The notes under the pieces are model-generated. The model searched no databases, was not told the origin of the DNA, and saw only the letters and a program-made list of their open reading frames with translations. DNA of 64,000 bases from Microbulbifer sp. HZ11 (GTDB taxonomy: Bacteria; Pseudomonadota; Gammaproteobacteria; Pseudomonadales; Cellvibrionaceae). Of the stretch, positions 1 to 64,000 are shown piece by piece. The stretch is from the NCBI RefSeq assembly GCF_000708675.1, contig NZ_JELR01000002.1, positions 1,256,228-1,320,227 on the forward strand, written 5' to 3'. A program made the translations under genes and the position numbers. Numbering within the stretch: the first letter of the stretch is position 1; each line of letters starts with the position of its first letter.

Positions 1-11
1 TCTACAGCCTG

Positions 12-149
12 AACGCCCACGGCAGGGGCGGATTACCTTATGCGCGATTTACGCGAAAATGGGAGCGAAGCGACCCGCGTAAAACGTGCATAAGGTAAGC
101 CGTCCCGCGGAGGCCCGAAGGGCCGGAGCATCACTGCCCGTGATTGTTA
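12..149 (-). repeat. attC site 1, long family A
   Basis: About 138 bp. The minus strand opens TAACAATCACGGGCAGTG and closes with CCCCTGCCGTGGGCGTT. The arms are complementary around an interrupted stem that includes the GCGCGATTTACGCG-type block. It closely matches the sites at 4067-4204 and 5074-5205. Confidence 0.85.
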
Positions 150-467
150 ATGTTGGGAAACTTAAAGTGACTTTGCCTCTTTAAATCACCAAACCTGAAG
201 CCAGCAAAGGCTAACATACTACAAACGGCACAATTGGCTGTACCATGCCACGCTTTCCCTGGAGCGGCTAATGAGCCAAACAGGACTGCTCCCCTACTCT
301 ACTTCCGGCGCCACCAATAAATGCAAAGAATGGAAGCCACTGCTGTCGATTAAAATCAACCGTAAAATCCTGCCAGCGATTACGCCGCAACAAGGCCGAC
401 AGCCGCCGAATCACTAGTAAATTGCCTCACAACTCTCGATGGCGCCGGCATGATGAACCGGAACATT
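150..467 (-). other. Cassette without a credible gene (copy 1)
   Basis: This 318-bp cassette body lies between attC sites 1 and 2. The longest reading from the core ATG (MFRFIMP...) stops after 28 codons, and no longer ORF with a ribosome site is visible on either strand. Three blocks (228-270, about 329-380, 441-467) are clearly homologous to the cassette at 5206-5522, and identity is highest in the block containing CACGCTTTCCCTGGAGCGGC. Substitutions between the copies do not respect a common reading frame. It may be a decayed gene, a non-coding RNA or a promoter-bearing cassette; none of these can be chosen from sequence alone. Confidence 0.7.
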
Positions 468-580
468 AACGCCCAGCGCAGGCGCAGCCAGCGCGGAGCG
501 CATTTTGTGTTAATGTTTGAGCGACAGCGAGTAACACAAAAGGTGCGTAGCGTTGGCTGTCGCTCTGCCGCTGATTGTTA
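468..580 (-). repeat. attC site 2, family B
   Basis: 113 bp. On the plus strand it runs from AACGCCCAGCGCAGG to CGCTGATTGTTA, with paired blocks GCCAGCGCGGAGC and GCGTAGCGTTGGC and an inner TTTTGTGTTA/TAACACAAAA pair. It is nearly identical to five other sites in the array. Confidence 0.9.
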
Positions 581-585
581 AGCCT

Positions 586-1119
586 TTACTCCCAGAGCTC
601 CAAGAAGCTATTGCGAAGCTCTGCGTATTCTTGCTCTGACATATTAGAAATTGCCAGTCCTTTATTACACCTATTTTGAATCAGGTATTCTTGCCAGCTA
701 GGCGGAGACCCCGAAAGTCTTACTGCTGGTTCTGGCACTACAAAGTGGACCAGCTTAAGCGTAAAGTAATTGAACTCCTCTTCGCCACGCAAAATTTTGA
801 AAGACTGCCAAAAGTGTAAATGGCCAAACAAAACAGAGATCATTAAAAATAACGAAACGAACGGTACAAACCGTAGATTTTTTGCGGATATACCGATCAA
901 AAGCTCAATAAATGACCAGATTGCGAGCAACAAGAACACCAAAGCATACATCCAAAATGGATTCAAAGTATCAGGGCGATAATCCCATACGTCTTCGATA
1001 CTCCAACATTCAAATGGAGTTACTGTCATGTAAATATGGAATCGGAAAAATATTAGAACTGTCGTAACTGACAGCACTAATACCATGATTCTCCAACAGT
1101 TTGATTCCACGTATCTCAT
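586..1119 (-). CDS. Cassette-encoded membrane protein, unknown function
   Basis: This 177-residue protein has three hydrophobic segments (about residues 11-30, 55-77 and 83-102) and a hydrophilic C-terminal tail of about 70 residues, so it is probably an inner-membrane protein. I recognise no family. The start ATG lies 15 bp after the attC core of the upstream cassette with only a weak AAGA-type ribosome site. The stop is 5 bp before attC site 2. The high AT content and isolation between two attC sites mark it as a mobile cassette gene. Expression would depend on an array promoter or one inside the cassette; none is evident. Confidence 0.75.
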   Translation of the reverse strand: MRYVESNCWRIMVLVLSVTTVLIFFRFHIYMTVTPFECWSIEDVWDYRPDTLNPFWMYALVFLLLAIWSFIELLIGISAKNLRFVPFVSLFLMISVLFGHLHFWQSFKILRGEEEFNYFTLKLVHFVVPEPAVRLSGSPPSWQEYLIQNRCNKGLAISNMSEQEYAELRNSFLELWE

Positions 1120-1133
1120 TCTTGTAGTGGCTT

Positions 1134-1246
1134 AACGCCCAGCGCAGGCGCAGCCAGCGCGGAGCGCATTTTGTGTTAATGTTTGAGCGCCAGCGAGTAA
1201 CACAAAAGGTGCGTAGCGTTGGCTGTCGCTCTGCCGATGATTGTTA
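1134..1246 (-). repeat. attC site 3, family B
   Basis: 113 bp, almost identical to site 2. The final TTGTTA (1241-1246) supplies the stop codon TAA of the DUF2442 gene on the minus strand. Confidence 0.9.
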
Positions 1247-1501
1247 TGCACTTCGGAGTATTTTGTTAGCGTAGAGATCCTCTACAGGGAAAATCATTGT
1301 GTAATCATCCCAATTTAGGTTCCCATCCACTATCTCATACTCAAGAAACTTTCTTTCAGACTTATACTGTTCATAGTCTGGATGACCCACAGAAAATATG
1401 AATGGTGCAAAATCTACGATCTGCTTGTGGCCATCATTGAAAGTTATTTCAAGAATGTGAGATTTTAGGTGACGGACAGACTCAACCAAAATTTCTGACA
1501 T
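1244..1501 (-). CDS. DUF2442 family protein
   Basis: This 85-residue protein has the DUF2442 pattern: an N-terminal strand region (VRHLKSHILEITFNDG), a central DFAPFIF and a C-terminal NLNWDDYTMIFPVEDLY. It overlaps the upstream DUF4160 gene by 20 bp within one cassette, so the two are translationally coupled. The TAA stop is formed by the attC core itself. DUF2442 next to DUF4160 is a recurrent small-gene pair in bacteria, often listed as a putative toxin-antitoxin module. By that analogy this would be the partner (antitoxin-like) gene; the biochemical role is inference. No DNA-binding motif is obvious. Confidence 0.8.
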   Translation of the reverse strand: MSEILVESVRHLKSHILEITFNDGHKQIVDFAPFIFSVGHPDYEQYKSERKFLEYEIVDGNLNWDDYTMIFPVEDLYANKILRSA

Positions 1502-1799
1502 TTTTAACTCTCTGCGTGATTACTTTAGGAGCAATAGGCTGCTTTCTCACGAAGTATGAAACCCACTTCTCAACGATTTCATCAGCATATACGTTGACAA
1601 ATTCTTCAAACTCTTTTCTCTTCTTAGGATCTAAACCCTGCCCTTTATCCTTGATGATAATCTTGCTGATTTTTCCGTGGAAGAAATGAATTTCCGCCTT
1701 ACTTTCTTTTCCTTCATATTTTGCATGGACGTGAATAGGTTCATGCTCATTGCTATAGAAGAAAAGAGTAATTCCGAGGTATTGATATAGTTTTGGCAT
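1482..1799 (-). CDS. DUF4160 family protein
   Basis: This 105-residue protein shows the DUF4160 signature: a short basic start, FFYSNEHEPIHVHAKYEG near residues 14-32, then a KAEIHF segment and a C-terminal helix (KKRKEFEEFVNVYADEIVEKW). The invariant HEPIHVH cluster is intact. The start ATG at 1799 has a good AAGGAG five bases upstream; a codon earlier (GTG) would also be in frame. It is the first gene of a two-gene cassette and overlaps DUF2442. The pair is a candidate toxin-antitoxin or stabilisation module for the array. Family assignment is firm, function is not. Confidence 0.8.
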   Translation of the reverse strand: MPKLYQYLGITLFFYSNEHEPIHVHAKYEGKESKAEIHFFHGKISKIIIKDKGQGLDPKKRKEFEEFVNVYADEIVEKWVSYFVRKQPIAPKVITQRVKNVRNFG

Positions 1800-1834
1800 C
1801 ACATTCTCCTTGTGAAGTTTCTACTTGATTGCAT

Positions 1835-1947
1835 AACGCCCAGCGCAGGCGCAGCCAGCGCGGAGCTCCTTTTGTGTTAATGTTTGAGCGACAGCGAGTA
1901 ACACAAAAGGTGCGTAGCGTTGGCTGTCGCTCTGCCGCTGATTGTTA
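1835..1947 (-). repeat. attC site 4, family B
   Basis: 113 bp, same family as sites 2 and 3, ending ATTGTTA at 1941-1947. A small change (GGAGCTCCTTTTG) is seen in the left inner arm. Confidence 0.9.
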
Positions 1948-1956
1948 TGAGCGGGG

Positions 1957-2550
1957 CTAGCTCAAAACCACATAAAACCCGCAGCCCTTAACTTTACAGC
2001 GTTCAAGAAAGTTGCCCAGATCTTTAATGCCTCTCTTAAGATCCAACTTTGTATCCTCAGCGTACTCCATCTTCCATTTTCTAGAAAAGAGATCTCTACT
2101 CAGCATATCTTCTGCATCGAAGTTTTTCTCGATAAATTCACTGTCTACTTCGGACACTTCTCTAATGAGACTTGAAACTTCAGATGGCGCAAAAACTCTA
2201 ACTTTGTCCCAACCAATTTCATAACCTATTCTTTGACCACCAGAAACAATGAAATCAAATGGAGTATTCTTTTCTTTGCTTTCTTTCTCGAAACAATACT
2301 GCATTGGAAGATACTCCCATTCTAACTGATACGAGAACCTCTTCTCTTGGTCATTATCTACACTAGGAATGTGTCTTCTAGAAAAAATAGAAAGTACCTT
2401 TTCTAAAGCAGATTTTTTTGCTCCTTTCCCTTCTAAAGCATCAAGATACATTGACTTATCATCTGGCTCGATTACTAAAGCCATTGCAAGGTGATCGTTG
2501 AGAACTACGTCTATATTATTTTTAGAAATTGAGTAAAGGGTATAATTCAT
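1957..2550 (-). CDS. DUF1877 (YfbM-like) family protein
   Basis: This 197-residue soluble protein has a C-terminal half that follows the DUF1877/YfbM pattern: a GYEIGWDKVRVFAPSEV segment (about 108-124), a helix with EVSEVDSEFIEKNFD, and a closing FLERCKVKGCGFYVVLS resembling the family's usual hydrophobic last strand. The N-terminal part (NDHLAMALVIEPDDKSMYLD) is also compatible with the family. The biochemical role of DUF1877 is unknown. The start is the ATG shortly after the short attC site 5. It is a single-gene cassette. Confidence 0.65.
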   Translation of the reverse strand: MNYTLYSISKNNIDVVLNDHLAMALVIEPDDKSMYLDALEGKGAKKSALEKVLSIFSRRHIPSVDNDQEKRFSYQLEWEYLPMQYCFEKESKEKNTPFDFIVSGGQRIGYEIGWDKVRVFAPSEVSSLIREVSEVDSEFIEKNFDAEDMLSRDLFSRKWKMEYAEDTKLDLKRGIKDLGNFLERCKVKGCGFYVVLS

Positions 2551-2572
2551 ATTTGGCCCTAACTATTCTCAT

Positions 2573-2622
2573 AACGCCCGCAACAGCCGGGAGCGTAGCG
2601 AGTCGGATGCTTGCGTTTGTTA
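2573..2622 (-). repeat. attC site 5, short
   Basis: Only about 50 bp: minus strand TAACAAACGC ... GGGCGTTA with a compact stem around CGGGAGCGTAGCGAG. It is unrelated in its middle to the long families, and its TAA is the stop codon of the 2620-3009 gene. Confidence 0.75.
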
Positions 2623-3009
2623 TGTGGTAATCGCATTTTCTACACCCAACTTCAAGCCAATTATAGTGCCGACAACTGCTGAGACTAAAGATAAAGGCAG
2701 ATCTACGACCCATGTTGTTGGGATATGTAGATCTTGCATTAGCAGTGAAATGCTTATAGTTCCCAATAAAAAATTACACAAATACACACTGGCAGCATAG
2801 CTCCATGCTCTTGCTACGTCTCGTTTGGCCATCAGTGCATATATGGCGACTGCTAATGCAAATGACGGAAGTAATAGATATATTGAAACCTTGCCAATCG
2901 ACAGCGCAGCTGTATCGAGAACGCCTATTACCATAGTCGTGAATGCACTTAATGCCGTGAGCGCTACAAACATGATGAATGTGTACTTGACTATCCTTGA
3001 GATTTTCAA
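2620..3009 (-). CDS. Cassette-encoded four-helix membrane protein
   Basis: From the TTG start at 3009 the product has 129 residues with four hydrophobic segments (about 8-30, 38-60, 68-90, 99-120) and short loops, a small integral membrane protein of no family I recognise. TTG is chosen because a GGAG lies five bases upstream. The in-frame ATG in the attC core (MWHGDK...) lacks such a site and would add a hydrophilic leader. The stop codon is the TAA of attC site 5. Confidence 0.65.
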   Translation of the reverse strand: MKISRIVKYTFIMFVALTALSAFTTMVIGVLDTAALSIGKVSIYLLLPSFALAVAIYALMAKRDVARAWSYAASVYLCNFLLGTISISLLMQDLHIPTTWVVDLPLSLVSAVVGTIIGLKLGVENAITT

Positions 3010-3027
3010 TTTATCTCCATGCCACAT

Positions 3028-3110
3028 AACGCCTGGCTTTGGGGCGGCGGAGCGACAGCGGAGCCGTCCCACCGCACGTATTTTGTGCGGCTACCAAAAG
3101 CCACTTGTTA
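3028..3110 (-). repeat. attC site 6
   Basis: About 83 bp. The plus strand runs AACGCCTGGCTTTGG ... AAAAGCCACTTGTTA, with complementary GGCGGCGGAGCGACAGC and GAGCCGTCCC blocks and a GCACGTATTTTGTGC inner stem. It is a single example in the window. Confidence 0.75.
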
Positions 3111-3428
3111 TGCATACTTATTTGGATTTGTATCTTCAATAATTTGGGCAGATAGAGATTCTAGCTCTTCAGCCAATACCATACCCTCCCCGCGCAACAT
3201 CATAAGCTGAATCACTGCTTTGGACCGACTATGATCGTTAAAAAGCAAACCAATCTGTTTATCATAGTTTTCTATCAACTTGTAAATATACAAATACCTA
3301 CCATGGCTCGTATCAATCTTTTCACTATCCAGTCCATCTTCGACATCTTTCAAGATGCGACTGCAGAACCTCTCTAGAGCAGCCTCTTTTATCTTCTTGA
3401 ATTTCTTCCAATCTGATTCTGAAATCAT
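3108..3428 (-). CDS. Conserved cassette hypothetical protein
   Basis: This 106-residue soluble, helix-rich, charged protein has ISESDWKKFKKIKEAALERFC at the N-terminus and a central DKQIGLLFNDHSRSKAVIQL. I recall similar small proteins from integron and chromosomal contexts in pseudomonads and vibrios (sometimes mislabelled as peptide transporter binding proteins). No catalytic motif or signal peptide is present. The stop is the TAA of attC site 6, so the C-terminal codons abut the recombination site. Function unknown. Confidence 0.7.
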   Translation of the reverse strand: MISESDWKKFKKIKEAALERFCSRILKDVEDGLDSEKIDTSHGRYLYIYKLIENYDKQIGLLFNDHSRSKAVIQLMMLRGEGMVLAEELESLSAQIIEDTNPNKYA

Positions 3429-3453
3429 ACTTTCAAGTCATCTGTCTTTGCAT

Positions 3454-3564
3454 AACGCCGCGCTCAGCCGCAGCTTACCTTGTGCGCCTTTTGCGCGAAA
3501 ATGGGAGCGCAGCGACCGCGCAAAAGGTGCGCAAAGTAAGCTGTCGGTCTGCAGCGCATTGTTA
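3454..3564 (-). repeat. attC site 7, family C
   Basis: 111 bp; AACGCCGCGCTCAGCCGCAG ... CTGCAGCGCATTGTTA on the plus strand. The inner arms are CAGCTTACCTTGTGCGCC and GCGCAAAGTAAGCTG, with GCGCGAAAATGGGAGCGCAGCG between them. It is one of five family C sites. Confidence 0.85.
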
Positions 3565-3568
3565 TGAG

Positions 3569-4066
3569 TTACTGCTCCGAAAGGTAGAAGCAACCATCGC
3601 GGTCTTCATGCCGGACACCATCTTCTGGTAGCGGCAGTTTGAATATGTTGCTGCCTTGTGCCGTAGTACGGATACCCAATACAGGCATTAATAATTTTTT
3701 CTCGCCATCTTTCTCAACAAACTTTCCTTTACCATATGGCACACACGCAGAGAATGATGGCTCCATATCTTCGATACCGAGATCAAAAGAAACAATACTT
3801 AGCTGACTCAACCTCACGATTTCAACTCCGATGAATTGTGACGCATCTAGGGTTGTTTCTCCGTAGTTTGACCGAATAACTACGCTCTCAATTTTTCCAT
3901 TTGGCTCATTCAGCACCATTTCTACAGAAGCTCGCCCTAAATCCCGCCCAACTTCCGCGGTCAATTTAGCCTCAATTAGCTCATGGAAATGAGGTTCCCA
4001 TGAAAATGCGTTCGCGCTAGCAAGAATGAAGGCTATTGATATCGCTCTAATCATGATTCGACTCAT
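3569..4066 (-). CDS. Cassette-encoded exported protein, unknown function
   Basis: 165 residues from the ATG embedded in the upstream attC core (GTT ATG AGT). An N-terminal signal peptide is clear (basic start, hydrophobic IRAISIAFILASANAF, cleavage probably near residue 20). The mature part of about 145 residues is acidic and contains two cysteines that could pair. A second ATG 12 bases further on (MIRAIS) would give a more typical signal peptide and is an alternative start. No family recognised. Likely periplasmic. Confidence 0.7.
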   Translation of the reverse strand: MSRIMIRAISIAFILASANAFSWEPHFHELIEAKLTAEVGRDLGRASVEMVLNEPNGKIESVVIRSNYGETTLDASQFIGVEIVRLSQLSIVSFDLGIEDMEPSFSACVPYGKGKFVEKDGEKKLLMPVLGIRTTAQGSNIFKLPLPEDGVRHEDRDGCFYLSEQ

Positions 4067-4204
4067 AACGCCCACGGCAGGGGCGGATTACCTTATGCGC
4101 GATTTGCGCGAAAATGGGAGCGAAGCGACCCGCGCAAAACGTGCATAAGGTAAGCCGTCCCGCGGAGGCCCGAAGGGCCGGAGCTTCACTGCCCGTGATT
4201 GTTA
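4067..4204 (-). repeat. attC site 8, long family A
   Basis: 138 bp and nearly identical to site 1 (differences such as GATTTGCGCG versus GATTTACGCG). It ends GCCCGTGATTGTTA. Confidence 0.85.
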
Positions 4205-4209
4205 GAATT

Positions 4210-4620
4210 CTACTTGGTCAGAAGCTCAAACAATCTTCTATTGTAACCAACAACGTAAAACTGGTTATGCTTGTAATCCTCAGGCACGTTCCAAGATTCA
4301 TAGCCCTCAGTAACAACCACACACCATAGGTATGCAAAGGCCGACGGCTCAACGTCAAATTGTTCTTTAATTATTGAATCTTCAACGCCGAGAAAGGTAA
4401 GCTTTTCCCTCTCATTACGAGCCATCTTAAATTCCCACCGCCCTTTTCTGAAGTCTTCTTCTGCTTCAGCTTCACCGCGAAGGAGAGATGTCGAGGGTTC
4501 GGAATATTGCGCAATTTGGACCTCACTCTTCGTAATTTCAAAGTAGATCCAGGCCACCAAAACAAAAATAGTGGCAGCTCCTAAAAGCACTATATTTTTC
4601 TCTATGCCAACTAGTCTCAT
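4210..4620 (-). CDS. Cassette-encoded single-span membrane protein
   Basis: This 136-residue protein has one N-terminal membrane segment (about 10-28, IVLLGAATIFVLVAWIYF) followed by a soluble domain of about 105 residues with two aromatic-rich stretches (AFAYLWCVVV, NQFYVVGYNRRLF). The topology suggests an inner-membrane anchor with the domain in the periplasm. No family recognised. The start ATG is about 10 bp inside the cassette; the stop is 5 bp before attC site 8. Confidence 0.65.
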   Translation of the reverse strand: MRLVGIEKNIVLLGAATIFVLVAWIYFEITKSEVQIAQYSEPSTSLLRGEAEAEEDFRKGRWEFKMARNEREKLTFLGVEDSIIKEQFDVEPSAFAYLWCVVVTEGYESWNVPEDYKHNQFYVVGYNRRLFELLTK

Positions 4621-4628
4621 AAAATTCT

Positions 4629-4740
4629 AACGCCGCGCTCAGCCGCAGCTTACTTTGAGCGCTTTATTGCGCGAAAATAGGAGCGTAGCGACTGCGCAAC
4701 AAAGTGCTCAAAGTAAGATGTCGGCTGCAGCACCTTGTTA
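4629..4740 (-). repeat. attC site 9, family C
   Basis: 112 bp: AACGCCGCGCTCAGCCGCAG ... GCTGCAGCACCTTGTTA, with inner arms GCTTACTTTGAGCGC and GCTCAAAGTAAGA. It terminates a cassette that has no evident gene. Confidence 0.85.
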
Positions 4741-5073
4741 ACGTGCACCGCCCTTCGGGCCGCCACGGACTAAATTTTTTGCTTGAGACTTACCACACGC
4801 ACCCTTTAGCAAGGGTTAAAATTAGCACAAATCTCTCAGCACCTTACAACAAACCTGGATTTTAAAACGCTAGTTGAACCGAGCCACCTAACTTGAAGCC
4901 AGAAATTTTAAGCGAACTCTGCCGCTCTCTGTAATTTCAGATAGCAGCTAAAATCCCGAAGAACCAGCGTTCTTTCTATGCAAACGTGGATTTAACCAAA
5001 GCCCACTATTCTAAATTTTTAACTCCAATTTCTCTCCGCCAAACCACGAACTACTTTCTTGCCTCAGCACGTT
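4741..5073 (-). other. Cassette without a credible gene (second type)
   Basis: 333 bp between attC sites 9 and 10. Every frame on both strands is broken by stops every few tens of codons, and no start with a ribosome site leads anywhere. Near the attC 9 side there is a short GC-rich palindromic GCCCTTCGGGCCGC; the rest is AT-rich with several A/T runs. It is not visibly related to the other two ORF-less cassettes. It could be a decayed gene or a non-coding cassette. Confidence 0.6.
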
Positions 5074-5205
5074 AACGGCAGGGGCGGCTTGCCTTATGCG
5101 CGATTTACGCGAAAATGGGAGCGAAGCGACCCGCGTAAAACGTGCATAAGGTAAGCCGTCCCGCGGAGGCCCGAAGGGCCGGAGCATCACTGCCCGTGAT
5201 TGTTA
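5074..5205 (-). repeat. attC site 10, family A with a short deletion
   Basis: 132 bp, matching sites 1 and 8 except that a few bases next to the terminal core are missing: plus strand GTTAACGGCAGGGG where sites 1 and 8 have AACGCCCACGGCAGGGG. The deletion alters the arm that should pair with CTGCCCGTGATTGTTA. Confidence 0.8.
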
Positions 5206-5522
5206 ATGTTGGAGGCCTGAAAGTGACTTACCAACTTAAAAACCGCCAATCCTGAACTCGCTAACTACCAGCGAACTACGGGTGGCACGATTGGCTGTAC
5301 CCTACCACGCTTTCCCTGGAGCGGCTTATACGCCCAAAAGGAAAACCCTACAAAATTTCTTCCGCCGCCAGTAAATACCTTAACGAAGGGAAGCCACTGC
5401 TGGCTATTTATATCAACCGTCAATCCCTGCTAGCGATGCAGCTTCTACAACGACATAAGCCGCCAAATGGCTCATCAAGCACACTGAAAATTTTAGGCGG
5501 CGGCATGATGAATCTGAACATT
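5206..5522 (-). other. Cassette without a credible gene (copy 2)
   Basis: This 317-bp cassette body is homologous to 150-467. Conserved blocks lie at 5285-5327, about 5389-5437 and 5496-5522, the last ending in the same CATGATGAA...GAACATTAACGCC. The core ATG opens MFRFIMPPP in this copy and stops after 36 codons, with no agreement with copy 1 beyond residue 8. Both copies are followed by family A attC sites. Conservation outside any shared frame favours a non-coding element or two independently decayed genes. Confidence 0.7.
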
Positions 5523-5659
5523 AACGCCGCCGGCAGGGGCAGCTTACCTTGTGCGCGTTTTGCGCAAAAATGGGAGCGAAGCGACCCGTGCAAAACGCGC
5601 ACAAGGTAAGCTGTCCCGCGGAGGGCCGCAGGCCCGGAGCGAATTGCCCGGCCTTGTTA
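5523..5659 (-). repeat. attC site 11, family A variant
   Basis: 137 bp: AACGCCGCCGGCAGGGGCAG ... GAATTGCCCGGCCTTGTTA, with arms CAGCTTACCTTGTGCGCG and GCGCACAAGGTAAGCTG. The terminal TTA gives the stop of the DUF1493 gene. Confidence 0.85.
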
Positions 5660-5974
5660 CATGTTGACCCACTTTCCGGCCTCCGCAGACTTTATTAGCC
5701 TGGAGACGGATAGTGGCACTAAGTTTCTTGGCCTATAGCCAACCAGCAAACGCAAAAAATGGTATGGCCATGATATAGGAAGGCCTTCAGAGCCAAAATA
5801 CGATTCATTAATTCCACTTATATCTACGTGAAAATTCTTTGCGTATTCCTCGAGAAACTCGACCCCATCATCACCATCTATACCTAGATCAAAATTAACT
5901 AGAGTATCTCTGGAAATTCTTTCCGTTTTTATCGCTGTAAATTCTGATACGAATTTGATGATCTCAGATTCCAT
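5657..5974 (-). CDS. DUF1493 acyl-carrier-like protein
   Basis: 105 residues from ATG 5974 (MESEIIKFVSEF). The N-terminal helix, the LVNFDLGIDGDDGVEFLEEY stretch (about 24-43) and the YFGSEG segment (about 57-62) are the DUF1493 pattern, a small helical family related to acyl carrier proteins. In true ACPs the equivalent turn carries the DSL serine that receives phosphopantetheine; here it is DGDDG with no serine, so ordinary carrier function is doubtful. The upstream in-frame extension is encoded by attC and was rejected. The stop is the TAA of attC site 11. Role unknown. Confidence 0.7.
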   Translation of the reverse strand: MESEIIKFVSEFTAIKTERISRDTLVNFDLGIDGDDGVEFLEEYAKNFHVDISGINESYFGSEGLPISWPYHFLRLLVGYRPRNLVPLSVSRLIKSAEAGKWVNM

Positions 5975-5983
5975 AGGACATGT

Positions 5984-6096
5984 AACGCCCAGCGCAGGCG
6001 CAGCCAACGCGGAGCGCCTTTTGTGTTAATGTTTGAGCGATAGCGAGTAACACAAAAGGCGCGTAGTGTTGGCTGTCGCTTTGCCGCTGTTTGTTA
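5984..6096 (-). repeat. attC site 12, family B
   Basis: 113 bp, AACGCCCAGCGCAGG ... GCCGCTGTTTGTTA, with compensating-type changes in both arms (GCCAACGCGGAGCGCC and GGCGCGTAGTGTTGGC). It supplies the stop of the 6094-6516 gene. Confidence 0.9.
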
Positions 6097-6516
6097 TGTG
6101 CGGCTCCCTACGAAGTAGCCCCTTTCCTCAAGTGTGAAAACATACCACACAATAAGTCCGTAAATTATCCAAGTAATTACGGAAATATACTTTAACAGAG
6201 TGAATTGACTTTCTGGAAAGTCATGAGTGAAAAGTGTAAAAACTCCTGAAAGGACAGTGAAAATAAACAATCCTAGAAACAGCCATCGTGACGCTGGCTT
6301 TCTCAGGAACAGTAGAGTTGCAGCGAGCACAGCAAGAACTACGCCAAAAATTCCTTTGAAGTAGTAAAGTACGCCCTCAGGCTTTTCCATGCCTGCAGGA
6401 ATTTCTATATCTCCTGAATAAAGCGCGTACAACTGATAAAGGCCAGATATCCCAGTCACTACGAACCATAAAAATATTAGCCAGACTAAAATCGGTCTCT
6501 TCTCTGATGACTTCAA
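6094..6516 (-). CDS. Cassette-encoded four-helix membrane protein
   Basis: 140 residues from a TTG start at 6516 preceded by AAGGAG and a six-base spacer. The in-frame core ATG (MCSKENN...) has no ribosome site. Four hydrophobic segments lie at about 10-30, 50-70, 75-95 and 105-127, with few charged residues between them. No family recognised, although size and topology resemble several small inner-membrane proteins common in cassettes. The stop codon lies within attC site 12. Confidence 0.65.
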   Translation of the reverse strand: MKSSEKRPILVWLIFLWFVVTGISGLYQLYALYSGDIEIPAGMEKPEGVLYYFKGIFGVVLAVLAATLLFLRKPASRWLFLGLFIFTVLSGVFTLFTHDFPESQFTLLKYISVITWIIYGLIVWYVFTLEERGYFVGSRT

Positions 6517-6537
6517 ATTATTCTCCTTACTGCACAT

Positions 6538-6650
6538 AACGCCCAGCGCAGGCGCAGCCAACGCGGAGCACTTTTTGTGTTAATGTTTGAGCGCCAGCGA
6601 GTAACGCAAAAGGTGCGTAGCGTTGGCTGTCGCTCTGCCACTGTTTGTTA
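6538..6650 (-). repeat. attC site 13, family B
   Basis: 113 bp, AACGCCCAGCGCAGG ... GCCACTGTTTGTTA. It matches the other family B sites with a few substitutions (GTAACGCAAAAGG in the inner arm). Confidence 0.9.
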
Positions 6651-6661
6651 AGCGTGTCCAC

Positions 6662-7063
6662 TTACGTGGACCTCACTTGAAAATGTACTTTTCCATCTTT
6701 TATATATTCATACAAAAGATACCCTTTTTTCACAGCCCTTCTTTCACCCACGATATCATCACAATCTGAGTACCTAGCCCTCAGTACGTAAGAAATTTTT
6801 CCATCTCTATCTTCCCTACCGTATACATGAATCAAGGTATCAATTTTTCCGAGAGCTCCAATCGTACCTTTTATAGCCTGCTCTTCATTGACAACTACAG
6901 TTTTTTCCGGAAGAGATATTTCATATCTTTCAAGTTTACAACCCGAGTTATCTGTCACTCTTACAGAGAAATTATCTCGGAAAAATAGATTATCGATCCA
7001 TAAAAATGCCGCTACAGCAATACAGATCAAACCCAAATTTACTAGAATCTTAATTTTCGACAT
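6662..7063 (-). CDS. Cassette-encoded membrane-anchored protein
   Basis: This 133-residue protein has an N-terminal hydrophobic segment (about 6-24, ILVNLGLICIAVAAFLWI), likely an uncleaved anchor, and a periplasmic-type domain. Two cysteines (C42 and one near position 100, in YSDCDD) might pair. A beta-rich profile (alternating hydrophobic KTVVV, YVLRARY) suggests a small sandwich domain. No family recognised. The start ATG is about 10 bp downstream of the short attC site 14; the stop lies 12 bp before attC site 13. Confidence 0.65.
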   Translation of the reverse strand: MSKIKILVNLGLICIAVAAFLWIDNLFFRDNFSVRVTDNSGCKLERYEISLPEKTVVVNEEQAIKGTIGALGKIDTLIHVYGREDRDGKISYVLRARYSDCDDIVGERRAVKKGYLLYEYIKDGKVHFQVRST

Positions 7064-7075
7064 GTATTGACGCTT

Positions 7076-7140
7076 AACGCCCGCATTTGCGGCTGGTTTG
7101 GAGCGCAGCGGAAAACCAGTCCGACAACATGCGCTTGTTA
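7076..7140 (-). repeat. attC site 14, short
   Basis: About 65 bp: AACGCCCGCATTTGCGG ... GACAACATGCGCTTGTTA. A simple stem GGCTGGTTT/AAACCAGTCC surrounds GGAGCGCAGCGG. Confidence 0.8.
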
Positions 7141-7150
7141 ACTTTTGGCA

Positions 7151-7678
7151 CTATGTAAAATCCATTGTATAAATGACTTCTGAACAGTCAGTGCACTTGA
7201 ACTTGTAGACTGCTGGATTACCGCCTTTCTCATAATGCTCGAGGATATTTTGCCATACATCTGGTTTTATCATTTCTGTTCGGAGGAACATCTCTAGCGC
7301 TTCACCTTTTAGATTAGTCAGCTCCTCTTTCTCGGCGTCGCCGTGAAATTCACAAGCGGTTCCACAGTGGGCCTGCCATACCTCTTGCTGCCAAGAGTTA
7401 TAACCCGGTGTTCTCTCACATACTTCAGAGATTACCTCTTCAGACACTCCTGCTTCTTGCAGCGGATAATCATCAGAGAACATACCATCGAATTTTTTAG
7501 CAGCTGAGCCATCGGCTATGCACCAAGGGCAGATAAACTCAATTTCTTCTTCAGCATATAGATTAGAGGTATATATGTAACCTCTAGCTTCACCACAGCA
7601 TTCACAAGTTTCATCACTTTCTTTGATAGCACCCGTCGAAATCGGGTCTGGATGATATTTAAATTTCGGGAATTCCAC
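7151..7678 (-). CDS. CbrC family protein
   Basis: 175 residues from a GTG start at 7678 (AGGAG five bases upstream). It opens VEFPKFKYHPDPISTGAI, the diagnostic CbrC (UPF0167) beginning, followed by CECCGEARGYIYTS, CPWCIADGSAAKKFDGMFSDD, a HCGTACEFHGDA block and a C-terminal FKCTDCSEVIYTMDF. Four cysteine pairs suggest zinc binding. In E. coli cbrC sits beside cbrB and has been linked to colicin E2 tolerance, but the molecular activity is unknown. Longer in-frame starts are translated attC sequence. Single-gene cassette. Confidence 0.85.
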   Translation of the reverse strand: MEFPKFKYHPDPISTGAIKESDETCECCGEARGYIYTSNLYAEEEIEFICPWCIADGSAAKKFDGMFSDDYPLQEAGVSEEVISEVCERTPGYNSWQQEVWQAHCGTACEFHGDAEKEELTNLKGEALEMFLRTEMIKPDVWQNILEHYEKGGNPAVYKFKCTDCSEVIYTMDFT

Positions 7679-7697
7679 GATTTCTCCTGAGAAAGTT

Positions 7698-7810
7698 AAC
7701 GCCCAGCGCAGGCGCAGCCAGCGCGGAGCAGCTTTTGTGTTAATGTTTGAGCGCCAGCGAGTAACACAAAAGGTGCGTAGCGTTGGCTGTCGCACTGCCG
7801 CTGCTTGTTA
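7698..7810 (-). repeat. attC site 15, family B
   Basis: 113 bp, AACGCCCAGCGCAGG ... GCCGCTGCTTGTTA, near-identical to sites 2-4. The last TTA is the stop codon of the 7808-8185 gene. Confidence 0.9.
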
Positions 7811-8185
7811 AGTTTTACTCGCCGCGCCCAATGAATGATGGCCTCGGCATTCATGATAAAGGTCAGCAACACCCCGTAATTTATACTCTTCCCAATGGCT
7901 ATCAGGTAGTTTTGTCCATTCACCGCCCATTACTTGACCGGAAGCAGAATAGAAAACGATGTGATCCATACCGCTCTTAAACTTGAAGAAGACAATATAG
8001 GGATGGCCGTCTCTATAAACCTTTTTATCCTTGTCCCAATCTGGGTATTGCTGAATTGCAAACCCCTCTAGCCCAGGATTCTTTTCATGAATATTCATGA
8101 TTTCCCAGCCGCAAGGTGGCGGGAGGGACCCATGTGCTAAAGATGTAGCAGCCAGAACAAAAATTGTCAGAATATATTTCTTCAT
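7808..8185 (-). CDS. Cassette-encoded exported protein, unknown function
   Basis: This 125-residue protein has a signal peptide (KKYILTIFVLAATSLAHG, likely cleaved near residue 19). The mature domain of about 105 residues has conserved-looking aromatic and glycine residues (CGWEIMN, HPYIVFFKF, HIVFYSASGQVMGGEW) and two cysteines, consistent with a small periplasmic beta protein. No family recognised. The start ATG is about 17 bp into the cassette; the stop is formed by the attC core. Confidence 0.7.
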   Translation of the reverse strand: MKKYILTIFVLAATSLAHGSLPPPCGWEIMNIHEKNPGLEGFAIQQYPDWDKDKKVYRDGHPYIVFFKFKSGMDHIVFYSASGQVMGGEWTKLPDSHWEEYKLRGVADLYHECRGHHSLGAASKT

Positions 8186-8202
8186 ATGACTGATCGAAAC
8201 TT

Positions 8203-8312
8203 AACGCCGCAATCAGTCGCGGCTTACTTTGTGTGCTTTTTGCACGAAAATGAGAGCGCAGCGACCGTGCAAAAAGTACATAAAGTAAGACGTCGGCTGC
8301 ATTGCTTTGTTA
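8203..8312 (-). repeat. attC site 16, family C
   Basis: 110 bp: AACGCCGCAATCAGTCGCGG ... GGCTGCATTGCTTTGTTA, with inner arms GCTTACTTTGTGTGC and TACATAAAGTAAGA. It provides the stop of the 8310-8918 gene. Confidence 0.85.
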
Positions 8313-8918
8313 ACTGCGGCCCAAGTGCGGTCGCACTCGTAGTTCAAGTTCCTCAATCGCGGCTGCGATATTATTTGACAGCAGATTGTCCCCACTTTTT
8401 CTACCAGATACTTTTGCCATAGTTTCCTTGCGAAACTCGATATCTTTGAATTCTTCTCCGCCAGAGTACTTATCTTCGATCACAGTTTGAATAGCTGATT
8501 TCAAATCACGAACACAGGTTCTTAACATTTCTGATTTTTCTTTTAGCTCTGATCCCCATAATGCCTCTGCTTCAAGAATGCTAGCCTCGAACTCTTGTAC
8601 CGCGTCTGAAACAGGCTGCCAGCGATTCCGGTAAATATGTAAGTAGGCATCACCTTCTATTTTCGGGTCGCGATCACCCAAAGGGCTATAATTTTCCGGA
8701 AACTCACTGGCAGGAATAAAGGGAGATCGGCAGTAATCAATTTCATCTCTCAGTTTGTAAGTAGCTCTAATGAGGGATCTTGCCGTCTCAAAACTAGCTT
8801 TGCCCTTCAGCTCCTCCTGCCACCGCGCTACTCCCCTATAGGCTATGAATGCCGTCGTAGCTGCCGCAACTGCGAGAATAATATCTTTTATCAATGTGAC
8901 TACTTCAACTGTACTCAT
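8310..8918 (-). CDS. Cassette-encoded membrane-anchored coiled-coil protein
   Basis: This 202-residue protein has one N-terminal membrane helix (about 8-28) followed by WQEELKGKASFETARSLIRA and a long, mainly alpha-helical cytoplasmic part with heptad-like stretches (about 105-150). This layout occurs in many hypothetical proteins of accessory regions; I cannot assign a family. The start ATG follows attC site 17 by about 20 bp; the stop is in attC site 16. Confidence 0.65.
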   Translation of the reverse strand: MSTVEVVTLIKDIILAVAAATTAFIAYRGVARWQEELKGKASFETARSLIRATYKLRDEIDYCRSPFIPASEFPENYSPLGDRDPKIEGDAYLHIYRNRWQPVSDAVQEFEASILEAEALWGSELKEKSEMLRTCVRDLKSAIQTVIEDKYSGGEEFKDIEFRKETMAKVSGRKSGDNLLSNNIAAAIEELELRVRPHLGRS

Positions 8919-8939
8919 GTAGTGATTTCCTCAGCAGTT

Positions 8940-9050
8940 AACGCCGCGCTCAGCCGCGGCTAACTTTGGGCGCTTTATGCGCGAACATGAGAGCGAAGCG
9001 ACCGCGCATAAAGTGCACAAAGTTAGACGTCGGCCTGCAGCGATTTGTTA
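8940..9050 (-). repeat. attC site 17, family C
   Basis: 111 bp: AACGCCGCGCTCAGCCGCGG ... GGCCTGCAGCGATTTGTTA, with inner arms GGCTAACTTTGGGCGC and GCACAAAGTTAGACG. The upstream membrane-protein gene reads 28 bp into it. Confidence 0.85.
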
Positions 9051-9421
9051 AGTGATTTAAATCTTTGCCCGATAAAATAGCCGGCAAGAATAACAACTAT
9101 ACCAATCAATATACTGATCAGATACACCTCTATTGGAACCGGATAGTCAACACGAAACAAGGATAAAGGTATAAATACGACGAACCCAAATCCCGCAGAG
9201 TATGCAGCTACACAAAGCGAAAAATACAGCGCAACTTTATATCCATACTCTATTGCATACAGAAGAACTGAAGTAGCTAATAGAGCTAATATTATTCCGA
9301 TTACAAGTACGGACTTCCCAGACCCCCAAATTAGAACAGGCGCAATTGCAGCCGCGCTGCCACCGATCATTGAGAAAATCCCTGACAACGTCTCTTTAAC
9401 GCTAGCACTTTCTTTTTGCAT
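9023..9421 (-). CDS. Cassette-encoded membrane protein reading into attC
   Basis: This 132-residue hydrophobic protein has about four membrane segments (roughly 20-36, 38-57, 63-84, 95-118). Unlike its neighbours its frame continues through the attC core, so the last nine or so residues (NKSLQADV) are encoded by attC site 17 before a TAA is met. The C-terminal tail is therefore determined by the recombination site and would differ if the gene had another attC. Family not recognised. Confidence 0.65.
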   Translation of the reverse strand: MQKESASVKETLSGIFSMIGGSAAAIAPVLIWGSGKSVLVIGIILALLATSVLLYAIEYGYKVALYFSLCVAAYSAGFGFVVFIPLSLFRVDYPVPIEVYLISILIGIVVILAGYFIGQRFKSLNKSLQADV

Positions 9422-9431
9422 CTAATCACTT

Positions 9432-9541
9432 AACGCCGTGCTCAGCGGCGGCTTACTTTGTGCGCGTTTTGCGCGAAAATAGGAGCGTAGCGACTGCGCG
9501 AAACGTGCATAAAGTAAGACGTCAGCTGCAGCACCTTGTTA
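9432..9541 (-). repeat. attC site 18, family C
   Basis: 110 bp: AACGCCGTGCTCAGCGGCGG ... AGCTGCAGCACCTTGTTA, with inner arms GCTTACTTTGTGCGCG and GTGCATAAAGTAAGACG. The terminal TTA is the stop codon of the GNAT gene. Confidence 0.85.
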
Positions 9542-10030
9542 AGCGCGGACCAGGCACTGCCAGTAACCAACGTCCACCCAATTATCAAACTTACGCCCGA
9601 CCTCTTTAAAATGAGCTACTTTCTCCATTCCAAATTTTTCATGCAATGAAACACTGGCATCATTTGGTAATGCGATACCCGAGATTACCGCATGCACGCC
9701 ACTTTTAGCTAATTTTGAAAATAGATCTGAATACAGTTTTGACCCCCACCCTTTGGATACAGCAGTGCGATCTAGATATACCGTAGCTTCAACAGAATGC
9801 CGATAAGCACAACGGCCCTTCCACTTACTTGCGTAAGAGTAACCGACAACTTCACCTTCATACTCCGCGACAAGCCACGGCAGACCATTCTCTTGGCACT
9901 CCAATATACGAAGGGTCATTTCCTCTTCTGTTACCGGTTCCACTTCAAACGTGATGCATGTATTCAACACGTAGTAGTTATAGATTTCAGCAATGTTAGC
10001 TGCATCCGATTTTTCAGCTTGCCTTATCAT
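9539..10030 (-). CDS. GNAT acetyltransferase, phosphinothricin-acetyltransferase-like
   Basis: 163 residues covering the whole family length. N-terminal IRQAEKSDAANIAEIYNYYV, TCITFEVEPVTEEEM (about 29-43), LPWLVAEYEGEVVGYSYASKW (about 50-71), the hallmark YRHSVEATVYL (about 76-86), the acetyl-CoA loop region GWGSKLY (about 94-100) and GFA-type C-terminus WVDVGYWQ are all typical of the PAT/Bar-like branch of N-acetyltransferases. These acetylate small amines such as phosphinothricin, methionine sulfone or sulfoximine; the actual substrate here is unknown. PAT-like genes are recurrent in sedentary chromosomal integrons. The stop codon is the attC core. Confidence 0.85.
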   Translation of the reverse strand: MIRQAEKSDAANIAEIYNYYVLNTCITFEVEPVTEEEMTLRILECQENGLPWLVAEYEGEVVGYSYASKWKGRCAYRHSVEATVYLDRTAVSKGWGSKLYSDLFSKLAKSGVHAVISGIALPNDASVSLHEKFGMEKVAHFKEVGRKFDNWVDVGYWQCLVRA

Positions 10031-10050
10031 TTTGACTCTTACTGACGCTT

Positions 10051-10118
10051 AACGCCGCAATAACCGGCGCGAGGTACGAGCGTCCGGCGCCGCAGGCGCG
10101 TAGTTGATTGCCTTGTTA
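10051..10118 (-). repeat. attC site 19, short
   Basis: About 68 bp: AACGCCGCAATAACCGGCGC ... GTTGATTGCCTTGTTA, with a GGCGC/GCGCC stem around GAGGTACGAGCGTCC. It is the last recognisable attC at the upstream end of the array. Confidence 0.8.
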
Positions 10119-10688
10119 TAGCTTTGCATATTCTCTTGCTATTGTTTGGTTAATTTCAGTTGCGAGCGTTTGAGCCTGGCGCATAGTATTTTGCACCGAC
10201 TCCCAGTTTGCCCAATGCTGCGCCCACTTTTCTTTACCGACAACTGCCTCAAAATCAACTTTAGTTGGCTCTAGCCAAGCCTCGTATTTATGCAATTTAT
10301 CAATGCGTTGGTTAAGGTCTGGCACGCCTCTAGATTTTGGCGATAACTTTGCTGAACTTGTAATCCAAGTATGCCAAGGCTTGTTGCCCTTTGATTGATT
10401 GCATTTTCCACAAGCTGGAACCAAATTATGGATTTCTGAAATATACCCCGTTGGCTTTTTATTAAGAACCAAAGGTCGCAAGTGATCCCACTCCGAAGCA
10501 GTGGCACCACAATAGGAGCATTGGAAACTATCGTGATCCATGCCAAGAATTTCCAATGCTTCCTTCACTTGCTCATTTGTTGGAACAATTATTGGGATAA
10601 TTGAGTTAATAAATGAATTCGTGATGCTTGAAGACCGCCCCGTGATTTTCATCGGGGTTGGCATTCTGAATAGTGATAAGTAATCCAT
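10116..10688 (-). CDS. HNH endonuclease-domain protein
   Basis: This 190-residue protein has a central HNH/zinc domain: C57-x2-C60, D68-H69, H87-N88, C93-x2-C96 and the following NQSKGNK, the order expected of the beta-beta-alpha metal nuclease fold. The C-terminal about 85 residues are helical and polar. Stand-alone HNH proteins act as homing-type, restriction or toxin nucleases; nothing here decides which. It is the most upstream cassette in the array, with AAGAGAG before its ATG, and its stop codon is in attC site 19. An array of palindromic motifs lies immediately upstream. Confidence 0.8.
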   Translation of the reverse strand: MDYLSLFRMPTPMKITGRSSSITNSFINSIIPIIVPTNEQVKEALEILGMDHDSFQCSYCGATASEWDHLRPLVLNKKPTGYISEIHNLVPACGKCNQSKGNKPWHTWITSSAKLSPKSRGVPDLNQRIDKLHKYEAWLEPTKVDFEAVVGKEKWAQHWANWESVQNTMRQAQTLATEINQTIAREYAKL

Positions 10689-10720
10689 AACTCTCTTTAG
10701 CTATAACAGTTTTATTCAAT

Positions 10721-10832
10721 AGCCCCAGATATAGACATAATGTCTACATATAGGCATGACATGTCTAGATATACCCAGTATGGCTATATTTAGACATTTC
10801 CTTTACCGGTTTATATGTCTATATCTAGGCAT
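10721..10832 (+). promoter_or_regulatory. Cluster of five 18-bp near-palindromes (operator-like)
   Basis: Five related units at 10721-10738 (-), 10740-10757 (+), 10761-10778 (+), 10780-10797 (-) and 10815-10832 (+) fit ATGTCTANATMTAGSCAT. Each is itself an imperfect palindrome. The first four are spaced 19-21 bp, about two helical turns. The cluster lies upstream of the HNH cassette gene, and its last unit overlaps the 3' end of the gene at 10811-11206. Multiple phased palindromes are typical of cooperative repressor or partition-type binding; which protein binds is unknown. Confidence 0.6.
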
Positions 10833-11206
10833 TCGTCAATCAGGCCTTCGACGATTCGGTGGCTTATATTTCGACGCGTCGCCATGCTACGTTTTACCAC
10901 CCACGCTTTGGCGCGGTTGCTCCAGCGGCCGCCCATTCTCCGGACTGCTGCGCGTAGCTCAGCCTCATCGTAGGCAACTTTTACCGCCACCCATTCGCTG
11001 GTATGTGGGGGGTGGGTTTTGTCGATGCGTTTGGATTGATTTTTTTGGTAAGCCTCGCGCTGTGCGACGATGATTTCTACCGTGGTGTATACGGTTTTCT
11101 TACATGGCGATCGCCGGTACCGTACCGCGCACAGTTGCTCGCCATATTTATCGTGATAGCGTTTGCTGCCATCATCTCCCGGTTTGATTGTTTTTATAAT
11201 TTCCAT
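10811..11206 (-). CDS. Conserved hypothetical protein at the array boundary
   Basis: This 131-residue basic protein begins IIKTIKPGDDGSKRYHDKYG followed by a short AVRYRR segment and a TVEIIVAQ strand. I have seen this type of opening in proteobacterial hypothetical proteins from accessory DNA, but cannot name a function. The middle has VAVKVAYDEAELRAAVRRMGGRW, a possible small alpha/beta fold. GGGAGGGCG precedes the ATG. It sits 33 bp after ubiD on the same strand and separates it from the integron. The last codons (ECLDIDI) overlap one of the 18-bp palindromes. Confidence 0.6.
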   Translation of the reverse strand: MEIIKTIKPGDDGSKRYHDKYGEQLCAVRYRRSPCKKTVYTTVEIIVAQREAYQKNQSKRIDKTHPPHTSEWVAVKVAYDEAELRAAVRRMGGRWSNRAKAWVVKRSMATRRNISHRIVEGLIDECLDIDI

Positions 11207-11238
11207 ACGCCCTCCCTGGCGTTGTCATGATCTCTTTC

Positions 11239-12702
11239 TCAAAGGCCGAGTTCACCCCAGATTTCATCAATTTTTCGGGTGATATCCGGATCTTTTTCGA
11301 TGGGCCGCCCCCATTCCCGCGTGGTCTCTCCTTCCCATTTGTTGGTAGCGTCGAACCCGATTTTTGAACCGAGGCCGGAGACTGGCGAGGCGAAATCCAG
11401 GTAATCGATGGGTGTGTTCTCCACCATCACTGTATCCCGGGCCGGGTCCATTCTGGTGGTCATGGCCCAGATCACGTCTTTCCAATCCCGTGCGTTGACG
11501 TCGTCATCGGTGACGATAACAAATTTGGTGTACATAAACTGCCGCAGGAATGACCAGACCCCCATCATCACCCGTTTAGCATGACCGGCGTACTGCTTTT
11601 TCATTGTGACGACTGCAAGCCGGTAAGAGCAGCCTTCCGGTGGTAAATAGAAATCCACAATTTCCGGGAACTGTTTACGCAGTATTGGTACAAACACTTC
11701 ATTTAATGCCTCCCCCAGTACCGCGGGCTCATCTGGCGGACGGCCGGTGTAGGTACTGTGGTAGATGGGATCTTTGCGGTGGGTGATCTTCTCCACCGTG
11801 AATACCGGGAAGCGATCAACCTCGTTGTAGTAGCCGGTGTGGTCGCCATAGGGACCTTCGTCGGCCATATCGTTGGGGTAGATGTAACCTTCGAGCACGT
11901 ATTCGGCACTGGCCGGCACCTGCAGGTTACTGAGCCTGGCGTCGGCAACTTCGGTTTTACTGCCGCGCAAGAGTCCGGCAAAGGCGTATTCGGAGAGGGT
12001 ATCCGGCACCGGGGTAACCGCACCCAGGATAGTGGCAGGGTCGGCACCCAGAGCGACGGCGACCGGGAAGGGCTCCCCCGGGTGCTGTTGCTGCCACTCG
12101 CGGAAGTCCAGGGCGCCGCCGCGGTGAGACAGCCATCGCATGATCAGGCGGTTTTTACCGATCAATTGCATACGGTAGATGCCCAGGTTCTGGCGTTTTT
12201 TTTCCGGACCACGGGTGATCACAAGCGGCCAGGTAACTAGCGGGGCGGCATCGCCGGGCCAGCAGGTTTGTATCGGCAGTCGGTTGAGATCGATACCCCC
12301 TGTGTCGATTTCAAATTGCTGAGAATCCGCCTTGTTTACCACTTTCGGCCCCATGTTCATGACCTGCTTGAAAATGGGTAGCTTTTGCCAGGCGTCTTTG
12401 AAGCCTTCCGGGGGTTGCGGCTCTTTCAGGAAAGCGAGCAGCTCACCGACTTGCCGCAACTCACTGACGGACTCTTTACCCATACCAAGGGCCACGCGCT
12501 CGGGTGTGCCAAACAGGTTGGCGAGAACCGGCGTGTCGTAGCCAGTGGGGTTTTCAAACAGGAGGGCGGGGCCACCGGCACGCAGAACGCGGTCGGCAAT
12601 CTCTGTCATTTCCAGCACAGGGCTGACGGGGTGCTTGATACGCTTGAGCAGGCCGCGCTTTTCCAGTAGTTGGATAAAGTCGCGCAGGTCTTTGTATTTC
12701 AT
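11239..12702 (-). CDS. ubiD: 4-hydroxy-3-polyprenylbenzoate decarboxylase UbiD
   Basis: 487 residues, close to the usual length (E. coli 497). Recognisable blocks are the N-terminus [30 protein letters not shown] (about 62-75), the prenylated-FMN-binding region with [21 protein letters not shown] (about 176-196), [19 protein letters not shown] (about 285-303) and the C-terminal [11 protein letters not shown]. UbiD removes the carboxyl group of the polyprenyl-hydroxybenzoate intermediate of ubiquinone synthesis, using the prenylated flavin made by UbiX. The order ubiD near rho and trxA is the pseudomonad arrangement. The integron abuts its downstream side. Confidence 0.97.
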
Positions 12703-12808
12703 GTTTTACCGGTCGATGACTGTAAGCAGCGGCCAGTGTAAAACAGACAGGGCAAAAAATAACGCCGCGCTTGTATAAGGCGGAGGGAAAACGGGGGGAG
12801 GAGAACAA

Positions 12809-12830
12809 CCCGCAGCGGGTGTGCTGCGGG
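12809..12830 (-). terminator. Hairpin after the RRM protein gene
   Basis: CCCGCAGC, six-base loop, GCTGCGGG: an eight-pair perfect stem just downstream of the RNA-binding protein gene on the minus strand. It is followed by a pyrimidine-rich but not strictly U-rich stretch, so it is a weak intrinsic terminator candidate. Confidence 0.45.
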
Positions 12831-12851
12831 CTGCCGAACTTCTAAGAGGTC

Positions 12852-13121
12852 TTAGAAGCGGGGGCGACGCGGACGGTCTTCGCGCGGCTTGGCTTCGTTA
12901 ACACGGATGTTACGGCCAGACAGCGGCTGATCATTCATTTCTTCGATAGCCTTACGCGCTTCGTCGTCGTTCGGCATTTCTACGAAACCAAAACCTTTAG
13001 AACGGCCAGTTTCCCGGTCAGTGATTACAGTAGCCCGGGAGATTTCACCGAACGCACCAAATGCTTCGTGCAGTTCGTCAGAGGTTACGCCGTAGGCCAG
13101 ATTTCCGATATAGATATTCAC
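12852..13121 (-). CDS. RNA-recognition-motif (RRM) protein
   Basis: This 89-residue protein is almost entirely one RRM domain: RNP2 is IYIGNL (3-8) and RNP1 is KGFGFVEM (about 42-49), followed by an arginine- and proline-rich tail (EDRPRRPRF). Such single-RRM proteins in proteobacteria and cyanobacteria bind RNA, and some are cold-induced. The start is GTG at 13121 with only a weak ribosome site, and a long A/T-rich leader precedes it. It is monocistronic between ubiD and rho; in Pseudomonas a small gene occupies a comparable place. Confidence 0.92.
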   Translation of the reverse strand: MNIYIGNLAYGVTSDELHEAFGAFGEISRATVITDRETGRSKGFGFVEMPNDDEARKAIEEMNDQPLSGRNIRVNEAKPREDRPRRPRF

Positions 13122-13373
13122 AAAAAAGTCTCACTAGAGTCAGTGGGCTGTCGAGCAATACACAAATGGCAACCAGCTCCACCGAGTTCACCATTTGAGA
13201 TTGATCCAGAGTCGCTCGACTTCCCAGCCGCGCGGGATCAATTCGGTCAGTGTTGAAATACTGTTCAACACTTCGTTGTTGGCCTTTATATGCCTATCGC
13301 AATGCCTTTTCAACTGAATTCGGCGTAATTTCACGCCTGTTTTATCGCATTGCAAAAATTGTTCATTCCATGC
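13122..13373. other. Intergenic region between rho and the RRM gene
   Basis: About 250 bp with no ORF. It should hold the promoter of the RRM gene. The only clear structure is a perfect 9-bp inverted repeat AGTGTTGAA / TTCAACACT with a six-base spacer at 13249-13272, which could be a regulator site or a hairpin in a long leader. Confidence 0.5.
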
Positions 13374-13403
13374 AAAAAAGGCCTGCATATTGCGCAGGCC
13401 TTT
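13374..13403 (-). terminator. Rho-independent terminator of rho
   Basis: On the minus strand the stem AAAGGCCTGC / GCAGGCCTTT (13377-13386 with 13394-13403) is followed directly by TTTTTTGC, 15 bp after the rho stop codon. It is a classic intrinsic terminator. Confidence 0.85.
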
Positions 13404-13417
13404 ATTCTGTATTGGAA

Positions 13418-14677
<1,260 letters not shown>

Positions 14678-15009
14678 ACCAATTGCTTTATTACGGTTTC
14701 TTCTGTCGGTTGGCGCGGACGCGCCGGACGTTTCTGCGGAGGGAGCTGAAGTTTCGATGGTGATATTGCCCGGTTCGACATGCCGACGGTTTGACTGACC
14801 GCACGCAACTCTTCACAGATTAAACGACTCGTCACGAACTCAACGACTCGCTAAATACGAATGACCACTCGCAAGGGCACACCGGATGCGGCAGAAGTGC
14901 CAGGCGGGGATCGTTCAACTTGAGGAGTTTGCGCCGGAGAGGCTGCGTCAGCAGCGGGGTTGGCGACTTGGCTCAGGTCTGGACTGAACAGTTAATTTGA
15001 TTACTAGGC
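14678..15009 (-). other. Long untranslated leader of rho
   Basis: About 330 bp without an ORF between the predicted rho promoter and its ATG. C-rich, G-poor tracts on the transcript strand would suit Rho-dependent attenuation of its own mRNA, as known for E. coli rho. That role is inferred from family knowledge only. Confidence 0.45.
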
Positions 15010-15037
15010 AGTATAACCGCAGTTCGGCATCCTGCAA
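15010..15037 (-). promoter_or_regulatory. Predicted sigma-70 promoter of rho
   Basis: On the minus strand TTGCAG (15037-15032), a 16-bp spacer and TATACT (15015-15010). It lies between the trxA terminator and the rho leader and points toward rho. Confidence 0.55.
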
Positions 15038-15075
15038 GGCCTAATTCTTATACGTTCCGGCCCATAAAACGGCAG

Positions 15076-15098
15076 GCGGGGCGCCCAAGGCGCCCCGC
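15076..15098 (-). terminator. Terminator of trxA
   Basis: A ten-pair GC-rich stem GCGGGGCGCC / GGCGCCCCGC with a three-base loop, 10 bp after the trxA stop on the minus strand, then CTGCCGTTTT. Confidence 0.75.
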
Positions 15099-15107
15099 TC
15101 GCAGGGA

Positions 15108-15434
15108 TCAGATCTGGCTGTCGATAAACTCGGTCAGCTGGGCGCGGGACAGGGCGCCTACCTTGGTGCCTTCCACATTGCCGCCTTTGAACAGCAATAG
15201 GGTAGGGATACCACGCACATTGTACTTGGCAGCGGCTTCCTTGTTGGCATCTACGTCCACTTTGACGATTTTCAGCTTTTCGCCGTAGTGGCCCGCCAGA
15301 TCTTCCAGTACCGGGGCGATCATCTTGCAGGGGCCACACCACTGTGCCCAGAAGTCCACCAGTACCGGGCCCTCGGCCTTGAGTACTTCGGCTTCAAATT
15401 CTGCATCGGTTACGTTGACGATGTTCGCGCTCAT
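15108..15434 (-). CDS. trxA: Thioredoxin 1
   Basis: 108 residues with the WCGPC active site at 32-36, the buried acid in VDFWAQ, the cis-proline block RGIPTLLLF (about 74-82) and G-x-LS at the C-terminus; complete and typical. It is a general cytoplasmic disulfide reductant working with thioredoxin reductase. The ATG at 15434 has GGAAAG upstream; an in-frame extension of 47 residues has no support. Position next to rho matches Pseudomonas and E. coli (trxA-rho). Confidence 0.98.
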
Positions 15435-15672
15435 AGTGCTTTCCTGTGATTCAATTTCTTTGGGCCCAGCGGCTGTGCCGGCAGACATACAGCGGCCGCG
15501 CCGGAAGTCATCATAAGTACCGCACGCTGGCCCCGCAAGGCATATGGTCTCGTCGCCACTGGCAATTCGTCCCATTGTACGGGCTCGTCATTACAACAGA
15601 TTGGCATTGCGCCCTATATGAGGGCCGCAGCCACCTTTTCAAGGGGTGGGGCTCCCATATCGATCGCCCGCA

Positions 15673-16938
15673 TCAGTCATCTGACAGAAAGCGTTGCAGG
15701 ATCTCGTCTACGTAGTCATAGCCGAAGGGCGTGGTGGCGATGGTGGGCCCCAGTGGCCGCACCAGCTCCATGGCTTCCAGGTGGCGCCACTCCTTGCCCA
15801 GCCCCTCCAGTGGCAATCCGGTGTAGCCGGGATATGTCCCCGACGGCACGCCCTCTTCCAGGCGCAGGGCGTTCATCAGAAACTCCAGCGGGCGCTCCTT
15901 CGCGGTGACTTCCTTGATTTTTGGCTGGGGGAACGCGATACCCCGCTCTCCGGTCTCGCAGCCAAGGGCCAGGTAGTGCTTGGGCGCCCGGGTGCGCTGG
16001 GTGCGGATGATGCGGCCACTCTCGGGAAGTGTGAACTTGCCGTGGGCGCCGGCACCGATGCCGATATAGTCCGCATAAGACCAGTAATTCAGGTTGTGAC
16101 GGGAGGCGAGCCCGGCTCGGCCATAGGCGGATATCTCATAGCGCTGGTAGCCCTCGCCCGCCAGATAGGCCCGCCCTGCCCGCTGGATCGCGGCAATCTG
16201 TTCCGAGCCCGGGGTCACCGGTGGCGCGGAATAAAAGGCGGTGTTGGGTTCGATGGTGAGCTGGTACCAGGAAATATGCTCGACGCCCAGCGCCACCGCT
16301 CGCTCCAGATCCTTCAGCGCATCCTGCTCCCCCTGCCCCGGCAGGCCGTGCATCAGGTCGATATTGATATTGTCGAAACCCGCCGCCCGGGCCTGACTGG
16401 CGGCGATCTGCGCCTCATCGCCGGTGTGGATCCGGCCCAGGTTCTGCAGTTGCAGCGGGTCGAAGCTCTGCACGCCGATCGACAGGCGGTTGACCCCGGC
16501 GGCGCGATAGCCGGCGAACTTGGCCTGCTCGAAGGTGCCGGGGTTGGCCTCGAGAGTGATTTCGATCCCCTCTTCAAAGCCCGTCAGGGACTCGGCGAGA
16601 TCCAGAATCCGGTCTATGGCAAGTGGTGAGAACAGGCTCGGAGTGCCCCCACCAAAAAAGATTGAACCCAGCTTGCGTCCCTGGACCCAGGGCAATTGAC
16701 TGCGAAGATCCCGCTCCAGCTGGTCCACATACTCGGCTTCCGGCAATTGCCGATCACCGGCAGTCGCCCCCTCGGCATGCTCGATCGCGCCCGCAGTGAT
16801 CTGGTGAGCGCCCGCAGCGAATTCATGACTGTTGAAATCACAATAGGGGCATTTGCGCACACACCAGGGGATATGCACATAGAGACTCAGAGGAGGAAGT
16901 TGCATTGCCAGCCCGGTGGCCTGTGGAGTTGTTTTCAA
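15673..16938 (-). CDS. hemW: Radical-SAM heme chaperone HemW
   Basis: This 421-residue HemW (formerly YggW or HemN-like) has the radical-SAM CX3CX2C at C26, C30, C33 followed by the DFNSH typical of HemW rather than HemN. FFGGGTPSL (about 93-101), the SAM-binding EANPGTFE and the C-terminal HemN domain are present. HemW binds and inserts heme and lacks true coproporphyrinogen oxidase activity in characterised cases. It begins 6 bp after the rdgB stop, so the two form one transcription unit, as in many gammaproteobacteria. Confidence 0.96.
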   Translation of the reverse strand: MKTTPQATGLAMQLPPLSLYVHIPWCVRKCPYCDFNSHEFAAGAHQITAGAIEHAEGATAGDRQLPEAEYVDQLERDLRSQLPWVQGRKLGSIFFGGGTPSLFSPLAIDRILDLAESLTGFEEGIEITLEANPGTFEQAKFAGYRAAGVNRLSIGVQSFDPLQLQNLGRIHTGDEAQIAASQARAAGFDNINIDLMHGLPGQGEQDALKDLERAVALGVEHISWYQLTIEPNTAFYSAPPVTPGSEQIAAIQRAGRAYLAGEGYQRYEISAYGRAGLASRHNLNYWSYADYIGIGAGAHGKFTLPESGRIIRTQRTRAPKHYLALGCETGERGIAFPQPKIKEVTAKERPLEFLMNALRLEEGVPSGTYPGYTGLPLEGLGKEWRHLEAMELVRPLGPTIATTPFGYDYVDEILQRFLSDD

Positions 16939-16944
16939 AACAGG

Positions 16945-17586
16945 TCAGAACAGTGTCTTGCCGGTGTCGGGCCGGCGCTGCTGTGGCAGCACCATCTCTT
17001 CGTGCCACAGTTGCTCGAACTTCCGCACCGCCAGGGCGCGGTGGCTGAGCCGGTTTTTCACCTCCCTGGGCAGCTGTGCGGAGGTGAGCTGTTCAGATTC
17101 GACGTAAAACAGCGGGTCGTACCCAAACCCCTGATCACCTGCCGGGCGCTTGAGAATATGGCCCGCCCAGCGCGCGGTACAGACCAGGGGTATCGGGTCC
17201 TCGGCGGAGCGCACGAAGGCCAGGGCGCAATGGAAGCTGGCACCGCGCTTTTCCATGGGCACGCCCTCCAACGCCTGCAGTAGTTTCTGGTTGTTGTCCG
17301 CATCGGAGGCGCCCGCACCGGCATAACGGGCAGAATAAATACCCGGTGCACCACCGAGGGCATCCACCGCCAGGCCCGAGTCGTCCGCCAGCGCCGGCAG
17401 GCCACTGGCTCTACTGGCGTGACGAGCCTTGATCAGGGCGTTCTCGATAAAGCTGAGGCCGGTTTCCGCCGCCTCTTCCTGCAAAAAATCCGACTGCGGA
17501 AACACCGCAATCTGCCAGCCGGAAAACAGCTGGGAAAACTCTTTCAGCTTGCCGGCGTTTCCGCTGGCGAGAACAATTTTATCCAT
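16945..17586 (-). CDS. rdgB: dITP/XTP pyrophosphatase RdgB
   Basis: 213 residues from ATG 17586. The N-terminal [14 protein letters not shown] substrate loop, [16 protein letters not shown] (about 43-58), [23 protein letters not shown] (about 68-90) and FGYDPLFYV (about 150) are the Ham1/RdgB signatures. It hydrolyses non-canonical purine triphosphates (ITP, dITP, XTP) to monophosphates and keeps them out of DNA. It lies between the DUF4426 gene and hemW in a tight minus-strand operon. The eight-residue upstream extension was rejected in favour of the conserved start. Confidence 0.97.
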
Positions 17587-17625
17587 GAAAATTCTACTGT
17601 TCCGGCGCAATCCGGCGGGTGTGCA

Positions 17626-18075
17626 TCAGTTCTTGTGCAGCTGACGACGGAAAGTCAGTTCCTGGGTACTGCCATCGGGCATAACCAGGTCGATATTAAA
17701 CGTAAGGCTCTCTTCGTGCTCGAAGCGGAAGGGCGCCAGATAATACACCGCGCCCTGATCGCGAATTTCCTTAAATTCCAGCGGGCGGGACTGTTGAATC
17801 AGATTGGTTGCATTTCCGGACACGCCAACACTGCTCCCTTTGGTCTCATCAATCTTGCTGACGGAGATGTTGACAAAGGCGCGGTCCCGGGCGCGTACCA
17901 GTTTGTAGTGCTGGGCAATTTCCGGGGAAATAAAGTCACTGTTGAATACCGAGTAGGAAACCCGGTAATCGCCAAAGACCTTGTGGTTCTCGATGGTTTT
18001 CGCACCCTGGGCCGCGGCGGCTGTAGCCCAAAGCAACAGCGCTATGGAAATAAATGCTGCAAAATAACGTTTCAC
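17626..18075 (-). CDS. DUF4426 exported protein
   Basis: 149 residues from a GTG start (18075) with AGGAG seven bases upstream. A signal peptide (KRYFAAFISIALLLWATAAAAQG, cleavage near residue 22) is followed by the DUF4426 body: NHKVFGDYRVSYSVFNSDFI, KLVRARDRAFVNISV, and a C-terminal ELTFRRQLHKN. It is predicted periplasmic; function unknown. DUF4426 genes are conserved between rdgB and metW in pseudomonads and relatives, as here, which suggests a housekeeping rather than accessory role. Confidence 0.9.
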   Translation of the reverse strand: MKRYFAAFISIALLLWATAAAAQGAKTIENHKVFGDYRVSYSVFNSDFISPEIAQHYKLVRARDRAFVNISVSKIDETKGSSVGVSGNATNLIQQSRPLEFKEIRDQGAVYYLAPFRFEHEESLTFNIDLVMPDGSTQELTFRRQLHKN

Positions 18076-18143
18076 GGCGTTCTCCTGTAGATCGGTTTCT
18101 TTGGTTTCTCGGCGGCGCCAGAAACAACCTTCTGCTACCAATA

Positions 18144-18737
18144 TTAGCGAGTCAGATGGTAAATCGCTGTTTCACCGAAGAGATTCGGCAAAAAATCCTT
18201 CAAAACCCCGGATACTGGGGATTCTGAGACCACCTGCCGGTGCAGTATTTTCCAGCGGTGCTCCCGACAGAGCACTTCAAAATCTTTGAAAGTACAAAAG
18301 TGAATATTGGGCGTGTCGTACCATTCGTAGGGTAATAAGTCCGACACTGGCATACGACCGGACACCGCCAGGTGCCAGCGCGCCTTCCACTGGCCGAAGT
18401 TCGGGAAGGTGATAATACACTCCCGCCCTACCCGCAGCATTTCCTCCACTACCAGGTGTGGGAAACGCAGGGTCTGCAGTGCCTGGGTCATCACCACGGT
18501 ATCGAAACTGTGGTCGGCAAAATTTTTCAGGCCGTTGTCCAGGTTTTGCTCCACCACATTCACACCGCGCTCGACGCACTTCTGAATCTGCTTCGGATCA
18601 ATTTCTAGGCCGTAACCGCTGACCTGTTTTTCTCTGGTCAACCGCTCAAGCAGGGTGCCATCGCCACAACCAAGGTCGAGCACGCGGGATTGTTCCGGTA
18701 CCCAGTCGTAGATGATATCCAGGTCCTGACGAATCAT
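18144..18737 (-). CDS. metW: MetW methyltransferase-like protein
   Basis: 197 residues with the SAM-binding Gly-rich motif [12 protein letters not shown] (about 20-31), [30 protein letters not shown], and a C-terminal [11 protein letters not shown] typical of MetW. MetW and MetX act together in homoserine acylation in several proteobacteria, where MetW is needed for full transferase activity. The ATG overlaps the metX stop (ATGA), so translation is coupled. Confidence 0.95.
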
Positions 18738-19957
18738 TTGGCCACCCCACTGGTAATCTCTGCACTGTGTTCGCGGGCGACATTATTCATATAGGCCGAG
18801 AAAAACTTTTCGTAGCGCTCATTGGGTAGCAGAAAGGCGTCGTGCCCCATGGGAGATTCCACCTCTGCGTAAGTCACGGGAATATTTGCGTGCATCAGCG
18901 CATCGACAATCTCCCGCGAGCGCTCGGGGGCGAAACGCCAGTCCGAGGTGAACGAAACCAGCATGAATTTGCAGCGTGCGTGGGAAAACGCTTCCACCGG
19001 GTCGTCGTTGTATTCCCGCGCCAGGTCAAAATAATCCAGTGCGCGGGTCATCAGAATGTAGGTGTTCGGATCGAAGCTACCGGAAAAGGTATCGCCCTGA
19101 TAGCGCAGATAACTTTGCACCTGAAATTCCACCAGTTCTTCCACGCCCTGCTCAAAAGTACCGGAGCGCAGCTCGCGGCCAAATTTTTTCCCCAACCCGT
19201 CGTCGGACAGATAAGTGATATGCCCGATCATCCGCGCCACCGAGAGACCGTGGCGTGGCAGAGTTTCCTCTTCCAGATAGCGGCCATCGCGAAAATCCGG
19301 GTCCGAGGTGATGGCCTGACGGGCGGTTTCGTTGAACGCAATATTCTGTGCGGACAGCTTCATCGCCGAGGCGATTACCACACAGTGACGCAACCGGTCC
19401 GGGTACTCCAGGGACCAGCGCATGGCCTGCATCCCACCGAGGCTGCCGCCGACCACTGCGGCCCACTGCTGGATGCCGAGCAAATCCGCCAGCTGTGCCT
19501 GACTGTGGACCCAGTCCCGCGCACGCAGTGGCGGGAAATCCGGACCCCAAGGTTTACCGGTTTGCGGATTGACGGAAGACGGGCCGGTGGAACCATGGCA
19601 GCCGCCGAGGTTGTTGACCGCGACCACAAAGAATTTGTTGGTGTCGATGGGCTTGCCGGGGCCGATATAGTGATCCCACCAGCCGGGGCGCTTGTCGCTT
19701 TCGCTGTGGTAACCGGCGGCGTGATGGTGGCCGGAGAGCGCGTGGCAGATCAGTACGCCGTTGCTTTTATCGGCGTTGAGGGTGCCATAGGTTTCATACA
19801 CCAGAGTGTATTCATCGAGTACACGGCCACAGGCCAGTTTGAACGGGCCGGGGAAGGTGTGGCTTTTCGGCTCGACGATGCCGACAGAGTTTGCGGGCAA
19901 TCCTGCCGGTTTTCCTGCTTGGGGAGTGTGCGCTTCCGTGGTCAAAATCTTTCGCAT
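18734..19957 (-). CDS. metX: Homoserine O-acyltransferase MetX
   Basis: 407-residue alpha/beta-hydrolase-fold enzyme. [17 protein letters not shown], the nucleophile elbow [10 protein letters not shown], a late Asp in [13 protein letters not shown] and His in [10 protein letters not shown] give the Ser-Asp-His triad. It acylates L-homoserine with acetyl- or succinyl-CoA in methionine synthesis; in metX-metW bacteria succinyl specificity is frequent but cannot be read off reliably here. The N-terminus is about 20 residues longer than usual ([17 protein letters not shown]), so a later start is possible. No SAM riboswitch-like structure is seen upstream. Confidence 0.95.
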
Positions 19958-20036
19958 GTGGTTACTGGGCGGGGCGCCAAGTTTACGAAAGCTGGGGGCG
20001 GTAGTACACCGCCCATCCGTATTACTACAGACGCAC

Positions 20037-22004
20037 TTAGGTGGTCGCCGGGGCTTTCAGTGGAGTCACGTTGTTCGCAACCGGTGCCGGTGGAATTGGC
20101 TGGGGGGCTGCGTGGGTGTGCTTGAGCAGGTCTTCCAGCGCACCGAGTGCACTGTGGTTGCGTACCAGCTCTTCTTCCAGTGCACGCAGGTCGGTGCGTT
20201 TGCTCTGGGTTTTCTGTTTAAGCTCGGTGAGCTTGATCAAGTGGCGGTTGAGCAGGTGCTTCTGGTACTGAACATGCTGTTTCAATGGTTCCAGAACCTG
20301 TTCGAGCCAACCATCCACAGACGAGATCATCTGGCTATACATGCGGCCCACCTCATTGGCGAGAGTTGCCACAAAGCGCTCGGTGAGGCGATTGCGGCGG
20401 GCCAGCAGCAATTGTGGCGAGCGACGCAGCTGCGCCGCCTGGCGGTGCAGGCCGCGCAGGGCGGCACGGAAGCCGGCGATGTCGAAATGCTGTTCGGCGG
20501 AGATGATATTGCTCAGAGTGGAGCGGTCGTAGATGGCGTCGACGAGGCGGTTGGCCTGATCCACTTCACGCTCGAGATTGCCCAGCTGGTGTTCCACGCC
20601 ACCCATAAAGCCGTCGATGGCGCGGGCGAGACCGAGGGGAGACCAGCGCTCGTTGAGCGCTCTGCGGGTTTCATCGATCAATTGCTGTAGCTGCTGACTG
20701 GAAACCGGAGCCAGCAGAGAGGCGCGCTGGCGGGCGAGCATGCGCTGACTGGATTTCAGGGTCAGCAGTTCCTGGTGACAGTATTTGTGCTGCTCCTTGG
20801 CGGTGGAATGCAGCTGTTTCAGCTCTTCGACCTGATCCGGACTGGTGGCACCGTGGCGCTTAAGGTGCTCGAGAGTTGCGCGGCCACTGTTGAGGCGGCG
20901 CTTGAGCAGATCGCGGGTATCCGCCATCAGGGTCAGGGCCTGGTGCAGGGAGCGATGGTTGGCGACCTTGTCGCGATGCTCCATCAGGCGCTGCACCAGC
21001 AGTTTTTCAAAGTCGCCGAAACGGCTTTGCTGCAGCATCACCGGATCCCGTTCGGCGCGCGCCAGCAGGGCTTTTTTCGCAGAGACCCCCACTACATTTT
21101 CCTGCGGCAGCGCGAGGAGCTTGCTCACTTCCGCACGCATTTTGCGCAGCATCTGGTCCGCATCTTCGTCCGGGTCATCCCACAGCACATCAATTTTGTT
21201 CAGCAGCGCCATGACCGCGGTACCGCGGTGTTCTTTCAGTGGCACCAGGTGGGTTTCCCACATATTCAGGTCGGTACCGCTGACACCGGCGTCCGCGGAG
21301 AGCAGGAAGGCCACCGCCTGAGAACCTGGCAGGGTGGACAGGGTCAGTTCCGGCTCGTTGCCAAGGGCATTCAGCCCGGGGGTGTCGATAATCCGCAGGC
21401 CCTGGGCCAACAGCGGGTGCGGCAGTGAAATCAGCGCGTAGCGCCAGGCGGGAATCTGTACCAGGTTGCCGTTGCCATCGAGATGGCGGCGATCGAAACC
21501 GTAGCGGGCGGCCTCTTCCGGGGTTACCGCTTTGGTGGCGGCGACCTTCATCAACGCGTCGCGGGTGGCATCGGCGTCGTCCGGGTCAAAGTCGAAATTG
21601 ACCCACTTCTGCGGGATGCGGCGGAAACTCTCGAGGCTGGTATTGGTCGCCAGAGTTTCGATGGGTAGCAGGCGCACGGAGGCCTGTTCGGTGCCATCGC
21701 TGAAGATTTCCGTAGGGCACATGGTGGTGCGACCGGGGCGCGAGGGCAGCAGGCGCTTGCCGTAAGTGTGTGACAACAGCGCGTTGATCAGCTCGGTCTT
21801 GCCACGGGAGAACTCGCCCACGAGCGCCACGGTAAACTGATCTTCCACCAGCAACTGGCGCGCCTGCTGAACCACCTGCCGGGCGCCGGCGGAGTTGGGG
21901 AAGTGTTCTTCCAACCAGTGGCTGAACCGGTTGAACTGGGTATCAAGCCCCTTCTTCCAACGGTCGTAATCGGCAATGTGCTGGCGCAAGGTCGCATCTT
22001 CCAT
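20037..22004 (-). CDS. Dynamin-like GTPase
   Basis: 655 residues. The GTPase domain has G1 GEFSRGKT (63-70), G2 within TTMCPTEI (about 93-100), G3 DTPG (207-210) and G4 NKID (269-272). It is followed by long helical and coiled-coil segments (about 350-620) and a proline-rich C-terminus. This is the bacterial dynamin-like protein architecture; such proteins remodel or repair membranes, and some act in phage or antibiotic stress. It stands alone between metX and yggT, where pseudomonads usually have other genes, and an inverted-repeat element lies upstream of it. Confidence 0.88.
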
Positions 22005-22185
22005 GTTTATAAGTTCTTGTTGGTACTACTTACGGATTTGACAGCCATTTTCCAGCAAGCCGCCATGGAGTTAAAGCCTGACACCGCAATTTCGCGAACT
22101 GGATAGACAGAGAAAGAAGAAATAAAGAAGGGGAGTGAGCGGGAAGCGAAAAAGGTGACAGTTAAGACAGTTCTGAGGAGTGCAA
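22005..22185 (-). other. Upstream region of the dynamin-like gene
   Basis: About 180 bp without an ORF, AT-richer than its surroundings. It presumably contains the gene's promoter, but no convincing -35/-10 pair stands out. Confidence 0.4.
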
Positions 22186-22328
22186 TAAGAATCGCTGCAG
22201 AGCGTAGCGAGCAAGCCTGTGGTGGATTCGTCGGAGCGCATTGAGCGGAATGTACACGCAGTACATGAGCACCAATAGCACCGCCGGATTCGCCACAGGC
22301 TTGCGCAGTAGCTCTGCGGTGATTCTTA
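22186..22328. repeat. 143-bp inverted-repeat element (MITE- or REP-like)
   Basis: The left arm 22186-22234 and right arm 22281-22328 are about 48-bp imperfect inverted repeats starting TAAGAATC and meeting around CAAGCCTGTGG / CCACAGGCTTG. They enclose about 46 bp. The right arm ends exactly at the yggT stop codon. Size, long terminal inverted repeats and lack of coding capacity fit a miniature element or a structured intergenic repeat; no flanking direct repeat is obvious. Confidence 0.6.
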
Positions 22329-22931
22329 GAAGGGGATGTGCCAGAACAGGTTGTACACCAGCTGCGGCATATTCGCGCTTTGCGCGAACCCAACCAGCAA
22401 CTTATCCACAACCGTCAGCAGGATAAAGACAAAAATCGGGCTGATATCGATCACCCCCAGCGGCGGGATCACCTTGCGCACCGGCGCGTAAACCGGCTCC
22501 AGCAGCTGGCGCAGCAACATCAGCGCGGGATGAGAGCTCTGCGGGGCAATCCAGCTGACCACGATGGAGATCAGCATGCCCACAAACAGGATGGCGATCA
22601 GCGTCATCAGCACACCGAGGAATGCCCACAACAGTGCGCTCAGCGGGTTGAGCATACCGGCACCGGCGAGGAAACCCGCACCGATAATCATCACCCAGGC
22701 AACCAGCAGCGCCAGCACCAGGGAGGCCATATCAATGCCAAACAACCCCGGTACGATTTTGCGAAGTGGACGCAGTAATGGATTGGTGACCTTGACGATG
22801 CCCTGGGAAATCGGATTGTAGAAATCCGCCCGCGCCAGCTGCAGCATAAAGCGCAGCAGCACCGCAAACAGAAACAGAATCCCGATAGTGGCGAGAATAA
22901 ATACGCCGATATTGCTGAAGGTGTTGACCAT
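22326..22931 (-). CDS. yggT: YggT family membrane protein
   Basis: This 201-residue protein is a duplicated YggT: each half has hydrophobic helices followed by an amphipathic motif, LLRFMLQLARADFYNPISQGIVKVTNPLLRPLRKIVPG (first half, about 27-64) and VSWIAPQSSHPALMLLRQLLEPVYAPVRKVIPP (second half). YggT-domain proteins (YlmG/CCB3 family) are inner-membrane proteins implicated in ion homeostasis and division-site or cytochrome-related membrane organisation. The start is ATG 22931. It is in an operon with yggS and proC. Confidence 0.94.
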   Translation of the reverse strand: MVNTFSNIGVFILATIGILFLFAVLLRFMLQLARADFYNPISQGIVKVTNPLLRPLRKIVPGLFGIDMASLVLALLVAWVMIIGAGFLAGAGMLNPLSALLWAFLGVLMTLIAILFVGMLISIVVSWIAPQSSHPALMLLRQLLEPVYAPVRKVIPPLGVIDISPIFVFILLTVVDKLLVGFAQSANMPQLVYNLFWHIPF

Positions 22932-22955
22932 CAAACGTCCTTTCTTTGCAGCCTG

Positions 22956-23801
22956 TTATTTGTCGAGTTCTTTCGCCATTTCCGCGGCACGCGCCGCGCA
23001 ATCGCTCATGGCCTGCTCCACCAGTTGTGGCAGGCCACCCTCCTGAAAACGTTTTACCGCGCGCTCGGTGGTCCCATTCGGCGACATGACGTTGCGCTTT
23101 AACTGCGCCACATCCACATCCGCGGCCACCGCAAGTTTCGCCGCGCCCAGTGCGGTTTGCAAGGTAAGGCGCTCGGCATCCGCGCGGTCCATGCCGGCTT
23201 TCTCCGCCGCGTCGATCATGGATTCCATAAACTGAAAATAGTACGCGGGGCCGGAACCGGACACCGCGATAACCTGATCGATGCCGGATTCCTGCTCCAC
23301 CCACAGGGCAATACCCACCGCATCGGCCATCTGGGTGACCACGGACTTGTGCTCATCGGTGACACCATCTCCGGCATACAGGCCGGTCACACCGGTGCCC
23401 ACCAGCGCCGGGGTGTTCGGCATGGCGCGCACGATCGGCACACCGGCACCCAGCCAGCGCTGATAGGCCGCCAGTGGGATTCCAGCCGCCAGGGTGATCA
23501 CCAGGGGTTTGTGAACACTTACTTTTTCCGCAAGCGCCTCGCACATTTCCTTCATCACCTGTGGCTTGACCGACAGCACCACCACATCGGCGCCCTCAAT
23601 CGCCGCCAGATTGTCGGTGCTGCCGTGGACGCCGGTGCGCTTGCAGAAGTCTTTCAGCTTCTGCTCGTTGCGGCCGGTGGCGACAATCTTGTCGGCGGGG
23701 TAGCCACTGGCCACCATGCCACCGATCACCGCACCCGCCATATTGCCGGCGCCGCCGATAAAGACCATTTTGTGATCAGATGCGTTTTGTTGGTCAGCCA
23801 T
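22956..23801 (-). CDS. proC: Pyrroline-5-carboxylate reductase
   Basis: 281 residues. The Rossmann motif FIGGAGNMAGAVIGG (about 14-28), VLSVKPQVM, the P5C-binding MPNTPALVGTG (about 124-134) and SGSGPAYYFQFME plus LTLQTALGAAKL are the standard ProC blocks. It catalyses NAD(P)H-dependent reduction of pyrroline-5-carboxylate to proline. The ATG at 23801 has GAGGAG before it. It is flanked by yggS (13 bp upstream) and yggT, the conserved yggS-proC-yggT order. Confidence 0.97.
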   Translation of the reverse strand: MADQQNASDHKMVFIGGAGNMAGAVIGGMVASGYPADKIVATGRNEQKLKDFCKRTGVHGSTDNLAAIEGADVVVLSVKPQVMKEMCEALAEKVSVHKPLVITLAAGIPLAAYQRWLGAGVPIVRAMPNTPALVGTGVTGLYAGDGVTDEHKSVVTQMADAVGIALWVEQESGIDQVIAVSGSGPAYYFQFMESMIDAAEKAGMDRADAERLTLQTALGAAKLAVAADVDVAQLKRNVMSPNGTTERAVKRFQEGGLPQLVEQAMSDCAARAAEMAKELDK

Positions 23802-23814
23802 AAGCTCCTCTGAA

Positions 23815-24510
23815 TTATTTCCGTGCCCCAAAAATATCGGTGCCAATACGGACAATGGTGGCACCACTGAAGATCGCCGCCTCCATATCCCCGGACATGC
23901 CCATGGACAGGGTGTCCAGCGGCCGCTCCGGCAGCTGCGCCCTGAGATCTTCCAGCAAGCCTGCCAGCTGTATAAAAGGCGTGCGCTGGTCGTCCAGAGC
24001 GCTGCGGGGGGCGGGGATCGCCATCAAACCGCGCAGCTGCAGGTTGGGCAGTGCCGCCACCGCAGCCGCCAGTTCCGGCAACTTTTCCGGGCTGACCCCG
24101 GACTTGCTGTCCTCACCGTCAATATTCACCTGCAGGCACACATTCAGCGGCGGCAGATGTGCCGGGCGCTGCTCAGATAATCGCCGTGCGATTTTTAACC
24201 GCTCCAGGGAGTGCAGCCAGTGAAAGTGCTCCGCCACATCGCGGGTTTTGTTGGATTGCAGCGGGCCAATGAAGTGCCAGGTGATCTCGCAGTCTTCCAG
24301 CGCCTCCTGTTTCTCCAGCGCCTCCTGCAGGTAATTCTCGCCAAAGTGGCGCTGGCCGGCGTTGTAGGCCACTCGCAGGTCTTCCGCGGGGCGGGTTTTG
24401 GACACCGCCAGCAGAGTGACAGTATCGGCCTGCCGGTCACAACTACTGCAGGCTGTGACGATCCGCTCAGTGACGGAATTGAGGTTTTCGGGGATTGACC
24501 CTTTGCGCAT
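23815..24510 (-). CDS. yggS: YggS family PLP homeostasis protein
   Basis: 231 residues. The pyridoxal-phosphate lysine is in LLAVSKTRPAEDL (K about 37), followed by GQRHFGENYLQEA, ITWHFIGPLQSNK, VNIDGEDSKSGV and a C-terminal LSMGMSGDMEAAI with RIGTDIFG. YggS (PLPBP/PROSC) is a single-domain type III-fold protein that buffers PLP and influences amino-acid pools. It is first in the yggS-proC-yggT operon and divergent from pilT, the usual pseudomonad arrangement. Confidence 0.97.
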   Translation of the reverse strand: MRKGSIPENLNSVTERIVTACSSCDRQADTVTLLAVSKTRPAEDLRVAYNAGQRHFGENYLQEALEKQEALEDCEITWHFIGPLQSNKTRDVAEHFHWLHSLERLKIARRLSEQRPAHLPPLNVCLQVNIDGEDSKSGVSPEKLPELAAAVAALPNLQLRGLMAIPAPRSALDDQRTPFIQLAGLLEDLRAQLPERPLDTLSMGMSGDMEAAIFSGATIVRIGTDIFGARK

Positions 24511-24624
24511 ATACTGGGACCCAACTTTTGCTCGGCGGGCATTCTATGCGCTCATTGCCCGCACGTCATATCGACGGTCATATCACAACGAGAGCAGCGT
24601 AAGAGAAGAATAAAGGGTAGCAGT

Positions 24625-25659
24625 ATGGACATTACAGAACTCCTCGCCTTCAGCGCCAAACAGAACGCCTCCGACTTGCACCTCTCCGCGGGCCTGCCGC
24701 CGATGATCCGGGTGGACGGCGACGTGCGCCGTATCAACCTGCCGCCCATGGAGCACAAGCAGGTGCACGGTCTGATCTACGAGATCATGAACGACAAGCA
24801 GCGCAAGGACTACGAAGAGTTCCTGGAGACCGACTTCTCCTTCGAGGTGCCCGGTGTGGCCCGCTTCCGTGTGAACGCGTTCAACCACAACCGCGGTGCC
24901 GGTGCGGTATTCCGGACCATTCCCTCCAAGGTTCTCACCATGGAAGACCTGGGCATGGGCCAGGTGTTCAAGCAGATCTCCGACACCCCGCGCGGCCTGG
25001 TGCTGGTGACGGGCCCTACCGGCTCCGGTAAGTCCACCTCACTCGCGGCCATGATCGACTACATCAACGACAATAAGTACGAGCACATCCTCACCGTAGA
25101 GGACCCCATCGAATTCGTGCACGAATCCAAAAAGTGTCTGGTGAACCAACGGGAAGTACACCGCGACACTCACGGCTTCTCTGAAGCCCTGCGCTCGGCA
25201 CTGCGTGAAGACCCGGACATCATCCTCGTGGGTGAGATGCGGGACCTCGAGACCATCCGCCTGGCGCTCACCGCCGCGGAAACCGGCCACCTGGTATTCG
25301 GCACCCTGCACACCACCTCCGCGGCCAAAACCATCGACCGTGTTGTGGACGTGTTCCCCGCGGAAGAAAAAGCTATGGTGCGTTCCATGCTGTCGGAGTC
25401 CCTGCAGGCAGTAATCTCCCAGACCCTGCTCAAACGCAACGGCGGCGGCCGTGTCGCCGCCCACGAGATCATGCGCGGCACCCCGGCGATTCGTAACCTG
25501 ATTCGCGAAGATAAAATCGCGCAGATGTACTCCGCCATCCAGACCGGTGCCAACGTGGGCATGCAGACCATGGACCAGTGCCTGCAGGACCTGGTCGAGA
25601 AGCGCATCATCAGCCGCGAAGTCGCGCGCGAAAAAGCGAAAATGCCGGAGAATTTCTAA
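24625..25659 (+). CDS. pilT: Twitching motility ATPase PilT
   Basis: 344 residues, the exact family length. N-terminal PAS-like domain (DITELLAFSAKQNASDLHL), Walker A VTGPTGSGKSTSLA (about 130-143), Asp box EDPIEFVHE, Walker B IILVGEMRD, His box LVFGTLHTTSA, and the PilT-specific C-terminal AIRNLIREDK. The hexamer powers retraction of type IV pili for twitching and DNA uptake. AAAGGG precedes the ATG. pilU follows after a REP-like repeat. Confidence 0.98.
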   Translation: MDITELLAFSAKQNASDLHLSAGLPPMIRVDGDVRRINLPPMEHKQVHGLIYEIMNDKQRKDYEEFLETDFSFEVPGVARFRVNAFNHNRGAGAVFRTIPSKVLTMEDLGMGQVFKQISDTPRGLVLVTGPTGSGKSTSLAAMIDYINDNKYEHILTVEDPIEFVHESKKCLVNQREVHRDTHGFSEALRSALREDPDIILVGEMRDLETIRLALTAAETGHLVFGTLHTTSAAKTIDRVVDVFPAEEKAMVRSMLSESLQAVISQTLLKRNGGGRVAAHEIMRGTPAIRNLIREDKIAQMYSAIQTGANVGMQTMDQCLQDLVEKRIISREVAREKAKMPENF

Positions 25660-25670
25660 ACCTCCGCAAG

Positions 25671-25734
25671 CTGGATCCCGGCTCAAGGCCGGGATGACAA
25701 AGCCTGGTCATCCCGGACTCGATCCGGGATCCAG
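25671..25734. repeat. REP-like inverted pair between pilT and pilU
   Basis: Two 28-bp units in opposite orientation (25671-25698 and 25707-25734), each of the form CTGGATCCCGG ... CCGGGATGAC with an internal stem. The same family recurs near 31.2, 35.05 and 44.0 kb. Confidence 0.75.
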
Positions 25735-25792
25735 TGCTACGAAGTAAACACATACGATTCGAAGAAAACGACTACCCCAGGCGGTAATAAAA

Positions 25793-26941
25793 ATGGAAAT
25801 CGAACGACTCCTACAACTGGTCACCGAAAAAGGCGCGTCTGACCTGTTCATCACCGCCGGTGTACCCGCGTCCATCAAACTGCACGGCAAAATCGTCCCG
25901 GTGACCTCCACCCCCCTGACCCCGGAAAAAGCCCGGGAAATGGTCGTGGGTATCATGAACGACCGCCAGAAAAAAGAATTCGCAGAGAGCAAAGAACTCA
26001 ACTTCGCCATCTCCCTGCGCAACGTCGGCCGCTTCCGGGTATCCGCCTTCTTCCAGCGCAACCTGGTGGGTATGGTGCTGCGTCGTATCGAAACCAAGAT
26101 CCCCACCATCGACGGCCTCGGCCTGCCGGAGCAGCTCAAAGAGCTGGCCATGACCAAGCGCGGCCTGATCATCTTTGTGGGTGCGACCGGTACCGGTAAA
26201 TCCACCTCACTGGCGTCCATGATCGGCCACCGCAACGAGAACTCGAAGGGACACATCATCTCCATCGAGGACCCCATCGAATTTATCCACCAGCACCGCG
26301 GCTGCATCGTTACCCAACGCGAAGTGGGCCTGGATACCGACTCGTTCGAGACCGCCCTGAAAAACACCCTGCGTCAGGCGCCGGACGTAATCCTGATTGG
26401 TGAGGTGCGCTCGCGGGAAACCATGGACCACGCTATCGCCTTCGCCGAAACCGGCCACCTGTGCCTTTGCACCCTGCACGCCAACAACGCCAACCAGGCG
26501 CTGGACCGGATCATCCACTTCTTCCCGGCCGACCGTCACCAGCAGCTGTGGATGGACCTGTCGCTGAACCTGCAGGCCATGGTCGCCCAGCAGCTGGTAC
26601 CCACCCCGGACGGCGACGGCCGCCGCGCCTGTCTCGAGATCATGATCAACACCCCGCTGATGTCGGACCTGATCCGCAAGGGCGAGGTGCACAAAATGAA
26701 AGAGTTGATGAAGCGCTCCACCGAGCAGGGCATGCAGACCTTCGACCAGGCCCTGTACGAGCTCTACGACCGCGGCGAAATCACCTACGAAGACGCCCTC
26801 GCCCACGCGGACTCTGCCAACGACCTGCGCCTGATGATCAAGCTCAAATCCGAATCCGACGCCGAGTACCTCAACAGCGCCGCCGACGGACTGAGCCTCG
26901 CCAGCGACACCGATACTGGCAGCGGCCCGCAGATCTATTGA
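25793..26941 (+). CDS. pilU: PilT-dependent retraction ATPase PilU
   Basis: 382 residues, the typical PilU length. Walker A GATGTGKSTSLASMIG (about 130-145), SIEDPIEFIHQ, VILIGEVRSRETM and LCLCTLHANNA. The C-terminal tail is longer and more acidic than in PilT, and the PilT-type AIRNLIRE helix is replaced. PilU assists PilT under load. A possible GGCGGTAA lies before the ATG. Confidence 0.97.
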   Translation: MEIERLLQLVTEKGASDLFITAGVPASIKLHGKIVPVTSTPLTPEKAREMVVGIMNDRQKKEFAESKELNFAISLRNVGRFRVSAFFQRNLVGMVLRRIETKIPTIDGLGLPEQLKELAMTKRGLIIFVGATGTGKSTSLASMIGHRNENSKGHIISIEDPIEFIHQHRGCIVTQREVGLDTDSFETALKNTLRQAPDVILIGEVRSRETMDHAIAFAETGHLCLCTLHANNANQALDRIIHFFPADRHQQLWMDLSLNLQAMVAQQLVPTPDGDGRRACLEIMINTPLMSDLIRKGEVHKMKELMKRSTEQGMQTFDQALYELYDRGEITYEDALAHADSANDLRLMIKLKSESDAEYLNSAADGLSLASDTDTGSGPQIY

Positions 26942-26965
26942 TCGTTCCCCCGAAGAGGTACCGCT

Positions 26966-27583
26966 TTGACACTACTGAGTGCCCTCGCCCTGTTCAGCGC
27001 CATGGTCGTGCTGGCTGCCATTCCCGGCCCCGGGATCTTTGCGGTGATGGCGCGCTCGGCCAGTGGTGGCATGCCGCATGGTGTGGCTACGTCGATTGGC
27101 ATCGTTTTCGGTGATTATATTTTTATCGCCCTGTGCCTTTCGGGCCTCGCCTATGTCGCGGATATGATGGGGAGTGTATTTACCACCATCCAGTATCTCG
27201 GCGCGGCCTACCTGATCTGGCTGGGGATCAGCCTGTTGCGGGCGCAGTCTACGAAGACCAAGGTCGCACCCACGTCGACAAATTCACTGACCTCCAGTGT
27301 GTTGATCGGACTGACCATCACCCTCGGGAATCCCAAAGCGATTCTTTTCTACCTCAGTTTCTTCCCCGCGTTTCTGCCACTGGCGGAAATCACGCTTACT
27401 GACATGGTGATCATTTTTGCCATCACGACAGTCAGTGTGGTTGGTGTGATGCTGATATACGCGTGGATTACGGTGCACGCACACTCTCGCGTACAGCAGC
27501 GCGGCGCAGGAGAAGCGCTCAATAAGGTGGGCGGGGCGTTACTGGTGGGTAGTGGCCTGTGGATGGTTTTGCGCAGCCTGTAA
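26966..27583 (+). CDS. LysE/RhtB family amino-acid exporter
   Basis: This 205-residue hydrophobic protein has about six membrane segments. The N-terminal AAIPGPGIFAVMARSASGG (about 18-36) is the LysE/RhtB signature, followed by GIVFGDYIFIALCLSGLA, YLGAAYLIWLGISLLR and LTITLGNPKAILFYLSFFP. Members export homoserine, threonine, lysine or related amino acids; the substrate cannot be told. The start is TTG 26966 with GAGG upstream. It is 24 bp after pilU and may be co-transcribed. Confidence 0.9.
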   Translation: MTLLSALALFSAMVVLAAIPGPGIFAVMARSASGGMPHGVATSIGIVFGDYIFIALCLSGLAYVADMMGSVFTTIQYLGAAYLIWLGISLLRAQSTKTKVAPTSTNSLTSSVLIGLTITLGNPKAILFYLSFFPAFLPLAEITLTDMVIIFAITTVSVVGVMLIYAWITVHAHSRVQQRGAGEALNKVGGALLVGSGLWMVLRSL

Positions 27584-27609
27584 ACCGATAGCGATGGCCT
27601 CCATTTATA

Positions 27610-28392
27610 TCAGGCCAATTCTTCCAGCAAGGCTTTCACCTGCCCAAGCAGACGACGGGATACCGGAGGCGTCTGCTCGGTACCACCGAGCGTGACCACC
27701 GTCCCCGATGCCTGCTTGCGCAGGCCGGTAATATACTCCACTGCAACAATCGCGCCGCGATGTACACGCACAAAGCGCTCGCCGAATTCTGCTTCCAGTT
27801 CCTTGAGGGATTCATCCAGCACCGTTTCGCCACCAGAGTGATGGGCGATGACGTATTTGTCTTCGGCGATAAAGCAGCGGATATCTTCCACGTCAATCAA
27901 TTGCACACCGCGGCGGCTCACCGCTTTTATCTGGCGGCGGCCGCCGCTGGCAGGTGATGATTTCGGTTCGGCTTGCAGCAGTTGTGGTTTGCTCAGTCTT
28001 CGCGCCTGGGCAATCGCCTGTGCCAGTTGTTCCACATTGACGGGCTTGAGCAGGTAACCCGATGGAGCAACCGCAAAGGCAGGGAGCGCAAACTCATCGT
28101 GGGCGGTGCAGAATATGATCGCAGGCGGGTTGGGTCGGTTGGTGATTTGGGTGGCGAGTTGGAGCCCGTTTTCTCCGGGCATTTCGATATCCAGTAACAA
28201 CAGGTCCGGGTCGAGTGAATCCAGCTGTTGTAACGCGCTTTCCCCATCGGCAGCTTCTCCCAGCAGTTGGCAACCATGAATAGTTTGCAACTGTCGGGCC
28301 AATCTGGCCCGCGCCAGCGGCTCGTCATCGACGATCAGAACACCCAGCGGACGTTCAGCGGTACTCTCAAGGGAACCATCGAGAGTACTCAT
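27610..28392 (-). CDS. algR: LytTR response regulator, AlgR-like
   Basis: 260 residues. Receiver domain with VDDEPLARARLARQL near the N-terminus and phospho-acceptor Asp in LLLLDIEMPGENG (about 60-72), a conserved Thr/Ala in IIFCTAHDEFALPAF, then a linker and a C-terminal LytTR DNA-binding domain (about 155-258; HRGAIVAVEYITGLRKQ). It overlaps the kinase gene by 4 bp. AlgR with AlgZ controls alginate and type IV pilus genes in Pseudomonas; the adjacent argH matches the algZR-argH locus. The regulon here is inferred. Confidence 0.9.
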   Translation of the reverse strand: MSTLDGSLESTAERPLGVLIVDDEPLARARLARQLQTIHGCQLLGEAADGESALQQLDSLDPDLLLLDIEMPGENGLQLATQITNRPNPPAIIFCTAHDEFALPAFAVAPSGYLLKPVNVEQLAQAIAQARRLSKPQLLQAEPKSSPASGGRRQIKAVSRRGVQLIDVEDIRCFIAEDKYVIAHHSGGETVLDESLKELEAEFGERFVRVHRGAIVAVEYITGLRKQASGTVVTLGGTEQTPPVSRRLLGQVKALLEELA

Positions 28393-29666
28393 CCAACCAC
28401 CTCCACTGAACGCACTGCGACTGGCTCAGTTGTTCTGGCTTCTGCACGGGCGTTTAACGGTAGCCGTATTTCTACGACATATTTTTCTTCACGCTTTTCC
28501 GCAATAAAGTGGAAGCGCTCACCGTAAAACGCACTGAGACGCTGGCGAATATTTTCCATCGCCATTCCATTTCCCGAATGAACATGGTCCACATGGACAT
28601 TACGGTTGTTTTCCGTCCCAGTTTTTCCGTCAGACTCTGCAATAGGATTATGAATCGACAATAGCAGTTCGCGGGACTCTCTGCCAATGACATTTTGACG
28701 ACGACCGAATTTACTCGGGACAATATTTTCACGGATGGAAACTTCAATGGTGCCACCGCGACGCAAACGCGCGACACCGTGCAGCACCGCATTTTCCAGC
28801 AATGGCTGCAATAGCATTGAAGGCAACTCCGCAGGCCCGGAAAAATCATCCACCTGCCAGGATTGCTGCAGGCGATCACCGAGTCGCAGGGACTCAATTT
28901 CCAGGTAATGTTTCGCCAGCGAAATTTCCTGCTCCAGCGGTACCATTTTGGAGTCTGCCAGGGATGCGCGAAACAATACGCAGAGATCTTCCACCAGTTT
29001 TTCCGCGCGCTCCGGATCCACCGCGATCAGGCTGGCGAGGCTGTTCATACTGTTGAACAGAAAGTGCGGGCGGATACGGGATTGCAGGGCTTCGATACGG
29101 GCGCCGAGCTCCGCCTGCTGCTGGTTGTGCAACTGCTGCTGCACATAGGCGTAACGCAGTACCACTCCCGCACAGATTGCGCCGACCAGGAAGTTGGCCA
29201 ATAGCGACAGCCAGGCGATCGGCATACCGGTCATATCCGCAGCCCACCAGTGCTGAGCTACAAGCACCCCAAGCAAGACCGCGAGCACCGTGGAATAGCT
29301 GAGCGCCGCCGCAACCTTGTGGGAAAGACGCGCCAGAATGGGACGCATACGGCACAGGATCGCGGCAGACGGCAGTACCGCCCACTGCACGGTGAGGGAT
29401 ACCAGTCCCAGACGCTGCCAGTTAAACGGCGCCAGTCCGTCGGTGGCAAGCACCAGCACCAGCGCCAGCAATTCACCCATCAACACTAGCGCAGCCACAC
29501 CGGTCACGCTGCACAGGTCCGGGAGGAAGTGAGGAGAGTCGTGATGAGCATCCTCGATGAGGGAGTTCCCGGAGCCCAGACGCGCAGAATCTTTGCCATT
29601 GGGGGCAATTTCGCGAATTTGCTGCGCTATAATGCCCGCCGCTTGCGCGGGCCGGGAAGATGTCAT
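28389..29666 (-). CDS. algZ: Sensor histidine kinase, AlgZ/FimS-like
   Basis: 425 residues. An N-terminal polar region, about four hydrophobic segments (roughly 50-75, 85-105, 115-140, 150-175), then a His_kinase domain with [16 protein letters not shown] (about 196-211), and an HATPase with [19 protein letters not shown] and [13 protein letters not shown]. This is the LytS/AlgZ class that lacks a conventional HisKA domain. The start near 29666 leaves a 46-residue hydrophilic leader, and the true start may differ. It is divergent from argH, with the argH promoter inside its 5' part. Confidence 0.88.
29605..29633 (+). promoter_or_regulatory. Possible argH promoter
   Basis: TATAAT at 29628-29633 on the plus strand with only a weak -35 (GCAATT, 17-bp spacer). 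It lies inside the kinase coding region about 145 bp before the argH ATG. Confidence 0.35.
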
Positions 29667-29777
29667 ACCACGTTATCTTTATTCTGGACCTGCCAACTAG
29701 GCAAAGAAGATACCGCCATCCCGGATCGACTTCCACATCACCATTCACAAACCCAGTCACATTCGACCAGAGGCAGC

Positions 29778-31199
<1,422 letters not shown>

Positions 31200-31212
31200 G
31201 TTTTCGTGGATT

Positions 31213-31247
31213 AGGCCGGGCAACGCCCGGCTCAACTCCGGGATGAC
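31213..31247. repeat. REP-like repeat after argH
   Basis: GCCGGGCAACGCCCGGCTC hairpin followed by CTCCGGGATGAC, a partial and rearranged member of the repeat family seen at 25671-25734; it may act as the argH/cyaY convergent terminator stem. Confidence 0.5.
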
Positions 31248-31256
31248 AATTAAGAC

Positions 31257-31589
31257 TTATAGGCCGAGAGAAACGGCCGCTCCCTGCTGCTCGCTCAACA
31301 CCCGATCCAACAGGGTCGGCAGGTCTTCACCGGTGGTTGTACATTTCCAGCCAGGCATCTCGAATTTCAGGTGATAACCACCAGAACGCGCAGCGACCCA
31401 TAACTCTTGCACCGCACTCTGGCGGGACAGGATTACCTGGGTGCCATTATCTTCAAGCGTGATGGTCAACACCGAGTCCGATCGCTCGTAATCCATATCC
31501 ACATCGCAGTTGTCGAGGGCATCCTCGACGGCAATCAGGGTTTCTTCGATAGCGGCATTGTATGCGGGCTGGGAATCGGCCTGGGTCAT
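31257..31589 (-). CDS. cyaY: Frataxin-like iron-sulfur cluster protein CyaY
   Basis: 110 residues, complete. An acidic first helix (YNAAIEETLIAVEDALDNCDVDMDYERSDSV) that binds iron, then beta strands ending LWVAARSGGYHLKF with the family-typical Trp. CyaY modulates IscS-dependent Fe-S assembly. It lies between argH and the divergent lptM-lysA-dapF cluster, as in Pseudomonas. Confidence 0.96.
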   Translation of the reverse strand: MTQADSQPAYNAAIEETLIAVEDALDNCDVDMDYERSDSVLTITLEDNGTQVILSRQSAVQELWVAARSGGYHLKFEMPGWKCTTTGEDLPTLLDRVLSEQQGAAVSLGL

Positions 31590-31702
31590 GGGTCGTTACT
31601 ACTGTTACTGTGTTGTTGGGAAGCTCGGGTCGCTATACTAGCAGGCTTTTCCGGTCTTCTCGTCCCGCTTGAATGCGGCAGATATAGCCAAGGCAGTCCC
31701 CG

Positions 31703-31957
31703 ATGCGCACACCCATGATCTCACAGGTCACTCTTATGGCCGCCCTCTCCGCCGCCTTGATGTTAGTCGCCTGTGGCCAGAAGGGCCCTCTCTACCTGCC
31801 TCAGGATCCCGCATCACCCTCAACGAGTTCAAGCACCAGCGGCATCCACAGCCACGGCCAACCCGGGGCGGTGCAGACACCACAAAGCAGTCAGGACGAA
31901 ACGGAATCCGAACAGCAAACCGAGCAACACACGGAAGCAGAAGCAGTAACCAAATGA
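31703..31957 (+). CDS. lptM: LptM/YifL-like lipoprotein
   Basis: 84 residues. Signal peptide with lipobox LVAC (Cys 24) followed immediately by GQKGPLYLP, the diagnostic LptM (YifL/LppL) sequence; the rest is a low-complexity Ser/Thr/Gln/Glu tail. LptM stabilises the LptDE lipopolysaccharide translocon in E. coli. The stop overlaps the lysA start (ATGA). Its position before lysA is conserved across gammaproteobacteria. Confidence 0.92.
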   Translation: MRTPMISQVTLMAALSAALMLVACGQKGPLYLPQDPASPSTSSSTSGIHSHGQPGAVQTPQSSQDETESEQQTEQHTEAEAVTK

Positions 31958-33207
31958 GCGAATTCTCCTACCAGCAGGGAAGCCTGTGGGCCGAGGGCGT
32001 AAGCCTGGAACAGATTGCCGAGCAGTTCGGCACCCCCACTTACGTCTACAGCCGCGCCCACTACGAGCGCCAGTACCAGGCCTATGCCGACGCCCTGGGC
32101 GATCATCCTGGCCTGATCTGCTACGCCATCAAGGCCAACAGCAACCTCGGCATCCTGTCGGTGCTGGCACAGCTGGGTGCCGGTTTCGATATCGTCTCCG
32201 CCGGTGAGCTGGAACGGGTACTGATGGCCGGCGGTGATCCCAGCAAAGTCGTATTTTCCGGCGTGGGCAAGACCGCCGATGAAATGCGCCGCGCGCTGTC
32301 TGTCGGCGTGCATTGTTTCAATGTGGAATCCGAAGGCGAGCTCGACCGGCTGGAAGCAGTGGCCGCCGAGATGGGCGTCACCGCACCGGTATCCCTGCGG
32401 GTGAACCCGGATGTGGACGCCATGACCCACCCGTATATTTCCACAGGCCTGAAAGAGAACAAGTTCGGCATCGCCATCGAGCGTGCCCGCGCGGTGTACG
32501 CACGCATTGCCGCTTCCGAGAGCCTCAATGCGGTGGGTGTGGACTGCCATATCGGCTCCCAGCTCACCGAGATCTCCCCTTTCCTCGACGCCCTCGACCG
32601 CCTGCTGGCGCTGATCGACGAGCTGGCCGAAGATGGCACCAAACTCAAGCACCTGGACCTGGGCGGCGGTCTCGGTGTGCGCTACCGCGGTGAAGAACCG
32701 CCGGAAGTGAGCGACTACCTCGGCGCGGTGAAGGAAAAACTTGCCGGCCGCGATCTGGCCCTAGTGCTGGAACCGGGCCGCTCCATCGCCGCCAACGGCG
32801 GTGCCCTGCTGACCCGGGTGGAATACCTGAAGCGCACCGACGAGCACAACTTTGCCATCGTCGACGCCGCCATGAACGACAACCTGCGCCCGGCGCTATA
32901 CCAGGCGTGGCAGGATATCGTTGCGGTCACCCCGTCCAATGGCGACACTGAGAGCTGGGATATTGTCGGCCCGGTGTGCGAGACCGGCGATTTCCTCGGC
33001 AAACACCGCCCGCTGGCACTGGAGCAGGGTCAGCTACTGGCCATGTTATCCGCTGGCGCCTACGGGTTTACCATGAGCTCCAACTACAACTCCCGCACTC
33101 GCGCCGCGGAAGTACTGGTGGACGGGGACAAGACCTACCTGGTGCGCGCGCGGGAGACCCTGGCGGACCTGGTGCGCGGCGAGACTACGGTACCGGCCAG
33201 GGACTGA
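31954..33207 (+). CDS. lysA: Diaminopimelate decarboxylase
   Basis: 417 residues. PLP lysine in CYAIKANSNLGIL (about 57), HIGSQLTEISPF (about 197-208), LDLGGGLGVRY, EPGRSIAANGG and the active-site CETGDFLG (about 340). It decarboxylates meso-DAP to lysine. Translation is coupled to lptM by a four-base overlap, and dapF, the preceding pathway step, follows. Confidence 0.98.
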   Translation: MSEFSYQQGSLWAEGVSLEQIAEQFGTPTYVYSRAHYERQYQAYADALGDHPGLICYAIKANSNLGILSVLAQLGAGFDIVSAGELERVLMAGGDPSKVVFSGVGKTADEMRRALSVGVHCFNVESEGELDRLEAVAAEMGVTAPVSLRVNPDVDAMTHPYISTGLKENKFGIAIERARAVYARIAASESLNAVGVDCHIGSQLTEISPFLDALDRLLALIDELAEDGTKLKHLDLGGGLGVRYRGEEPPEVSDYLGAVKEKLAGRDLALVLEPGRSIAANGGALLTRVEYLKRTDEHNFAIVDAAMNDNLRPALYQAWQDIVAVTPSNGDTESWDIVGPVCETGDFLGKHRPLALEQGQLLAMLSAGAYGFTMSSNYNSRTRAAEVLVDGDKTYLVRARETLADLVRGETTVPARD

Positions 33208-33323
33208 CAGAAAAGGATTGAGCTCGTTTGGTGGATGCGCTTTGCGGATCCACCCTGCGGGATGGCTTGGAATTAGGTGTAGGGTGGATAAGCGCAAGCG
33301 CATCCACCAACAAGAGAAACAGA
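33208..33323. repeat. GC-rich inverted repeat between lysA and dapF
   Basis: The region contains GGTGGATGCGC near 33231 and its complement GCGCATCCACC near 33299, plus the internal pair GGATCCACCC and GGGTGGATAAG. It is a nested inverted-repeat element of the kind widespread between gammaproteobacterial genes. It does not obviously terminate transcription. Confidence 0.6.
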
Positions 33324-34154
33324 ATGCGGCTTAAATTCACCAAAATGCACGGCCTCGGCAACGACTTTGTCATGGTCGACGGCATCACCCAGCGGGTGAA
33401 GCTGTCACCGGAGAAGGTTCGCCAGATCGCCGACCGCCACACCGGCATCGGGTGCGATCAGCTGTTGCTGGTGGAAGCCCCGCGTAATCCGGACGTCGAC
33501 TTCCGTTACCGCATCTACAACGCGGACGGCAGCGAAGTGGAGAACTGCGGTAACGGCGCCCGCTGTTTTGCGCGCTTTGTGCGCGACCGCCGCCTGACCA
33601 GCAAGGAGCAGATCCTGGTGGAAACCGCTGCCGGTATTCTTGAGCTGAAAGTGGGCGAGAAAGACCAGGTGAGCGTGGATATGGGTGAGCCGATTCTGGA
33701 GCCCGCCAAAGTACCCTTTCAGGCGGACATTCAGGCCGAAAGCTACCCGCTGGAAGTCGACGGCGAGATGTACAACGTCGGCGCCGTGTCCATGGGCAAC
33801 CCCCACGCGGTACTGCTGGTGGAAGATGTCACCAAGGCGCCGGTGGAAACCCTTGGCGCCGCCATCGAGTGCCACCCGCGCTTTCCCGCCAGGGTGAACG
33901 TGGGCTTCCTGCAGATCGAGGATCGCGGCAAAGCGTGCCTTCGGGTATTTGAACGGGGCGTGGGTGAGACCCGTGCCTGCGGCACCGGTGCCTGTGCCGC
34001 CATGGTCTCTGCGCGCCTGCGCGGCCTGGTGGACGAGGAGCTGCAGATCACCCTCCCCGGTGGCACCCTGACGATCCACTGGCCGGGACCCGGCGAGCCG
34101 GTTACCATGACCGGGCCCACTGCGGCGGTATATCACGGACAGATCGTGCTCTGA
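33324..34154 (+). CDS. dapF: Diaminopimelate epimerase
   Basis: 276 residues from ATG 33324 ([19 protein letters not shown]). Both catalytic cysteines are present in ENCGNGARC (about 72-80) and [10 protein letters not shown] (about 216-225), along with [13 protein letters not shown]. It interconverts LL- and meso-diaminopimelate for lysine and peptidoglycan. The upstream in-frame extension is repeat sequence and was not used. DUF484 follows, as in Pseudomonas. Confidence 0.98.
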
Positions 34155-34213
34155 GGCTCTGCTTAGCAACAGCCGACCGAGCGCACCCAGATAACCAGAT
34201 AACGACCCGGACC

Positions 34214-34975
34214 ATGACCGATCACAGCGATGCCCCCCTGCTCGATAGCGAAGTCGAGGCCAACTTGGACCGCCAGGAAGCCGCCGACAGCGAAAACCAG
34301 CGCAACAAGAAGCTGCTTTCGCGACAGGTGGCCCGCTACCTGATCCAGAACCCCACCTTCTTTGCCGAGAACATGGAGCTGCTGGAAACCATCCAGCTTC
34401 CCAGGGAATCCGGTAAGACCGTGTCGCTGATGACCCACCAGACCAACCTGCTGCGCGAGCGCAACATAGAGATGCGCCAGCGCCTCGACCAGCTGCTGCA
34501 GGCCGCACGGGAAAATGATCAGCTGTTTACCCACAGCCGCCAGCTGGTGTTGGCACTGCTGGAAGCGCGCACCGTTGCTGAAGCCGGCAACGCACTGTTA
34601 AAAAGCTTTAAAGAAGATTTTCAGGTCGAGACTACCGCCCTCACCCTGTTCGGCCCCCTGCCCGGTTCCAGCAGCAAGCTCGGTGCCGTACGCAGCAGTT
34701 CACGCACCAGCGCGGAAAGCGCCATAGGTTCCATTCTGCGCAACGGTCGCACCGTGTGCGGCACCCTGCGTCCTTCAGAGACCGCTTATCTGTTCGGCGA
34801 CGGGGCGGACAAGGTGGCCTCTGCGGCGGTGGTCCCGCTGGCGGACCAGCTGGGTATCCTGGCGGTCGGCTCCAGTGACCCCAATCATTACCGCTCCAGC
34901 CTCGGCACCATGTTCCTGTCGTATATCGGAGAAGTACTCGAACGACTGCTACCGGATCTGCTGGCACGCAGCTGA
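34214..34975 (+). CDS. DUF484 family protein
   Basis: 253 residues. An acidic N-terminus, then SRQVARYLIQNPTFFAENMELLETIQ (about 35-60) typical of DUF484, a coiled-coil around RERNIEMRQRLDQLLQ, and a GAF-like C-terminal half ending in SYIGEVLERLLPDLL. DUF484 genes sit between dapF and xerC in many gammaproteobacteria. Here dapF is present but the expected xerC is not next; repeats and a sutA-like gene follow instead. Function unknown. Confidence 0.92.
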   Translation: MTDHSDAPLLDSEVEANLDRQEAADSENQRNKKLLSRQVARYLIQNPTFFAENMELLETIQLPRESGKTVSLMTHQTNLLRERNIEMRQRLDQLLQAARENDQLFTHSRQLVLALLEARTVAEAGNALLKSFKEDFQVETTALTLFGPLPGSSSKLGAVRSSSRTSAESAIGSILRNGRTVCGTLRPSETAYLFGDGADKVASAAVVPLADQLGILAVGSSDPNHYRSSLGTMFLSYIGEVLERLLPDLLARS

Positions 34976-35047
34976 TCTCCATTGATCATTGCCGCTCGGT
35001 TTTTTTGAAGATGCCCGGGTATCGGGCGTGGCGGGGGCGGAGGGGAA

Positions 35048-35074
35048 CTGGACCCCGGCATTTGCCGGGGTGAC
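35048..35074 (+). repeat. REP-like repeat after DUF484
   Basis: CTGGACCCCGGC, short loop, GCCGGGGTGAC: same 5' CTGGA and 3' TGAC ends as the other REP-like units, with a seven-to-eight-pair stem. Confidence 0.65.
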
Positions 35075-35189
35075 GCATTCGATCTACGGGTGGCTTTCCT
35101 GGTGGAACACTACCGTTCGATTCCCTCGTCCTGCCGGCGGTGCCGGCACCCAGTGTTTTCCTTCGTTCAGCGCGCCTAGTCGCTCAAGA

Positions 35190-35402
35190 CTAGATAGGCC
35201 GGCTACCGTACTTCGGCTGCGGCTTGCGCGGAGGGTCTGCAGTTACATCCGGTGCCACCTCATCGATGGCGCCGCCTCTGGCGAGGAAAGCCTCGACTTC
35301 GGCACTCAGTTGGCTGCGGGCCCGCTGGCGGGAGGAAAGCGTGCGCTCTTCTGCAAAATCCTCGGTGTCTTTCACTCGAGCACTGGACTGGTCGTCTTTC
35401 AT
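35190..35402 (-). CDS. sutA: SutA-like RNA-polymerase-binding regulator
   Basis: 70-residue acidic protein. The C-terminal half VEAFLARGGAIDEVAPDVTADPPRKPQPKYGSRPI matches what I recall of Pseudomonas SutA (EEFLARGGK...ADPPKKP..KYGSRPI). SutA binds RNA polymerase and boosts housekeeping transcription in slow growth. The N-terminal acidic tail is shorter than in Pseudomonas (about 105 residues in total there). The location near glnK-amtB also agrees. The start is ATG 35402. Confidence 0.8.
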   Translation of the reverse strand: MKDDQSSARVKDTEDFAEERTLSSRQRARSQLSAEVEAFLARGGAIDEVAPDVTADPPRKPQPKYGSRPI

Positions 35403-35775
35403 GTCATTTACCCTGTAACTTGATACCCCTTGTTACAGAGGGAATACCCCTGCTGCCGCAGCAAGTCTCTAACGAACATCCTGTTCCACCGGCGGCCCAT
35501 TCACTTTTCACAGTCGCTAAAACATCAGCCACCGAGAAAACGGCAAATAAAATCCGCCGGGCAGAAGATTTCCTGCGGCGAAATATTTATAGGCAGTGTC
35601 CAACCAGGCTGCCAGAAAAGGTTCCCATTTCCGGTAGAGTTTTTTTGTGCGGTTTTTACCCGATTTATTGCTGTTGGTTATGCTTTTTTGGGCGCCACAC
35701 TTTTGACGTCACACTCGAGATAGAGAGCCTTTTCACGCCTTGAAACCTGAGTCCACCGAGCGATTTATTCCGGGC
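35403..35775. other. Intergenic region upstream of sutA
   Basis: About 370 bp separating sutA from the glnK terminator. No credible ORF (short readings lack ribosome sites and conservation). It presumably carries the sutA promoter; no repeat or RNA gene recognised. Confidence 0.4.
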
Positions 35776-35781
35776 ACAAAA

Positions 35782-35802
35782 AAGCCCCGCAGAGCGGGGC
35801 TT
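35782..35802 (-). terminator. Terminator of the glnK operon
   Basis: On the minus strand AAGCCCCGC, three-base loop, GCGGGGCTT followed by TTTTTGTG, about 27 bp after the glnK stop. Confidence 0.85.
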
Positions 35803-35828
35803 AGAAAACACTGTGTCCGATTCTTTGA

Positions 35829-36182
<354 letters not shown>

Positions 36183-36280
36183 TTATGGTTCTTGCGGGTA
36201 CCGGCCCGAAAACCGGTACCGGAAGATTATTTTACCGCCAGCGGGGAGTGGTCCCGACACTGGCGGCTACCTATGAGCGC

Positions 36281-37540
36281 TTATTTGCTCATAAATTCCG
36301 GATAAGCTTCCATTCCGCACTCGGCCAAGTCAACACCTTGCTGCTCTTCTTCTTCGGTAACACGGATACCGGTGATGAGCTTCAGGGCATACCAGACCGC
36401 GAAGGAGGCGGCGAATACCCACACGAAGATGGTGGCTGCGCCGATCAGCTGACCGCTGAAAGAGGAGCCGTCGTTGGTCACCGGTACCAGCAGCAGACCC
36501 AGCAGACCAACCACACCGTGCACGGAGATGGCGCCAACAGGATCGTCGATCTTCAGCTTGTCCAGAGTGAGGATGGAGAAGACCACCAGGATGCCACCCA
36601 GGGCGCCGAACAGGGTTGCCTGCAGGGCAGTCGGGGTAGAAGGCTCAGCGGTGATCGCTACCAGGCCAGCCAGTGCGCCGTTCAGCAGCATGGTCAGGTC
36701 GGCTTTGCCGAACAGGATACGGCCGGTAATCAGAGCGGCGACAGCACCACCCGCGGCAGCGGCGTTGGTGTTCAGGAATACCATGGCAACAGAGTGCGCG
36801 TTGGCTGCATCGCCCAGTTTCAGCACGGAACCGCCGTTGAAGCCGAACCAGCCCATCCACAGGATGAAGGTACCCAGCGTCGCCAGCGGCAGATTGGCAC
36901 CGGGGATGGCGTAGATTTCGCCGTTCGGGCCGTATTTGCCTTTACGTGCGCCCAGCAGCAGAACGCCAGCCAGAGCGGCAGCAGCACCCGCCATGTGCAC
37001 GATGCCGGAACCGGCAAAGTCGGAGAAGCCCAGGTCGCCCAGGTTGTACAGGCCGAATACTTCCGCACCGCCCCAAGTCCAGGAACCTTCCATCGGGTAG
37101 ATGAAGCCAGTCATCACAACGGCAAACACCAGGAAGCTCCACAGGCGCATACGCTCGGCAACGGCACCGGAAACGATGGACATTGCGGTGGCGACAAACA
37201 CAACCTGGAAGAAGAAGTCGGAAGCACCGGAGTAAACGGAGTCACCTTCGAAACCGTTTTCTGCGGATGCAGTGAGAACACCCTCGAGGTCGAAGGCTTC
37301 GATGCCGCTCAGCAACCAGCCGCCGTCGTACATGATGGCGTAGCCGCAGACCAGATACATGGTGCACGCGATCGCAAACAGCGCTACGTTTTTAGTAAGA
37401 ATTTCTGTGGTGTTTTTAGAACGCACCAGGCCAGCTTCCAGCATGGCAAAGCCTGCCGCCATCCACATGACCAGTGCACCACACACTAGGAAATAAAATG
37501 TATCAATTGCGTACTGCAATTGAAAAATTTGATTTTCCAT
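36281..37540 (-). CDS. amtB: Ammonium transporter
   Basis: 419 residues with about eleven membrane helices. The pore's twin histidines are recognisable in SGIVHMAGAAAALAG (about 170-184) and SVHGVVGLLGLLL (about 315), with the ammonium-site Trp/Phe residues in MEGSWTWGG. A canonical Amt/Mep/Rh channel, flanked on both sides by PII genes, one of which would block it under nitrogen excess. It lies in an operon driven by a predicted sigma-54 promoter. Confidence 0.97.
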   Translation of the reverse strand: MENQIFQLQYAIDTFYFLVCGALVMWMAAGFAMLEAGLVRSKNTTEILTKNVALFAIACTMYLVCGYAIMYDGGWLLSGIEAFDLEGVLTASAENGFEGDSVYSGASDFFFQVVFVATAMSIVSGAVAERMRLWSFLVFAVVMTGFIYPMEGSWTWGGAEVFGLYNLGDLGFSDFAGSGIVHMAGAAAALAGVLLLGARKGKYGPNGEIYAIPGANLPLATLGTFILWMGWFGFNGGSVLKLGDAANAHSVAMVFLNTNAAAAGGAVAALITGRILFGKADLTMLLNGALAGLVAITAEPSTPTALQATLFGALGGILVVFSILTLDKLKIDDPVGAISVHGVVGLLGLLLVPVTNDGSSFSGQLIGAATIFVWVFAASFAVWYALKLITGIRVTEEEEQQGVDLAECGMEAYPEFMSK

Positions 37541-37631
37541 TTTTCGCTCCGTTTAACCCAAACTATCCCGAGTCGCCCCGGCAGTTATTGTCTATTGATC
37601 AAAGAATCGTTCTGGCAATCTGTTCTATTAA

Positions 37632-38755
<1,124 letters not shown>

Positions 38756-39169
38756 TTTTTGGTTCTCCTAGATCTCTGTGTGAAGTACTCGTCTTGGTTT
38801 TTTTTATTTATTGCGGCTTCGACTTCGCCGGGGATACGGCACTCGCCGCACTCGCCCAGGCACTTCACTGAAGACCTATCCCCTGCCTGCATTGCCAGGG
38901 CGATTTGCACAGGGGTACTTGCAGAGATGGTGCCAACTTTGAAAAGGCGTCGGGAATTCAACGACTTAGGCGGGTTTCGAAGGGGAATTCACGGGCTTGC
39001 CAAGACTGTCACCGGCGCCCCTGCCCGATTACAGTGCGCACCAATTTGGAACCTGCACCGCAAGCGGGCACTTTTGTGGTGAGGCCCACCTAGGCGCGAA
39101 CCAATACAGCGCACACTGTTCACGCCTTGGTGGTCAAACCCGGCTGCGGTACTATTTACCGCTATTGAA
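38756..39169. other. Regulatory intergenic region, torF operon and ubiK
   Basis: About 410 bp with no ORF, between the divergent torF operon and ubiK. It contains the sigma-54 promoter described separately and, about 100 bp upstream of it at 39038-39052, GCACCAATTTGGAAC, which partly resembles an NtrC half-site pair. Confidence 0.55.
38920..38935 (-). promoter_or_regulatory. Sigma-54 promoter of torF-glnK-amtB-glnK
   Basis: On the minus strand TGGCACCATCTCTGCA matches the -24/-12 consensus TGGCACGN4TTGCA, with GG and GC exactly 10 bases apart. It lies about 165 bp before the torF ATG. RpoN with NtrC control is the norm for glnK-amtB operons. Confidence 0.75.
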
Positions 39170-39418
39170 ATGGGTTTTCGTAGTGGAGAATTGCGCTTGG
39201 CAGCGGAAAAATTGCAACAGTTACTCGATGAACTGCAACAACAAGGGGCAGTTATCACCTCAGATCTGCGGGATGCCCTGGAAGTGGCGCTGGGCAAATT
39301 GCCCCTGGTAAGCCAGCGGGAATTCGACACCCAAGCGGCCAAGCTCGCCCGGGCAGAAGAGAAGCTCGCGCTGCTGGAAGCGCAAGTGCGCGAACTGGAA
39401 GTCAGGCTCGGCGACTGA
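39170..39418 (+). CDS. ubiK: UbiK family ubiquinone accessory factor
   Basis: 82 residues. ITSDLRDALEVALGKLPLVSQREFD followed by a C-terminal coiled coil (AKLARAEEKLALLEAQVRELEVRL) is the UbiK/YqiC (BMFP) pattern; the coiled coil trimerises and binds membranes and UbiJ. The first about eight residues vary, and a TTG start at RLAAEKLQQL with GGAG upstream is also possible. It is followed by comM, as in Pseudomonas. Confidence 0.88.
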   Translation: MGFRSGELRLAAEKLQQLLDELQQQGAVITSDLRDALEVALGKLPLVSQREFDTQAAKLARAEEKLALLEAQVRELEVRLGD

Positions 39419-39484
39419 CCGCGAGCGCGCGACAACGCGTGAAAAACAACACATCACGGAAGACTATTTTTCAGGGAAGAAAAA

Positions 39485-40975
39485 GTGAGCCTATCCATTA
39501 CCTTTGCCCGCGCCCAACTTGGCGTGGAAGCGCCACTGGTAACCGTTGAAATCCACCTGGCCAACGGTTTGCCCGCGTTCAATATCGTCGGCCTGCCGGA
39601 AGCCGCAGTGCGCGAGAGCCGCGACCGGGTGCGCAGCGCCATCATCAACAGCCACTTCGAATTTCCGCAGCGGCGAATCACCGTCAATCTGGCCCCGGCA
39701 GACTTACCCAAGGCCGGCGGACGCTACGATCTCGCCATAGCCCTCGGTGTGCTGGCCGCCTCCGGCCAAATCCCGGGGGAAACCCTCGAGCAGTTTGAAT
39801 TTATTGGTGAACTGGCGCTTTCGGGCAGCCTGCGCCCCATTCCCGGCGCCCTGCCCGCGGCCATCGCCTGTGGCGACAGCGGACGCACCCTGGTGATCGC
39901 GTCCGAGTCCGCCGCCGAGGCGGCGCTGATCAAGGCGCCAGTAAAAGCCGCGTCCAGCCTGTTGCAGGTGTGCGCCCAGCTACACGGGCGCGAACCGCTG
40001 CCCGACGCCCTGGTGGACGATACCCAGGATGAAGTGCTCTGTGCCGATCTGGCGGACGTGCGCGGCCAGCTCAAGGCGCGGCGGGCGCTGGAGGTCGCCG
40101 CCGCAGGTAGCCACAATCTGCTTTTTTACGGTCCACCGGGAACAGGAAAGACCATGCTCGCCAGCCGCCTACCGGGCATCCTGCCGCCATTGACGGAGCG
40201 TGAGCTGATTGAAGTAGCCGCGCTCTATTCCAGCGCCGGGCTTAGCCGCATTCGCCAGCGCCCATTTCGCGCGCCCCACCACTCCGCCTCCCCCACCGCT
40301 CTGGTGGGCGGCGGCAGCAACCCTCGCCCGGGGGAGATCAGCCTGGCGCACCGCGGCGTGCTGTTTCTCGATGAAATGCCAGAATTTCCCCGCTCTGCTT
40401 TGGAAATTTTGCGGGAACCGCTGGAGAACGGCGAGGTACGCATTTCCCGTGCACGCGCCCAGGTCACCTTCCCTGCGGACTTCCAACTAGTGGCCGCGAT
40501 GAACCCCTGCCCCTGTGGCTATCTGGGCGAATCCCGCTGTCGCTGCACTCCGGATCAGATCGACCGCTACCGCAACAAACTGTCCGGGCCGCTATTGGAT
40601 CGCATTGATATGCAGGTGGAAGTGGCAAGTATGAGCGCGGCACAGTTGCAGGAAGCCCCGGCCGGGGAGAAGTCAGCGGTGGTGCGGGAGCGGGTGCGCA
40701 CGGCGCGGGCAATCCAGCAGCAGCGCCAGGGGAAAATTAACGGAGAACTGCAGGGCCGCGAACTGGATGAACACTGCCGGCTGGGTAAAACAGAAAGTGC
40801 TTTACTTCGTGCGTCGGTGGAAAAACTCGGCCTGTCTGCGCGGAGCTACCACCGCGTATTGAAAGTTGCACGCACCCTAGCGGATTTGAATCAGCAGAAA
40901 GAGATTGGCACAGGCCAGATCGCCGAAGCCCTGGCCTATCGCAACCTGGATCGTAAACCTATCGTGCCGGCCTAG
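39485..40975 (+). CDS. comM: Mg-chelatase-like AAA protein ComM/YifB
   Basis: 496 residues. The N-terminal ChlI-like domain begins SLSITFARAQLGVEAPLVTVE and continues NIVGLPEAAVRESRDRVRSA. The AAA core has Walker A YGPPGTGKTMLASRLPGI (about 215-232), LFLDEMPEFPRSALE (about 293-307), and a C-terminal zinc-type CPCGYLGESRCRC. ComM is a hexameric helicase promoting branch migration during natural transformation. The start is GTG 39485. Confidence 0.96.
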   Translation: MSLSITFARAQLGVEAPLVTVEIHLANGLPAFNIVGLPEAAVRESRDRVRSAIINSHFEFPQRRITVNLAPADLPKAGGRYDLAIALGVLAASGQIPGETLEQFEFIGELALSGSLRPIPGALPAAIACGDSGRTLVIASESAAEAALIKAPVKAASSLLQVCAQLHGREPLPDALVDDTQDEVLCADLADVRGQLKARRALEVAAAGSHNLLFYGPPGTGKTMLASRLPGILPPLTERELIEVAALYSSAGLSRIRQRPFRAPHHSASPTALVGGGSNPRPGEISLAHRGVLFLDEMPEFPRSALEILREPLENGEVRISRARAQVTFPADFQLVAAMNPCPCGYLGESRCRCTPDQIDRYRNKLSGPLLDRIDMQVEVASMSAAQLQEAPAGEKSAVVRERVRTARAIQQQRQGKINGELQGRELDEHCRLGKTESALLRASVEKLGLSARSYHRVLKVARTLADLNQQKEIGTGQIAEALAYRNLDRKPIVPA

Positions 40976-41010
40976 CACTGTACTCTGCGGGAGCCCGCGA
41001 GATTCTGGCC

Positions 41011-41466
41011 TCAGCGCTTTTTCGCCTGCATTAACCACCGATCCAGCTGATCCGCAAACGCCTTGCGCTCCTGCTGCCCCAGTGGCGGCGGCCCACCAGT
41101 ATGCACACCGCTGGAGCGCAGGGTCTCCATAAAGTCGCGCATGTTCAGACGCGCGCGGATATTGGCTTTGGAGTATTTTTCTCCGCGGGGGTTGAGCGCG
41201 GTGGCGCCCTTGTCGATCACCTCTGACGCGAGGGGAATATCCGCGGTAATGATCAGATCCCCCTCACTACAGCGCTGTACGATCTCATTGTCGGCAACGT
41301 CGAAGCCTGAGGAAACCTGCAACGCACGAATAAACTTCGACGGGGGTACCCGCACAGGCTGATTAGCAACGAGGGTCAATTCAGTTTCGGTGCGCTCGGC
41401 GGCGCGGAACAGGATTTCTTTGATGACCGTGGGGCAGGCATCAGCATCCACCCAGATTTTTGGCAT
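41011..41466 (-). CDS. yaiI: YaiI/YqxD family protein (UPF0178)
   Basis: 151 residues. [19 protein letters not shown] (3-21), [12 protein letters not shown] and [19 protein letters not shown] are the family signature with conserved acidic residues of a PIN-like or NYN-like fold. Function is uncertain. Its ATG overlaps the DUF3565 stop by one base (TAATG), so the two are co-translated. Confidence 0.93.
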
Positions 41467-41699
41467 TAATCGGACTCTCTCGATAGTGAGGGCGGTTGAT
41501 GGTCAGCGGGCGCACCCTGGTCACATTTTTTGCAGTCGAGCTCGAAACCCAGCATTTCCCGGCGCCCTTCCACCGTGGTCACCCAGGGACGGTTCTGCCA
41601 GGGTGGGTCGTGGCGCACGTGCTGGTTGTGACCGCAGGCCAGCTGCGCCACCCAGTGGTGTTCTTCATCCCGATGATAACCGGTAATGGCCTGCCGCAT
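41466..41699 (-). CDS. DUF3565 protein
   Basis: 77 residues from ATG 41699 (GGAGG upstream). [39 protein letters not shown] and [12 protein letters not shown] are the DUF3565 hallmarks: a HxC-type and CxxC metal site likely holding zinc. It is a small cytoplasmic protein of unknown role, found widely in Gammaproteobacteria. It is coupled to yaiI downstream. In-frame sequence upstream overlaps rep on the other strand and is not coding. Confidence 0.88.
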
Positions 41700-41838
41700 G
41701 GGGTAAAGCCTCCTGTATTGCGAGCGCCGATCGACGGTGCGGTCAATATTATCCCACAGCGCGACGCAGCCAATTTCCATTGCGGCTGATAGAATCCGCC
41801 CTTCGTCCTTTTCCGTCTCTTCCACTGCAGTTGTACCC

Positions 41839-43872
41839 ATGACCAAACTCAATCCGCGCCAGGCGGAAGCAGTCAAATACATCGATGGTCCCTGCCTGGT
41901 ATTGGCCGGCGCCGGCTCCGGCAAGACCAGCGTAATCACACGGAAAATCGCCTATCTGATCGAACAGTGCGGCTATCAGGCACGAAATATCGCGGCCCTG
42001 ACGTTTACCAACAAGGCCGCGCGGGAAATGAAAGAGCGGGTCGGCAAGCTGATCACCGGTCCCGACGGCAAGAAATCCAAGGCCTCCCACGGTCTCACCG
42101 TGTCCACCTTCCACAATCTGGGCCTGAATATTCTGCGCAAGGAATACCGCGCCGCCGGCTTCAAGCCCGGCTTCTCGATCTTCGACTCAGAAGACGCCCG
42201 TGGTCTGATCAAGGAACTGATGCTGCGCGACGGCGATCTGGACACCGACCTGCTGGACCGGGTGCAGAACCAGATTTCCAACTGGAAGAACGACATGCTG
42301 CCCCCGAAAAAGGCCCTGGAAACCGCCCAGAGCCCGGGCGAACAGGCCATGGCGGTGGCCTACGGGCGCTACTGCGACGCCCTCAAGGCCTACAACTCCG
42401 TCGACTTCGACGACCTGATCATGATCCCGGTGCAGCTGTTCGACACCGACCCCGAACTGCTGCAGCGCTGGCGCCGCAAGATCCGCTACCTGCTGGTGGA
42501 CGAATACCAGGACACCAACAGCTCCCAGTACCTGCTGGTGAAAATGCTGGTGGGCAGCGGCGGCGGCCTCACCGTGGTGGGTGACGACGACCAGTCCATC
42601 TACGCCTGGCGCGGGGCGCGCCCGGAGAATATGAGCCAGCTGAAGCAGGATTATCCCAACCTGCGCCTGATCAAGCTGGAACAGAACTACCGCTCCACCA
42701 GCCGTATCCTCAAGGTGGCCAACCACCTGATCGCCCACAACCCGCACGAGTTCGACAAGGCCCTGTGGTCCGACCGCGGCCTCGGCGACGAAATCCGTGT
42801 GCTGAAGGTGGCCAACGAGAACGAGGAAGCCGAGCGCGTCGCCAACGAAATCTTCCTGCAGAAGGCCCGCCGCGGTTGCCAGTTCAAGGACTTCGCCGTG
42901 CTCTACCGGGGCAACCATCAGGCGCGCCTGATCGAGATGAAGCTGCAGGAAAACCAGATCCCCTACCAGCTCTCCGGCGGCACCAGCTTCTTCGCCCGCG
43001 CCGAGATCAAGGACGTCATGTCCTACCTGCGCCTGCTGGTCAACCCGGACGACGACAACGCCTTCCTGCGTATCATCAACACCCCGCGCCGCCAGATCGG
43101 CACCAGCAGCCTGGAAGCGCTGGGCAACTACGCCAAGGGCCGTGAGATCTCCATGCTGAGCGCCTGTTCAGAGCTGGGCTTCAAGGAGCACATTACCGAA
43201 GCGGGCTACGAGCGCCTCAACCGCTTCGCCCACTGGCTGGAAGGAGTGGCGCGCAACTGCCGCGACAACAGCCCGGAGTCCGCACTGCGAGAAATGCTCG
43301 ACGATATCGACTACGCCGGCTGGCTGTCGCAAAACGCCAGCAGTGAGAAGGTCGCCGAGAAGCGCATGGAAAACGTCTACTGGCTGCTCGACAGCCTGAT
43401 GAAAACCATGGAAGGCACCGACGACGAGCTGGAGCAGGACGTACGCCTGGAACAGGCCATCTCCAAACTGATCCTGCGCGACATGCTTGACCGCCAGGAA
43501 GAAGAGGAAGCCACCGACAAGGTCAGCCTGATGACCCTGCACGCCTCCAAGGGCCTGGAATACCCCCATGTGTTCATGATCGGCATGGAAGAAAACCTGC
43601 TGCCCCACCGCAACAGCATTGAAGACGACAATATCGAAGAAGAGCGCCGCCTCACCTATGTGGGTATCACCCGCGCCCAGAAAACCCTGACCATGACCCT
43701 GGCGGGCAAGCGCAAGATGTTCGGCGAAAACCAGGACACCACCCCCAGCCGCTTTCTCGAAGAGCTGCCGGAGGAGGACTGTATTTTTGAAGGGTTTGGC
43801 AAGGCGACCCCTGAGCAGAATCAGGCCAAAGGGGCGGAGACGCTGGGGTCGCTGCTCAGCATGTTTGACTAA
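41839..43872 (+). CDS. rep: ATP-dependent DNA helicase Rep
   Basis: 677 residues. SF1A helicase motifs in order: Q-motif LNPRQAEAV, I AGAGSGKT (about 22-29), Ia TFTNKAAREM, II DEYQDTN (about 221-227), III GDDDQSIYAWRGA, IV LEQNYRS, V TLHASKGLEYPHVF, VI EEERRLTYVGITRAQ. Rep unwinds DNA 3'-5' ahead of replication forks and clears proteins. The ATG at 41839 is the conserved start; the longer frame overlaps DUF3565 antisense. Confidence 0.97.
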   Translation: MTKLNPRQAEAVKYIDGPCLVLAGAGSGKTSVITRKIAYLIEQCGYQARNIAALTFTNKAAREMKERVGKLITGPDGKKSKASHGLTVSTFHNLGLNILRKEYRAAGFKPGFSIFDSEDARGLIKELMLRDGDLDTDLLDRVQNQISNWKNDMLPPKKALETAQSPGEQAMAVAYGRYCDALKAYNSVDFDDLIMIPVQLFDTDPELLQRWRRKIRYLLVDEYQDTNSSQYLLVKMLVGSGGGLTVVGDDDQSIYAWRGARPENMSQLKQDYPNLRLIKLEQNYRSTSRILKVANHLIAHNPHEFDKALWSDRGLGDEIRVLKVANENEEAERVANEIFLQKARRGCQFKDFAVLYRGNHQARLIEMKLQENQIPYQLSGGTSFFARAEIKDVMSYLRLLVNPDDDNAFLRIINTPRRQIGTSSLEALGNYAKGREISMLSACSELGFKEHITEAGYERLNRFAHWLEGVARNCRDNSPESALREMLDDIDYAGWLSQNASSEKVAEKRMENVYWLLDSLMKTMEGTDDELEQDVRLEQAISKLILRDMLDRQEEEEATDKVSLMTLHASKGLEYPHVFMIGMEENLLPHRNSIEDDNIEEERRLTYVGITRAQKTLTMTLAGKRKMFGENQDTTPSRFLEELPEEDCIFEGFGKATPEQNQAKGAETLGSLLSMFD

Positions 43873-43925
43873 ACGGCAGGGCCGAAGGCGCCGTGAGTAC
43901 CTGGAGCGGTCGGAACGCCGTTTAG
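43869..43925. repeat. Inverted repeat at the rep stop codon
   Basis: CTAAACGGC (43869-43877) and GCCGTTTAG (43917-43925) are perfect complements, with GC-rich internal sequence. They begin at the rep stop and may form a terminator-like or processing hairpin without a U tract. Confidence 0.4.
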
Positions 43926-44018
43926 CACAGCCGAAGGCTGCCCGAAGGGCGAGGTGATGCGGCACACCGACCAGGGACGGCCCGAGTGACTAAGCACTCA
44001 CCGAAAAGCCTCTTCTTC

Positions 44019-44076
44019 GTCATGCCGGACTCGATCCGGCATCCAGCCCCTGGACACCGGCCTGCGCCGGTGTAAC
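44019..44076. repeat. REP-like pair between rep and cytochrome c5
   Basis: Two units in opposite orientation: 44019-44046 (GTCATGCCGG ... CCGGCATCCAG) and 44050-44076 (CTGGACACCGG ... CCGGTGTAAC), same end sequences as the repeats at 25.7, 31.2 and 35.05 kb. Confidence 0.7.
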
Positions 44077-44117
44077 GGTAGCGGGGGAACCGAAAACGCC
44101 AAAATTCACGCACAAAA

Positions 44118-44140
44118 AAAGCCGCTCAGTGAGCGGCTTT
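44118..44140. terminator. Bidirectional terminator (rep and cytochrome c5)
   Basis: AAAGCCGCTC, three-base loop, GAGCGGCTTT flanked by A-run and T-run, between the convergent rep and cytochrome genes. Confidence 0.85.
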
Positions 44141-44164
44141 TTCATTCAGTAAGCGAGCAGTCGC

Positions 44165-44587
44165 TTACTTGCTGCCTTCCACCATATGATCAACGGCAGC
44201 CTTCACTTCATCGTCGGAACAGGTCATACACAGACCCTTCGCCGGCATGGCGTTAAAACCGTTGATGGCGTGGGTGTAGAGCGTGTCCATACCTTTTGCT
44301 ACACGCGGGCCCCAGGCACCGGCATCACCCATTTTCGGCGCACCAGCAGCGCCTGTTGCGTGACAGGCCGCACAGTGGGCACTGTATACGTCGCTGCCGC
44401 TACGGGCTCCACCAGATGAGGCGGCTGCTGCAGGCGCTGCCGCTGCACACTCGTCACCCTTCATGCAGGTCTCGCCTGCCGGCGCGATGCGCTCTGCAAT
44501 CTCTTCGTCTACAGAAGACTGGGCCACAGCTACTGCCGCGCCAGCCGCTACGGCCAGCGCCGCGATAAAACTCAAAACACCTTTCAT
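44165..44587 (-). CDS. Cytochrome c5 family protein
   Basis: 140 residues. A signal or anchor segment (VLSFIAALAVAAGAAVAVAQ), an Ala/Ser-rich linker with two cysteines (ETCMKGDEC), then a class I c-type domain: heme-binding CAACH (about 73-77), the axial Met in FNAMPAKG (about 113) and the extra CMTC disulfide typical of c5. A periplasmic electron carrier. Located after rep, as cycB is in Pseudomonas. Confidence 0.93.
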   Translation of the reverse strand: MKGVLSFIAALAVAAGAAVAVAQSSVDEEIAERIAPAGETCMKGDECAAAAPAAAASSGGARSGSDVYSAHCAACHATGAAGAPKMGDAGAWGPRVAKGMDTLYTHAINGFNAMPAKGLCMTCSDDEVKAAVDHMVEGSK

Positions 44588-44730
44588 CCATTCCCCCTAA
44601 AGGCCCAAGCCGGCCCGTAGATTTCGGCGCTATCGCCATAAACCTCTACCAAACAGCCGCGCATTATAAGCATAGCGCCCGCCCCTGCGAAGGCCCGTGC
44701 ACCATAACTGGACCAATCCCCCAATTTCCT

Positions 44731-44758
44731 TTGCCCTGCCACAGCCCTTCTGTATAAT
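44731..44758 (+). promoter_or_regulatory. tRNA promoter
   Basis: TTGCCC (44731-44736), 16-bp spacer, consensus TATAAT (44753-44758), then a GC-rich discriminator CCGCCCCCGCGC typical of stringently controlled stable-RNA promoters. It points to the tRNA fragment and the intact tRNA-Arg. Confidence 0.65.
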
Positions 44759-44826
44759 CCGCCCCCGCGCTAGGGTTCTCTAACCCCTTGATTTGGCGCC
44801 GATTTGGCTGTGAAGGCCAGTGTATT

Positions 44827-44845
44827 CCGCCCGTAGCTCAGCTGG
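44827..44845 (+). pseudogene. 5' fragment of a tRNA-Arg gene
   Basis: CCGCCCGTAGCTCAGCTGG is identical to the first 19 bases (acceptor and D-arm start) of the intact tRNA 160 bp downstream. Downstream sequence then diverges into several small hairpins. Probably a decayed tandem copy. Confidence 0.65.
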
Positions 44846-45004
44846 GTGAGGCAAGCGCTTGCAAGGCATCGCCTTGCGCGCAGCCGAACGACACCCATCT
44901 ATGATGGGTGGCCGGTCCCGAGCAACGCGAGGGGAGCGTCGCCGGAAGCCGCAGGCTTCCCGCCCTGACTCAGGCACGGCGCGAATGTAAAAAATCAGAG
45001 TTTT

Positions 45005-45080
<76 letters not shown>

Positions 45081-45081
<1 letters not shown>

Positions 45082-45123
45082 TATAAAAGAAAGGCCACCC
45101 AACGGGTGGCCTTTCTTTTATAT
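45081..45123 (+). terminator. Very long perfect hairpin after tRNA-Arg
   Basis: Stem 45081-45100 and 45104-45123 of 20 perfect base pairs (AAGGCCACCC / GGGTGGCCTT at its top), three-base loop AAC, with TTTCTTTTATAT at the 3' side. It starts at the last base of the CCA. It serves as terminator; the perfect length is unusual. Confidence 0.85.
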
Positions 45124-45126
45124 CGT

Positions 45127-45278
45127 CCCAAGCCCTAGGGCTTCGCCCAATTCCCAGGTTCGACCCGGAGGCGCATAGCGCCGGAGAGCAGCGACCGCAG
45201 GGAGCTAATCCTCTCGGGGGCATTGCGTTTATGCCACCCCAAGCCCTAGGGCTTCGCCCAATTCCCAGGTTCGACCCG
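45127..45278. repeat. 41-bp direct repeat pair with tRNA-like sequence
   Basis: Identical 41-bp blocks at 45127-45167 and 45238-45278 start CCCAAGCCCTAGGGCTTCG and end with CCCAGGTTCGACCCG, which resembles a T-loop. Between them is AATCCTCTCGGG, matching the 3' side of the T-arm and acceptor of the neighbouring tRNA. Likely debris of duplicated tRNA 3' ends. Confidence 0.6.
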
Positions 45279-45297
45279 CAGGCGCTCCAAGCCAGCG

Positions 45298-45555
45298 CTA
45301 ATCCTCCCGCCCACTGACCCTTTCAAAACTCAGATTCCAGATAGCACAAATCTCCCCAAGTTCATCCAGTGCCCTAGCTGCACAATCATCCCCTATCGTT
45401 ACCGCGACACATTGGGTACAGACCACAACTTTCTCGCAGCCCGCAAGCGCCGATAGCCGCTCGTAAAAAATAGCCTCCTCCTCTCTACAGCGGAAAACCG
45501 GCGCGGACAGCTCAATATTCAAAACGGACCCCTCCTCCACTAGCGCCAGCTTCAC
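45298..45555 (-). CDS. Small hypothetical protein
   Basis: 85 residues, soluble. Four cysteines (C23, C40, C46 and C49 with C59 in a DDC turn) and a central VVVCTQCVAVTIG strand suggest a metal or redox site. The stop-start junction with DUF488 is immediate (45555/45556), so it is translated as the downstream partner of the DUF488 gene. No family recognised. Confidence 0.65.
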   Translation of the reverse strand: MKLALVEEGSVLNIELSAPVFRCREEEAIFYERLSALAGCEKVVVCTQCVAVTIGDDCAARALDELGEICAIWNLSFERVSGRED

Positions 45556-45909
45556 TTATTCTAATTTAAGCTTCTCTATATACTCTTTCAGAACACGCGC
45601 CTGATTATGCTCTTCATCCTTGGCACCGTAGAGCAGTACCAGCGGTTCACCGGAAACTTCTTCCAGCTGCGCTTTTACTTCGTCTTTATTCTCTTTTAAT
45701 TCAGAGAGATATTTTTTCCGAAAGCTTCCCCATTTCTCGGGATCATGGTCGAACCACTGTCGGAGTTCATCGCTGGGCGCCAGGCTCTTCCAGTGATCAT
45801 CCAGATTCGCCTCGTCCTTGGAGATCCCGCGCGGCCACAAGCGGTCTACCAGCACGCGATAGCCTCCGGTAGTCCCGTCTTCGTATATGCGACACGTTTC
45901 AACCTGCAT
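45556..45909 (-). CDS. DUF488 (YeaO-like) protein
   Basis: 117 residues. RVLVDRLWPRGISKDEANLD (about 18-37), APSDELRQWFDHDPEKW and PLVLLYGAKDEEHNQARVLKEY are the DUF488/YeaO signature: conserved Arg, Asp, Trp and the late His-Asn. Function unknown. Start ATG 45909. Confidence 0.9.
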   Translation of the reverse strand: MQVETCRIYEDGTTGGYRVLVDRLWPRGISKDEANLDDHWKSLAPSDELRQWFDHDPEKWGSFRKKYLSELKENKDEVKAQLEEVSGEPLVLLYGAKDEEHNQARVLKEYIEKLKLE

Positions 45910-46052
45910 TCTTTCGGCCTCCTCAGGGTATCGACTCCCCTACACAGCGTTGTAGCCTTTCAATGCGCTTACGGCCACCTGGCTGCAGCGACTGTCGACA
46001 AGTTGCTCAGTGGTTTTCCCATCACGCCGGTCAAGCAGACTGAAGATACGGC
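45910..46052. other. Intergenic region upstream of DUF488
   Basis: 143 bp, no ORF or repeat. It should contain the DUF488 promoter. Confidence 0.35.
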
Positions 46053-46253
46053 TTATTTAAAGTCGATGTGGATATATCCCCGTCTGCGCACACGGTTATC
46101 CACAATGAAGTTCCCCACAGTTTCCCGGGGTAGACCTGTGAATATCTGCTGGATATCTCTCACCAGCCCAGCGGGGTCATCGCCATGGGCGCGGCGATCA
46201 AAATAACGCCAGCCAATATCGTCTGGCAAAAGGCTGTTGCGAACGAATGTCAT
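46053..46253 (-). CDS. Possible small protein upstream of the TonB receptor
   Basis: A 66-codon reading frame, MTFVRNSLLPDDIGWRYFD ... RGYIHIDFK, lies in the gap between DUF488 and the TonB receptor. It has protein-like composition (dense aromatic and charged residues, no low complexity) and ends just where the gap does, but only a weak GGA before the ATG. No family recognised. It might be genuine, a remnant, or chance in GC-rich DNA. Confidence 0.35.
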   Translation of the reverse strand: MTFVRNSLLPDDIGWRYFDRRAHGDDPAGLVRDIQQIFTGLPRETVGNFIVDNRVRRRGYIHIDFK

Positions 46254-46328
46254 ATTCCAGTCACAGCCCCGACGCATTTGCTCTCTAACATCCGGCTTTT
46301 TGCACAGACCATCAACGCTGGAGTTACC

Positions 46329-48581
46329 ATGAATCATCTTTTCCGGGGGAAATTTCCCGTTTCCATCCTCGCTACCCTGATCGCGGCCTCTGCCGCGCCT
46401 GCAGTGGCGCAGACCGCGCCGGAAGACATCGAGGAAGTGATTGTCACCGCGCAAAAGCGCTCCCAGTCCATAGTGGACGTGCCGGTAACCATCAGCAGCC
46501 TGGATGGCGATACCCTGGAAGTGCTGGGTATCGACCGCTTCGACACCCTGTCGGATATGGTACCCGGCCTGGTGGTGCAGCAGCAGAGCGTCAACAACAA
46601 CGGCTATGTGATCCGCGGTCTCACCTCGGACGATGGCAGCGCGCCGGGCGCTGCGCGGGTTTCGGTCTATCTGAACGGCACCGATGTATCGCGCTCGCGC
46701 GCCTCCTATTTCGAGGTGTACGACATGGAGCGTATCGAGGTGGTGAAAGGACCGCAGGCCACCCTGTTTGGCACCGCAGCCTCCATCGGCGCCATGAGTT
46801 TTATCACCGCAAAGCCCCAGCAGGAATTTGCCTCGTCCCTGACGGTGGCAGCGGGCAACTTCGATATGCAGAAAGTCGAGGGCATGGTGACCGGCGGTAA
46901 TGACATAGTGCAGGGGCGCGTGGCCTTTACCAGTCGCGAGCGCGCCGGCTACGTGGAAAATACCAGCGGCGAGGCGGATCTGAACGGCTATGAACGCCAG
47001 GCGTTTCGCCCGAGCCTGCGCATCACCCCCAGCGACGATCTGACCATTGACCTGGTATACAACCACGATGAAGCCACCGATCCCGGCACGGCGTTTGTCA
47101 GCCGCGAACTGCTGTTCACCGACAACGCCGCCCTCAGTGTTCCGGACAATAACGTACTGGGCATGAACGACGTGGGTGTGGACCGCACCGTAAGCGATTT
47201 CAATGCGACGGTCAGCTGGGACCTGAACGACCAGCTCGCGCTCACCTATATCGGCGCACAGCGCGATTACGACTCTCTGGAAGCCTTCGACGCTGACGGC
47301 ACCGGGTTTGAGATGCTGAACTTTTCCGAAGACGCCACCGGTGACCAGACCAGCCACGAACTGCGCCTGAATTTCAGCGGTGACAAGATCAACGGCTTTG
47401 TCGGCGCCAGCTATTTCGCAGAAAGCGCGCAGCAATCGGTGGGTTACGCCAGTGACGAAGGCACCTTCCTGAGCTGCTCCGGCGGTCTCGCCGCGGCTGG
47501 TATTGCCGGCTGTAATGTCGATACCACTGCCCTGCTCACTGGTGGCGCAGTATCTGAGCTGCTGTATGAAAGCGAGTTCACCAATACCGCCGACAACAGC
47601 AACCTCAACCTGTTCGCGGACGTCGCCTATCAGATCAGCTCACGTCTCGAGGCCACCGCCGGCGTACGACTGGTGCAGGAAGAACGCGAGTCCGGCTATG
47701 TCAGCACCCTGCCCAATTCCATGCTGCTCGCAGCTCTGGGCATCGACAGCGACCTTTTCTTCGGCCTGCTGCCCAACACCGATGGCATCCTCATTCAGGG
47801 GGATACCGACAACTCCGCCGTGCTGCCGCGCTTCAACCTGCTCTACAGCGTCAGCGATAACATAAATGTTTACGGCACCGTGTCCCGCGGCGAGCGCTCT
47901 GAAATTGTGGATATGTCCTCCGGTAGCGAAAGCATTCTGCCTTCAGAGGAGATCGACAACTACGAGCTGGGTATCAAGGGGCGCCTGGGCGATACACCGC
48001 TGGATTACACCCTGGCGGCTTTCTACCAGAATTACGAAAATTTCCAGGTCAATGTGGTGGATCAGGAAAGCGGCCAGAGCCGCACGGAAAATGCGGGCTC
48101 CGCTACCAACACCGGTCTGGAAGCGGAACTGCGCTGGTATCCCACAGAACAGCTGCAGATCCTGGCCAACGCCGCCTGGATTGATGCGGGTATCGACGAC
48201 GATTCCGGCAACGGCAGCTATGCCGGCAACCAGTTCCGCCTGCAGCCGGAACTGACCGCCGCACTGGGTTACATTTATGAAACACCGATCAACGGCGCAC
48301 TGCTGTTCACCAGCAGCGGCAACTGGAGTTATCGCTCTTCCGTGTACTTCGATATCGCCAACCAGTACGAAGAAGATGCGGTGGATCTGCTGAGTCTGCG
48401 CGCGGGCATTGCCGCCAGTGATCGCAACTGGGCACTTACCCTGGCAGCCAGCAATCTGCTGGACGAGGAGTACATCATGGATGCGGGTAATACCGGCGGC
48501 GCCTTCGGCTTCCCCACCTACATCGAGGGTGCACCGCGTATGGTCAGTGTGGAATTCAACAAGCGTTTCGGCGCATTCTGA
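46329..48581 (+). CDS. TonB-dependent outer-membrane receptor
   Basis: 750 residues. Signal peptide (KFPVSILATLIAASAAPAVA), a TonB-box-like EEVIVTAQKR (about 37-46), plug domain with VPVTISSLDGDTLE, YVIRGLTS, VYLNGTDVSRSRA and ERIEVVKGPQATLFGTAASIGAMSFITAKP (about 135-165), then a 22-strand barrel ending VEFNKRFGAF with a C-terminal Phe. Substrate unknown. The RSQSIVDVPV opening is frequent in receptors for complex organics in marine bacteria. The nearest gene across the shared terminator is a PhoD phosphatase; a functional link is speculative. Confidence 0.92.
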   Translation: MNHLFRGKFPVSILATLIAASAAPAVAQTAPEDIEEVIVTAQKRSQSIVDVPVTISSLDGDTLEVLGIDRFDTLSDMVPGLVVQQQSVNNNGYVIRGLTSDDGSAPGAARVSVYLNGTDVSRSRASYFEVYDMERIEVVKGPQATLFGTAASIGAMSFITAKPQQEFASSLTVAAGNFDMQKVEGMVTGGNDIVQGRVAFTSRERAGYVENTSGEADLNGYERQAFRPSLRITPSDDLTIDLVYNHDEATDPGTAFVSRELLFTDNAALSVPDNNVLGMNDVGVDRTVSDFNATVSWDLNDQLALTYIGAQRDYDSLEAFDADGTGFEMLNFSEDATGDQTSHELRLNFSGDKINGFVGASYFAESAQQSVGYASDEGTFLSCSGGLAAAGIAGCNVDTTALLTGGAVSELLYESEFTNTADNSNLNLFADVAYQISSRLEATAGVRLVQEERESGYVSTLPNSMLLAALGIDSDLFFGLLPNTDGILIQGDTDNSAVLPRFNLLYSVSDNINVYGTVSRGERSEIVDMSSGSESILPSEEIDNYELGIKGRLGDTPLDYTLAAFYQNYENFQVNVVDQESGQSRTENAGSATNTGLEAELRWYPTEQLQILANAAWIDAGIDDDSGNGSYAGNQFRLQPELTAALGYIYETPINGALLFTSSGNWSYRSSVYFDIANQYEEDAVDLLSLRAGIAASDRNWALTLAASNLLDEEYIMDAGNTGGAFGFPTYIEGAPRMVSVEFNKRFGAF

Positions 48582-48616
48582 TTCCCTGCCTGGCGGCAGT
48601 CCAGACGCCAGACCAC

Positions 48617-48648
48617 AAAAAAGCCAGCACCCCGGTGCTGGCTTTTTT
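48617..48648. terminator. Bidirectional terminator, TonB receptor and phoD
   Basis: AAGCCAGCACC / GGTGCTGGCTT stem with CC loop, extended by A6 and T6 on its sides, between convergent genes. Confidence 0.9.
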
Positions 48649-48681
48649 CGTTTGCGACAGAATAAATTGCCGATTGAGGAA

Positions 48682-50370
48682 CTACACCAGTTTGTGTGTC
48701 ACCCGGTGGCTGTCGACCTCGGCAAACTCGGTGCTGTCGATATTGTCGATATATTTCCACTCCGCTTCGATGCCATCGCGGCGGAAGGTGAGCGCCATAA
48801 AACCCCGCTGGTGCAGGTTGCAGTACTGCAGATCATCCACCAGCACCGACATGCCCCGCGCCAGCTCTTTCGCGGACCGTTCATCCAGTTTCAGGTAGGT
48901 TTCCATACCCGGCGAGGTCACGCTGGGGGTTCCGAACTCGAGGCCCACCATGCGGCCATCGTTGTCTTTGAGGTGGTTATACCAGGCATTGTGGGTATCT
49001 CCCGCTACCACTACCAGATTCTTACCCTGCTCGCGCACTTCCTGATACAGGGTTTCCCGCTCCACCGCATAACCGTCCCAGGCATCGAGGTTATAAGGTA
49101 CCGCATTCTGTAAACGCTGTAGCTGCTGTTCGCTGAGCTGCCCACCGCGCAGGCTTGCGGCTTTCAGGCCAATCAGTTCCGAGGTCAGATTTTTGTCTCC
49201 GCCCCGGTAGAAGCTGGTCATCAGCTCCACGGGCAAGTGCATACGGCCCATCAGTACCTGCTGGCCCAGTACCTGCCACTGCCCCTTGGAGCGGGCCAGC
49301 GTCTTGCGCAGCCATTTGCGCTGCTCCTCTCCCAACAGGGTGCGGCTTGGGCTCGCCACATCCAGACTGAATGCGCGGGTATCAAAATTCCCTTTCTCGT
49401 CCATGTAGTTGGCAAACTGCAGTTGCTGATCGCGACCGATTACCCGGGTGTCCAGCATATGCAGATCCAGCAGATCACCAAACTGGAAGCTGCGGTAAAT
49501 CTGGGGATTGGTCTCACCCATGGGTGGGCGGATGGGCAACCACTCGTAGTACGCCTGCACCGCGGCGGCGCGGCGGGAATAGAAATCCCCTTCATCGGCA
49601 CTGTGGTTTTCGGCACCGTCTTTCCAGGTGTCGTTGGTCACCTCGTGGTCGTCCCACACTGCAATAAACGGCGCGGCGGCGTGCAGTGCCTGCAGGCCCG
49701 CATCGGTGCGGTAGAGTGCGTAGCGTTTGCGGTAATCCGTCAGCGTCAGGATCTCGCCGCTGTTGTCTTGCGGCAGCGCGCGGCCGATCTTTGCGGCGTT
49801 CTGCGTGGCGTAGCCGCCATCGCCGTATTCGTAGATGTAATCACCAAGGTGCAGTACCGCATCCCAGTCATCCGCCTGGGCGGCCAGCTGATACACATTG
49901 AAATAGCCCGCGGGATAATTGGAGCAGGAGAAAATCGCCAGTTTTATCTGGTCAACCTCATCCTCTGGCAAGGTTTTGGTACGACCGACCGGGCTCTGCT
50001 CATTGGCACCGCTAAAGCGATAGTAATAACGGGTATTCGGCTTCAGGCCGCGCACATCCACCTTGGAGGTATAGTCCCGGGCCAGGTCGGTTTCCACGGT
50101 GCCGGCACGCAGTACGCGGGTAAAGCCCGCGTCTTCGGCCAGTTCCCAGGAAATTTTTACCGGGCCGGTGGGATTGGCGTCCAGCGGTGTCGCCCGCGTC
50201 CATAAAATCACCGCGTCCTGCAGGGGATCACCACTGGCCACGCCGTAATCAAAGGAGACATTGGAGGGTAACTCCGGCCGGCTCATGGCCTGCAGCGGTG
50301 TGGATACGGCGACACTGCCGGTAGTGGCTAACGCAGCTTTGATAAAACTGCGGCGTTTGAGATTGGTCAC
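48682..50370 (-). CDS. phoD: PhoD family alkaline phosphatase (Tat substrate)
   Basis: 562 residues. A twin-arginine signal (KRRSFIKAALATTGSVAV, 5-22), N-terminal fibronectin-like PhoD_N (SFDYGVASGDPLQDAVILWTRA, GLKPNTRYYYRF), and a metallophosphatase core: IFSCSNYPAGYFN, LHLGDYIYEYG, VWDDHEVTNDTW and VVAGDTHNAWYNHL are the metal-binding motifs. It hydrolyses phosphomono- and diesters outside the cytoplasm, using Fe/Ca in characterised PhoD. Only a half-site resembling a Pho box is seen upstream, so PhoB control is unproven. Confidence 0.95.
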   Translation of the reverse strand: MTNLKRRSFIKAALATTGSVAVSTPLQAMSRPELPSNVSFDYGVASGDPLQDAVILWTRATPLDANPTGPVKISWELAEDAGFTRVLRAGTVETDLARDYTSKVDVRGLKPNTRYYYRFSGANEQSPVGRTKTLPEDEVDQIKLAIFSCSNYPAGYFNVYQLAAQADDWDAVLHLGDYIYEYGDGGYATQNAAKIGRALPQDNSGEILTLTDYRKRYALYRTDAGLQALHAAAPFIAVWDDHEVTNDTWKDGAENHSADEGDFYSRRAAAVQAYYEWLPIRPPMGETNPQIYRSFQFGDLLDLHMLDTRVIGRDQQLQFANYMDEKGNFDTRAFSLDVASPSRTLLGEEQRKWLRKTLARSKGQWQVLGQQVLMGRMHLPVELMTSFYRGGDKNLTSELIGLKAASLRGGQLSEQQLQRLQNAVPYNLDAWDGYAVERETLYQEVREQGKNLVVVAGDTHNAWYNHLKDNDGRMVGLEFGTPSVTSPGMETYLKLDERSAKELARGMSVLVDDLQYCNLHQRGFMALTFRRDGIEAEWKYIDNIDSTEFAEVDSHRVTHKLV

Positions 50371-50469
50371 GGTGACGGCTCCCTGGTGATGAAATCTGGC
50401 CCACCAGCCTAGCGTGACTTTATGACAGAAAAGGAAAAATTAAATGGCAACCGCATCCGGATGCCAGAA

Positions 50470-51519
50470 TTATTTGCCGACATTCAATATCACCTTGCCC
50501 ACGGAGCGGCCACTGCGCAGCTGTTCGATTGCGGCATGGGCCTGGGTAAACGCGAATTCGTGACCTATATGGGGTGCAGATAATCCGAGCGCAGCACAAC
50601 CATTTAAAAGCTCGCTAAAAAGTGCCTGTTCCTGCCACAACCAGATCAGGTTGAAAGCCAATACGGATCTGTTGCTGCTGATCATATCCATGACATCATA
50701 ACGGGGGCGCTTCAGATACAGCCAGGCGGCTTTTAACCAGTTGGGTTTGTCACCCGGGGTAAATTCTGCTGCACCGAACACTACCAGTCGGCCGGTGGGC
50801 GCGAGTGCGGCGAACGATTGCTTCTGAATTTCCCCACCGATGCCGTCGAGCACGCAGTGCAATGGCCGATCATTTAATTGCTGCTTTAACTGGCCGGCGA
50901 AGTTACTGCCGCGCACGATGATTTCATTGAATCCCTGTTCGGCGAGAAACTGCCGTTTACTTTCCGAGCTCACGGTGCCAATGGGATTTGCCCCCATGCT
51001 CACCGCCATACGCATGGCCTGCAAACCAACGCCACCGGCGGCACTCTGTACCAGCACCTGCTGCCCGGGTTTCACCGCGCCCAGACTGGTCAGCGCGTAG
51101 TAGGCGGTCAGACTCTGTGCAGGAAAGGCGGCCCCCTCAGCAAAGCTCCACTCATCTGGCATGTGGCGGCAGTGCTGCGGAGGGACATCCACCACCGTGG
51201 CGTAGCCACCAAAACGGGTACAGCCGTAAACACGATCTCCCACCTGCAACCCTGTTTGCACCCTGTCGCCGACCGCGATGACAACACCGGCAAACTCCAG
51301 CCCGGGAATAAAGCTGCCCTCCGGGGTTGCGGAATAGAGACCGGTCAGGGCAAAGATATCGGCAAAATTGAGGCCCACCGCACGCACCGCGACACGGATA
51401 TGCTCACCCTGTATCGGGCCCAGCGGCTCTTCCCGCAGGGTCAGGCGGCTGATGGCCCCGGCCTTATCCGTGCGCCATACCTTTCTTTTTATCATGTCTT
51501 GTTCAGCGGTCTGTGCCAT
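50470..51519 (-). CDS. Zinc-independent quinone oxidoreductase / MDR family
   Basis: 349 residues from ATG 51519. An N-terminal GroES-like domain (AVRAVGLNFADIFALTGLY, PGLEFAGVVIAVGDRV) and a nucleotide-binding domain with VLVQSAAGGVGLQAMRMA (about 150-167) and CVLDGIGGE. NADPH-dependent quinone or enoyl reductase of the medium-chain dehydrogenase family, lacking the zinc-binding cysteine set. A long in-frame upstream extension is antisense to the VRR-NUC gene region and was rejected. Confidence 0.9.
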   Translation of the reverse strand: MAQTAEQDMIKRKVWRTDKAGAISRLTLREEPLGPIQGEHIRVAVRAVGLNFADIFALTGLYSATPEGSFIPGLEFAGVVIAVGDRVQTGLQVGDRVYGCTRFGGYATVVDVPPQHCRHMPDEWSFAEGAAFPAQSLTAYYALTSLGAVKPGQQVLVQSAAGGVGLQAMRMAVSMGANPIGTVSSESKRQFLAEQGFNEIIVRGSNFAGQLKQQLNDRPLHCVLDGIGGEIQKQSFAALAPTGRLVVFGAAEFTPGDKPNWLKAAWLYLKRPRYDVMDMISSNRSVLAFNLIWLWQEQALFSELLNGCAALGLSAPHIGHEFAFTQAHAAIEQLRSGRSVGKVILNVGK

Positions 51520-51684
51520 GTGTAATCCTGCTTTTCGGCCGCCGGTCAGCCTACCGGGCAATCGGTATTTGCGCCACCAGGCGGTGAATGTCCAGACGGT
51601 CGCATCCACGTTTGTCCCGTCACTGCCGATGCTGTATAACCATACAGCATTACGCAAAACCCCGCCGAGTACCCCACTTCCGCT

Positions 51685-53346
51685 ATGGCCGAACCTGCCG
51701 AACTGACACCCGATTATTACCTCGACAATTTCCGCTCGCTGGTGGAGTTTGTGGTGTCGCGCTACGGGCAATTGTTGTCAGCGCAGGAGCGTTGGTTTTA
51801 CCAGACTTTCCGACGGCTGCAGCCGGATAGCCAGCGACTCTATGTGCGGTTGCTGTCCCGCAAGGGTGTGCCTTCCTCGTCCGGTGCGCTGTTCAGGCAG
51901 CGCAAGCTTGCCTACAGCGAGATCGGTGATTTGGACGCAGCCGTCGAAGAATTGATTGAAGCCGGCCTGCTGCTGCGCAATCCGGTTTTGCCGTTGCGGG
52001 AACTGCTGCCACTGTTTACCAAAAACGAACTGCTCGCCCACAGTCTTGAGCCGCTTACAAAATCTCTGAAGCGCCCGGCGGTGGAGCAGGCGCTGTGCAA
52101 GCAGGACGCGTCGACAATTCAATGTAGATTGACCAGTGAGCCTCTGCTGGCGGCGCAAGCGGCGGAGCACTTTGACACCTTCAAGCTGTTATTTTTCGGC
52201 AACCTCAACCAGGATCTAACCGACTATGTGTTGCGCGACCTGGGACTTTTCCGCTATGAACACTACCCGCTGGAACGGGAGCAACTGCCATTCCAGACAC
52301 GAGCGCAAGTTGAACAGCACCTGCGCTATTACCAGTGCCTGCAGGAGGCCGAGGCCGCACTGGCGGCAGATACAGAGGCCATCACTACCATTGCAGGCGA
52401 ATTACCTCAGGGGATAGATGGTGACGGCACCCTGCAGCGGCGCCTGGACAGGCTGCGTCTGACGCTGGCGCGCCAGCTGGAGCGGTTAGACGCACTGGAG
52501 GAAGCCGAGCAGCTATACCGGCAGTGCCGTCGCCCACCGGCACGGGAGCGGCGCGCACGGATTGCAGTGAGCCGTGGCGATATCCAGGGCGGCCTGGCAC
52601 TGTGTGCGGAAATTCTCACTGCCCCGTACAACGAAGCGGAGGCCACCTTTGCGGAGGCGTTTGCCCACCGCACCGCAAAGAAAACCGAAAGTGCTAGAGC
52701 CTGGCCAGCACCGAAAAAACACAAACCGGTGACGGAAACAGTAATGCTCGCGCCTTCCGAAGAGCGGGTGGAAATGCTCGCGGCAAGCCACCTTGCAGCG
52801 CCGTCTACCGGCGACCAGTGCCACTACGTGGAAAACACCCTGTTTAACGGTGTGCTCGGCCTCGCCATCTGGGATATTTTGTTCGCACCGATTCCCGGTG
52901 CCTTTTTCAATCCCTTTCAAATTGCCCCTAGCGATTTCCGCACCGCGGATTTCTATCCACAGCGTTGCGCCGCCTTCGAACAACGGCTCGCCGAACTTGA
53001 AAATGGCGACCTGGATAAATGGGTGTGGCGACATTTTCGTGAAAAGCGCAGTATCGCCAACCCGCTGGTATTCTGGGAAGGCCTGCCGGAGGCTCTGCTA
53101 GAGCTGGCGCTGGAACGGATTCCCACAGAACACTGGCTGGCCATCTTTCGTCGCCTGCTCGGCGATATTGCCAACCACCGCAGCGGCCTGCCGGACCTGA
53201 TTCTGTTTCCCGCGTCCGCAGGTTACGAACTGGTGGAAGTCAAGGGCCCCGGAGATCGCCTGCAACAGAACCAGCAGCGCTGGCTGACCTTTTTTGCCAA
53301 ACACCAGATTCCCCACCGGGTGCTGCATGTGGAGTGGCAGCCTTGA
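51685..53346 (+). CDS. VRR-NUC (FAN1-like) nuclease
   Basis: 553 residues. The N-terminal YYLDNFRSLVEFVVSRYGQLLSAQERWFYQTFRRL and RKLAYSEIGDLDAAVEELIEAGLL (winged-helix/SAP-like) and the C-terminal VRR-NUC fold are those of bacterial FAN1 homologues: RSGLPDLILFPASAGYELVEVKGPGD gives the D and ExK of the catalytic PD-(D/E)XK site (about 500-520), then QQNQQRWLTFF. FAN1 enzymes cut flap and crosslink-containing DNA. The stop overlaps the next gene by 13 bp, so the helicase is co-translated. Confidence 0.92.
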   Translation: MAEPAELTPDYYLDNFRSLVEFVVSRYGQLLSAQERWFYQTFRRLQPDSQRLYVRLLSRKGVPSSSGALFRQRKLAYSEIGDLDAAVEELIEAGLLLRNPVLPLRELLPLFTKNELLAHSLEPLTKSLKRPAVEQALCKQDASTIQCRLTSEPLLAAQAAEHFDTFKLLFFGNLNQDLTDYVLRDLGLFRYEHYPLEREQLPFQTRAQVEQHLRYYQCLQEAEAALAADTEAITTIAGELPQGIDGDGTLQRRLDRLRLTLARQLERLDALEEAEQLYRQCRRPPARERRARIAVSRGDIQGGLALCAEILTAPYNEAEATFAEAFAHRTAKKTESARAWPAPKKHKPVTETVMLAPSEERVEMLAASHLAAPSTGDQCHYVENTLFNGVLGLAIWDILFAPIPGAFFNPFQIAPSDFRTADFYPQRCAAFEQRLAELENGDLDKWVWRHFREKRSIANPLVFWEGLPEALLELALERIPTEHWLAIFRRLLGDIANHRSGLPDLILFPASAGYELVEVKGPGDRLQQNQQRWLTFFAKHQIPHRVLHVEWQP

Positions 53347-55823
53347 GCGAACACAAAACAGCCTTGAGCGGTGATGACGCAGCCTTGAGTGAAAAAATGC
53401 AGGACAATATTCAGATCTCCGTTGGCGAGCTGGTGGCGTTCGCCTGCCGCAGCGGCGACCTGGTCTCGAATATTTCCGGCGGCCCCACTGCCCTGGAAGG
53501 GATTCGCGCGCACCAGAAACTGCAGAAAAAACGCCCCGCGGATAGTGAGGCGGAATATTACCTGCAGGTGGAAATCGAGCAGGAGGCGCAGTCTGTAGTG
53601 CTCAGCGGTCGTGTGGATATTCTCCACCCGCAAAGTGACCTGCACCGGCCGGTGCAACTGGATGAAATCAAGACCACCTATGTGCCGCCGCACAAGTTGC
53701 CGGAATCCACCCGCGCGCTGCACTGGGCGCAACTGAAAATTTACGGTTTCTGCTATGGGCTGCAGCAGCAGTTTTCCGCGGATACACCGGTCGCGCTGCA
53801 AATGCTCTGGCACAACCTCAAAGAGAAAAAAACCTATCCGGAGTTACAGGAATTTTCCTGGCGCGAGCTGGAACAATTTTCCCGGGAGGCACTTGCACAG
53901 TATGTGCAGTGGCATCATCGCTGGCAGGCACATAAACACGCAGTGCGCGTATCGGCACAGGCTCTGGAATTTCCATTCGGCCGCTATCGCGATGGCCAGC
54001 GGCAACTTGCGGTGGCGGCCTACCGCTGCCTGCGCGACGGCGGTGAACTGGTGGCCGAGGCGCCCACCGGTATCGGCAAAACCATCAGCACCCTGTTCCC
54101 GGCGGTAAAGGCCATGGGAGAAACCGGCCTCGATCAGGTGATATATCTCACCGCAAAAAATTCCGGCCGCCAGGTGGTGCGGGAAACCACAACGAGCCTG
54201 CACGAACTGGGGCTGAGACTTTCCGTGCTGGAGCTGCAGGCCCGCGACAAAACCTGTGCCTGCAGCCTCGGGCTCTGTAGCCGCGATGAAGACGGTATCT
54301 GCCCGCGCACCAGGGGATTCTATGATCGCCTGCCGCCGGCCCGCCAAGCTTTGCTCGCGCAACCGTTACTCACACCCGAGATAATCGCGCAGGAAGCGGA
54401 CCGGTTGCAGCTGTGTCCGTTCGAACTCTCGCTGCAGATGCTGCCCTGGGCGGATCTGGTGGTGTGTGATTTCAATTATGTATTCGACCCTCTGGTGCAA
54501 ATGCACAACCTGCGGGACACACTGCGGCAGCGCGCATTGCTGGTGGACGAGGCGCACAATCTGGGGGATCGCGCGCGCGGTATGTACAGCGCAAAACTCA
54601 CGCGCAGTGACAGCCGCCGTGCGGCGGCCGAGTGCAAAAGTTCGCATCCGAGCCTACGCCGCGCGATCCAGTCGCTGGTACGAGCGCTGGATAAATGGGT
54701 TGTAGAGCAGCGGGAGTCGCGGACAAGTCAAAACCACCCGACCGAGCCAGTGCCCGCAAAATCAGAGCTGTGGATAAGTCAGCCCGGTGACGAGACGCCA
54801 CAGGCCGTCAACACCGCGATACAGAAAGTGCTGACCGTGGCCAACCAGCTGTGGGAGGCCGCACAACCGCCGCCGGACGCCATTGCCGACTGGCTGAAAA
54901 ACCTGTTCCGCTTCCAGGCGATCGAACAACTGGCAGGTGAAGAACACCGCTATATCACCCGCGCACAGCGCTCCAGCAATCCCGAGAGCCGCTGGCACGA
55001 ACAGGAAATCGAATTGCTGTGCCTGAATGCCGCAGAATATCTGCAGCAGGCTTACCGACTTTTCCACAGCGCAATTTTATTTTCCGCCACACTGCGCCCC
55101 GCGCACTTTGTGTACCGGCAGCTTGGTCTGCAGGCGGATTCGCCGTACCTGCAACTGCCGTCGCCGTTTCATCCGGAGCAAATGGGGCTGTTTGTGTGTC
55201 CCTACGTGGATACCCGCTACCGCGCGCGCCAGAGCGCGACCAGTGCCCTGGTGGATATGATTGCGCGCACTTTTCACAGCCGGCCCGGCAATTATCTGGT
55301 CTTTTTACCCTCCTATCGCTTTTTACAGCAGGTCGCCAAGTCTTTCGCCGAGCGCTTTCCGGAAATTGCGCTGGTACAACAGGAGTCCGGCAGTTCCGAA
55401 CAGCAGCGCGCCCGTTTCCTCGAGTTTTTTCAACCCGGTAGAGAAAGCTTGGGCTTTGCGATTATGGGCGGTATTTTTGGTGAGGGTATTGATTACGTGG
55501 GTGAACAGCTGGTGGGGACCATCGTGGTGGGCACCGGCCTGCCCCAGGTCAACGAGGAACAGGAACTGTTGCGCAGTGCCAGTGCCGCGCGCGGAGAAAA
55601 CGGTTTTGATATCGCCTACCGCTACCCGGGCCTGACCCGCGTGCTGCAAACTGCCGGGCGGGTGATCCGCAGCGAGAGTGACCGCGGCGTGGTGATTCTG
55701 GCCGACTACCGTTTTACCGATCCGTTTTATCGCAGCCTGTATCCACAACACTGGCAACCCCGGATCTGCGACAATGGCGAAACACTCGGTGCCGCACTCA
55801 AACAATTCTGGGAAACCCGTTAA
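53334..55823 (+). CDS. RecB-like nuclease fused to XPD/DinG-type helicase
   Basis: 829 residues from GTG 53334. The N-terminal about 150 residues have a PD-(D/E)XK site: D95 in GRVDIL, E111-I-K113, and the RecB-family Q133-x3-Y137. Then a superfamily 2 helicase: Walker A PTGIGKT (about 243-249), four cysteines in the expected Fe-S position (CAC, C, C near 305-322; C near 362), DEAH box at about 404, and C-terminal motifs QTAGRVIRSESDRGVVILAD. The N-terminus repeats AxLSE/G three times with possible TTG starts, so its exact start is uncertain. Partner of the FAN1-like gene upstream. Confidence 0.9.
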   Translation: MAALSEHKTALSGDDAALSEKMQDNIQISVGELVAFACRSGDLVSNISGGPTALEGIRAHQKLQKKRPADSEAEYYLQVEIEQEAQSVVLSGRVDILHPQSDLHRPVQLDEIKTTYVPPHKLPESTRALHWAQLKIYGFCYGLQQQFSADTPVALQMLWHNLKEKKTYPELQEFSWRELEQFSREALAQYVQWHHRWQAHKHAVRVSAQALEFPFGRYRDGQRQLAVAAYRCLRDGGELVAEAPTGIGKTISTLFPAVKAMGETGLDQVIYLTAKNSGRQVVRETTTSLHELGLRLSVLELQARDKTCACSLGLCSRDEDGICPRTRGFYDRLPPARQALLAQPLLTPEIIAQEADRLQLCPFELSLQMLPWADLVVCDFNYVFDPLVQMHNLRDTLRQRALLVDEAHNLGDRARGMYSAKLTRSDSRRAAAECKSSHPSLRRAIQSLVRALDKWVVEQRESRTSQNHPTEPVPAKSELWISQPGDETPQAVNTAIQKVLTVANQLWEAAQPPPDAIADWLKNLFRFQAIEQLAGEEHRYITRAQRSSNPESRWHEQEIELLCLNAAEYLQQAYRLFHSAILFSATLRPAHFVYRQLGLQADSPYLQLPSPFHPEQMGLFVCPYVDTRYRARQSATSALVDMIARTFHSRPGNYLVFLPSYRFLQQVAKSFAERFPEIALVQQESGSSEQQRARFLEFFQPGRESLGFAIMGGIFGEGIDYVGEQLVGTIVVGTGLPQVNEEQELLRSASAARGENGFDIAYRYPGLTRVLQTAGRVIRSESDRGVVILADYRFTDPFYRSLYPQHWQPRICDNGETLGAALKQFWETR

Positions 55824-55829
55824 TCCGCC

Positions 55830-56618
55830 ATGGTATTAGACCGCAAGTTTTATCGCCGCAGCCCCCACCAGCGCACCGAGCAGGATAGCGGGCAACGCGT
55901 GAGCTTTGTCGATGTGCGCAAGCGTTTCGATTTTCGCGGCATCAAGATCGGGCGCTGGGTAACCGAGGCGGAAAAGACCCGTGCCGCAGGGTTGTTTTAC
56001 GATGCGCTGATGGACCTGATGATCATTTTGCAGGGGCCGGAACTGCTGGTATCCCTGCGCGGCACCCTCGCGTTTCAGTACGGCAGCGGTGGTCGCCCGG
56101 GTATTTCCGCCCACTATGAAATCGGCTCGCGCACCTTTGCCCTAGCTAAAAATGCGGGCCCCGGCGCCATTGCCCACGAGTGGTTTCACGCGCTGGATCA
56201 CTACCTGGCCGACAAGGCCTTCAGCGACGCGCCCGGCAATATGTTCGCTTCCGAAGCCTGGCTGCGCGATGCCACGCCCATTCCCCACCCGATCAACGAT
56301 CTGCTGTTTGCCTGCTTCCGCGCGGTGATGCTGGATGAAAGCGGGGAAAACCCCAGCGAACTGTTTCGCGCATCCAAGGCCGCAGACAAGGCCAACGGCA
56401 CTATCTACTACGCGGACCCGGCGGAAATGTGCGCGCGCGCCTTCGAGGCCTTTGTGCAGGACGCGAGTATCTCCAATAATTTTCTAGTGGCGGGGACCAA
56501 AGCAACGGAAGAGGCGAAGATGGGGCTTTACCCCAGCGGGGTACAGCGGGAGCGGATCAACGCGGCCTTCCGCCGGTATTTTTCCGCACTGGGGCGCGCA
56601 CTTATCCAATCCGTGTAG
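55830..56618 (+). CDS. CLCA_X family HEXXH protein
   Basis: 262 residues. PGAIAHEWFHALDHYLADKAF carries an HEXXH zinc-metallopeptidase motif (H116, E117, H120) with a following His/Asp (D123, H124). The basic N-terminus YRRSPHQRTEQDSGQRVSFVDVRKRFDFRGIKIGRWV is typical of the family annotated CLCA_X. It starts 6 bp after the helicase gene, and the three genes form one operon. Its role is unproven; the association suggests processing of proteins on DNA. Confidence 0.85.
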   Translation: MVLDRKFYRRSPHQRTEQDSGQRVSFVDVRKRFDFRGIKIGRWVTEAEKTRAAGLFYDALMDLMIILQGPELLVSLRGTLAFQYGSGGRPGISAHYEIGSRTFALAKNAGPGAIAHEWFHALDHYLADKAFSDAPGNMFASEAWLRDATPIPHPINDLLFACFRAVMLDESGENPSELFRASKAADKANGTIYYADPAEMCARAFEAFVQDASISNNFLVAGTKATEEAKMGLYPSGVQRERINAAFRRYFSALGRALIQSV

Positions 56619-57300
56619 AGAACCAGCCGCGAATCATTCCCACCTGATAAAACGGAACGACAGGCTCAAAGCCGGCGGACTGAATGATTGCCTGCAATAC
56701 CTGCGGTGTCAGCACCGCAACGTCACGGTCGTAGACCTCGCGCATCCGTTGCACATCCTCAATGGATGCTTCTCCACCCCGCATAACCCGTATCCAGAGA
56801 TCGAGCAGCTGATCCTGCTCTGTGGAATGTTCCTCCGCGCACAGATCCGTGCTCACCAGCTTACCCGCAGGGCGCAATCGCCGTGCGATGTCGGCAAAGA
56901 AATCGGTTCGCTCGGTGCGTTCTAGAATAAACTGTGACACCAGAAATGCACTTGCGCCGTGAAACCTTTCCTTTTCTGGCAGTGATTCCACATAACCCTG
57001 ATGAAACTCGCAACGTGACGCAAAGCCCTCTACGTTGGCATGCTGCCGGCAGATTTCAATCATGGTTTCTGCGGGCTCCACCACGCTGAAGCGCCAACCG
57101 GGAAACTGGCGGGCAAGAAAGCGCAGCTCCGCGCCGGTGCCCGCGCCGACACACAGGAAGTTCGCTTCTTGTGGAAGCCCTGCCAATAGGCTCTGCATCA
57201 ACAAATGCAACGCATCATTCAACGGTGCAAGTCTTTCCCACTGGGTATCGTAGTTCGCTGCCTGTTGCTCGAACAGATTTCGTATTCTTTCCCGTTGCAT
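56602..57300 (-). CDS. Class I SAM-dependent methyltransferase
   Basis: 232 residues from ATG 57300. NFLCVGAGTGAELRFLA (about 55-71, motif I), FSVVEPAETMIEICRQHA (motif II region), LVSQFILERTERTDFFADIARRLRPAGKLVSTDLC (about 125-160). A small-molecule-type methyltransferase of unknown substrate. The 3' end overlaps the convergent HEXXH gene by 17 bp. Likely co-transcribed with the FAD oxidoreductase gene upstream. Confidence 0.85.
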   Translation of the reverse strand: MQRERIRNLFEQQAANYDTQWERLAPLNDALHLLMQSLLAGLPQEANFLCVGAGTGAELRFLARQFPGWRFSVVEPAETMIEICRQHANVEGFASRCEFHQGYVESLPEKERFHGASAFLVSQFILERTERTDFFADIARRLRPAGKLVSTDLCAEEHSTEQDQLLDLWIRVMRGGEASIEDVQRMREVYDRDVAVLTPQVLQAIIQSAGFEPVVPFYQVGMIRGWFSTRIG

Positions 57301-57342
57301 TCCGCCTACCCCGCCACTATTCACTTGCTGCAGTCGATTTTG

Positions 57343-58254
57343 TCAGAGGCCATCAAACATCAGCGATCGGTGTGCCGCGATACCGGCCATAGCACCATCC
57401 GCCATGGCGAATGTCACATTGCCCGCGCCGCGCGCGACATCACCACAAGCGAAGACACCTTCAACCGTTGTCGCCTGCATGGCGTCGGTCTGGATCACCT
57501 CACCGACTGGCGTCTCCTCGAAGGCACAACCCAGCTGTTCCGCCAGCGGCATCGGGTGCTCCAGTCGCGAGGCGACAAACAGTCCGGCCAAATCAAACTT
57601 GCGCCCATCCGTGAGGTGTACGACTGCTCGTTCCCCGGCAATTTTTGATACGGGCGTGCGTTCGATACACACATTGCGTCTGGCGAGTTGACGAAGCTGT
57701 TCCGCGTCCGGTTCAAACGACTCATTGATGAAAAATACCGTTGGCCCCCAGTCCGGCAACATCAGCGCGTGATGCATGGATACTTCACCAACCGCCAGCA
57801 CACCGATGGGTTGCCGTTGCAGTTCATAGCCGTGGCAATAGGGACAGTGAAAAACCGAGGTGCCCCAGCGCTCGAGTAATCCGGGCACGTCGGGTAACAC
57901 ATCGCGCACCCCGGTGGCGAGAATCAAGCGCGCCGCCTGGTAGCGCTTGCCTGCATGGGTGACCAGATGAAAACCGTCACCCGCTTTGTTAACGGACTCC
58001 ACCGTTGCCTCCGCCCAGCTGACGGTGGGGTACTCCCACAATTCCGCGCGGCCATCTTCGGCGATATCCGCCGGTGCGCGACCATCCTGACCGAGTACCC
58101 CGTGCGCATGAGCGGCAAAGCGATTGCGTCGCTGACCGCCATCCACCACCAGCACCTTGCGGTGCCCGCGCGCCAGTTGCATGGCTGCACTCATGCCGGC
58201 GTAGCTGCCGCCGACAATCGCTACATCAAACTCAGTCCCATCAATCGTCGCCAT
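57343..58254 (-). CDS. Thioredoxin-reductase-like FAD oxidoreductase
   Basis: 303 residues. FAD motif VAIVGGSYAGMSAAMQLARG (12-31), ILATGVRDVLPDVPG, a redox-type HCPYCHGYE (C139, C142 region), and FACGDVARGAGNV at the C-terminus. It resembles the thioredoxin-reductase/AhpF-like class whose members often lie next to Rrf2-type regulators, as here (overlap of 14 bp). Substrate probably a small thiol or dithiol protein, unproven. Confidence 0.88.
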   Translation of the reverse strand: MATIDGTEFDVAIVGGSYAGMSAAMQLARGHRKVLVVDGGQRRNRFAAHAHGVLGQDGRAPADIAEDGRAELWEYPTVSWAEATVESVNKAGDGFHLVTHAGKRYQAARLILATGVRDVLPDVPGLLERWGTSVFHCPYCHGYELQRQPIGVLAVGEVSMHHALMLPDWGPTVFFINESFEPDAEQLRQLARRNVCIERTPVSKIAGERAVVHLTDGRKFDLAGLFVASRLEHPMPLAEQLGCAFEETPVGEVIQTDAMQATTVEGVFACGDVARGAGNVTFAMADGAMAGIAAHRSLMFDGL

Positions 58255-58732
58255 CACTACAGTTCCTCATATGGGCGGCCTCGCTCAGTGCCTGCTGGGT
58301 AATGCCGCGCTGATCCAGTCGCTGGTGAAAATCCCGGCTCAGTGACGCCAGGGTGATTTGCTGAAACTGCGACAACAGCAGTGCCTCGGCCGCATCAAAC
58401 GCTTCCCCCATGGCACTGTTCACCGCCTGCTCCACCAGACAACCGGGGGCTTCGGTGCGGTGCCCGAGGGCCAGAACACCGGGTGCGCCCAGCGCCAGAT
58501 GGATGTCGTAGAGGGTGACGCTTTCCAGGTCTTTGGCCAGTCGCCAGCCACCGCCGTGGCCTTTTTCCGAGTGCACCAGCCCCTCCTTGCGGAGCCCTGC
58601 CAGGATGCGGCGGATCACCACGGGGTTGGTCTGCATCATGCCCGCCAGGGCATCGGAGGTAAGCGGGCCGTCAAACTCCGCCATATGCAGGAGCACGTGC
58701 AGCACTCCGCTCAATCTGCTGTCTCTTTTCAT
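58241..58732 (-). CDS. Rrf2 family transcriptional regulator
   Basis: 163 residues. The winged helix (RLSGVLHVLLHMAEFDGPLTSDALAGMM ... RRILAGLRKEGLVHSEKGHGGGWRLAKDLESVTLYDIHLAL) is the Rrf2 domain. A single cysteine in EAPGCLVEQAVNS occupies a position used for redox sensing, but the three-cysteine iron-sulfur set of NsrR/IscR is absent. It is coupled to the FAD oxidoreductase, and a palindromic operator overlaps its own start codon, so autoregulation is likely. Confidence 0.92.
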   Translation of the reverse strand: MKRDSRLSGVLHVLLHMAEFDGPLTSDALAGMMQTNPVVIRRILAGLRKEGLVHSEKGHGGGWRLAKDLESVTLYDIHLALGAPGVLALGHRTEAPGCLVEQAVNSAMGEAFDAAEALLLSQFQQITLASLSRDFHQRLDQRGITQQALSEAAHMRNCSDGDD

Positions 58733-58752
58733 GTAACTTACATTATTACATG
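58730..58752 (-). promoter_or_regulatory. Rrf2 operator overlapping its start codon
   Basis: CATGTAA-N9-TTACATG inverted repeat, with an internal TGTAACTTACA palindrome. The left end contains the start codon of the Rrf2 gene (58732). Rrf2-family sites of the TGTAA...TTACA type are common. Confidence 0.6.
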
Positions 58753-58834
58753 AAATGGCCGCGCGCAACTCTGACTGCTGAGCCAGCTATTCCGTCGGCG
58801 GTGGAAAGAACTTTCAGGAGAGTACAGCCCCGGC

Positions 58835-59578
58835 TCAGCCGGAGACTGCTTTGCCCAGCAGGGCCAAACCAGATAGGGCCAATAGCCATCGGCAGCTCAG
58901 CAGAAATACCCACTCATTGAAGTAATACTGCAGTCGGTAGCCGAGGTAGACACCGAGGTAAGCCGCCGGCACCAGGATCAGTGCGGTCACCAGCAACTCC
59001 CGGTTCCAGAAGCCGGCCAGGGTATAGGGCACCAGTTTGATCAGGTTCATTACCCCGAACACCACCCCGGCGGTGGCGAGCCAGGCGAGCTTTGGCAGGC
59101 CGCGCCCGATCAGATACATGTTCAGCGGTGGCCCGCCGGCGTGGATCAGTGTACTGGTGACACCGGACATCGCGCCCCACAGCCAGGCGCTGCCCGGCAA
59201 CCGCGCCACCAGCGGCGCAAGGTTCTGCCAGAAGGCAAACAGCAGGCTGAGAATGCCCAGGGACAGGGTCAGCGCAAAGGGCGAAACCCAGGCCAGCAGC
59301 CAGCCGCCCAGCGCTATACCGATCAGGGCCGCGGGCAGCAGTTTTTTGAGCTCGAGCCCGCTGCGGTGTTGCCAGTAGTAGGTGATGGTGCGCAAATCCA
59401 TCACCAGCAGAATTGGCAGCATCAACGCCACCGCTGTCTCCACCGGGACCACCAGCGCCAGCAGCGGCACCGCAACCACACCGGCGCCACCGGCAAAACC
59501 GGATTTGGAAATGCCGGTGAATATCACACCGATGATTGCCAACCCCCAGAACAGGGGGCTACTGCTGATTATTTCCAT
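58835..59578 (-). CDS. TauE/SafE family membrane permease
   Basis: 247 residues, about eight hydrophobic segments. N-terminal FWGLAIIGVIFTGISKSGFAGGAGVVAVPLLALVV and repeated GIALGGWLLAW, GVTSTLIHAGGPPLNMYLIGRGLP are the TauE/SafE pattern; the two halves are homologous. Members export sulfonates, sulfite or related anions. Monocistronic on the minus strand between the Rrf2 gene and the DUF885 gene. Confidence 0.93.
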   Translation of the reverse strand: MEIISSSPLFWGLAIIGVIFTGISKSGFAGGAGVVAVPLLALVVPVETAVALMLPILLVMDLRTITYYWQHRSGLELKKLLPAALIGIALGGWLLAWVSPFALTLSLGILSLLFAFWQNLAPLVARLPGSAWLWGAMSGVTSTLIHAGGPPLNMYLIGRGLPKLAWLATAGVVFGVMNLIKLVPYTLAGFWNRELLVTALILVPAAYLGVYLGYRLQYYFNEWVFLLSCRWLLALSGLALLGKAVSG

Positions 59579-59611
59579 ATCAGATCTGTCACTCGACAGA
59601 GTGAATATGGA

Positions 59612-61414
59612 TTATCGTTTGCTTTCCGCATCACTTTCCGCAACAAACCGATCCATCTGCACCTCCAGCATTTCCATAGGCACAGCACCGTTTGCCAGTA
59701 CCGCATCGTGGAAAGCACGCAGGTCAAACCTGTCGCCCAACTGCTGCTCGGCTTTTTTGCGCAGCTCTCGGATTTTGATTTCACCCATCTTGTAAGACAG
59801 CGCCTGCCCCGGCCAGGAGATATAGCGGTCTACTTCTGCACGAACATTCGCTTCCGACAGCGATGTATTTTCCGCGAGATAATCCAGCGCCTGTTGGCGA
59901 GTCCAGCCCTGGGAGTGAATGCCGGTATCGATCACCAGTCGCGCTGCGCGCCACATTTCATAGCTCAGGCGGCCGAACTGCTGATAGGGGGTATCGTATA
60001 CCCCCATCTCCACACCCAGGCGCTCGGTGTACAGAGCCCAACCTTCACCAAAAGCACTCAGGTACAGGTTTTTACGAAACTCCGGCACATTCTCCAGTTC
60101 CAGTGAAAGTGCCCCCTGCAGATGATGGCCGGGCACCGCTTCGTGGAGCGTCAGCGCAACCAGTTCGTATAGCGGGCGCTGATCCAGTGCATAGGTATTT
60201 ACCCAGTAGGCGCCACCGCGGGTTCCGCCAATAGCAGCGGGGTTGTAGGAAGCGGTGGTGTAATTGGGCGCGATTTCATCGGGTACCGGAACCACACCGT
60301 AGGGCAGGCGCGGCAGTTTGCCGAAGAACTCCGGCAGGCGGTAATCAATTTTCTTCGCGATATAGGACGCTTCTTTCAGCAACTCATCCGGCGTTTTGGC
60401 ATAAAACTGCGGGTCGGTACGGAGGAATTCGGTGAACTCCTCAAAGCTGCCGTCAAAGCCGCTGTCTTCGATCAATTGTTGCATTTCACCGCGGATACGT
60501 TTGACCTCGGCGAGGCCGATTTTATGAATCTCCCCAGGGTCCATATCCATGGTGACGTAAGTGCGAATGGCGTGGCGGTAGTATGCCTTACCTCCAGGCA
60601 GCTGCTCCGCACCGAGACTGTCGGTGGCGGCATTCATATATTCGCCGTCCAAGAAGGTGGCCACTCGGTCGAACGCCGGCATTGCGTGCTCGCGGATCGC
60701 CCGCGCTGCCTGCTCTTGTAGCCGCTTCCTGTCCGCTTCCGAAAAGCTTTCGGGAAACTTTTCAAACGGCTCGTACAGACTACTTCTGGTCGGTTCATCG
60801 TAGACCTGCGCGCGCACGGTGGGTGCAATACCTTTCACAACGATCTTAGGCAGCACGAAACCATCGTCTATACCTGCGCGCATATTCGCGATGTTCTCGT
60901 CAAAAAAACGGCCGGTATCCTCAATCCGTTGTATGTAATCCTCGTAGTCCGAAACCTGTGACATACTCAGTCCACGACTGGCACTCAGTGCAGTATTCCA
61001 GAAACTGTAGAACGTATTGACCGGTATCCGTTCCAGATAAAGCGCATTGGATTCAGCGGAGTTTTTCAGCACCCACAACAACAGATCCCGATTCACCTGG
61101 GCATCGGCATCCAATTTGTCACGATCAATATTTTCAAGCCGCTTAATAAATTGTTTTTCTGCTTTCAGACGACGGGCGCGATCTTGCCCGGAAACGCCGG
61201 GCAACCGGTTGTTATAACGCTTGTCGCCCATACGGCTGGCCGTAGTGGGATTTTCCTGCAGGTAGAATTGCCAGTGGTCATCAATGACCCGTTGTAGTTG
61301 CTCGCTGGGAGCGGCCGCCCACCCTGGCGAGACCAGCACCCAGAGGCAGGTCATCAGAAAGAAGGTTAACCCACGCCTGTTTCGCACAGGAATAGCGGTC
61401 GAATATCTTGCCAT
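59612..61414 (-). CDS. DUF885 family peptidase, exported
   Basis: 600 residues with a signal peptide (NRRGLTFFLMTCLWVLVSPGWA, cleavage near residue 34). The body opens LQRVIDDHWQFYLQENPTTASRMGDKRYNNRLP and carries the metallopeptidase motif LHEAVPGHHLQGAL (about 425-438) with HE..PGH zinc ligands and downstream EGWALYTERLG. DUF885 proteins are M3-like dipeptidases or carboxypeptidases. Likely periplasmic. Confidence 0.92.
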   Translation of the reverse strand: MARYSTAIPVRNRRGLTFFLMTCLWVLVSPGWAAAPSEQLQRVIDDHWQFYLQENPTTASRMGDKRYNNRLPGVSGQDRARRLKAEKQFIKRLENIDRDKLDADAQVNRDLLLWVLKNSAESNALYLERIPVNTFYSFWNTALSASRGLSMSQVSDYEDYIQRIEDTGRFFDENIANMRAGIDDGFVLPKIVVKGIAPTVRAQVYDEPTRSSLYEPFEKFPESFSEADRKRLQEQAARAIREHAMPAFDRVATFLDGEYMNAATDSLGAEQLPGGKAYYRHAIRTYVTMDMDPGEIHKIGLAEVKRIRGEMQQLIEDSGFDGSFEEFTEFLRTDPQFYAKTPDELLKEASYIAKKIDYRLPEFFGKLPRLPYGVVPVPDEIAPNYTTASYNPAAIGGTRGGAYWVNTYALDQRPLYELVALTLHEAVPGHHLQGALSLELENVPEFRKNLYLSAFGEGWALYTERLGVEMGVYDTPYQQFGRLSYEMWRAARLVIDTGIHSQGWTRQQALDYLAENTSLSEANVRAEVDRYISWPGQALSYKMGEIKIRELRKKAEQQLGDRFDLRAFHDAVLANGAVPMEMLEVQMDRFVAESDAESKR

Positions 61415-61543
61415 CGAGGATCTCCCGAGCAGTAATACTTTGCAGTTGGATAGGCGGTAACCATATCACGGTATCGCAGCGTCACGACGACAGGTTACCC
61501 GGCTGATCCGTAGACCCGTCGCATTCCGCCAGCGTCTGCACGG

Positions 61544-62629
61544 CTATTTCAAGGTACCGAAGTATTCTTCTCGGAGATCCATGATCGTTCCCTGTTCATG
61601 GGCGGCGATAATCTCCACGCTTAGGGGGCGCCCAAGTGGGCTATCCTTTGGTACGGCGAACGCATACTTATCCGGATTGAACAGTTTCCCTACCAAGCGC
61701 AGCCCCAGCTCAGGGTTTTGAAATGCAAAGTAGGCGAGCACCGGGCTATCTCCGACAATCGCGTCAATCTCTCCTGCGCGCAGTGCGGAGACCGTCTGCT
61801 CCGTACTTTCATAGGCACGGGTACTGATACCATTTTCCTGGGCATACTCCTCGGCGACACTACCGGAAAGCACACCGACTGTCTTTCCCGGAAGGTCCCG
61901 CAGCCCATTTACCTGTGAGGTAAGTGCCAGTGAAGTCATCACACTGGTGATGGACGCGGTAATAAAAGAAACAACCGCAACACCACACACAAGCCAGATA
62001 CCCGCCCAGATTTTTCCAACCCAGCCAAACAGATTCTTGCGATGGGCATTGCCGGATGTGGCGATAGACATGACAGAGTAAAAACTCTCGGCCAGGCCAT
62101 CACGCCAGCGCCGGGGAAACTCCGCGTCAAACTTCCGATCAAAAAGCGTGAATGCGAGCGTGGCCAGAATAATAACCGCGAGAATCCACAGGTAGCTGGC
62201 GAACATGCCGGTTTTTTTTAGCCCTTGCACAATATCGGAAATACTGGTTCTTCGCTTTTTACCGACCATTACCCGCAACCCCGCATCAAACCACGGTTGT
62301 GTAAAGTCGATTTTTCGCGCGCGGGCTTCTGTAATGGTCAGATTGGTAACTGCCACATCCACTTCACCCCTGTGCACGCCATCTACCAGACTTTTAATAT
62401 CCGAATACACACGATATTTGGATGCAAGATTCTGCTTTTGAGCGATGTTTTCCCACAGCTCCACCGACATACCGGATAGCCTTTCGCCCTCTTCCATTAC
62501 AAAAGGCGGGCTCAGATAGATACCCACATTGATTGACCTGGGCTCAGCGGTTCCCTGGCCGTATGCATTGGCGGCCGCGAGGCACAGCAGAATGAAGACT
62601 TTCCGTAAATATGGCAGCTTTCGCAACAA
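61544..62629 (-). CDS. GluR0-like ligand-gated ion channel
   Basis: 361 residues. Signal peptide (KVFILLCLAAANAYG), a periplasmic binding-protein half S1 (VGIYLSPPFV ... TITEARARKIDFTQPW, about 34-115), TM1 (about 146-164), a re-entrant pore loop (about 178-193, AESFYSVMSIATSGNA), TM2 (about 207-232), then the second binding half S2 (VNGLRDLPGKTVGVLSGSVAEEY ... IVGDSPVLAYF). This S1-M1-P-M2-S2 order is that of prokaryotic ionotropic glutamate receptors. The pore lacks the potassium GYG filter, so selectivity is not predicted. Confidence 0.85.
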   Translation of the reverse strand: MLRKLPYLRKVFILLCLAAANAYGQGTAEPRSINVGIYLSPPFVMEEGERLSGMSVELWENIAQKQNLASKYRVYSDIKSLVDGVHRGEVDVAVTNLTITEARARKIDFTQPWFDAGLRVMVGKKRRTSISDIVQGLKKTGMFASYLWILAVIILATLAFTLFDRKFDAEFPRRWRDGLAESFYSVMSIATSGNAHRKNLFGWVGKIWAGIWLVCGVAVVSFITASITSVMTSLALTSQVNGLRDLPGKTVGVLSGSVAEEYAQENGISTRAYESTEQTVSALRAGEIDAIVGDSPVLAYFAFQNPELGLRLVGKLFNPDKYAFAVPKDSPLGRPLSVEIIAAHEQGTIMDLREEYFGTLK

Positions 62630-62768
62630 GATAAATTACCCTGTACTATAAAAGTCGAACCAGAACAGCATAGAACATGCGCACTCTTGCCCGAAAACAG
62701 GGTCATGCCAGGTTCGATGAAAGCCTGTGTCGTCAGGGTGCCTATTTACCAGACATGGAAATTGTTCA

Positions 62769-63617
62769 TTGAAAAATTTGACGGTTGCAGCACTGCAAAT
62801 GGTCAGTGGAGAAGACGTTGAGGCAAACCTTGCTCAAGGTTTCCGTCTGGCACAGAAAGCCGCAGGCGCTGGCGCGCAGATGGTCCTGCTGCCGGAAAAC
62901 TTTGCCCACCTCGCCGATAGCGGTAGCTACTCGGCGGCAGAAGCCTTTGCCAGGGGGCGCGCCTGCCCCCGTAAACAACCTATACAGCACGCATTACAGC
63001 GCTGGTCCGCAGAACTGGGGGTCTGGCTGATCGCCGGTGCGACGCCGCTCCTCGACAGACCCGATGGAAATTCGACAGAGGGGCAGCGCAGTCGCTCTGC
63101 GTGTCTGGTCTATGACGGAACCGGCCAAGTGCGCGCGCGCTACGATAAAATGCATCTGTTCGACGTAGACGTTGAAGATGCCGCCGGTAGTTATCGGGAA
63201 TCTCGTAGTATTGAGCCTGGAGATCAAATCTGCATTGCGGACACACCTTGGCTGAAGTTGGGTCTCAGCATCTGCTTTGATCTTCGTTTTCCCGAGCTCT
63301 ATCGAGCGCTTGCCATAGGAGGTGCCGAAGTGCTCGTGGTCCCCGCCGCCTTTACCCATACTACCGGGCAGGCCCACTGGCTGAGCCTGCTAAAAGCGCG
63401 TGCTATCGAAAACGGCTGTTACTTGATCGCGGCCAACCAGGGAGGGCAGCACTCACGCAAACGTCGCACCTGGGGCCACTCGGTAATTATCGATCCTTGG
63501 GGGGATGTTCTGGCGGAAGCAGGCGAAGGGGAAGCGGTCATTACTGCTACCCTGAGTAGCACACTCCTTGAAAAAGTACGCCGGAATATGCCGCTGCTGT
63601 CCATGCGGCGCCTGTGA
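62769..63617 (+). CDS. Nitrilase-superfamily carbon-nitrogen hydrolase
   Basis: 282 residues from a TTG start (62769). The catalytic triad is intact: Glu in LLPENFAHLA (about 45), Lys in DKMHLFDVDVED (about 120) and Cys in LSICFDLRFPELYR (about 158). Typical of the Nit1/YafV-like branch, which hydrolyses omega-amides or deaminated glutathione. An earlier GTG is possible. In pseudomonads it usually lies near yhdP-tldD; here it precedes a DsbA-family gene. Confidence 0.93.
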   Translation: MKNLTVAALQMVSGEDVEANLAQGFRLAQKAAGAGAQMVLLPENFAHLADSGSYSAAEAFARGRACPRKQPIQHALQRWSAELGVWLIAGATPLLDRPDGNSTEGQRSRSACLVYDGTGQVRARYDKMHLFDVDVEDAAGSYRESRSIEPGDQICIADTPWLKLGLSICFDLRFPELYRALAIGGAEVLVVPAAFTHTTGQAHWLSLLKARAIENGCYLIAANQGGQHSRKRRTWGHSVIIDPWGDVLAEAGEGEAVITATLSSTLLEKVRRNMPLLSMRRL

Positions 63618-63764
63618 AAAACCCCGTCTGCGCCCCTACAATCAAGGCCAGATGGCCAGATTACCGGCCACTGGTTTGCAACGCGATTGTTGGACCAACC
63701 GGCCATGCTATTGCGGTCACGCCCCACTCCATAGCGCAAGACACCCGATGAAAGGCGATCTTCC

Positions 63765-64000
63765 ATGCAAAAAAAACTCTCCCTGCGTATCGATATTGTT
63801 TCCGATGTCGTTTGTCCCTGGTGTGTCATCGGCTATTACCGGTTGCAGAAAGCACTGGATGACTTCACGGACACCATAGAACCGACCATCAACTGGCTAC
63901 CCTTCGAACTGAATCCAGATATGCCCGCCGAAGGGCAGAATCTACGGGAGCACATCGCCGAAAAATACGGCACGACACCAGAAGAGAGCATCGCAGCCCG
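63765..64000 (+). CDS. FrnE-type DsbA family oxidoreductase (partial)
   Basis: The first 78 codons are present, and the gene continues past the window. MQKKLSLRIDIVSDVVCPWCVIGYYRLQ has the CPWC thioredoxin-fold active site (C17 and C20) of the FrnE/2-hydroxychromene-2-carboxylate isomerase branch, followed by FELNPDMPAEG. No signal peptide, so cytoplasmic. Confidence 0.9.
   Translation, partial: MQKKLSLRIDIVSDVVCPWCVIGYYRLQKALDDFTDTIEPTINWLPFELNPDMPAEGQNLREHIAEKYGTTPEESIAA

Follow-up and report, generated by a model that had tools for sequence, protein, structure and literature searches.

Background

The available text of Lenart 2013 (PMC3650047) and of Iyer 2017 describes, respectively, the CLCA_X family (NF041907) and the LPD1 peptidases of polyvalent proteins, in both of which a HEXXH motif is followed by a conserved Asp. 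Both papers, in the same text, emphasise the phage and plasmid context of these proteins and give no cellular function for CLCA_X proteins that stand alone; just 12 of the 115 representatives covered there by Lenart 2013 are free of a mobile-element match. PA1865 of P. aeruginosa, called a crosslink-unhooking nuclease gene, is up under UV-C and ciprofloxacin, is repressed by hydrogen peroxide and is placed outside the known LexA regulon in the available text of its report (PMC12796719). The SPRTN/SprT proteases have in common with CLCA_X a HEXXH zincin and a suspected role in damage repair. Here we compare with these systems a gene cluster of marine Microbulbifer bacteria that lies in a 64,000-nucleotide stretch of the Microbulbifer sp. 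HZ11 genome, the whole of which we call the window.

Results

An earlier note had read three ORFs here as encoding a FAN1-like nuclease, a nuclease-helicase fusion and a HEXXH protein, and all three are real, lie where it placed them and are on the forward strand (Table 1). Its description of the genes as overlapping is right for FAN1 and the helicase alone, which share 13 bp if the helicase starts at GTG 53334, while the helicase and CLCA_X genes are 6 nt apart. Since the conserved part of the helicase starts near residue 22 in aligned relatives, its true start may lie later than this GTG.

Table 1. Genes and LexA box of the cluster, in window coordinates
Feature	Position	Strand	Basis
LexA (SOS) box CTGTATAACCATACAG	51632-51647	+	exact CTGT-N8-ACAG; starts 53 nt before FAN1 start
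FAN1 nuclease (VRR-NUC, FAN1_HTH), 553 aa	51685-53346	+	PF08774, PF21315 over cut-off
XPD/DinG-type helicase with N-terminal Cas4/RecB-like nuclease domain and Fe-S cysteines, 829 aa	53334-55823	+	PF06733, PF13307, 9kqh
CLCA_X/LPD1 zincin-fold metallopeptidase, 262 aa	55830-56618	+	NF041907, PF18796, HEXXH, model

For the first gene, domains, full-length PDB matches and catalytic residues agree on a VRR-NUC nuclease of the FAN1 type, as had been proposed. In the Pfam scan PF08774 (VRR_NUC, 100.8 bits) and PF21315 (FAN1_HTH, 81.5 bits) both pass their curated cut-offs. The protein matches over its full length PDB chains 4r89 (E 6e-90), which we take to be P. aeruginosa FAN1, and 5y7g ('Fanconi-associated nuclease 1 homolog', E 7e-90), and its PD-(D/E)XK residues are kept in aligned relatives (D504 and K520 in 72 of 72 rows, E518 in 70). 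With PaFAN1/PA1865 it has in common the full-length homology, the HTH and VRR-NUC domains and the catalytic D/E/K; what differs is its setting, behind a LexA box and beside a nuclease-helicase, to which this genus adds CLCA_X.

The second product has the Pfam domains PF06733 and PF13307 and the SF2 motifs GIGKT (at 246) and DEAH (at 405). The nuclease residues named in the earlier note (D95, E111, K113 and Q133-x3-Y137) are correct, being identical in all 41 rows of an alignment that represents 38 different genes (three of them twice) with Microbulbifer in the majority; H60 is kept in 40 rows, with one gap. The same rows bear out its Fe-S cysteines, of which there are four (C308, C323 and C361 in 41/41, C315 in 40/41). 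The predicted model of the N-terminal domain (pLDDT 90.8) finds fold matches in Finegoldia magna DinG (9kqh), SSO0001 (4ic1, presumably a Cas4 protein), EXO5 and AddAB, and the domain has both the H, D, ExK, QxxxY site and the fold of the Cas4/RecB type. F. magna DinG shares the domain order from end to end (E 4e-100; N-terminal fold E 5.5e-14). The aligned 9kqh chain has A at the position of D95, which may mean a mutated or inactive nuclease site, whereas that of the window protein is complete.

The third protein scores 355.8 bits against NF041907 (curated cut-off 260) and 94.8 bits against PF18796 (LPD1) in the Pfam scan. The H116-E117-x-x-H120 motif is complete in 124 of the 125 locus rows for CLCA_X, which include some genomes twice, and the following D123 is kept in all 125. 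It therefore stands, as suggested before, as a candidate HEXXH zinc protease, of the CLCA_X/LPD1 zincin family and of predicted activity. What sets it apart from the CLCA_X/LPD1 systems above is that this solo protein of 262 aa is chromosomal and lies in an SOS-type operon. The solo form has weaker relatives that are domains within giant ORFs (one of 2667 and one of 3948 aa) or within proteins of phages and plasmids, and CLCA_X also matches a viral structure library (E 2.5e-11, TM 0.72) and PHROG 616.

The likeness to SPRTN drawn in the earlier note is not supported at the level of the family, as CLCA_X matches LPD1/CLCA_X alone and its distribution makes no clear SprT replacement. The Pfam scan at E≤1 returns LPD1 only, with neither the SprT-like PF10263 nor a further domain such as a DNA-binding one, and PDB sequence searches with the single protein and with a profile gave no meaningful match. 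The nearest folds to the predicted model (pLDDT 85) are other zincins: VIA-align ranks lethal-factor, PPEP and MtfA-type zincins highest (3khi, Z 8.5), SprT/SPRTN is absent among the 50 entries listed, an absence that by itself carries no weight, and Wss1 is a weak Foldseek match (E 0.74). Because the genome of the window has no match to PF10263 at E≤0.001, we considered that CLCA_X might replace SprT. Among 37 CLCA_X-positive and 43 CLCA_X-negative genomes, selected to span the same families, SprT matches at E≤1e-8 occur in 8 and 19 genomes respectively (Fisher p 0.057). These raw rates lean towards replacement, yet there is no such pattern within families: SprT is found in 4/4 positive and 6/6 negative genomes of family f201, in 0/4 and 0/4 of f186, and in all four CLCA_X genomes of f192. 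Replacement is therefore not supported.

Across 341 genomes, FAN1 and the helicase form a widespread ordered pair: of the 116 genomes that hold both, 114 have them side by side on one strand with FAN1 upstream. The helicase does match the PADLOC typeIV_DinG model PDLC01439 at 385 bits, but we reject a type IV CRISPR DinG as its identity given this constant partner and the lack of cas neighbours (0 of 10 flanking ORFs at 46185-63617 match a cas model at E≤0.001). The same-strand FAN1-helicase-CLCA_X triad was seen in Microbulbifer only, where it persists in 27 of 37 sampled genomes although flanking genes vary between loci. CLCA_X itself is present in 35 of the 37, and in eight of these FAN1 and/or the helicase has been lost (three genomes) or moved (five). 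Outside the genus, neither partner lies within the flanks (up to ±10 kb) of CLCA_X in 63 of 65 loci, and the FAN1-helicase pair is common without CLCA_X; the trio is therefore no obligate unit. The survey of three-gene order thus shows the triad in Microbulbifer only, with CLCA_X mostly solo in the loci examined elsewhere. Independent loss of the protease gene, which the earlier note took as a sign against its idea, is found largely in reverse, as CLCA_X outlives its partners as well as being absent beside many FAN1-helicase pairs. Median identity to the window proteins is 74.6% for CLCA_X (34 loci), 66.6% for the helicase (30) and 67.3% for FAN1 (31), as if CLCA_X were constrained by another task.

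FAN1 is found in 41 of 55 CLCA_X genomes versus 102 of 286 others, counts uncorrected for kinship. None of the 11 CLCA_X genomes sampled in genus g227 has FAN1. In Marinobacterium (G298, G536) CLCA_X is divergent from FAN1 and in Nitrincola (L154) it is convergent with helicase-FAN1; on the CLCA_X tree the proteins of these two genera stand apart from each other. This adjacency outside Microbulbifer, in two groups only, is suggestive. Elsewhere in the order sample, genomes outside Microbulbifer that carry CLCA_X and FAN1 on one contig have them 36 kb to 1.4 Mb apart. No conserved neighbour of solo CLCA_X was found; the commonest protein cluster besides CLCA_X and FAN1 occurs in 12 of the 80 loci.

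A LexA-type site (at most one core mismatch) precedes FAN1 in all 32 Microbulbifer loci examined and is exact in 22, while eight other 4-base palindrome halves used as a control gave no exact site and 0-5 of 32 loci within one mismatch. In 34 loci, 11 exact sites lie ≤150 nt before ORFs of ≥200 aa: five before CLCA_X, two before FAN1, four before the ORF divergent from FAN1, which shares the box of FAN1 in these cases, and none before unrelated ORFs. CLCA_X has a LexA-type site of its own in 9 of the 10 examined triads in which it is ≥90 nt from the helicase and in 0 of 16 with shorter gaps, the 90-nt limit having been chosen after the gaps had been inspected; the chance of such a site is 4.3% per random 130 nt. 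One-mismatch sites also precede CLCA_X in L071 and L072, where it is separated or solo; the genome of L072 has no FAN1 or helicase match.

Outside Microbulbifer, exact sites precede solo CLCA_X in Aestuariicella, Mangrovitalea and Marinobacter halodurans; 62 of 65 loci have none within 300 nt of CLCA_X. Sites with at most one mismatch, in 8 of 65 loci, are no commoner there than chance (control 10.9%). The tree places the Aestuariicella CLCA_X protein among those of Microbulbifer. An exact box precedes only 1 of 20 FAN1 genes sampled in other groups, so SOS control is not apparent as a general property of the pair and is not supported as a rule across the order. Family f3 has a one-mismatch site at -34/-35 upstream of FAN1 in each of four further loci; in L034, which belongs to it too, the site is exact and lies at -24. 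L042 likewise has an exact site, at -41.

Discussion

Because LexA-type sites precede FAN1 and, separately, CLCA_X, the whole Microbulbifer cluster, peptidase included, looks to be SOS-controlled. The part of the peptidase in DNA repair that the earlier note had proposed thereby keeps a link to DNA damage in Microbulbifer, through the sites of the cluster and of the peptidase gene itself; a likeness to the SPRTN family is not supported. The wider theme of crosslink repair is supported by the pairing of FAN1 with an XPD-like nuclease-helicase.

The reading that we favour, and hold to be probable with some reserve, is that of a LexA-repressed damage operon in which FAN1 and the helicase deal with crosslinks and CLCA_X is a recruited zinc peptidase that clears blocking proteins. 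We infer that upon DNA damage LexA would be cleaved and FAN1 and the nuclease-helicase made together, with CLCA_X co-expressed by read-through over the 6 nt that separate it from the helicase in the window. The likeliest substrates of the FAN1-helicase pair would be interstrand crosslinks, along with related ends that are branched or blocked: FAN1 would incise and resect beside the lesion, the 5'-3' XPD-like motor would open the DNA and the Cas4/RecB-type domain would trim the strand. CLCA_X would be distinct from the pair: a zinc peptidase, probably of the cytosol, that joined the SOS response in Microbulbifer and whose likeliest job is to cut a protein that blocks repair, that is, a DNA-crosslinked protein or a bound obstacle or regulator. 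This reading has on its side the constancy of the pair, the LexA-type sites at FAN1 and CLCA_X, the other two arrangements of CLCA_X beside these genes and the response of PA1865 to UV-C and ciprofloxacin. Against it stand the scarcity of such sites and neighbours around CLCA_X in other genera, the single exact box among 20 FAN1 genes elsewhere, the place of PA1865 outside the known LexA regulon and its repression by hydrogen peroxide, and the retention and higher conservation of CLCA_X relative to its partners. A more specific version, in which CLCA_X is an SOS-induced DNA-protein-crosslink peptidase, unrelated to SprT and derived from the polyvalent proteins of mobile elements, so that one operon clears both interstrand and protein crosslinks, we regard as unlikely.

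CLCA_X may instead be an SOS-regulated regulatory or housekeeping peptidase, like the IrrE/ImmA or MtfA zincins, with a repressor or another cytosolic protein as its substrate and no direct part in crosslink repair. We consider this possible, if short of probable. It would suit the 63 of 65 loci in which CLCA_X is solo among variable neighbours, its higher conservation than that of FAN1 and the helicase, the ranking of its model nearest lethal-factor, PPEP and MtfA-type zincins, and its coexistence with SprT in f192 and f201; it fits less well with the LexA-type sites that CLCA_X itself has in several lineages and with its adjoining FAN1/helicase in three arrangements.

A position behind FAN1 and the helicase could also be accidental, and the intergenic LexA-type sites irrelevant to what CLCA_X does. 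The linkage is limited to one genus and two small groups and no longer exists in 8 of the 35 Microbulbifer genomes that have CLCA_X, and the co-occurrence with FAN1, uncorrected for kinship as it is, fails altogether in the 11 g227 genomes. However, the triad is intact in 27 of 37 genomes despite differing flanks, and 9 of 10 long-gap triads and some solo copies give CLCA_X a LexA-type site of its own, and we find mere hitch-hiking quite doubtful. It is more improbable that CLCA_X is a domesticated phage or plasmid polyvalent-protein peptidase acting against mobile elements, SOS-induced because SOS wakes prophages: the giant-ORF, phage and plasmid relatives and the few representatives free of a mobile-element match in the available text of Lenart 2013 (PMC3650047) speak for this, but FAN1 and CLCA_X match no PADLOC model at E≤0.01, the helicase matches there are typeIV_DinG, Cas3 and one candidate model (PDC-S28), just one of ten flanking ORFs, a methyltransferase, matches a PADLOC model (mad2), and a mobile gene would not be expected in as many as 35 of 37 Microbulbifer genomes.

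Conclusions

The conserved, ordered pairing of FAN1 with a Cas4-XPD nuclease-helicase makes this helicase a natural partner for bacterial FAN1 biochemistry. The CLCA_X family gains a concrete, testable setting, a putative operon for crosslink repair behind an SOS-type promoter. If the peptidase of the favoured reading does act on DNA-bound protein, it would represent a second, SprT-independent bacterial route of crosslink proteolysis.

Gene content

In our best reading, drawn from sequence comparison, the three-gene cluster is a putative SOS-type operon (see table). The earlier note had described a FAN1-like nuclease, a helicase carrying an N-terminal nuclease site as well as Fe-S cysteines, and an HEXXH protein, and all three descriptions hold. 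Gene 1 is FAN1, with the single VRR_NUC match in the window's genome. In an alignment of 41 helicase rows (38 different genes, mainly from Microbulbifer), the nuclease residues D95, E111, K113, Q133 and Y137 of gene 2 are identical in all 41 and each of the four Fe-S cysteines is kept in 40 or 41. The predicted model of residues 21-215 (pLDDT 90.8) matches Finegoldia magna DinG (9kqh), 4ic1, which we take to be a Cas4 protein, EXO5 and AddAB. Gene 2 combines an XPD/DinG-type helicase with a Cas4/RecB-like nuclease domain at its N-terminus. It also scores 385 bits with the PADLOC typeIV_DinG model, and being paired with FAN1 it could be mislabelled as CRISPR type IV by automatic defence annotation.

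Features of the putative operon in the window
Feature	Position	Strand or placement	Basis
LexA-type site CTGTATAACCATACAG	51632-51647	upstream of FAN1	exact CTGT-N8-ACAG
FAN1 (gene 1)	51685-53346	+	ORF, family matches
Helicase with N-terminal nuclease domain (gene 2)	53334-55823	+	ORF, family matches
CLCA_X (gene 3)	55830-56618	+	ORF, CLCA_X and LPD1 matches

Gene 3 scores 355.8 bits with the CLCA_X family model and contains an LPD1 domain. Across 125 CLCA_X locus rows, in which some genomes are counted twice, H116, E117, D123, H124, E199 and E206 are invariant and H120 is kept in 124; we infer that E199 is the third zinc ligand. The one exception has arginine at H120: this copy, on a Marinobacter nanhaiticus plasmid (L053:7998-8720), has HEWFR in place of HEWFH, sits on a very long branch and is probably inactive. 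The predicted CLCA_X model (pLDDT 85) had no match among PDB structures at E<=0.001. In VIA-align its top ranks were lethal factor (Z 9.8, rmsd 4.1, 185 aligned), PPEP-2 (Z 8.6, rmsd 3.3, 147 aligned) and the metal-dependent hydrolase 3khi, presumably MtfA (Z 8.5, rmsd 4.4, 177 aligned). These Z values for a predicted model are modest, and a fold in common would not be evidence of function. In a viral structure library, polyvalent phage proteins match the model (E 2.5e-11, TM 0.72). The family was defined from Marinobacter Maqu_3852, with the motif printed as HExxHxxxD, and the part of that paper cited here infers a protease and gives no cellular role (Lenart 2013, PMC3650047). A phage-type peptidase clade has been described as having an Asp three residues after HEXXH (Iyer 2017, PMC5512222), and the window's CLCA_X likewise has that residue, as D123.

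Linkage of the three genes

Among 341 genomes sampled from the order, FAN1 was found in 143, the helicase in 121 and both in 116, and in 114 of these 116 the two genes are adjacent on one strand with FAN1 first. In G536, one of the two exceptions, FAN1 adjoins CLCA_X and the helicase is on a different contig. The helicase occurs without FAN1 in 5 genomes and FAN1 without the helicase in 27. Of 229 genomes drawn from across the class, 6 have the helicase, which adjoins FAN1 in 5, and CLCA_X exceeded the cut-off in one, the window's own. In the order sample CLCA_X exceeded it in 55 genomes, 41 of them with FAN1 and 28 with the helicase (Fisher's test, uncorrected for kinship: p 1.6e-7 for FAN1, 0.013 for the helicase).

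The three-gene order holds for most of the sampled Microbulbifer: 27 of 37 genomes have the genes contiguous on the same strand (26 fetched loci and the window; G262 has FAN1 and a piece of its helicase on a separate contig), and the other ten do not. CLCA_X is present in 35 of the 37, FAN1 in 33 and the helicase in 32, a 72-residue helicase remnant in G232 being left out. In five genomes 2.8 to 16.4 kb lie between the pair and CLCA_X, in one (G233) all that is left of the helicase is a remnant lying between FAN1 and CLCA_X, two have CLCA_X without FAN1 or a complete helicase, and two, one of them 80% complete, are without all three genes. Judged by coordinates, the triad is present as well in two congeners that the order sample alone contained (G405, G488). 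The genes parting helicase from CLCA_X in G242 include, by eye, a transposase-like ORF (L096:8180-8971). In Microbulbifer thermotolerans (L066/L115) a helicase remnant of about 47 codons (L066 7937-8351) lies between open FAN1 and CLCA_X frames, a natural partial deletion of use for genetics.

Elsewhere CLCA_X is mostly solo. A scan of named genomes kept the best 80 of at least 481 relatives, 65 of them non-Microbulbifer, and 63 of these 65 loci have neither FAN1 nor helicase within up to 10 kb on either side (some contigs being shorter). In one of the remaining two, Marinobacterium sediminicola, FAN1 and CLCA_X point away from each other; in the other, Nitrincola sp. A-D6, a helicase-FAN1 pair is convergent with CLCA_X. 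Of 282 matching plasmid records, five were inspected (Vibrio, Marinobacter); tblastn over about 7-8 kb shows CLCA_X to be solo in each, as does annotation in the four that carry it there. Explaining the linked state on a quick tree of 110 CLCA_X rows takes 6 changes, and the three linked groups stand apart. Seven separated or pair-less copies (G233 excluded) form one group within the Microbulbifer copies (SH-aLRT 93), among which a solo Aestuariicella copy also nests.

LexA-type sites

CTGT-N8-ACAG is the canonical LexA box of Gammaproteobacteria, and the window was scored against this consensus. The window holds 2 exact sites against 0.73 expected, and the box upstream of FAN1 is not significant by itself because 17 of 100 shuffles hold two or more. 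The other exact site lies at 1059-1074 (CTGTCGTAACTGACAG). The FAN1 box is convincing because it is conserved: FAN1 is preceded by a site with no more than one mismatch in the core in 32 of 32 Microbulbifer loci, which are related species and not independent trials, and 22 of the sites are exact (the window and 31 others; one FAN1 on an unfetched contig was left out). Random 315-nt control stretches have such a site in 11.5% of cases and an exact one in 1.4%, and no exact site was obtained in the same loci with eight alternative palindrome halves. The loci contain 306 further ORFs, of which 9 have an exact site within 150 nt and 31 a site with one mismatch or better. With the ORF filter changed slightly, 11 exact sites were inspected; five belong to CLCA_X, two to FAN1 and four to a FAN1-divergent ORF sharing the box, and none to an unrelated ORF.

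A second site lies 50 to 83 nt before CLCA_X in 9 of 10 helicase-CLCA_X gaps of at least 90 nt (6 exact) and in 0 of 16 shorter gaps, the gap being measured from the helicase match end and the limit picked after the gaps were read. Eight Microbulbifer CLCA_X copies do not adjoin an intact helicase; two have a one-mismatch site, and some others have, by eye, apparently decayed sites at about the same place. From these second sites in long gaps and before some unlinked copies, CLCA_X therefore looks like an independent SOS gene in some of the Microbulbifer genomes. Where the operon is compact, the window's included, CLCA_X would depend on the box upstream of FAN1.

At the 65 non-Microbulbifer CLCA_X loci there are 3 exact sites against 0.35 expected, and 8 with at most one mismatch against 7 expected. 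None of the five plasmid copies has a LexA-type site, and none of six further CLCA_X loci of the order has an exact one. Of 20 FAN1 genes from other groups, 1 has an exact site and 5 have one with no more than one mismatch, against control rates of 1.8% and 13.9%. On these counts, SOS control looks lineage-specific. A near-LexA site (CTGTATGCATAACCAG) occurs at -34/-35 from FAN1 in four of four loci of one family of the order (f3, L185-L188), and a further locus, L034, has an exact box at -24. One study describes P. aeruginosa PA1865 as the crosslink-unhooking nuclease gene; its expression rises with UV-C and ciprofloxacin and falls with hydrogen peroxide. The same study (PMC12796719) lists PA1865 and PA1866 among responsive genes that belong to none of the known LexA, Prt and Alp regulons. 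The f3 and L034 sites may bear on this induction.

Proposed function

Titles and abstract openings, from a literature in which most subscription journals fell outside the scope, yielded nothing on a FAN1-helicase-CLCA_X operon and no paper on SOS control of CLCA_X, an absence that is weak evidence. Going by what is known of their families, FAN1 would incise DNA in an SOS-type crosslink-repair operon and the helicase-nuclease would open and trim it. The role proposed here for CLCA_X is to remove or regulate protein.
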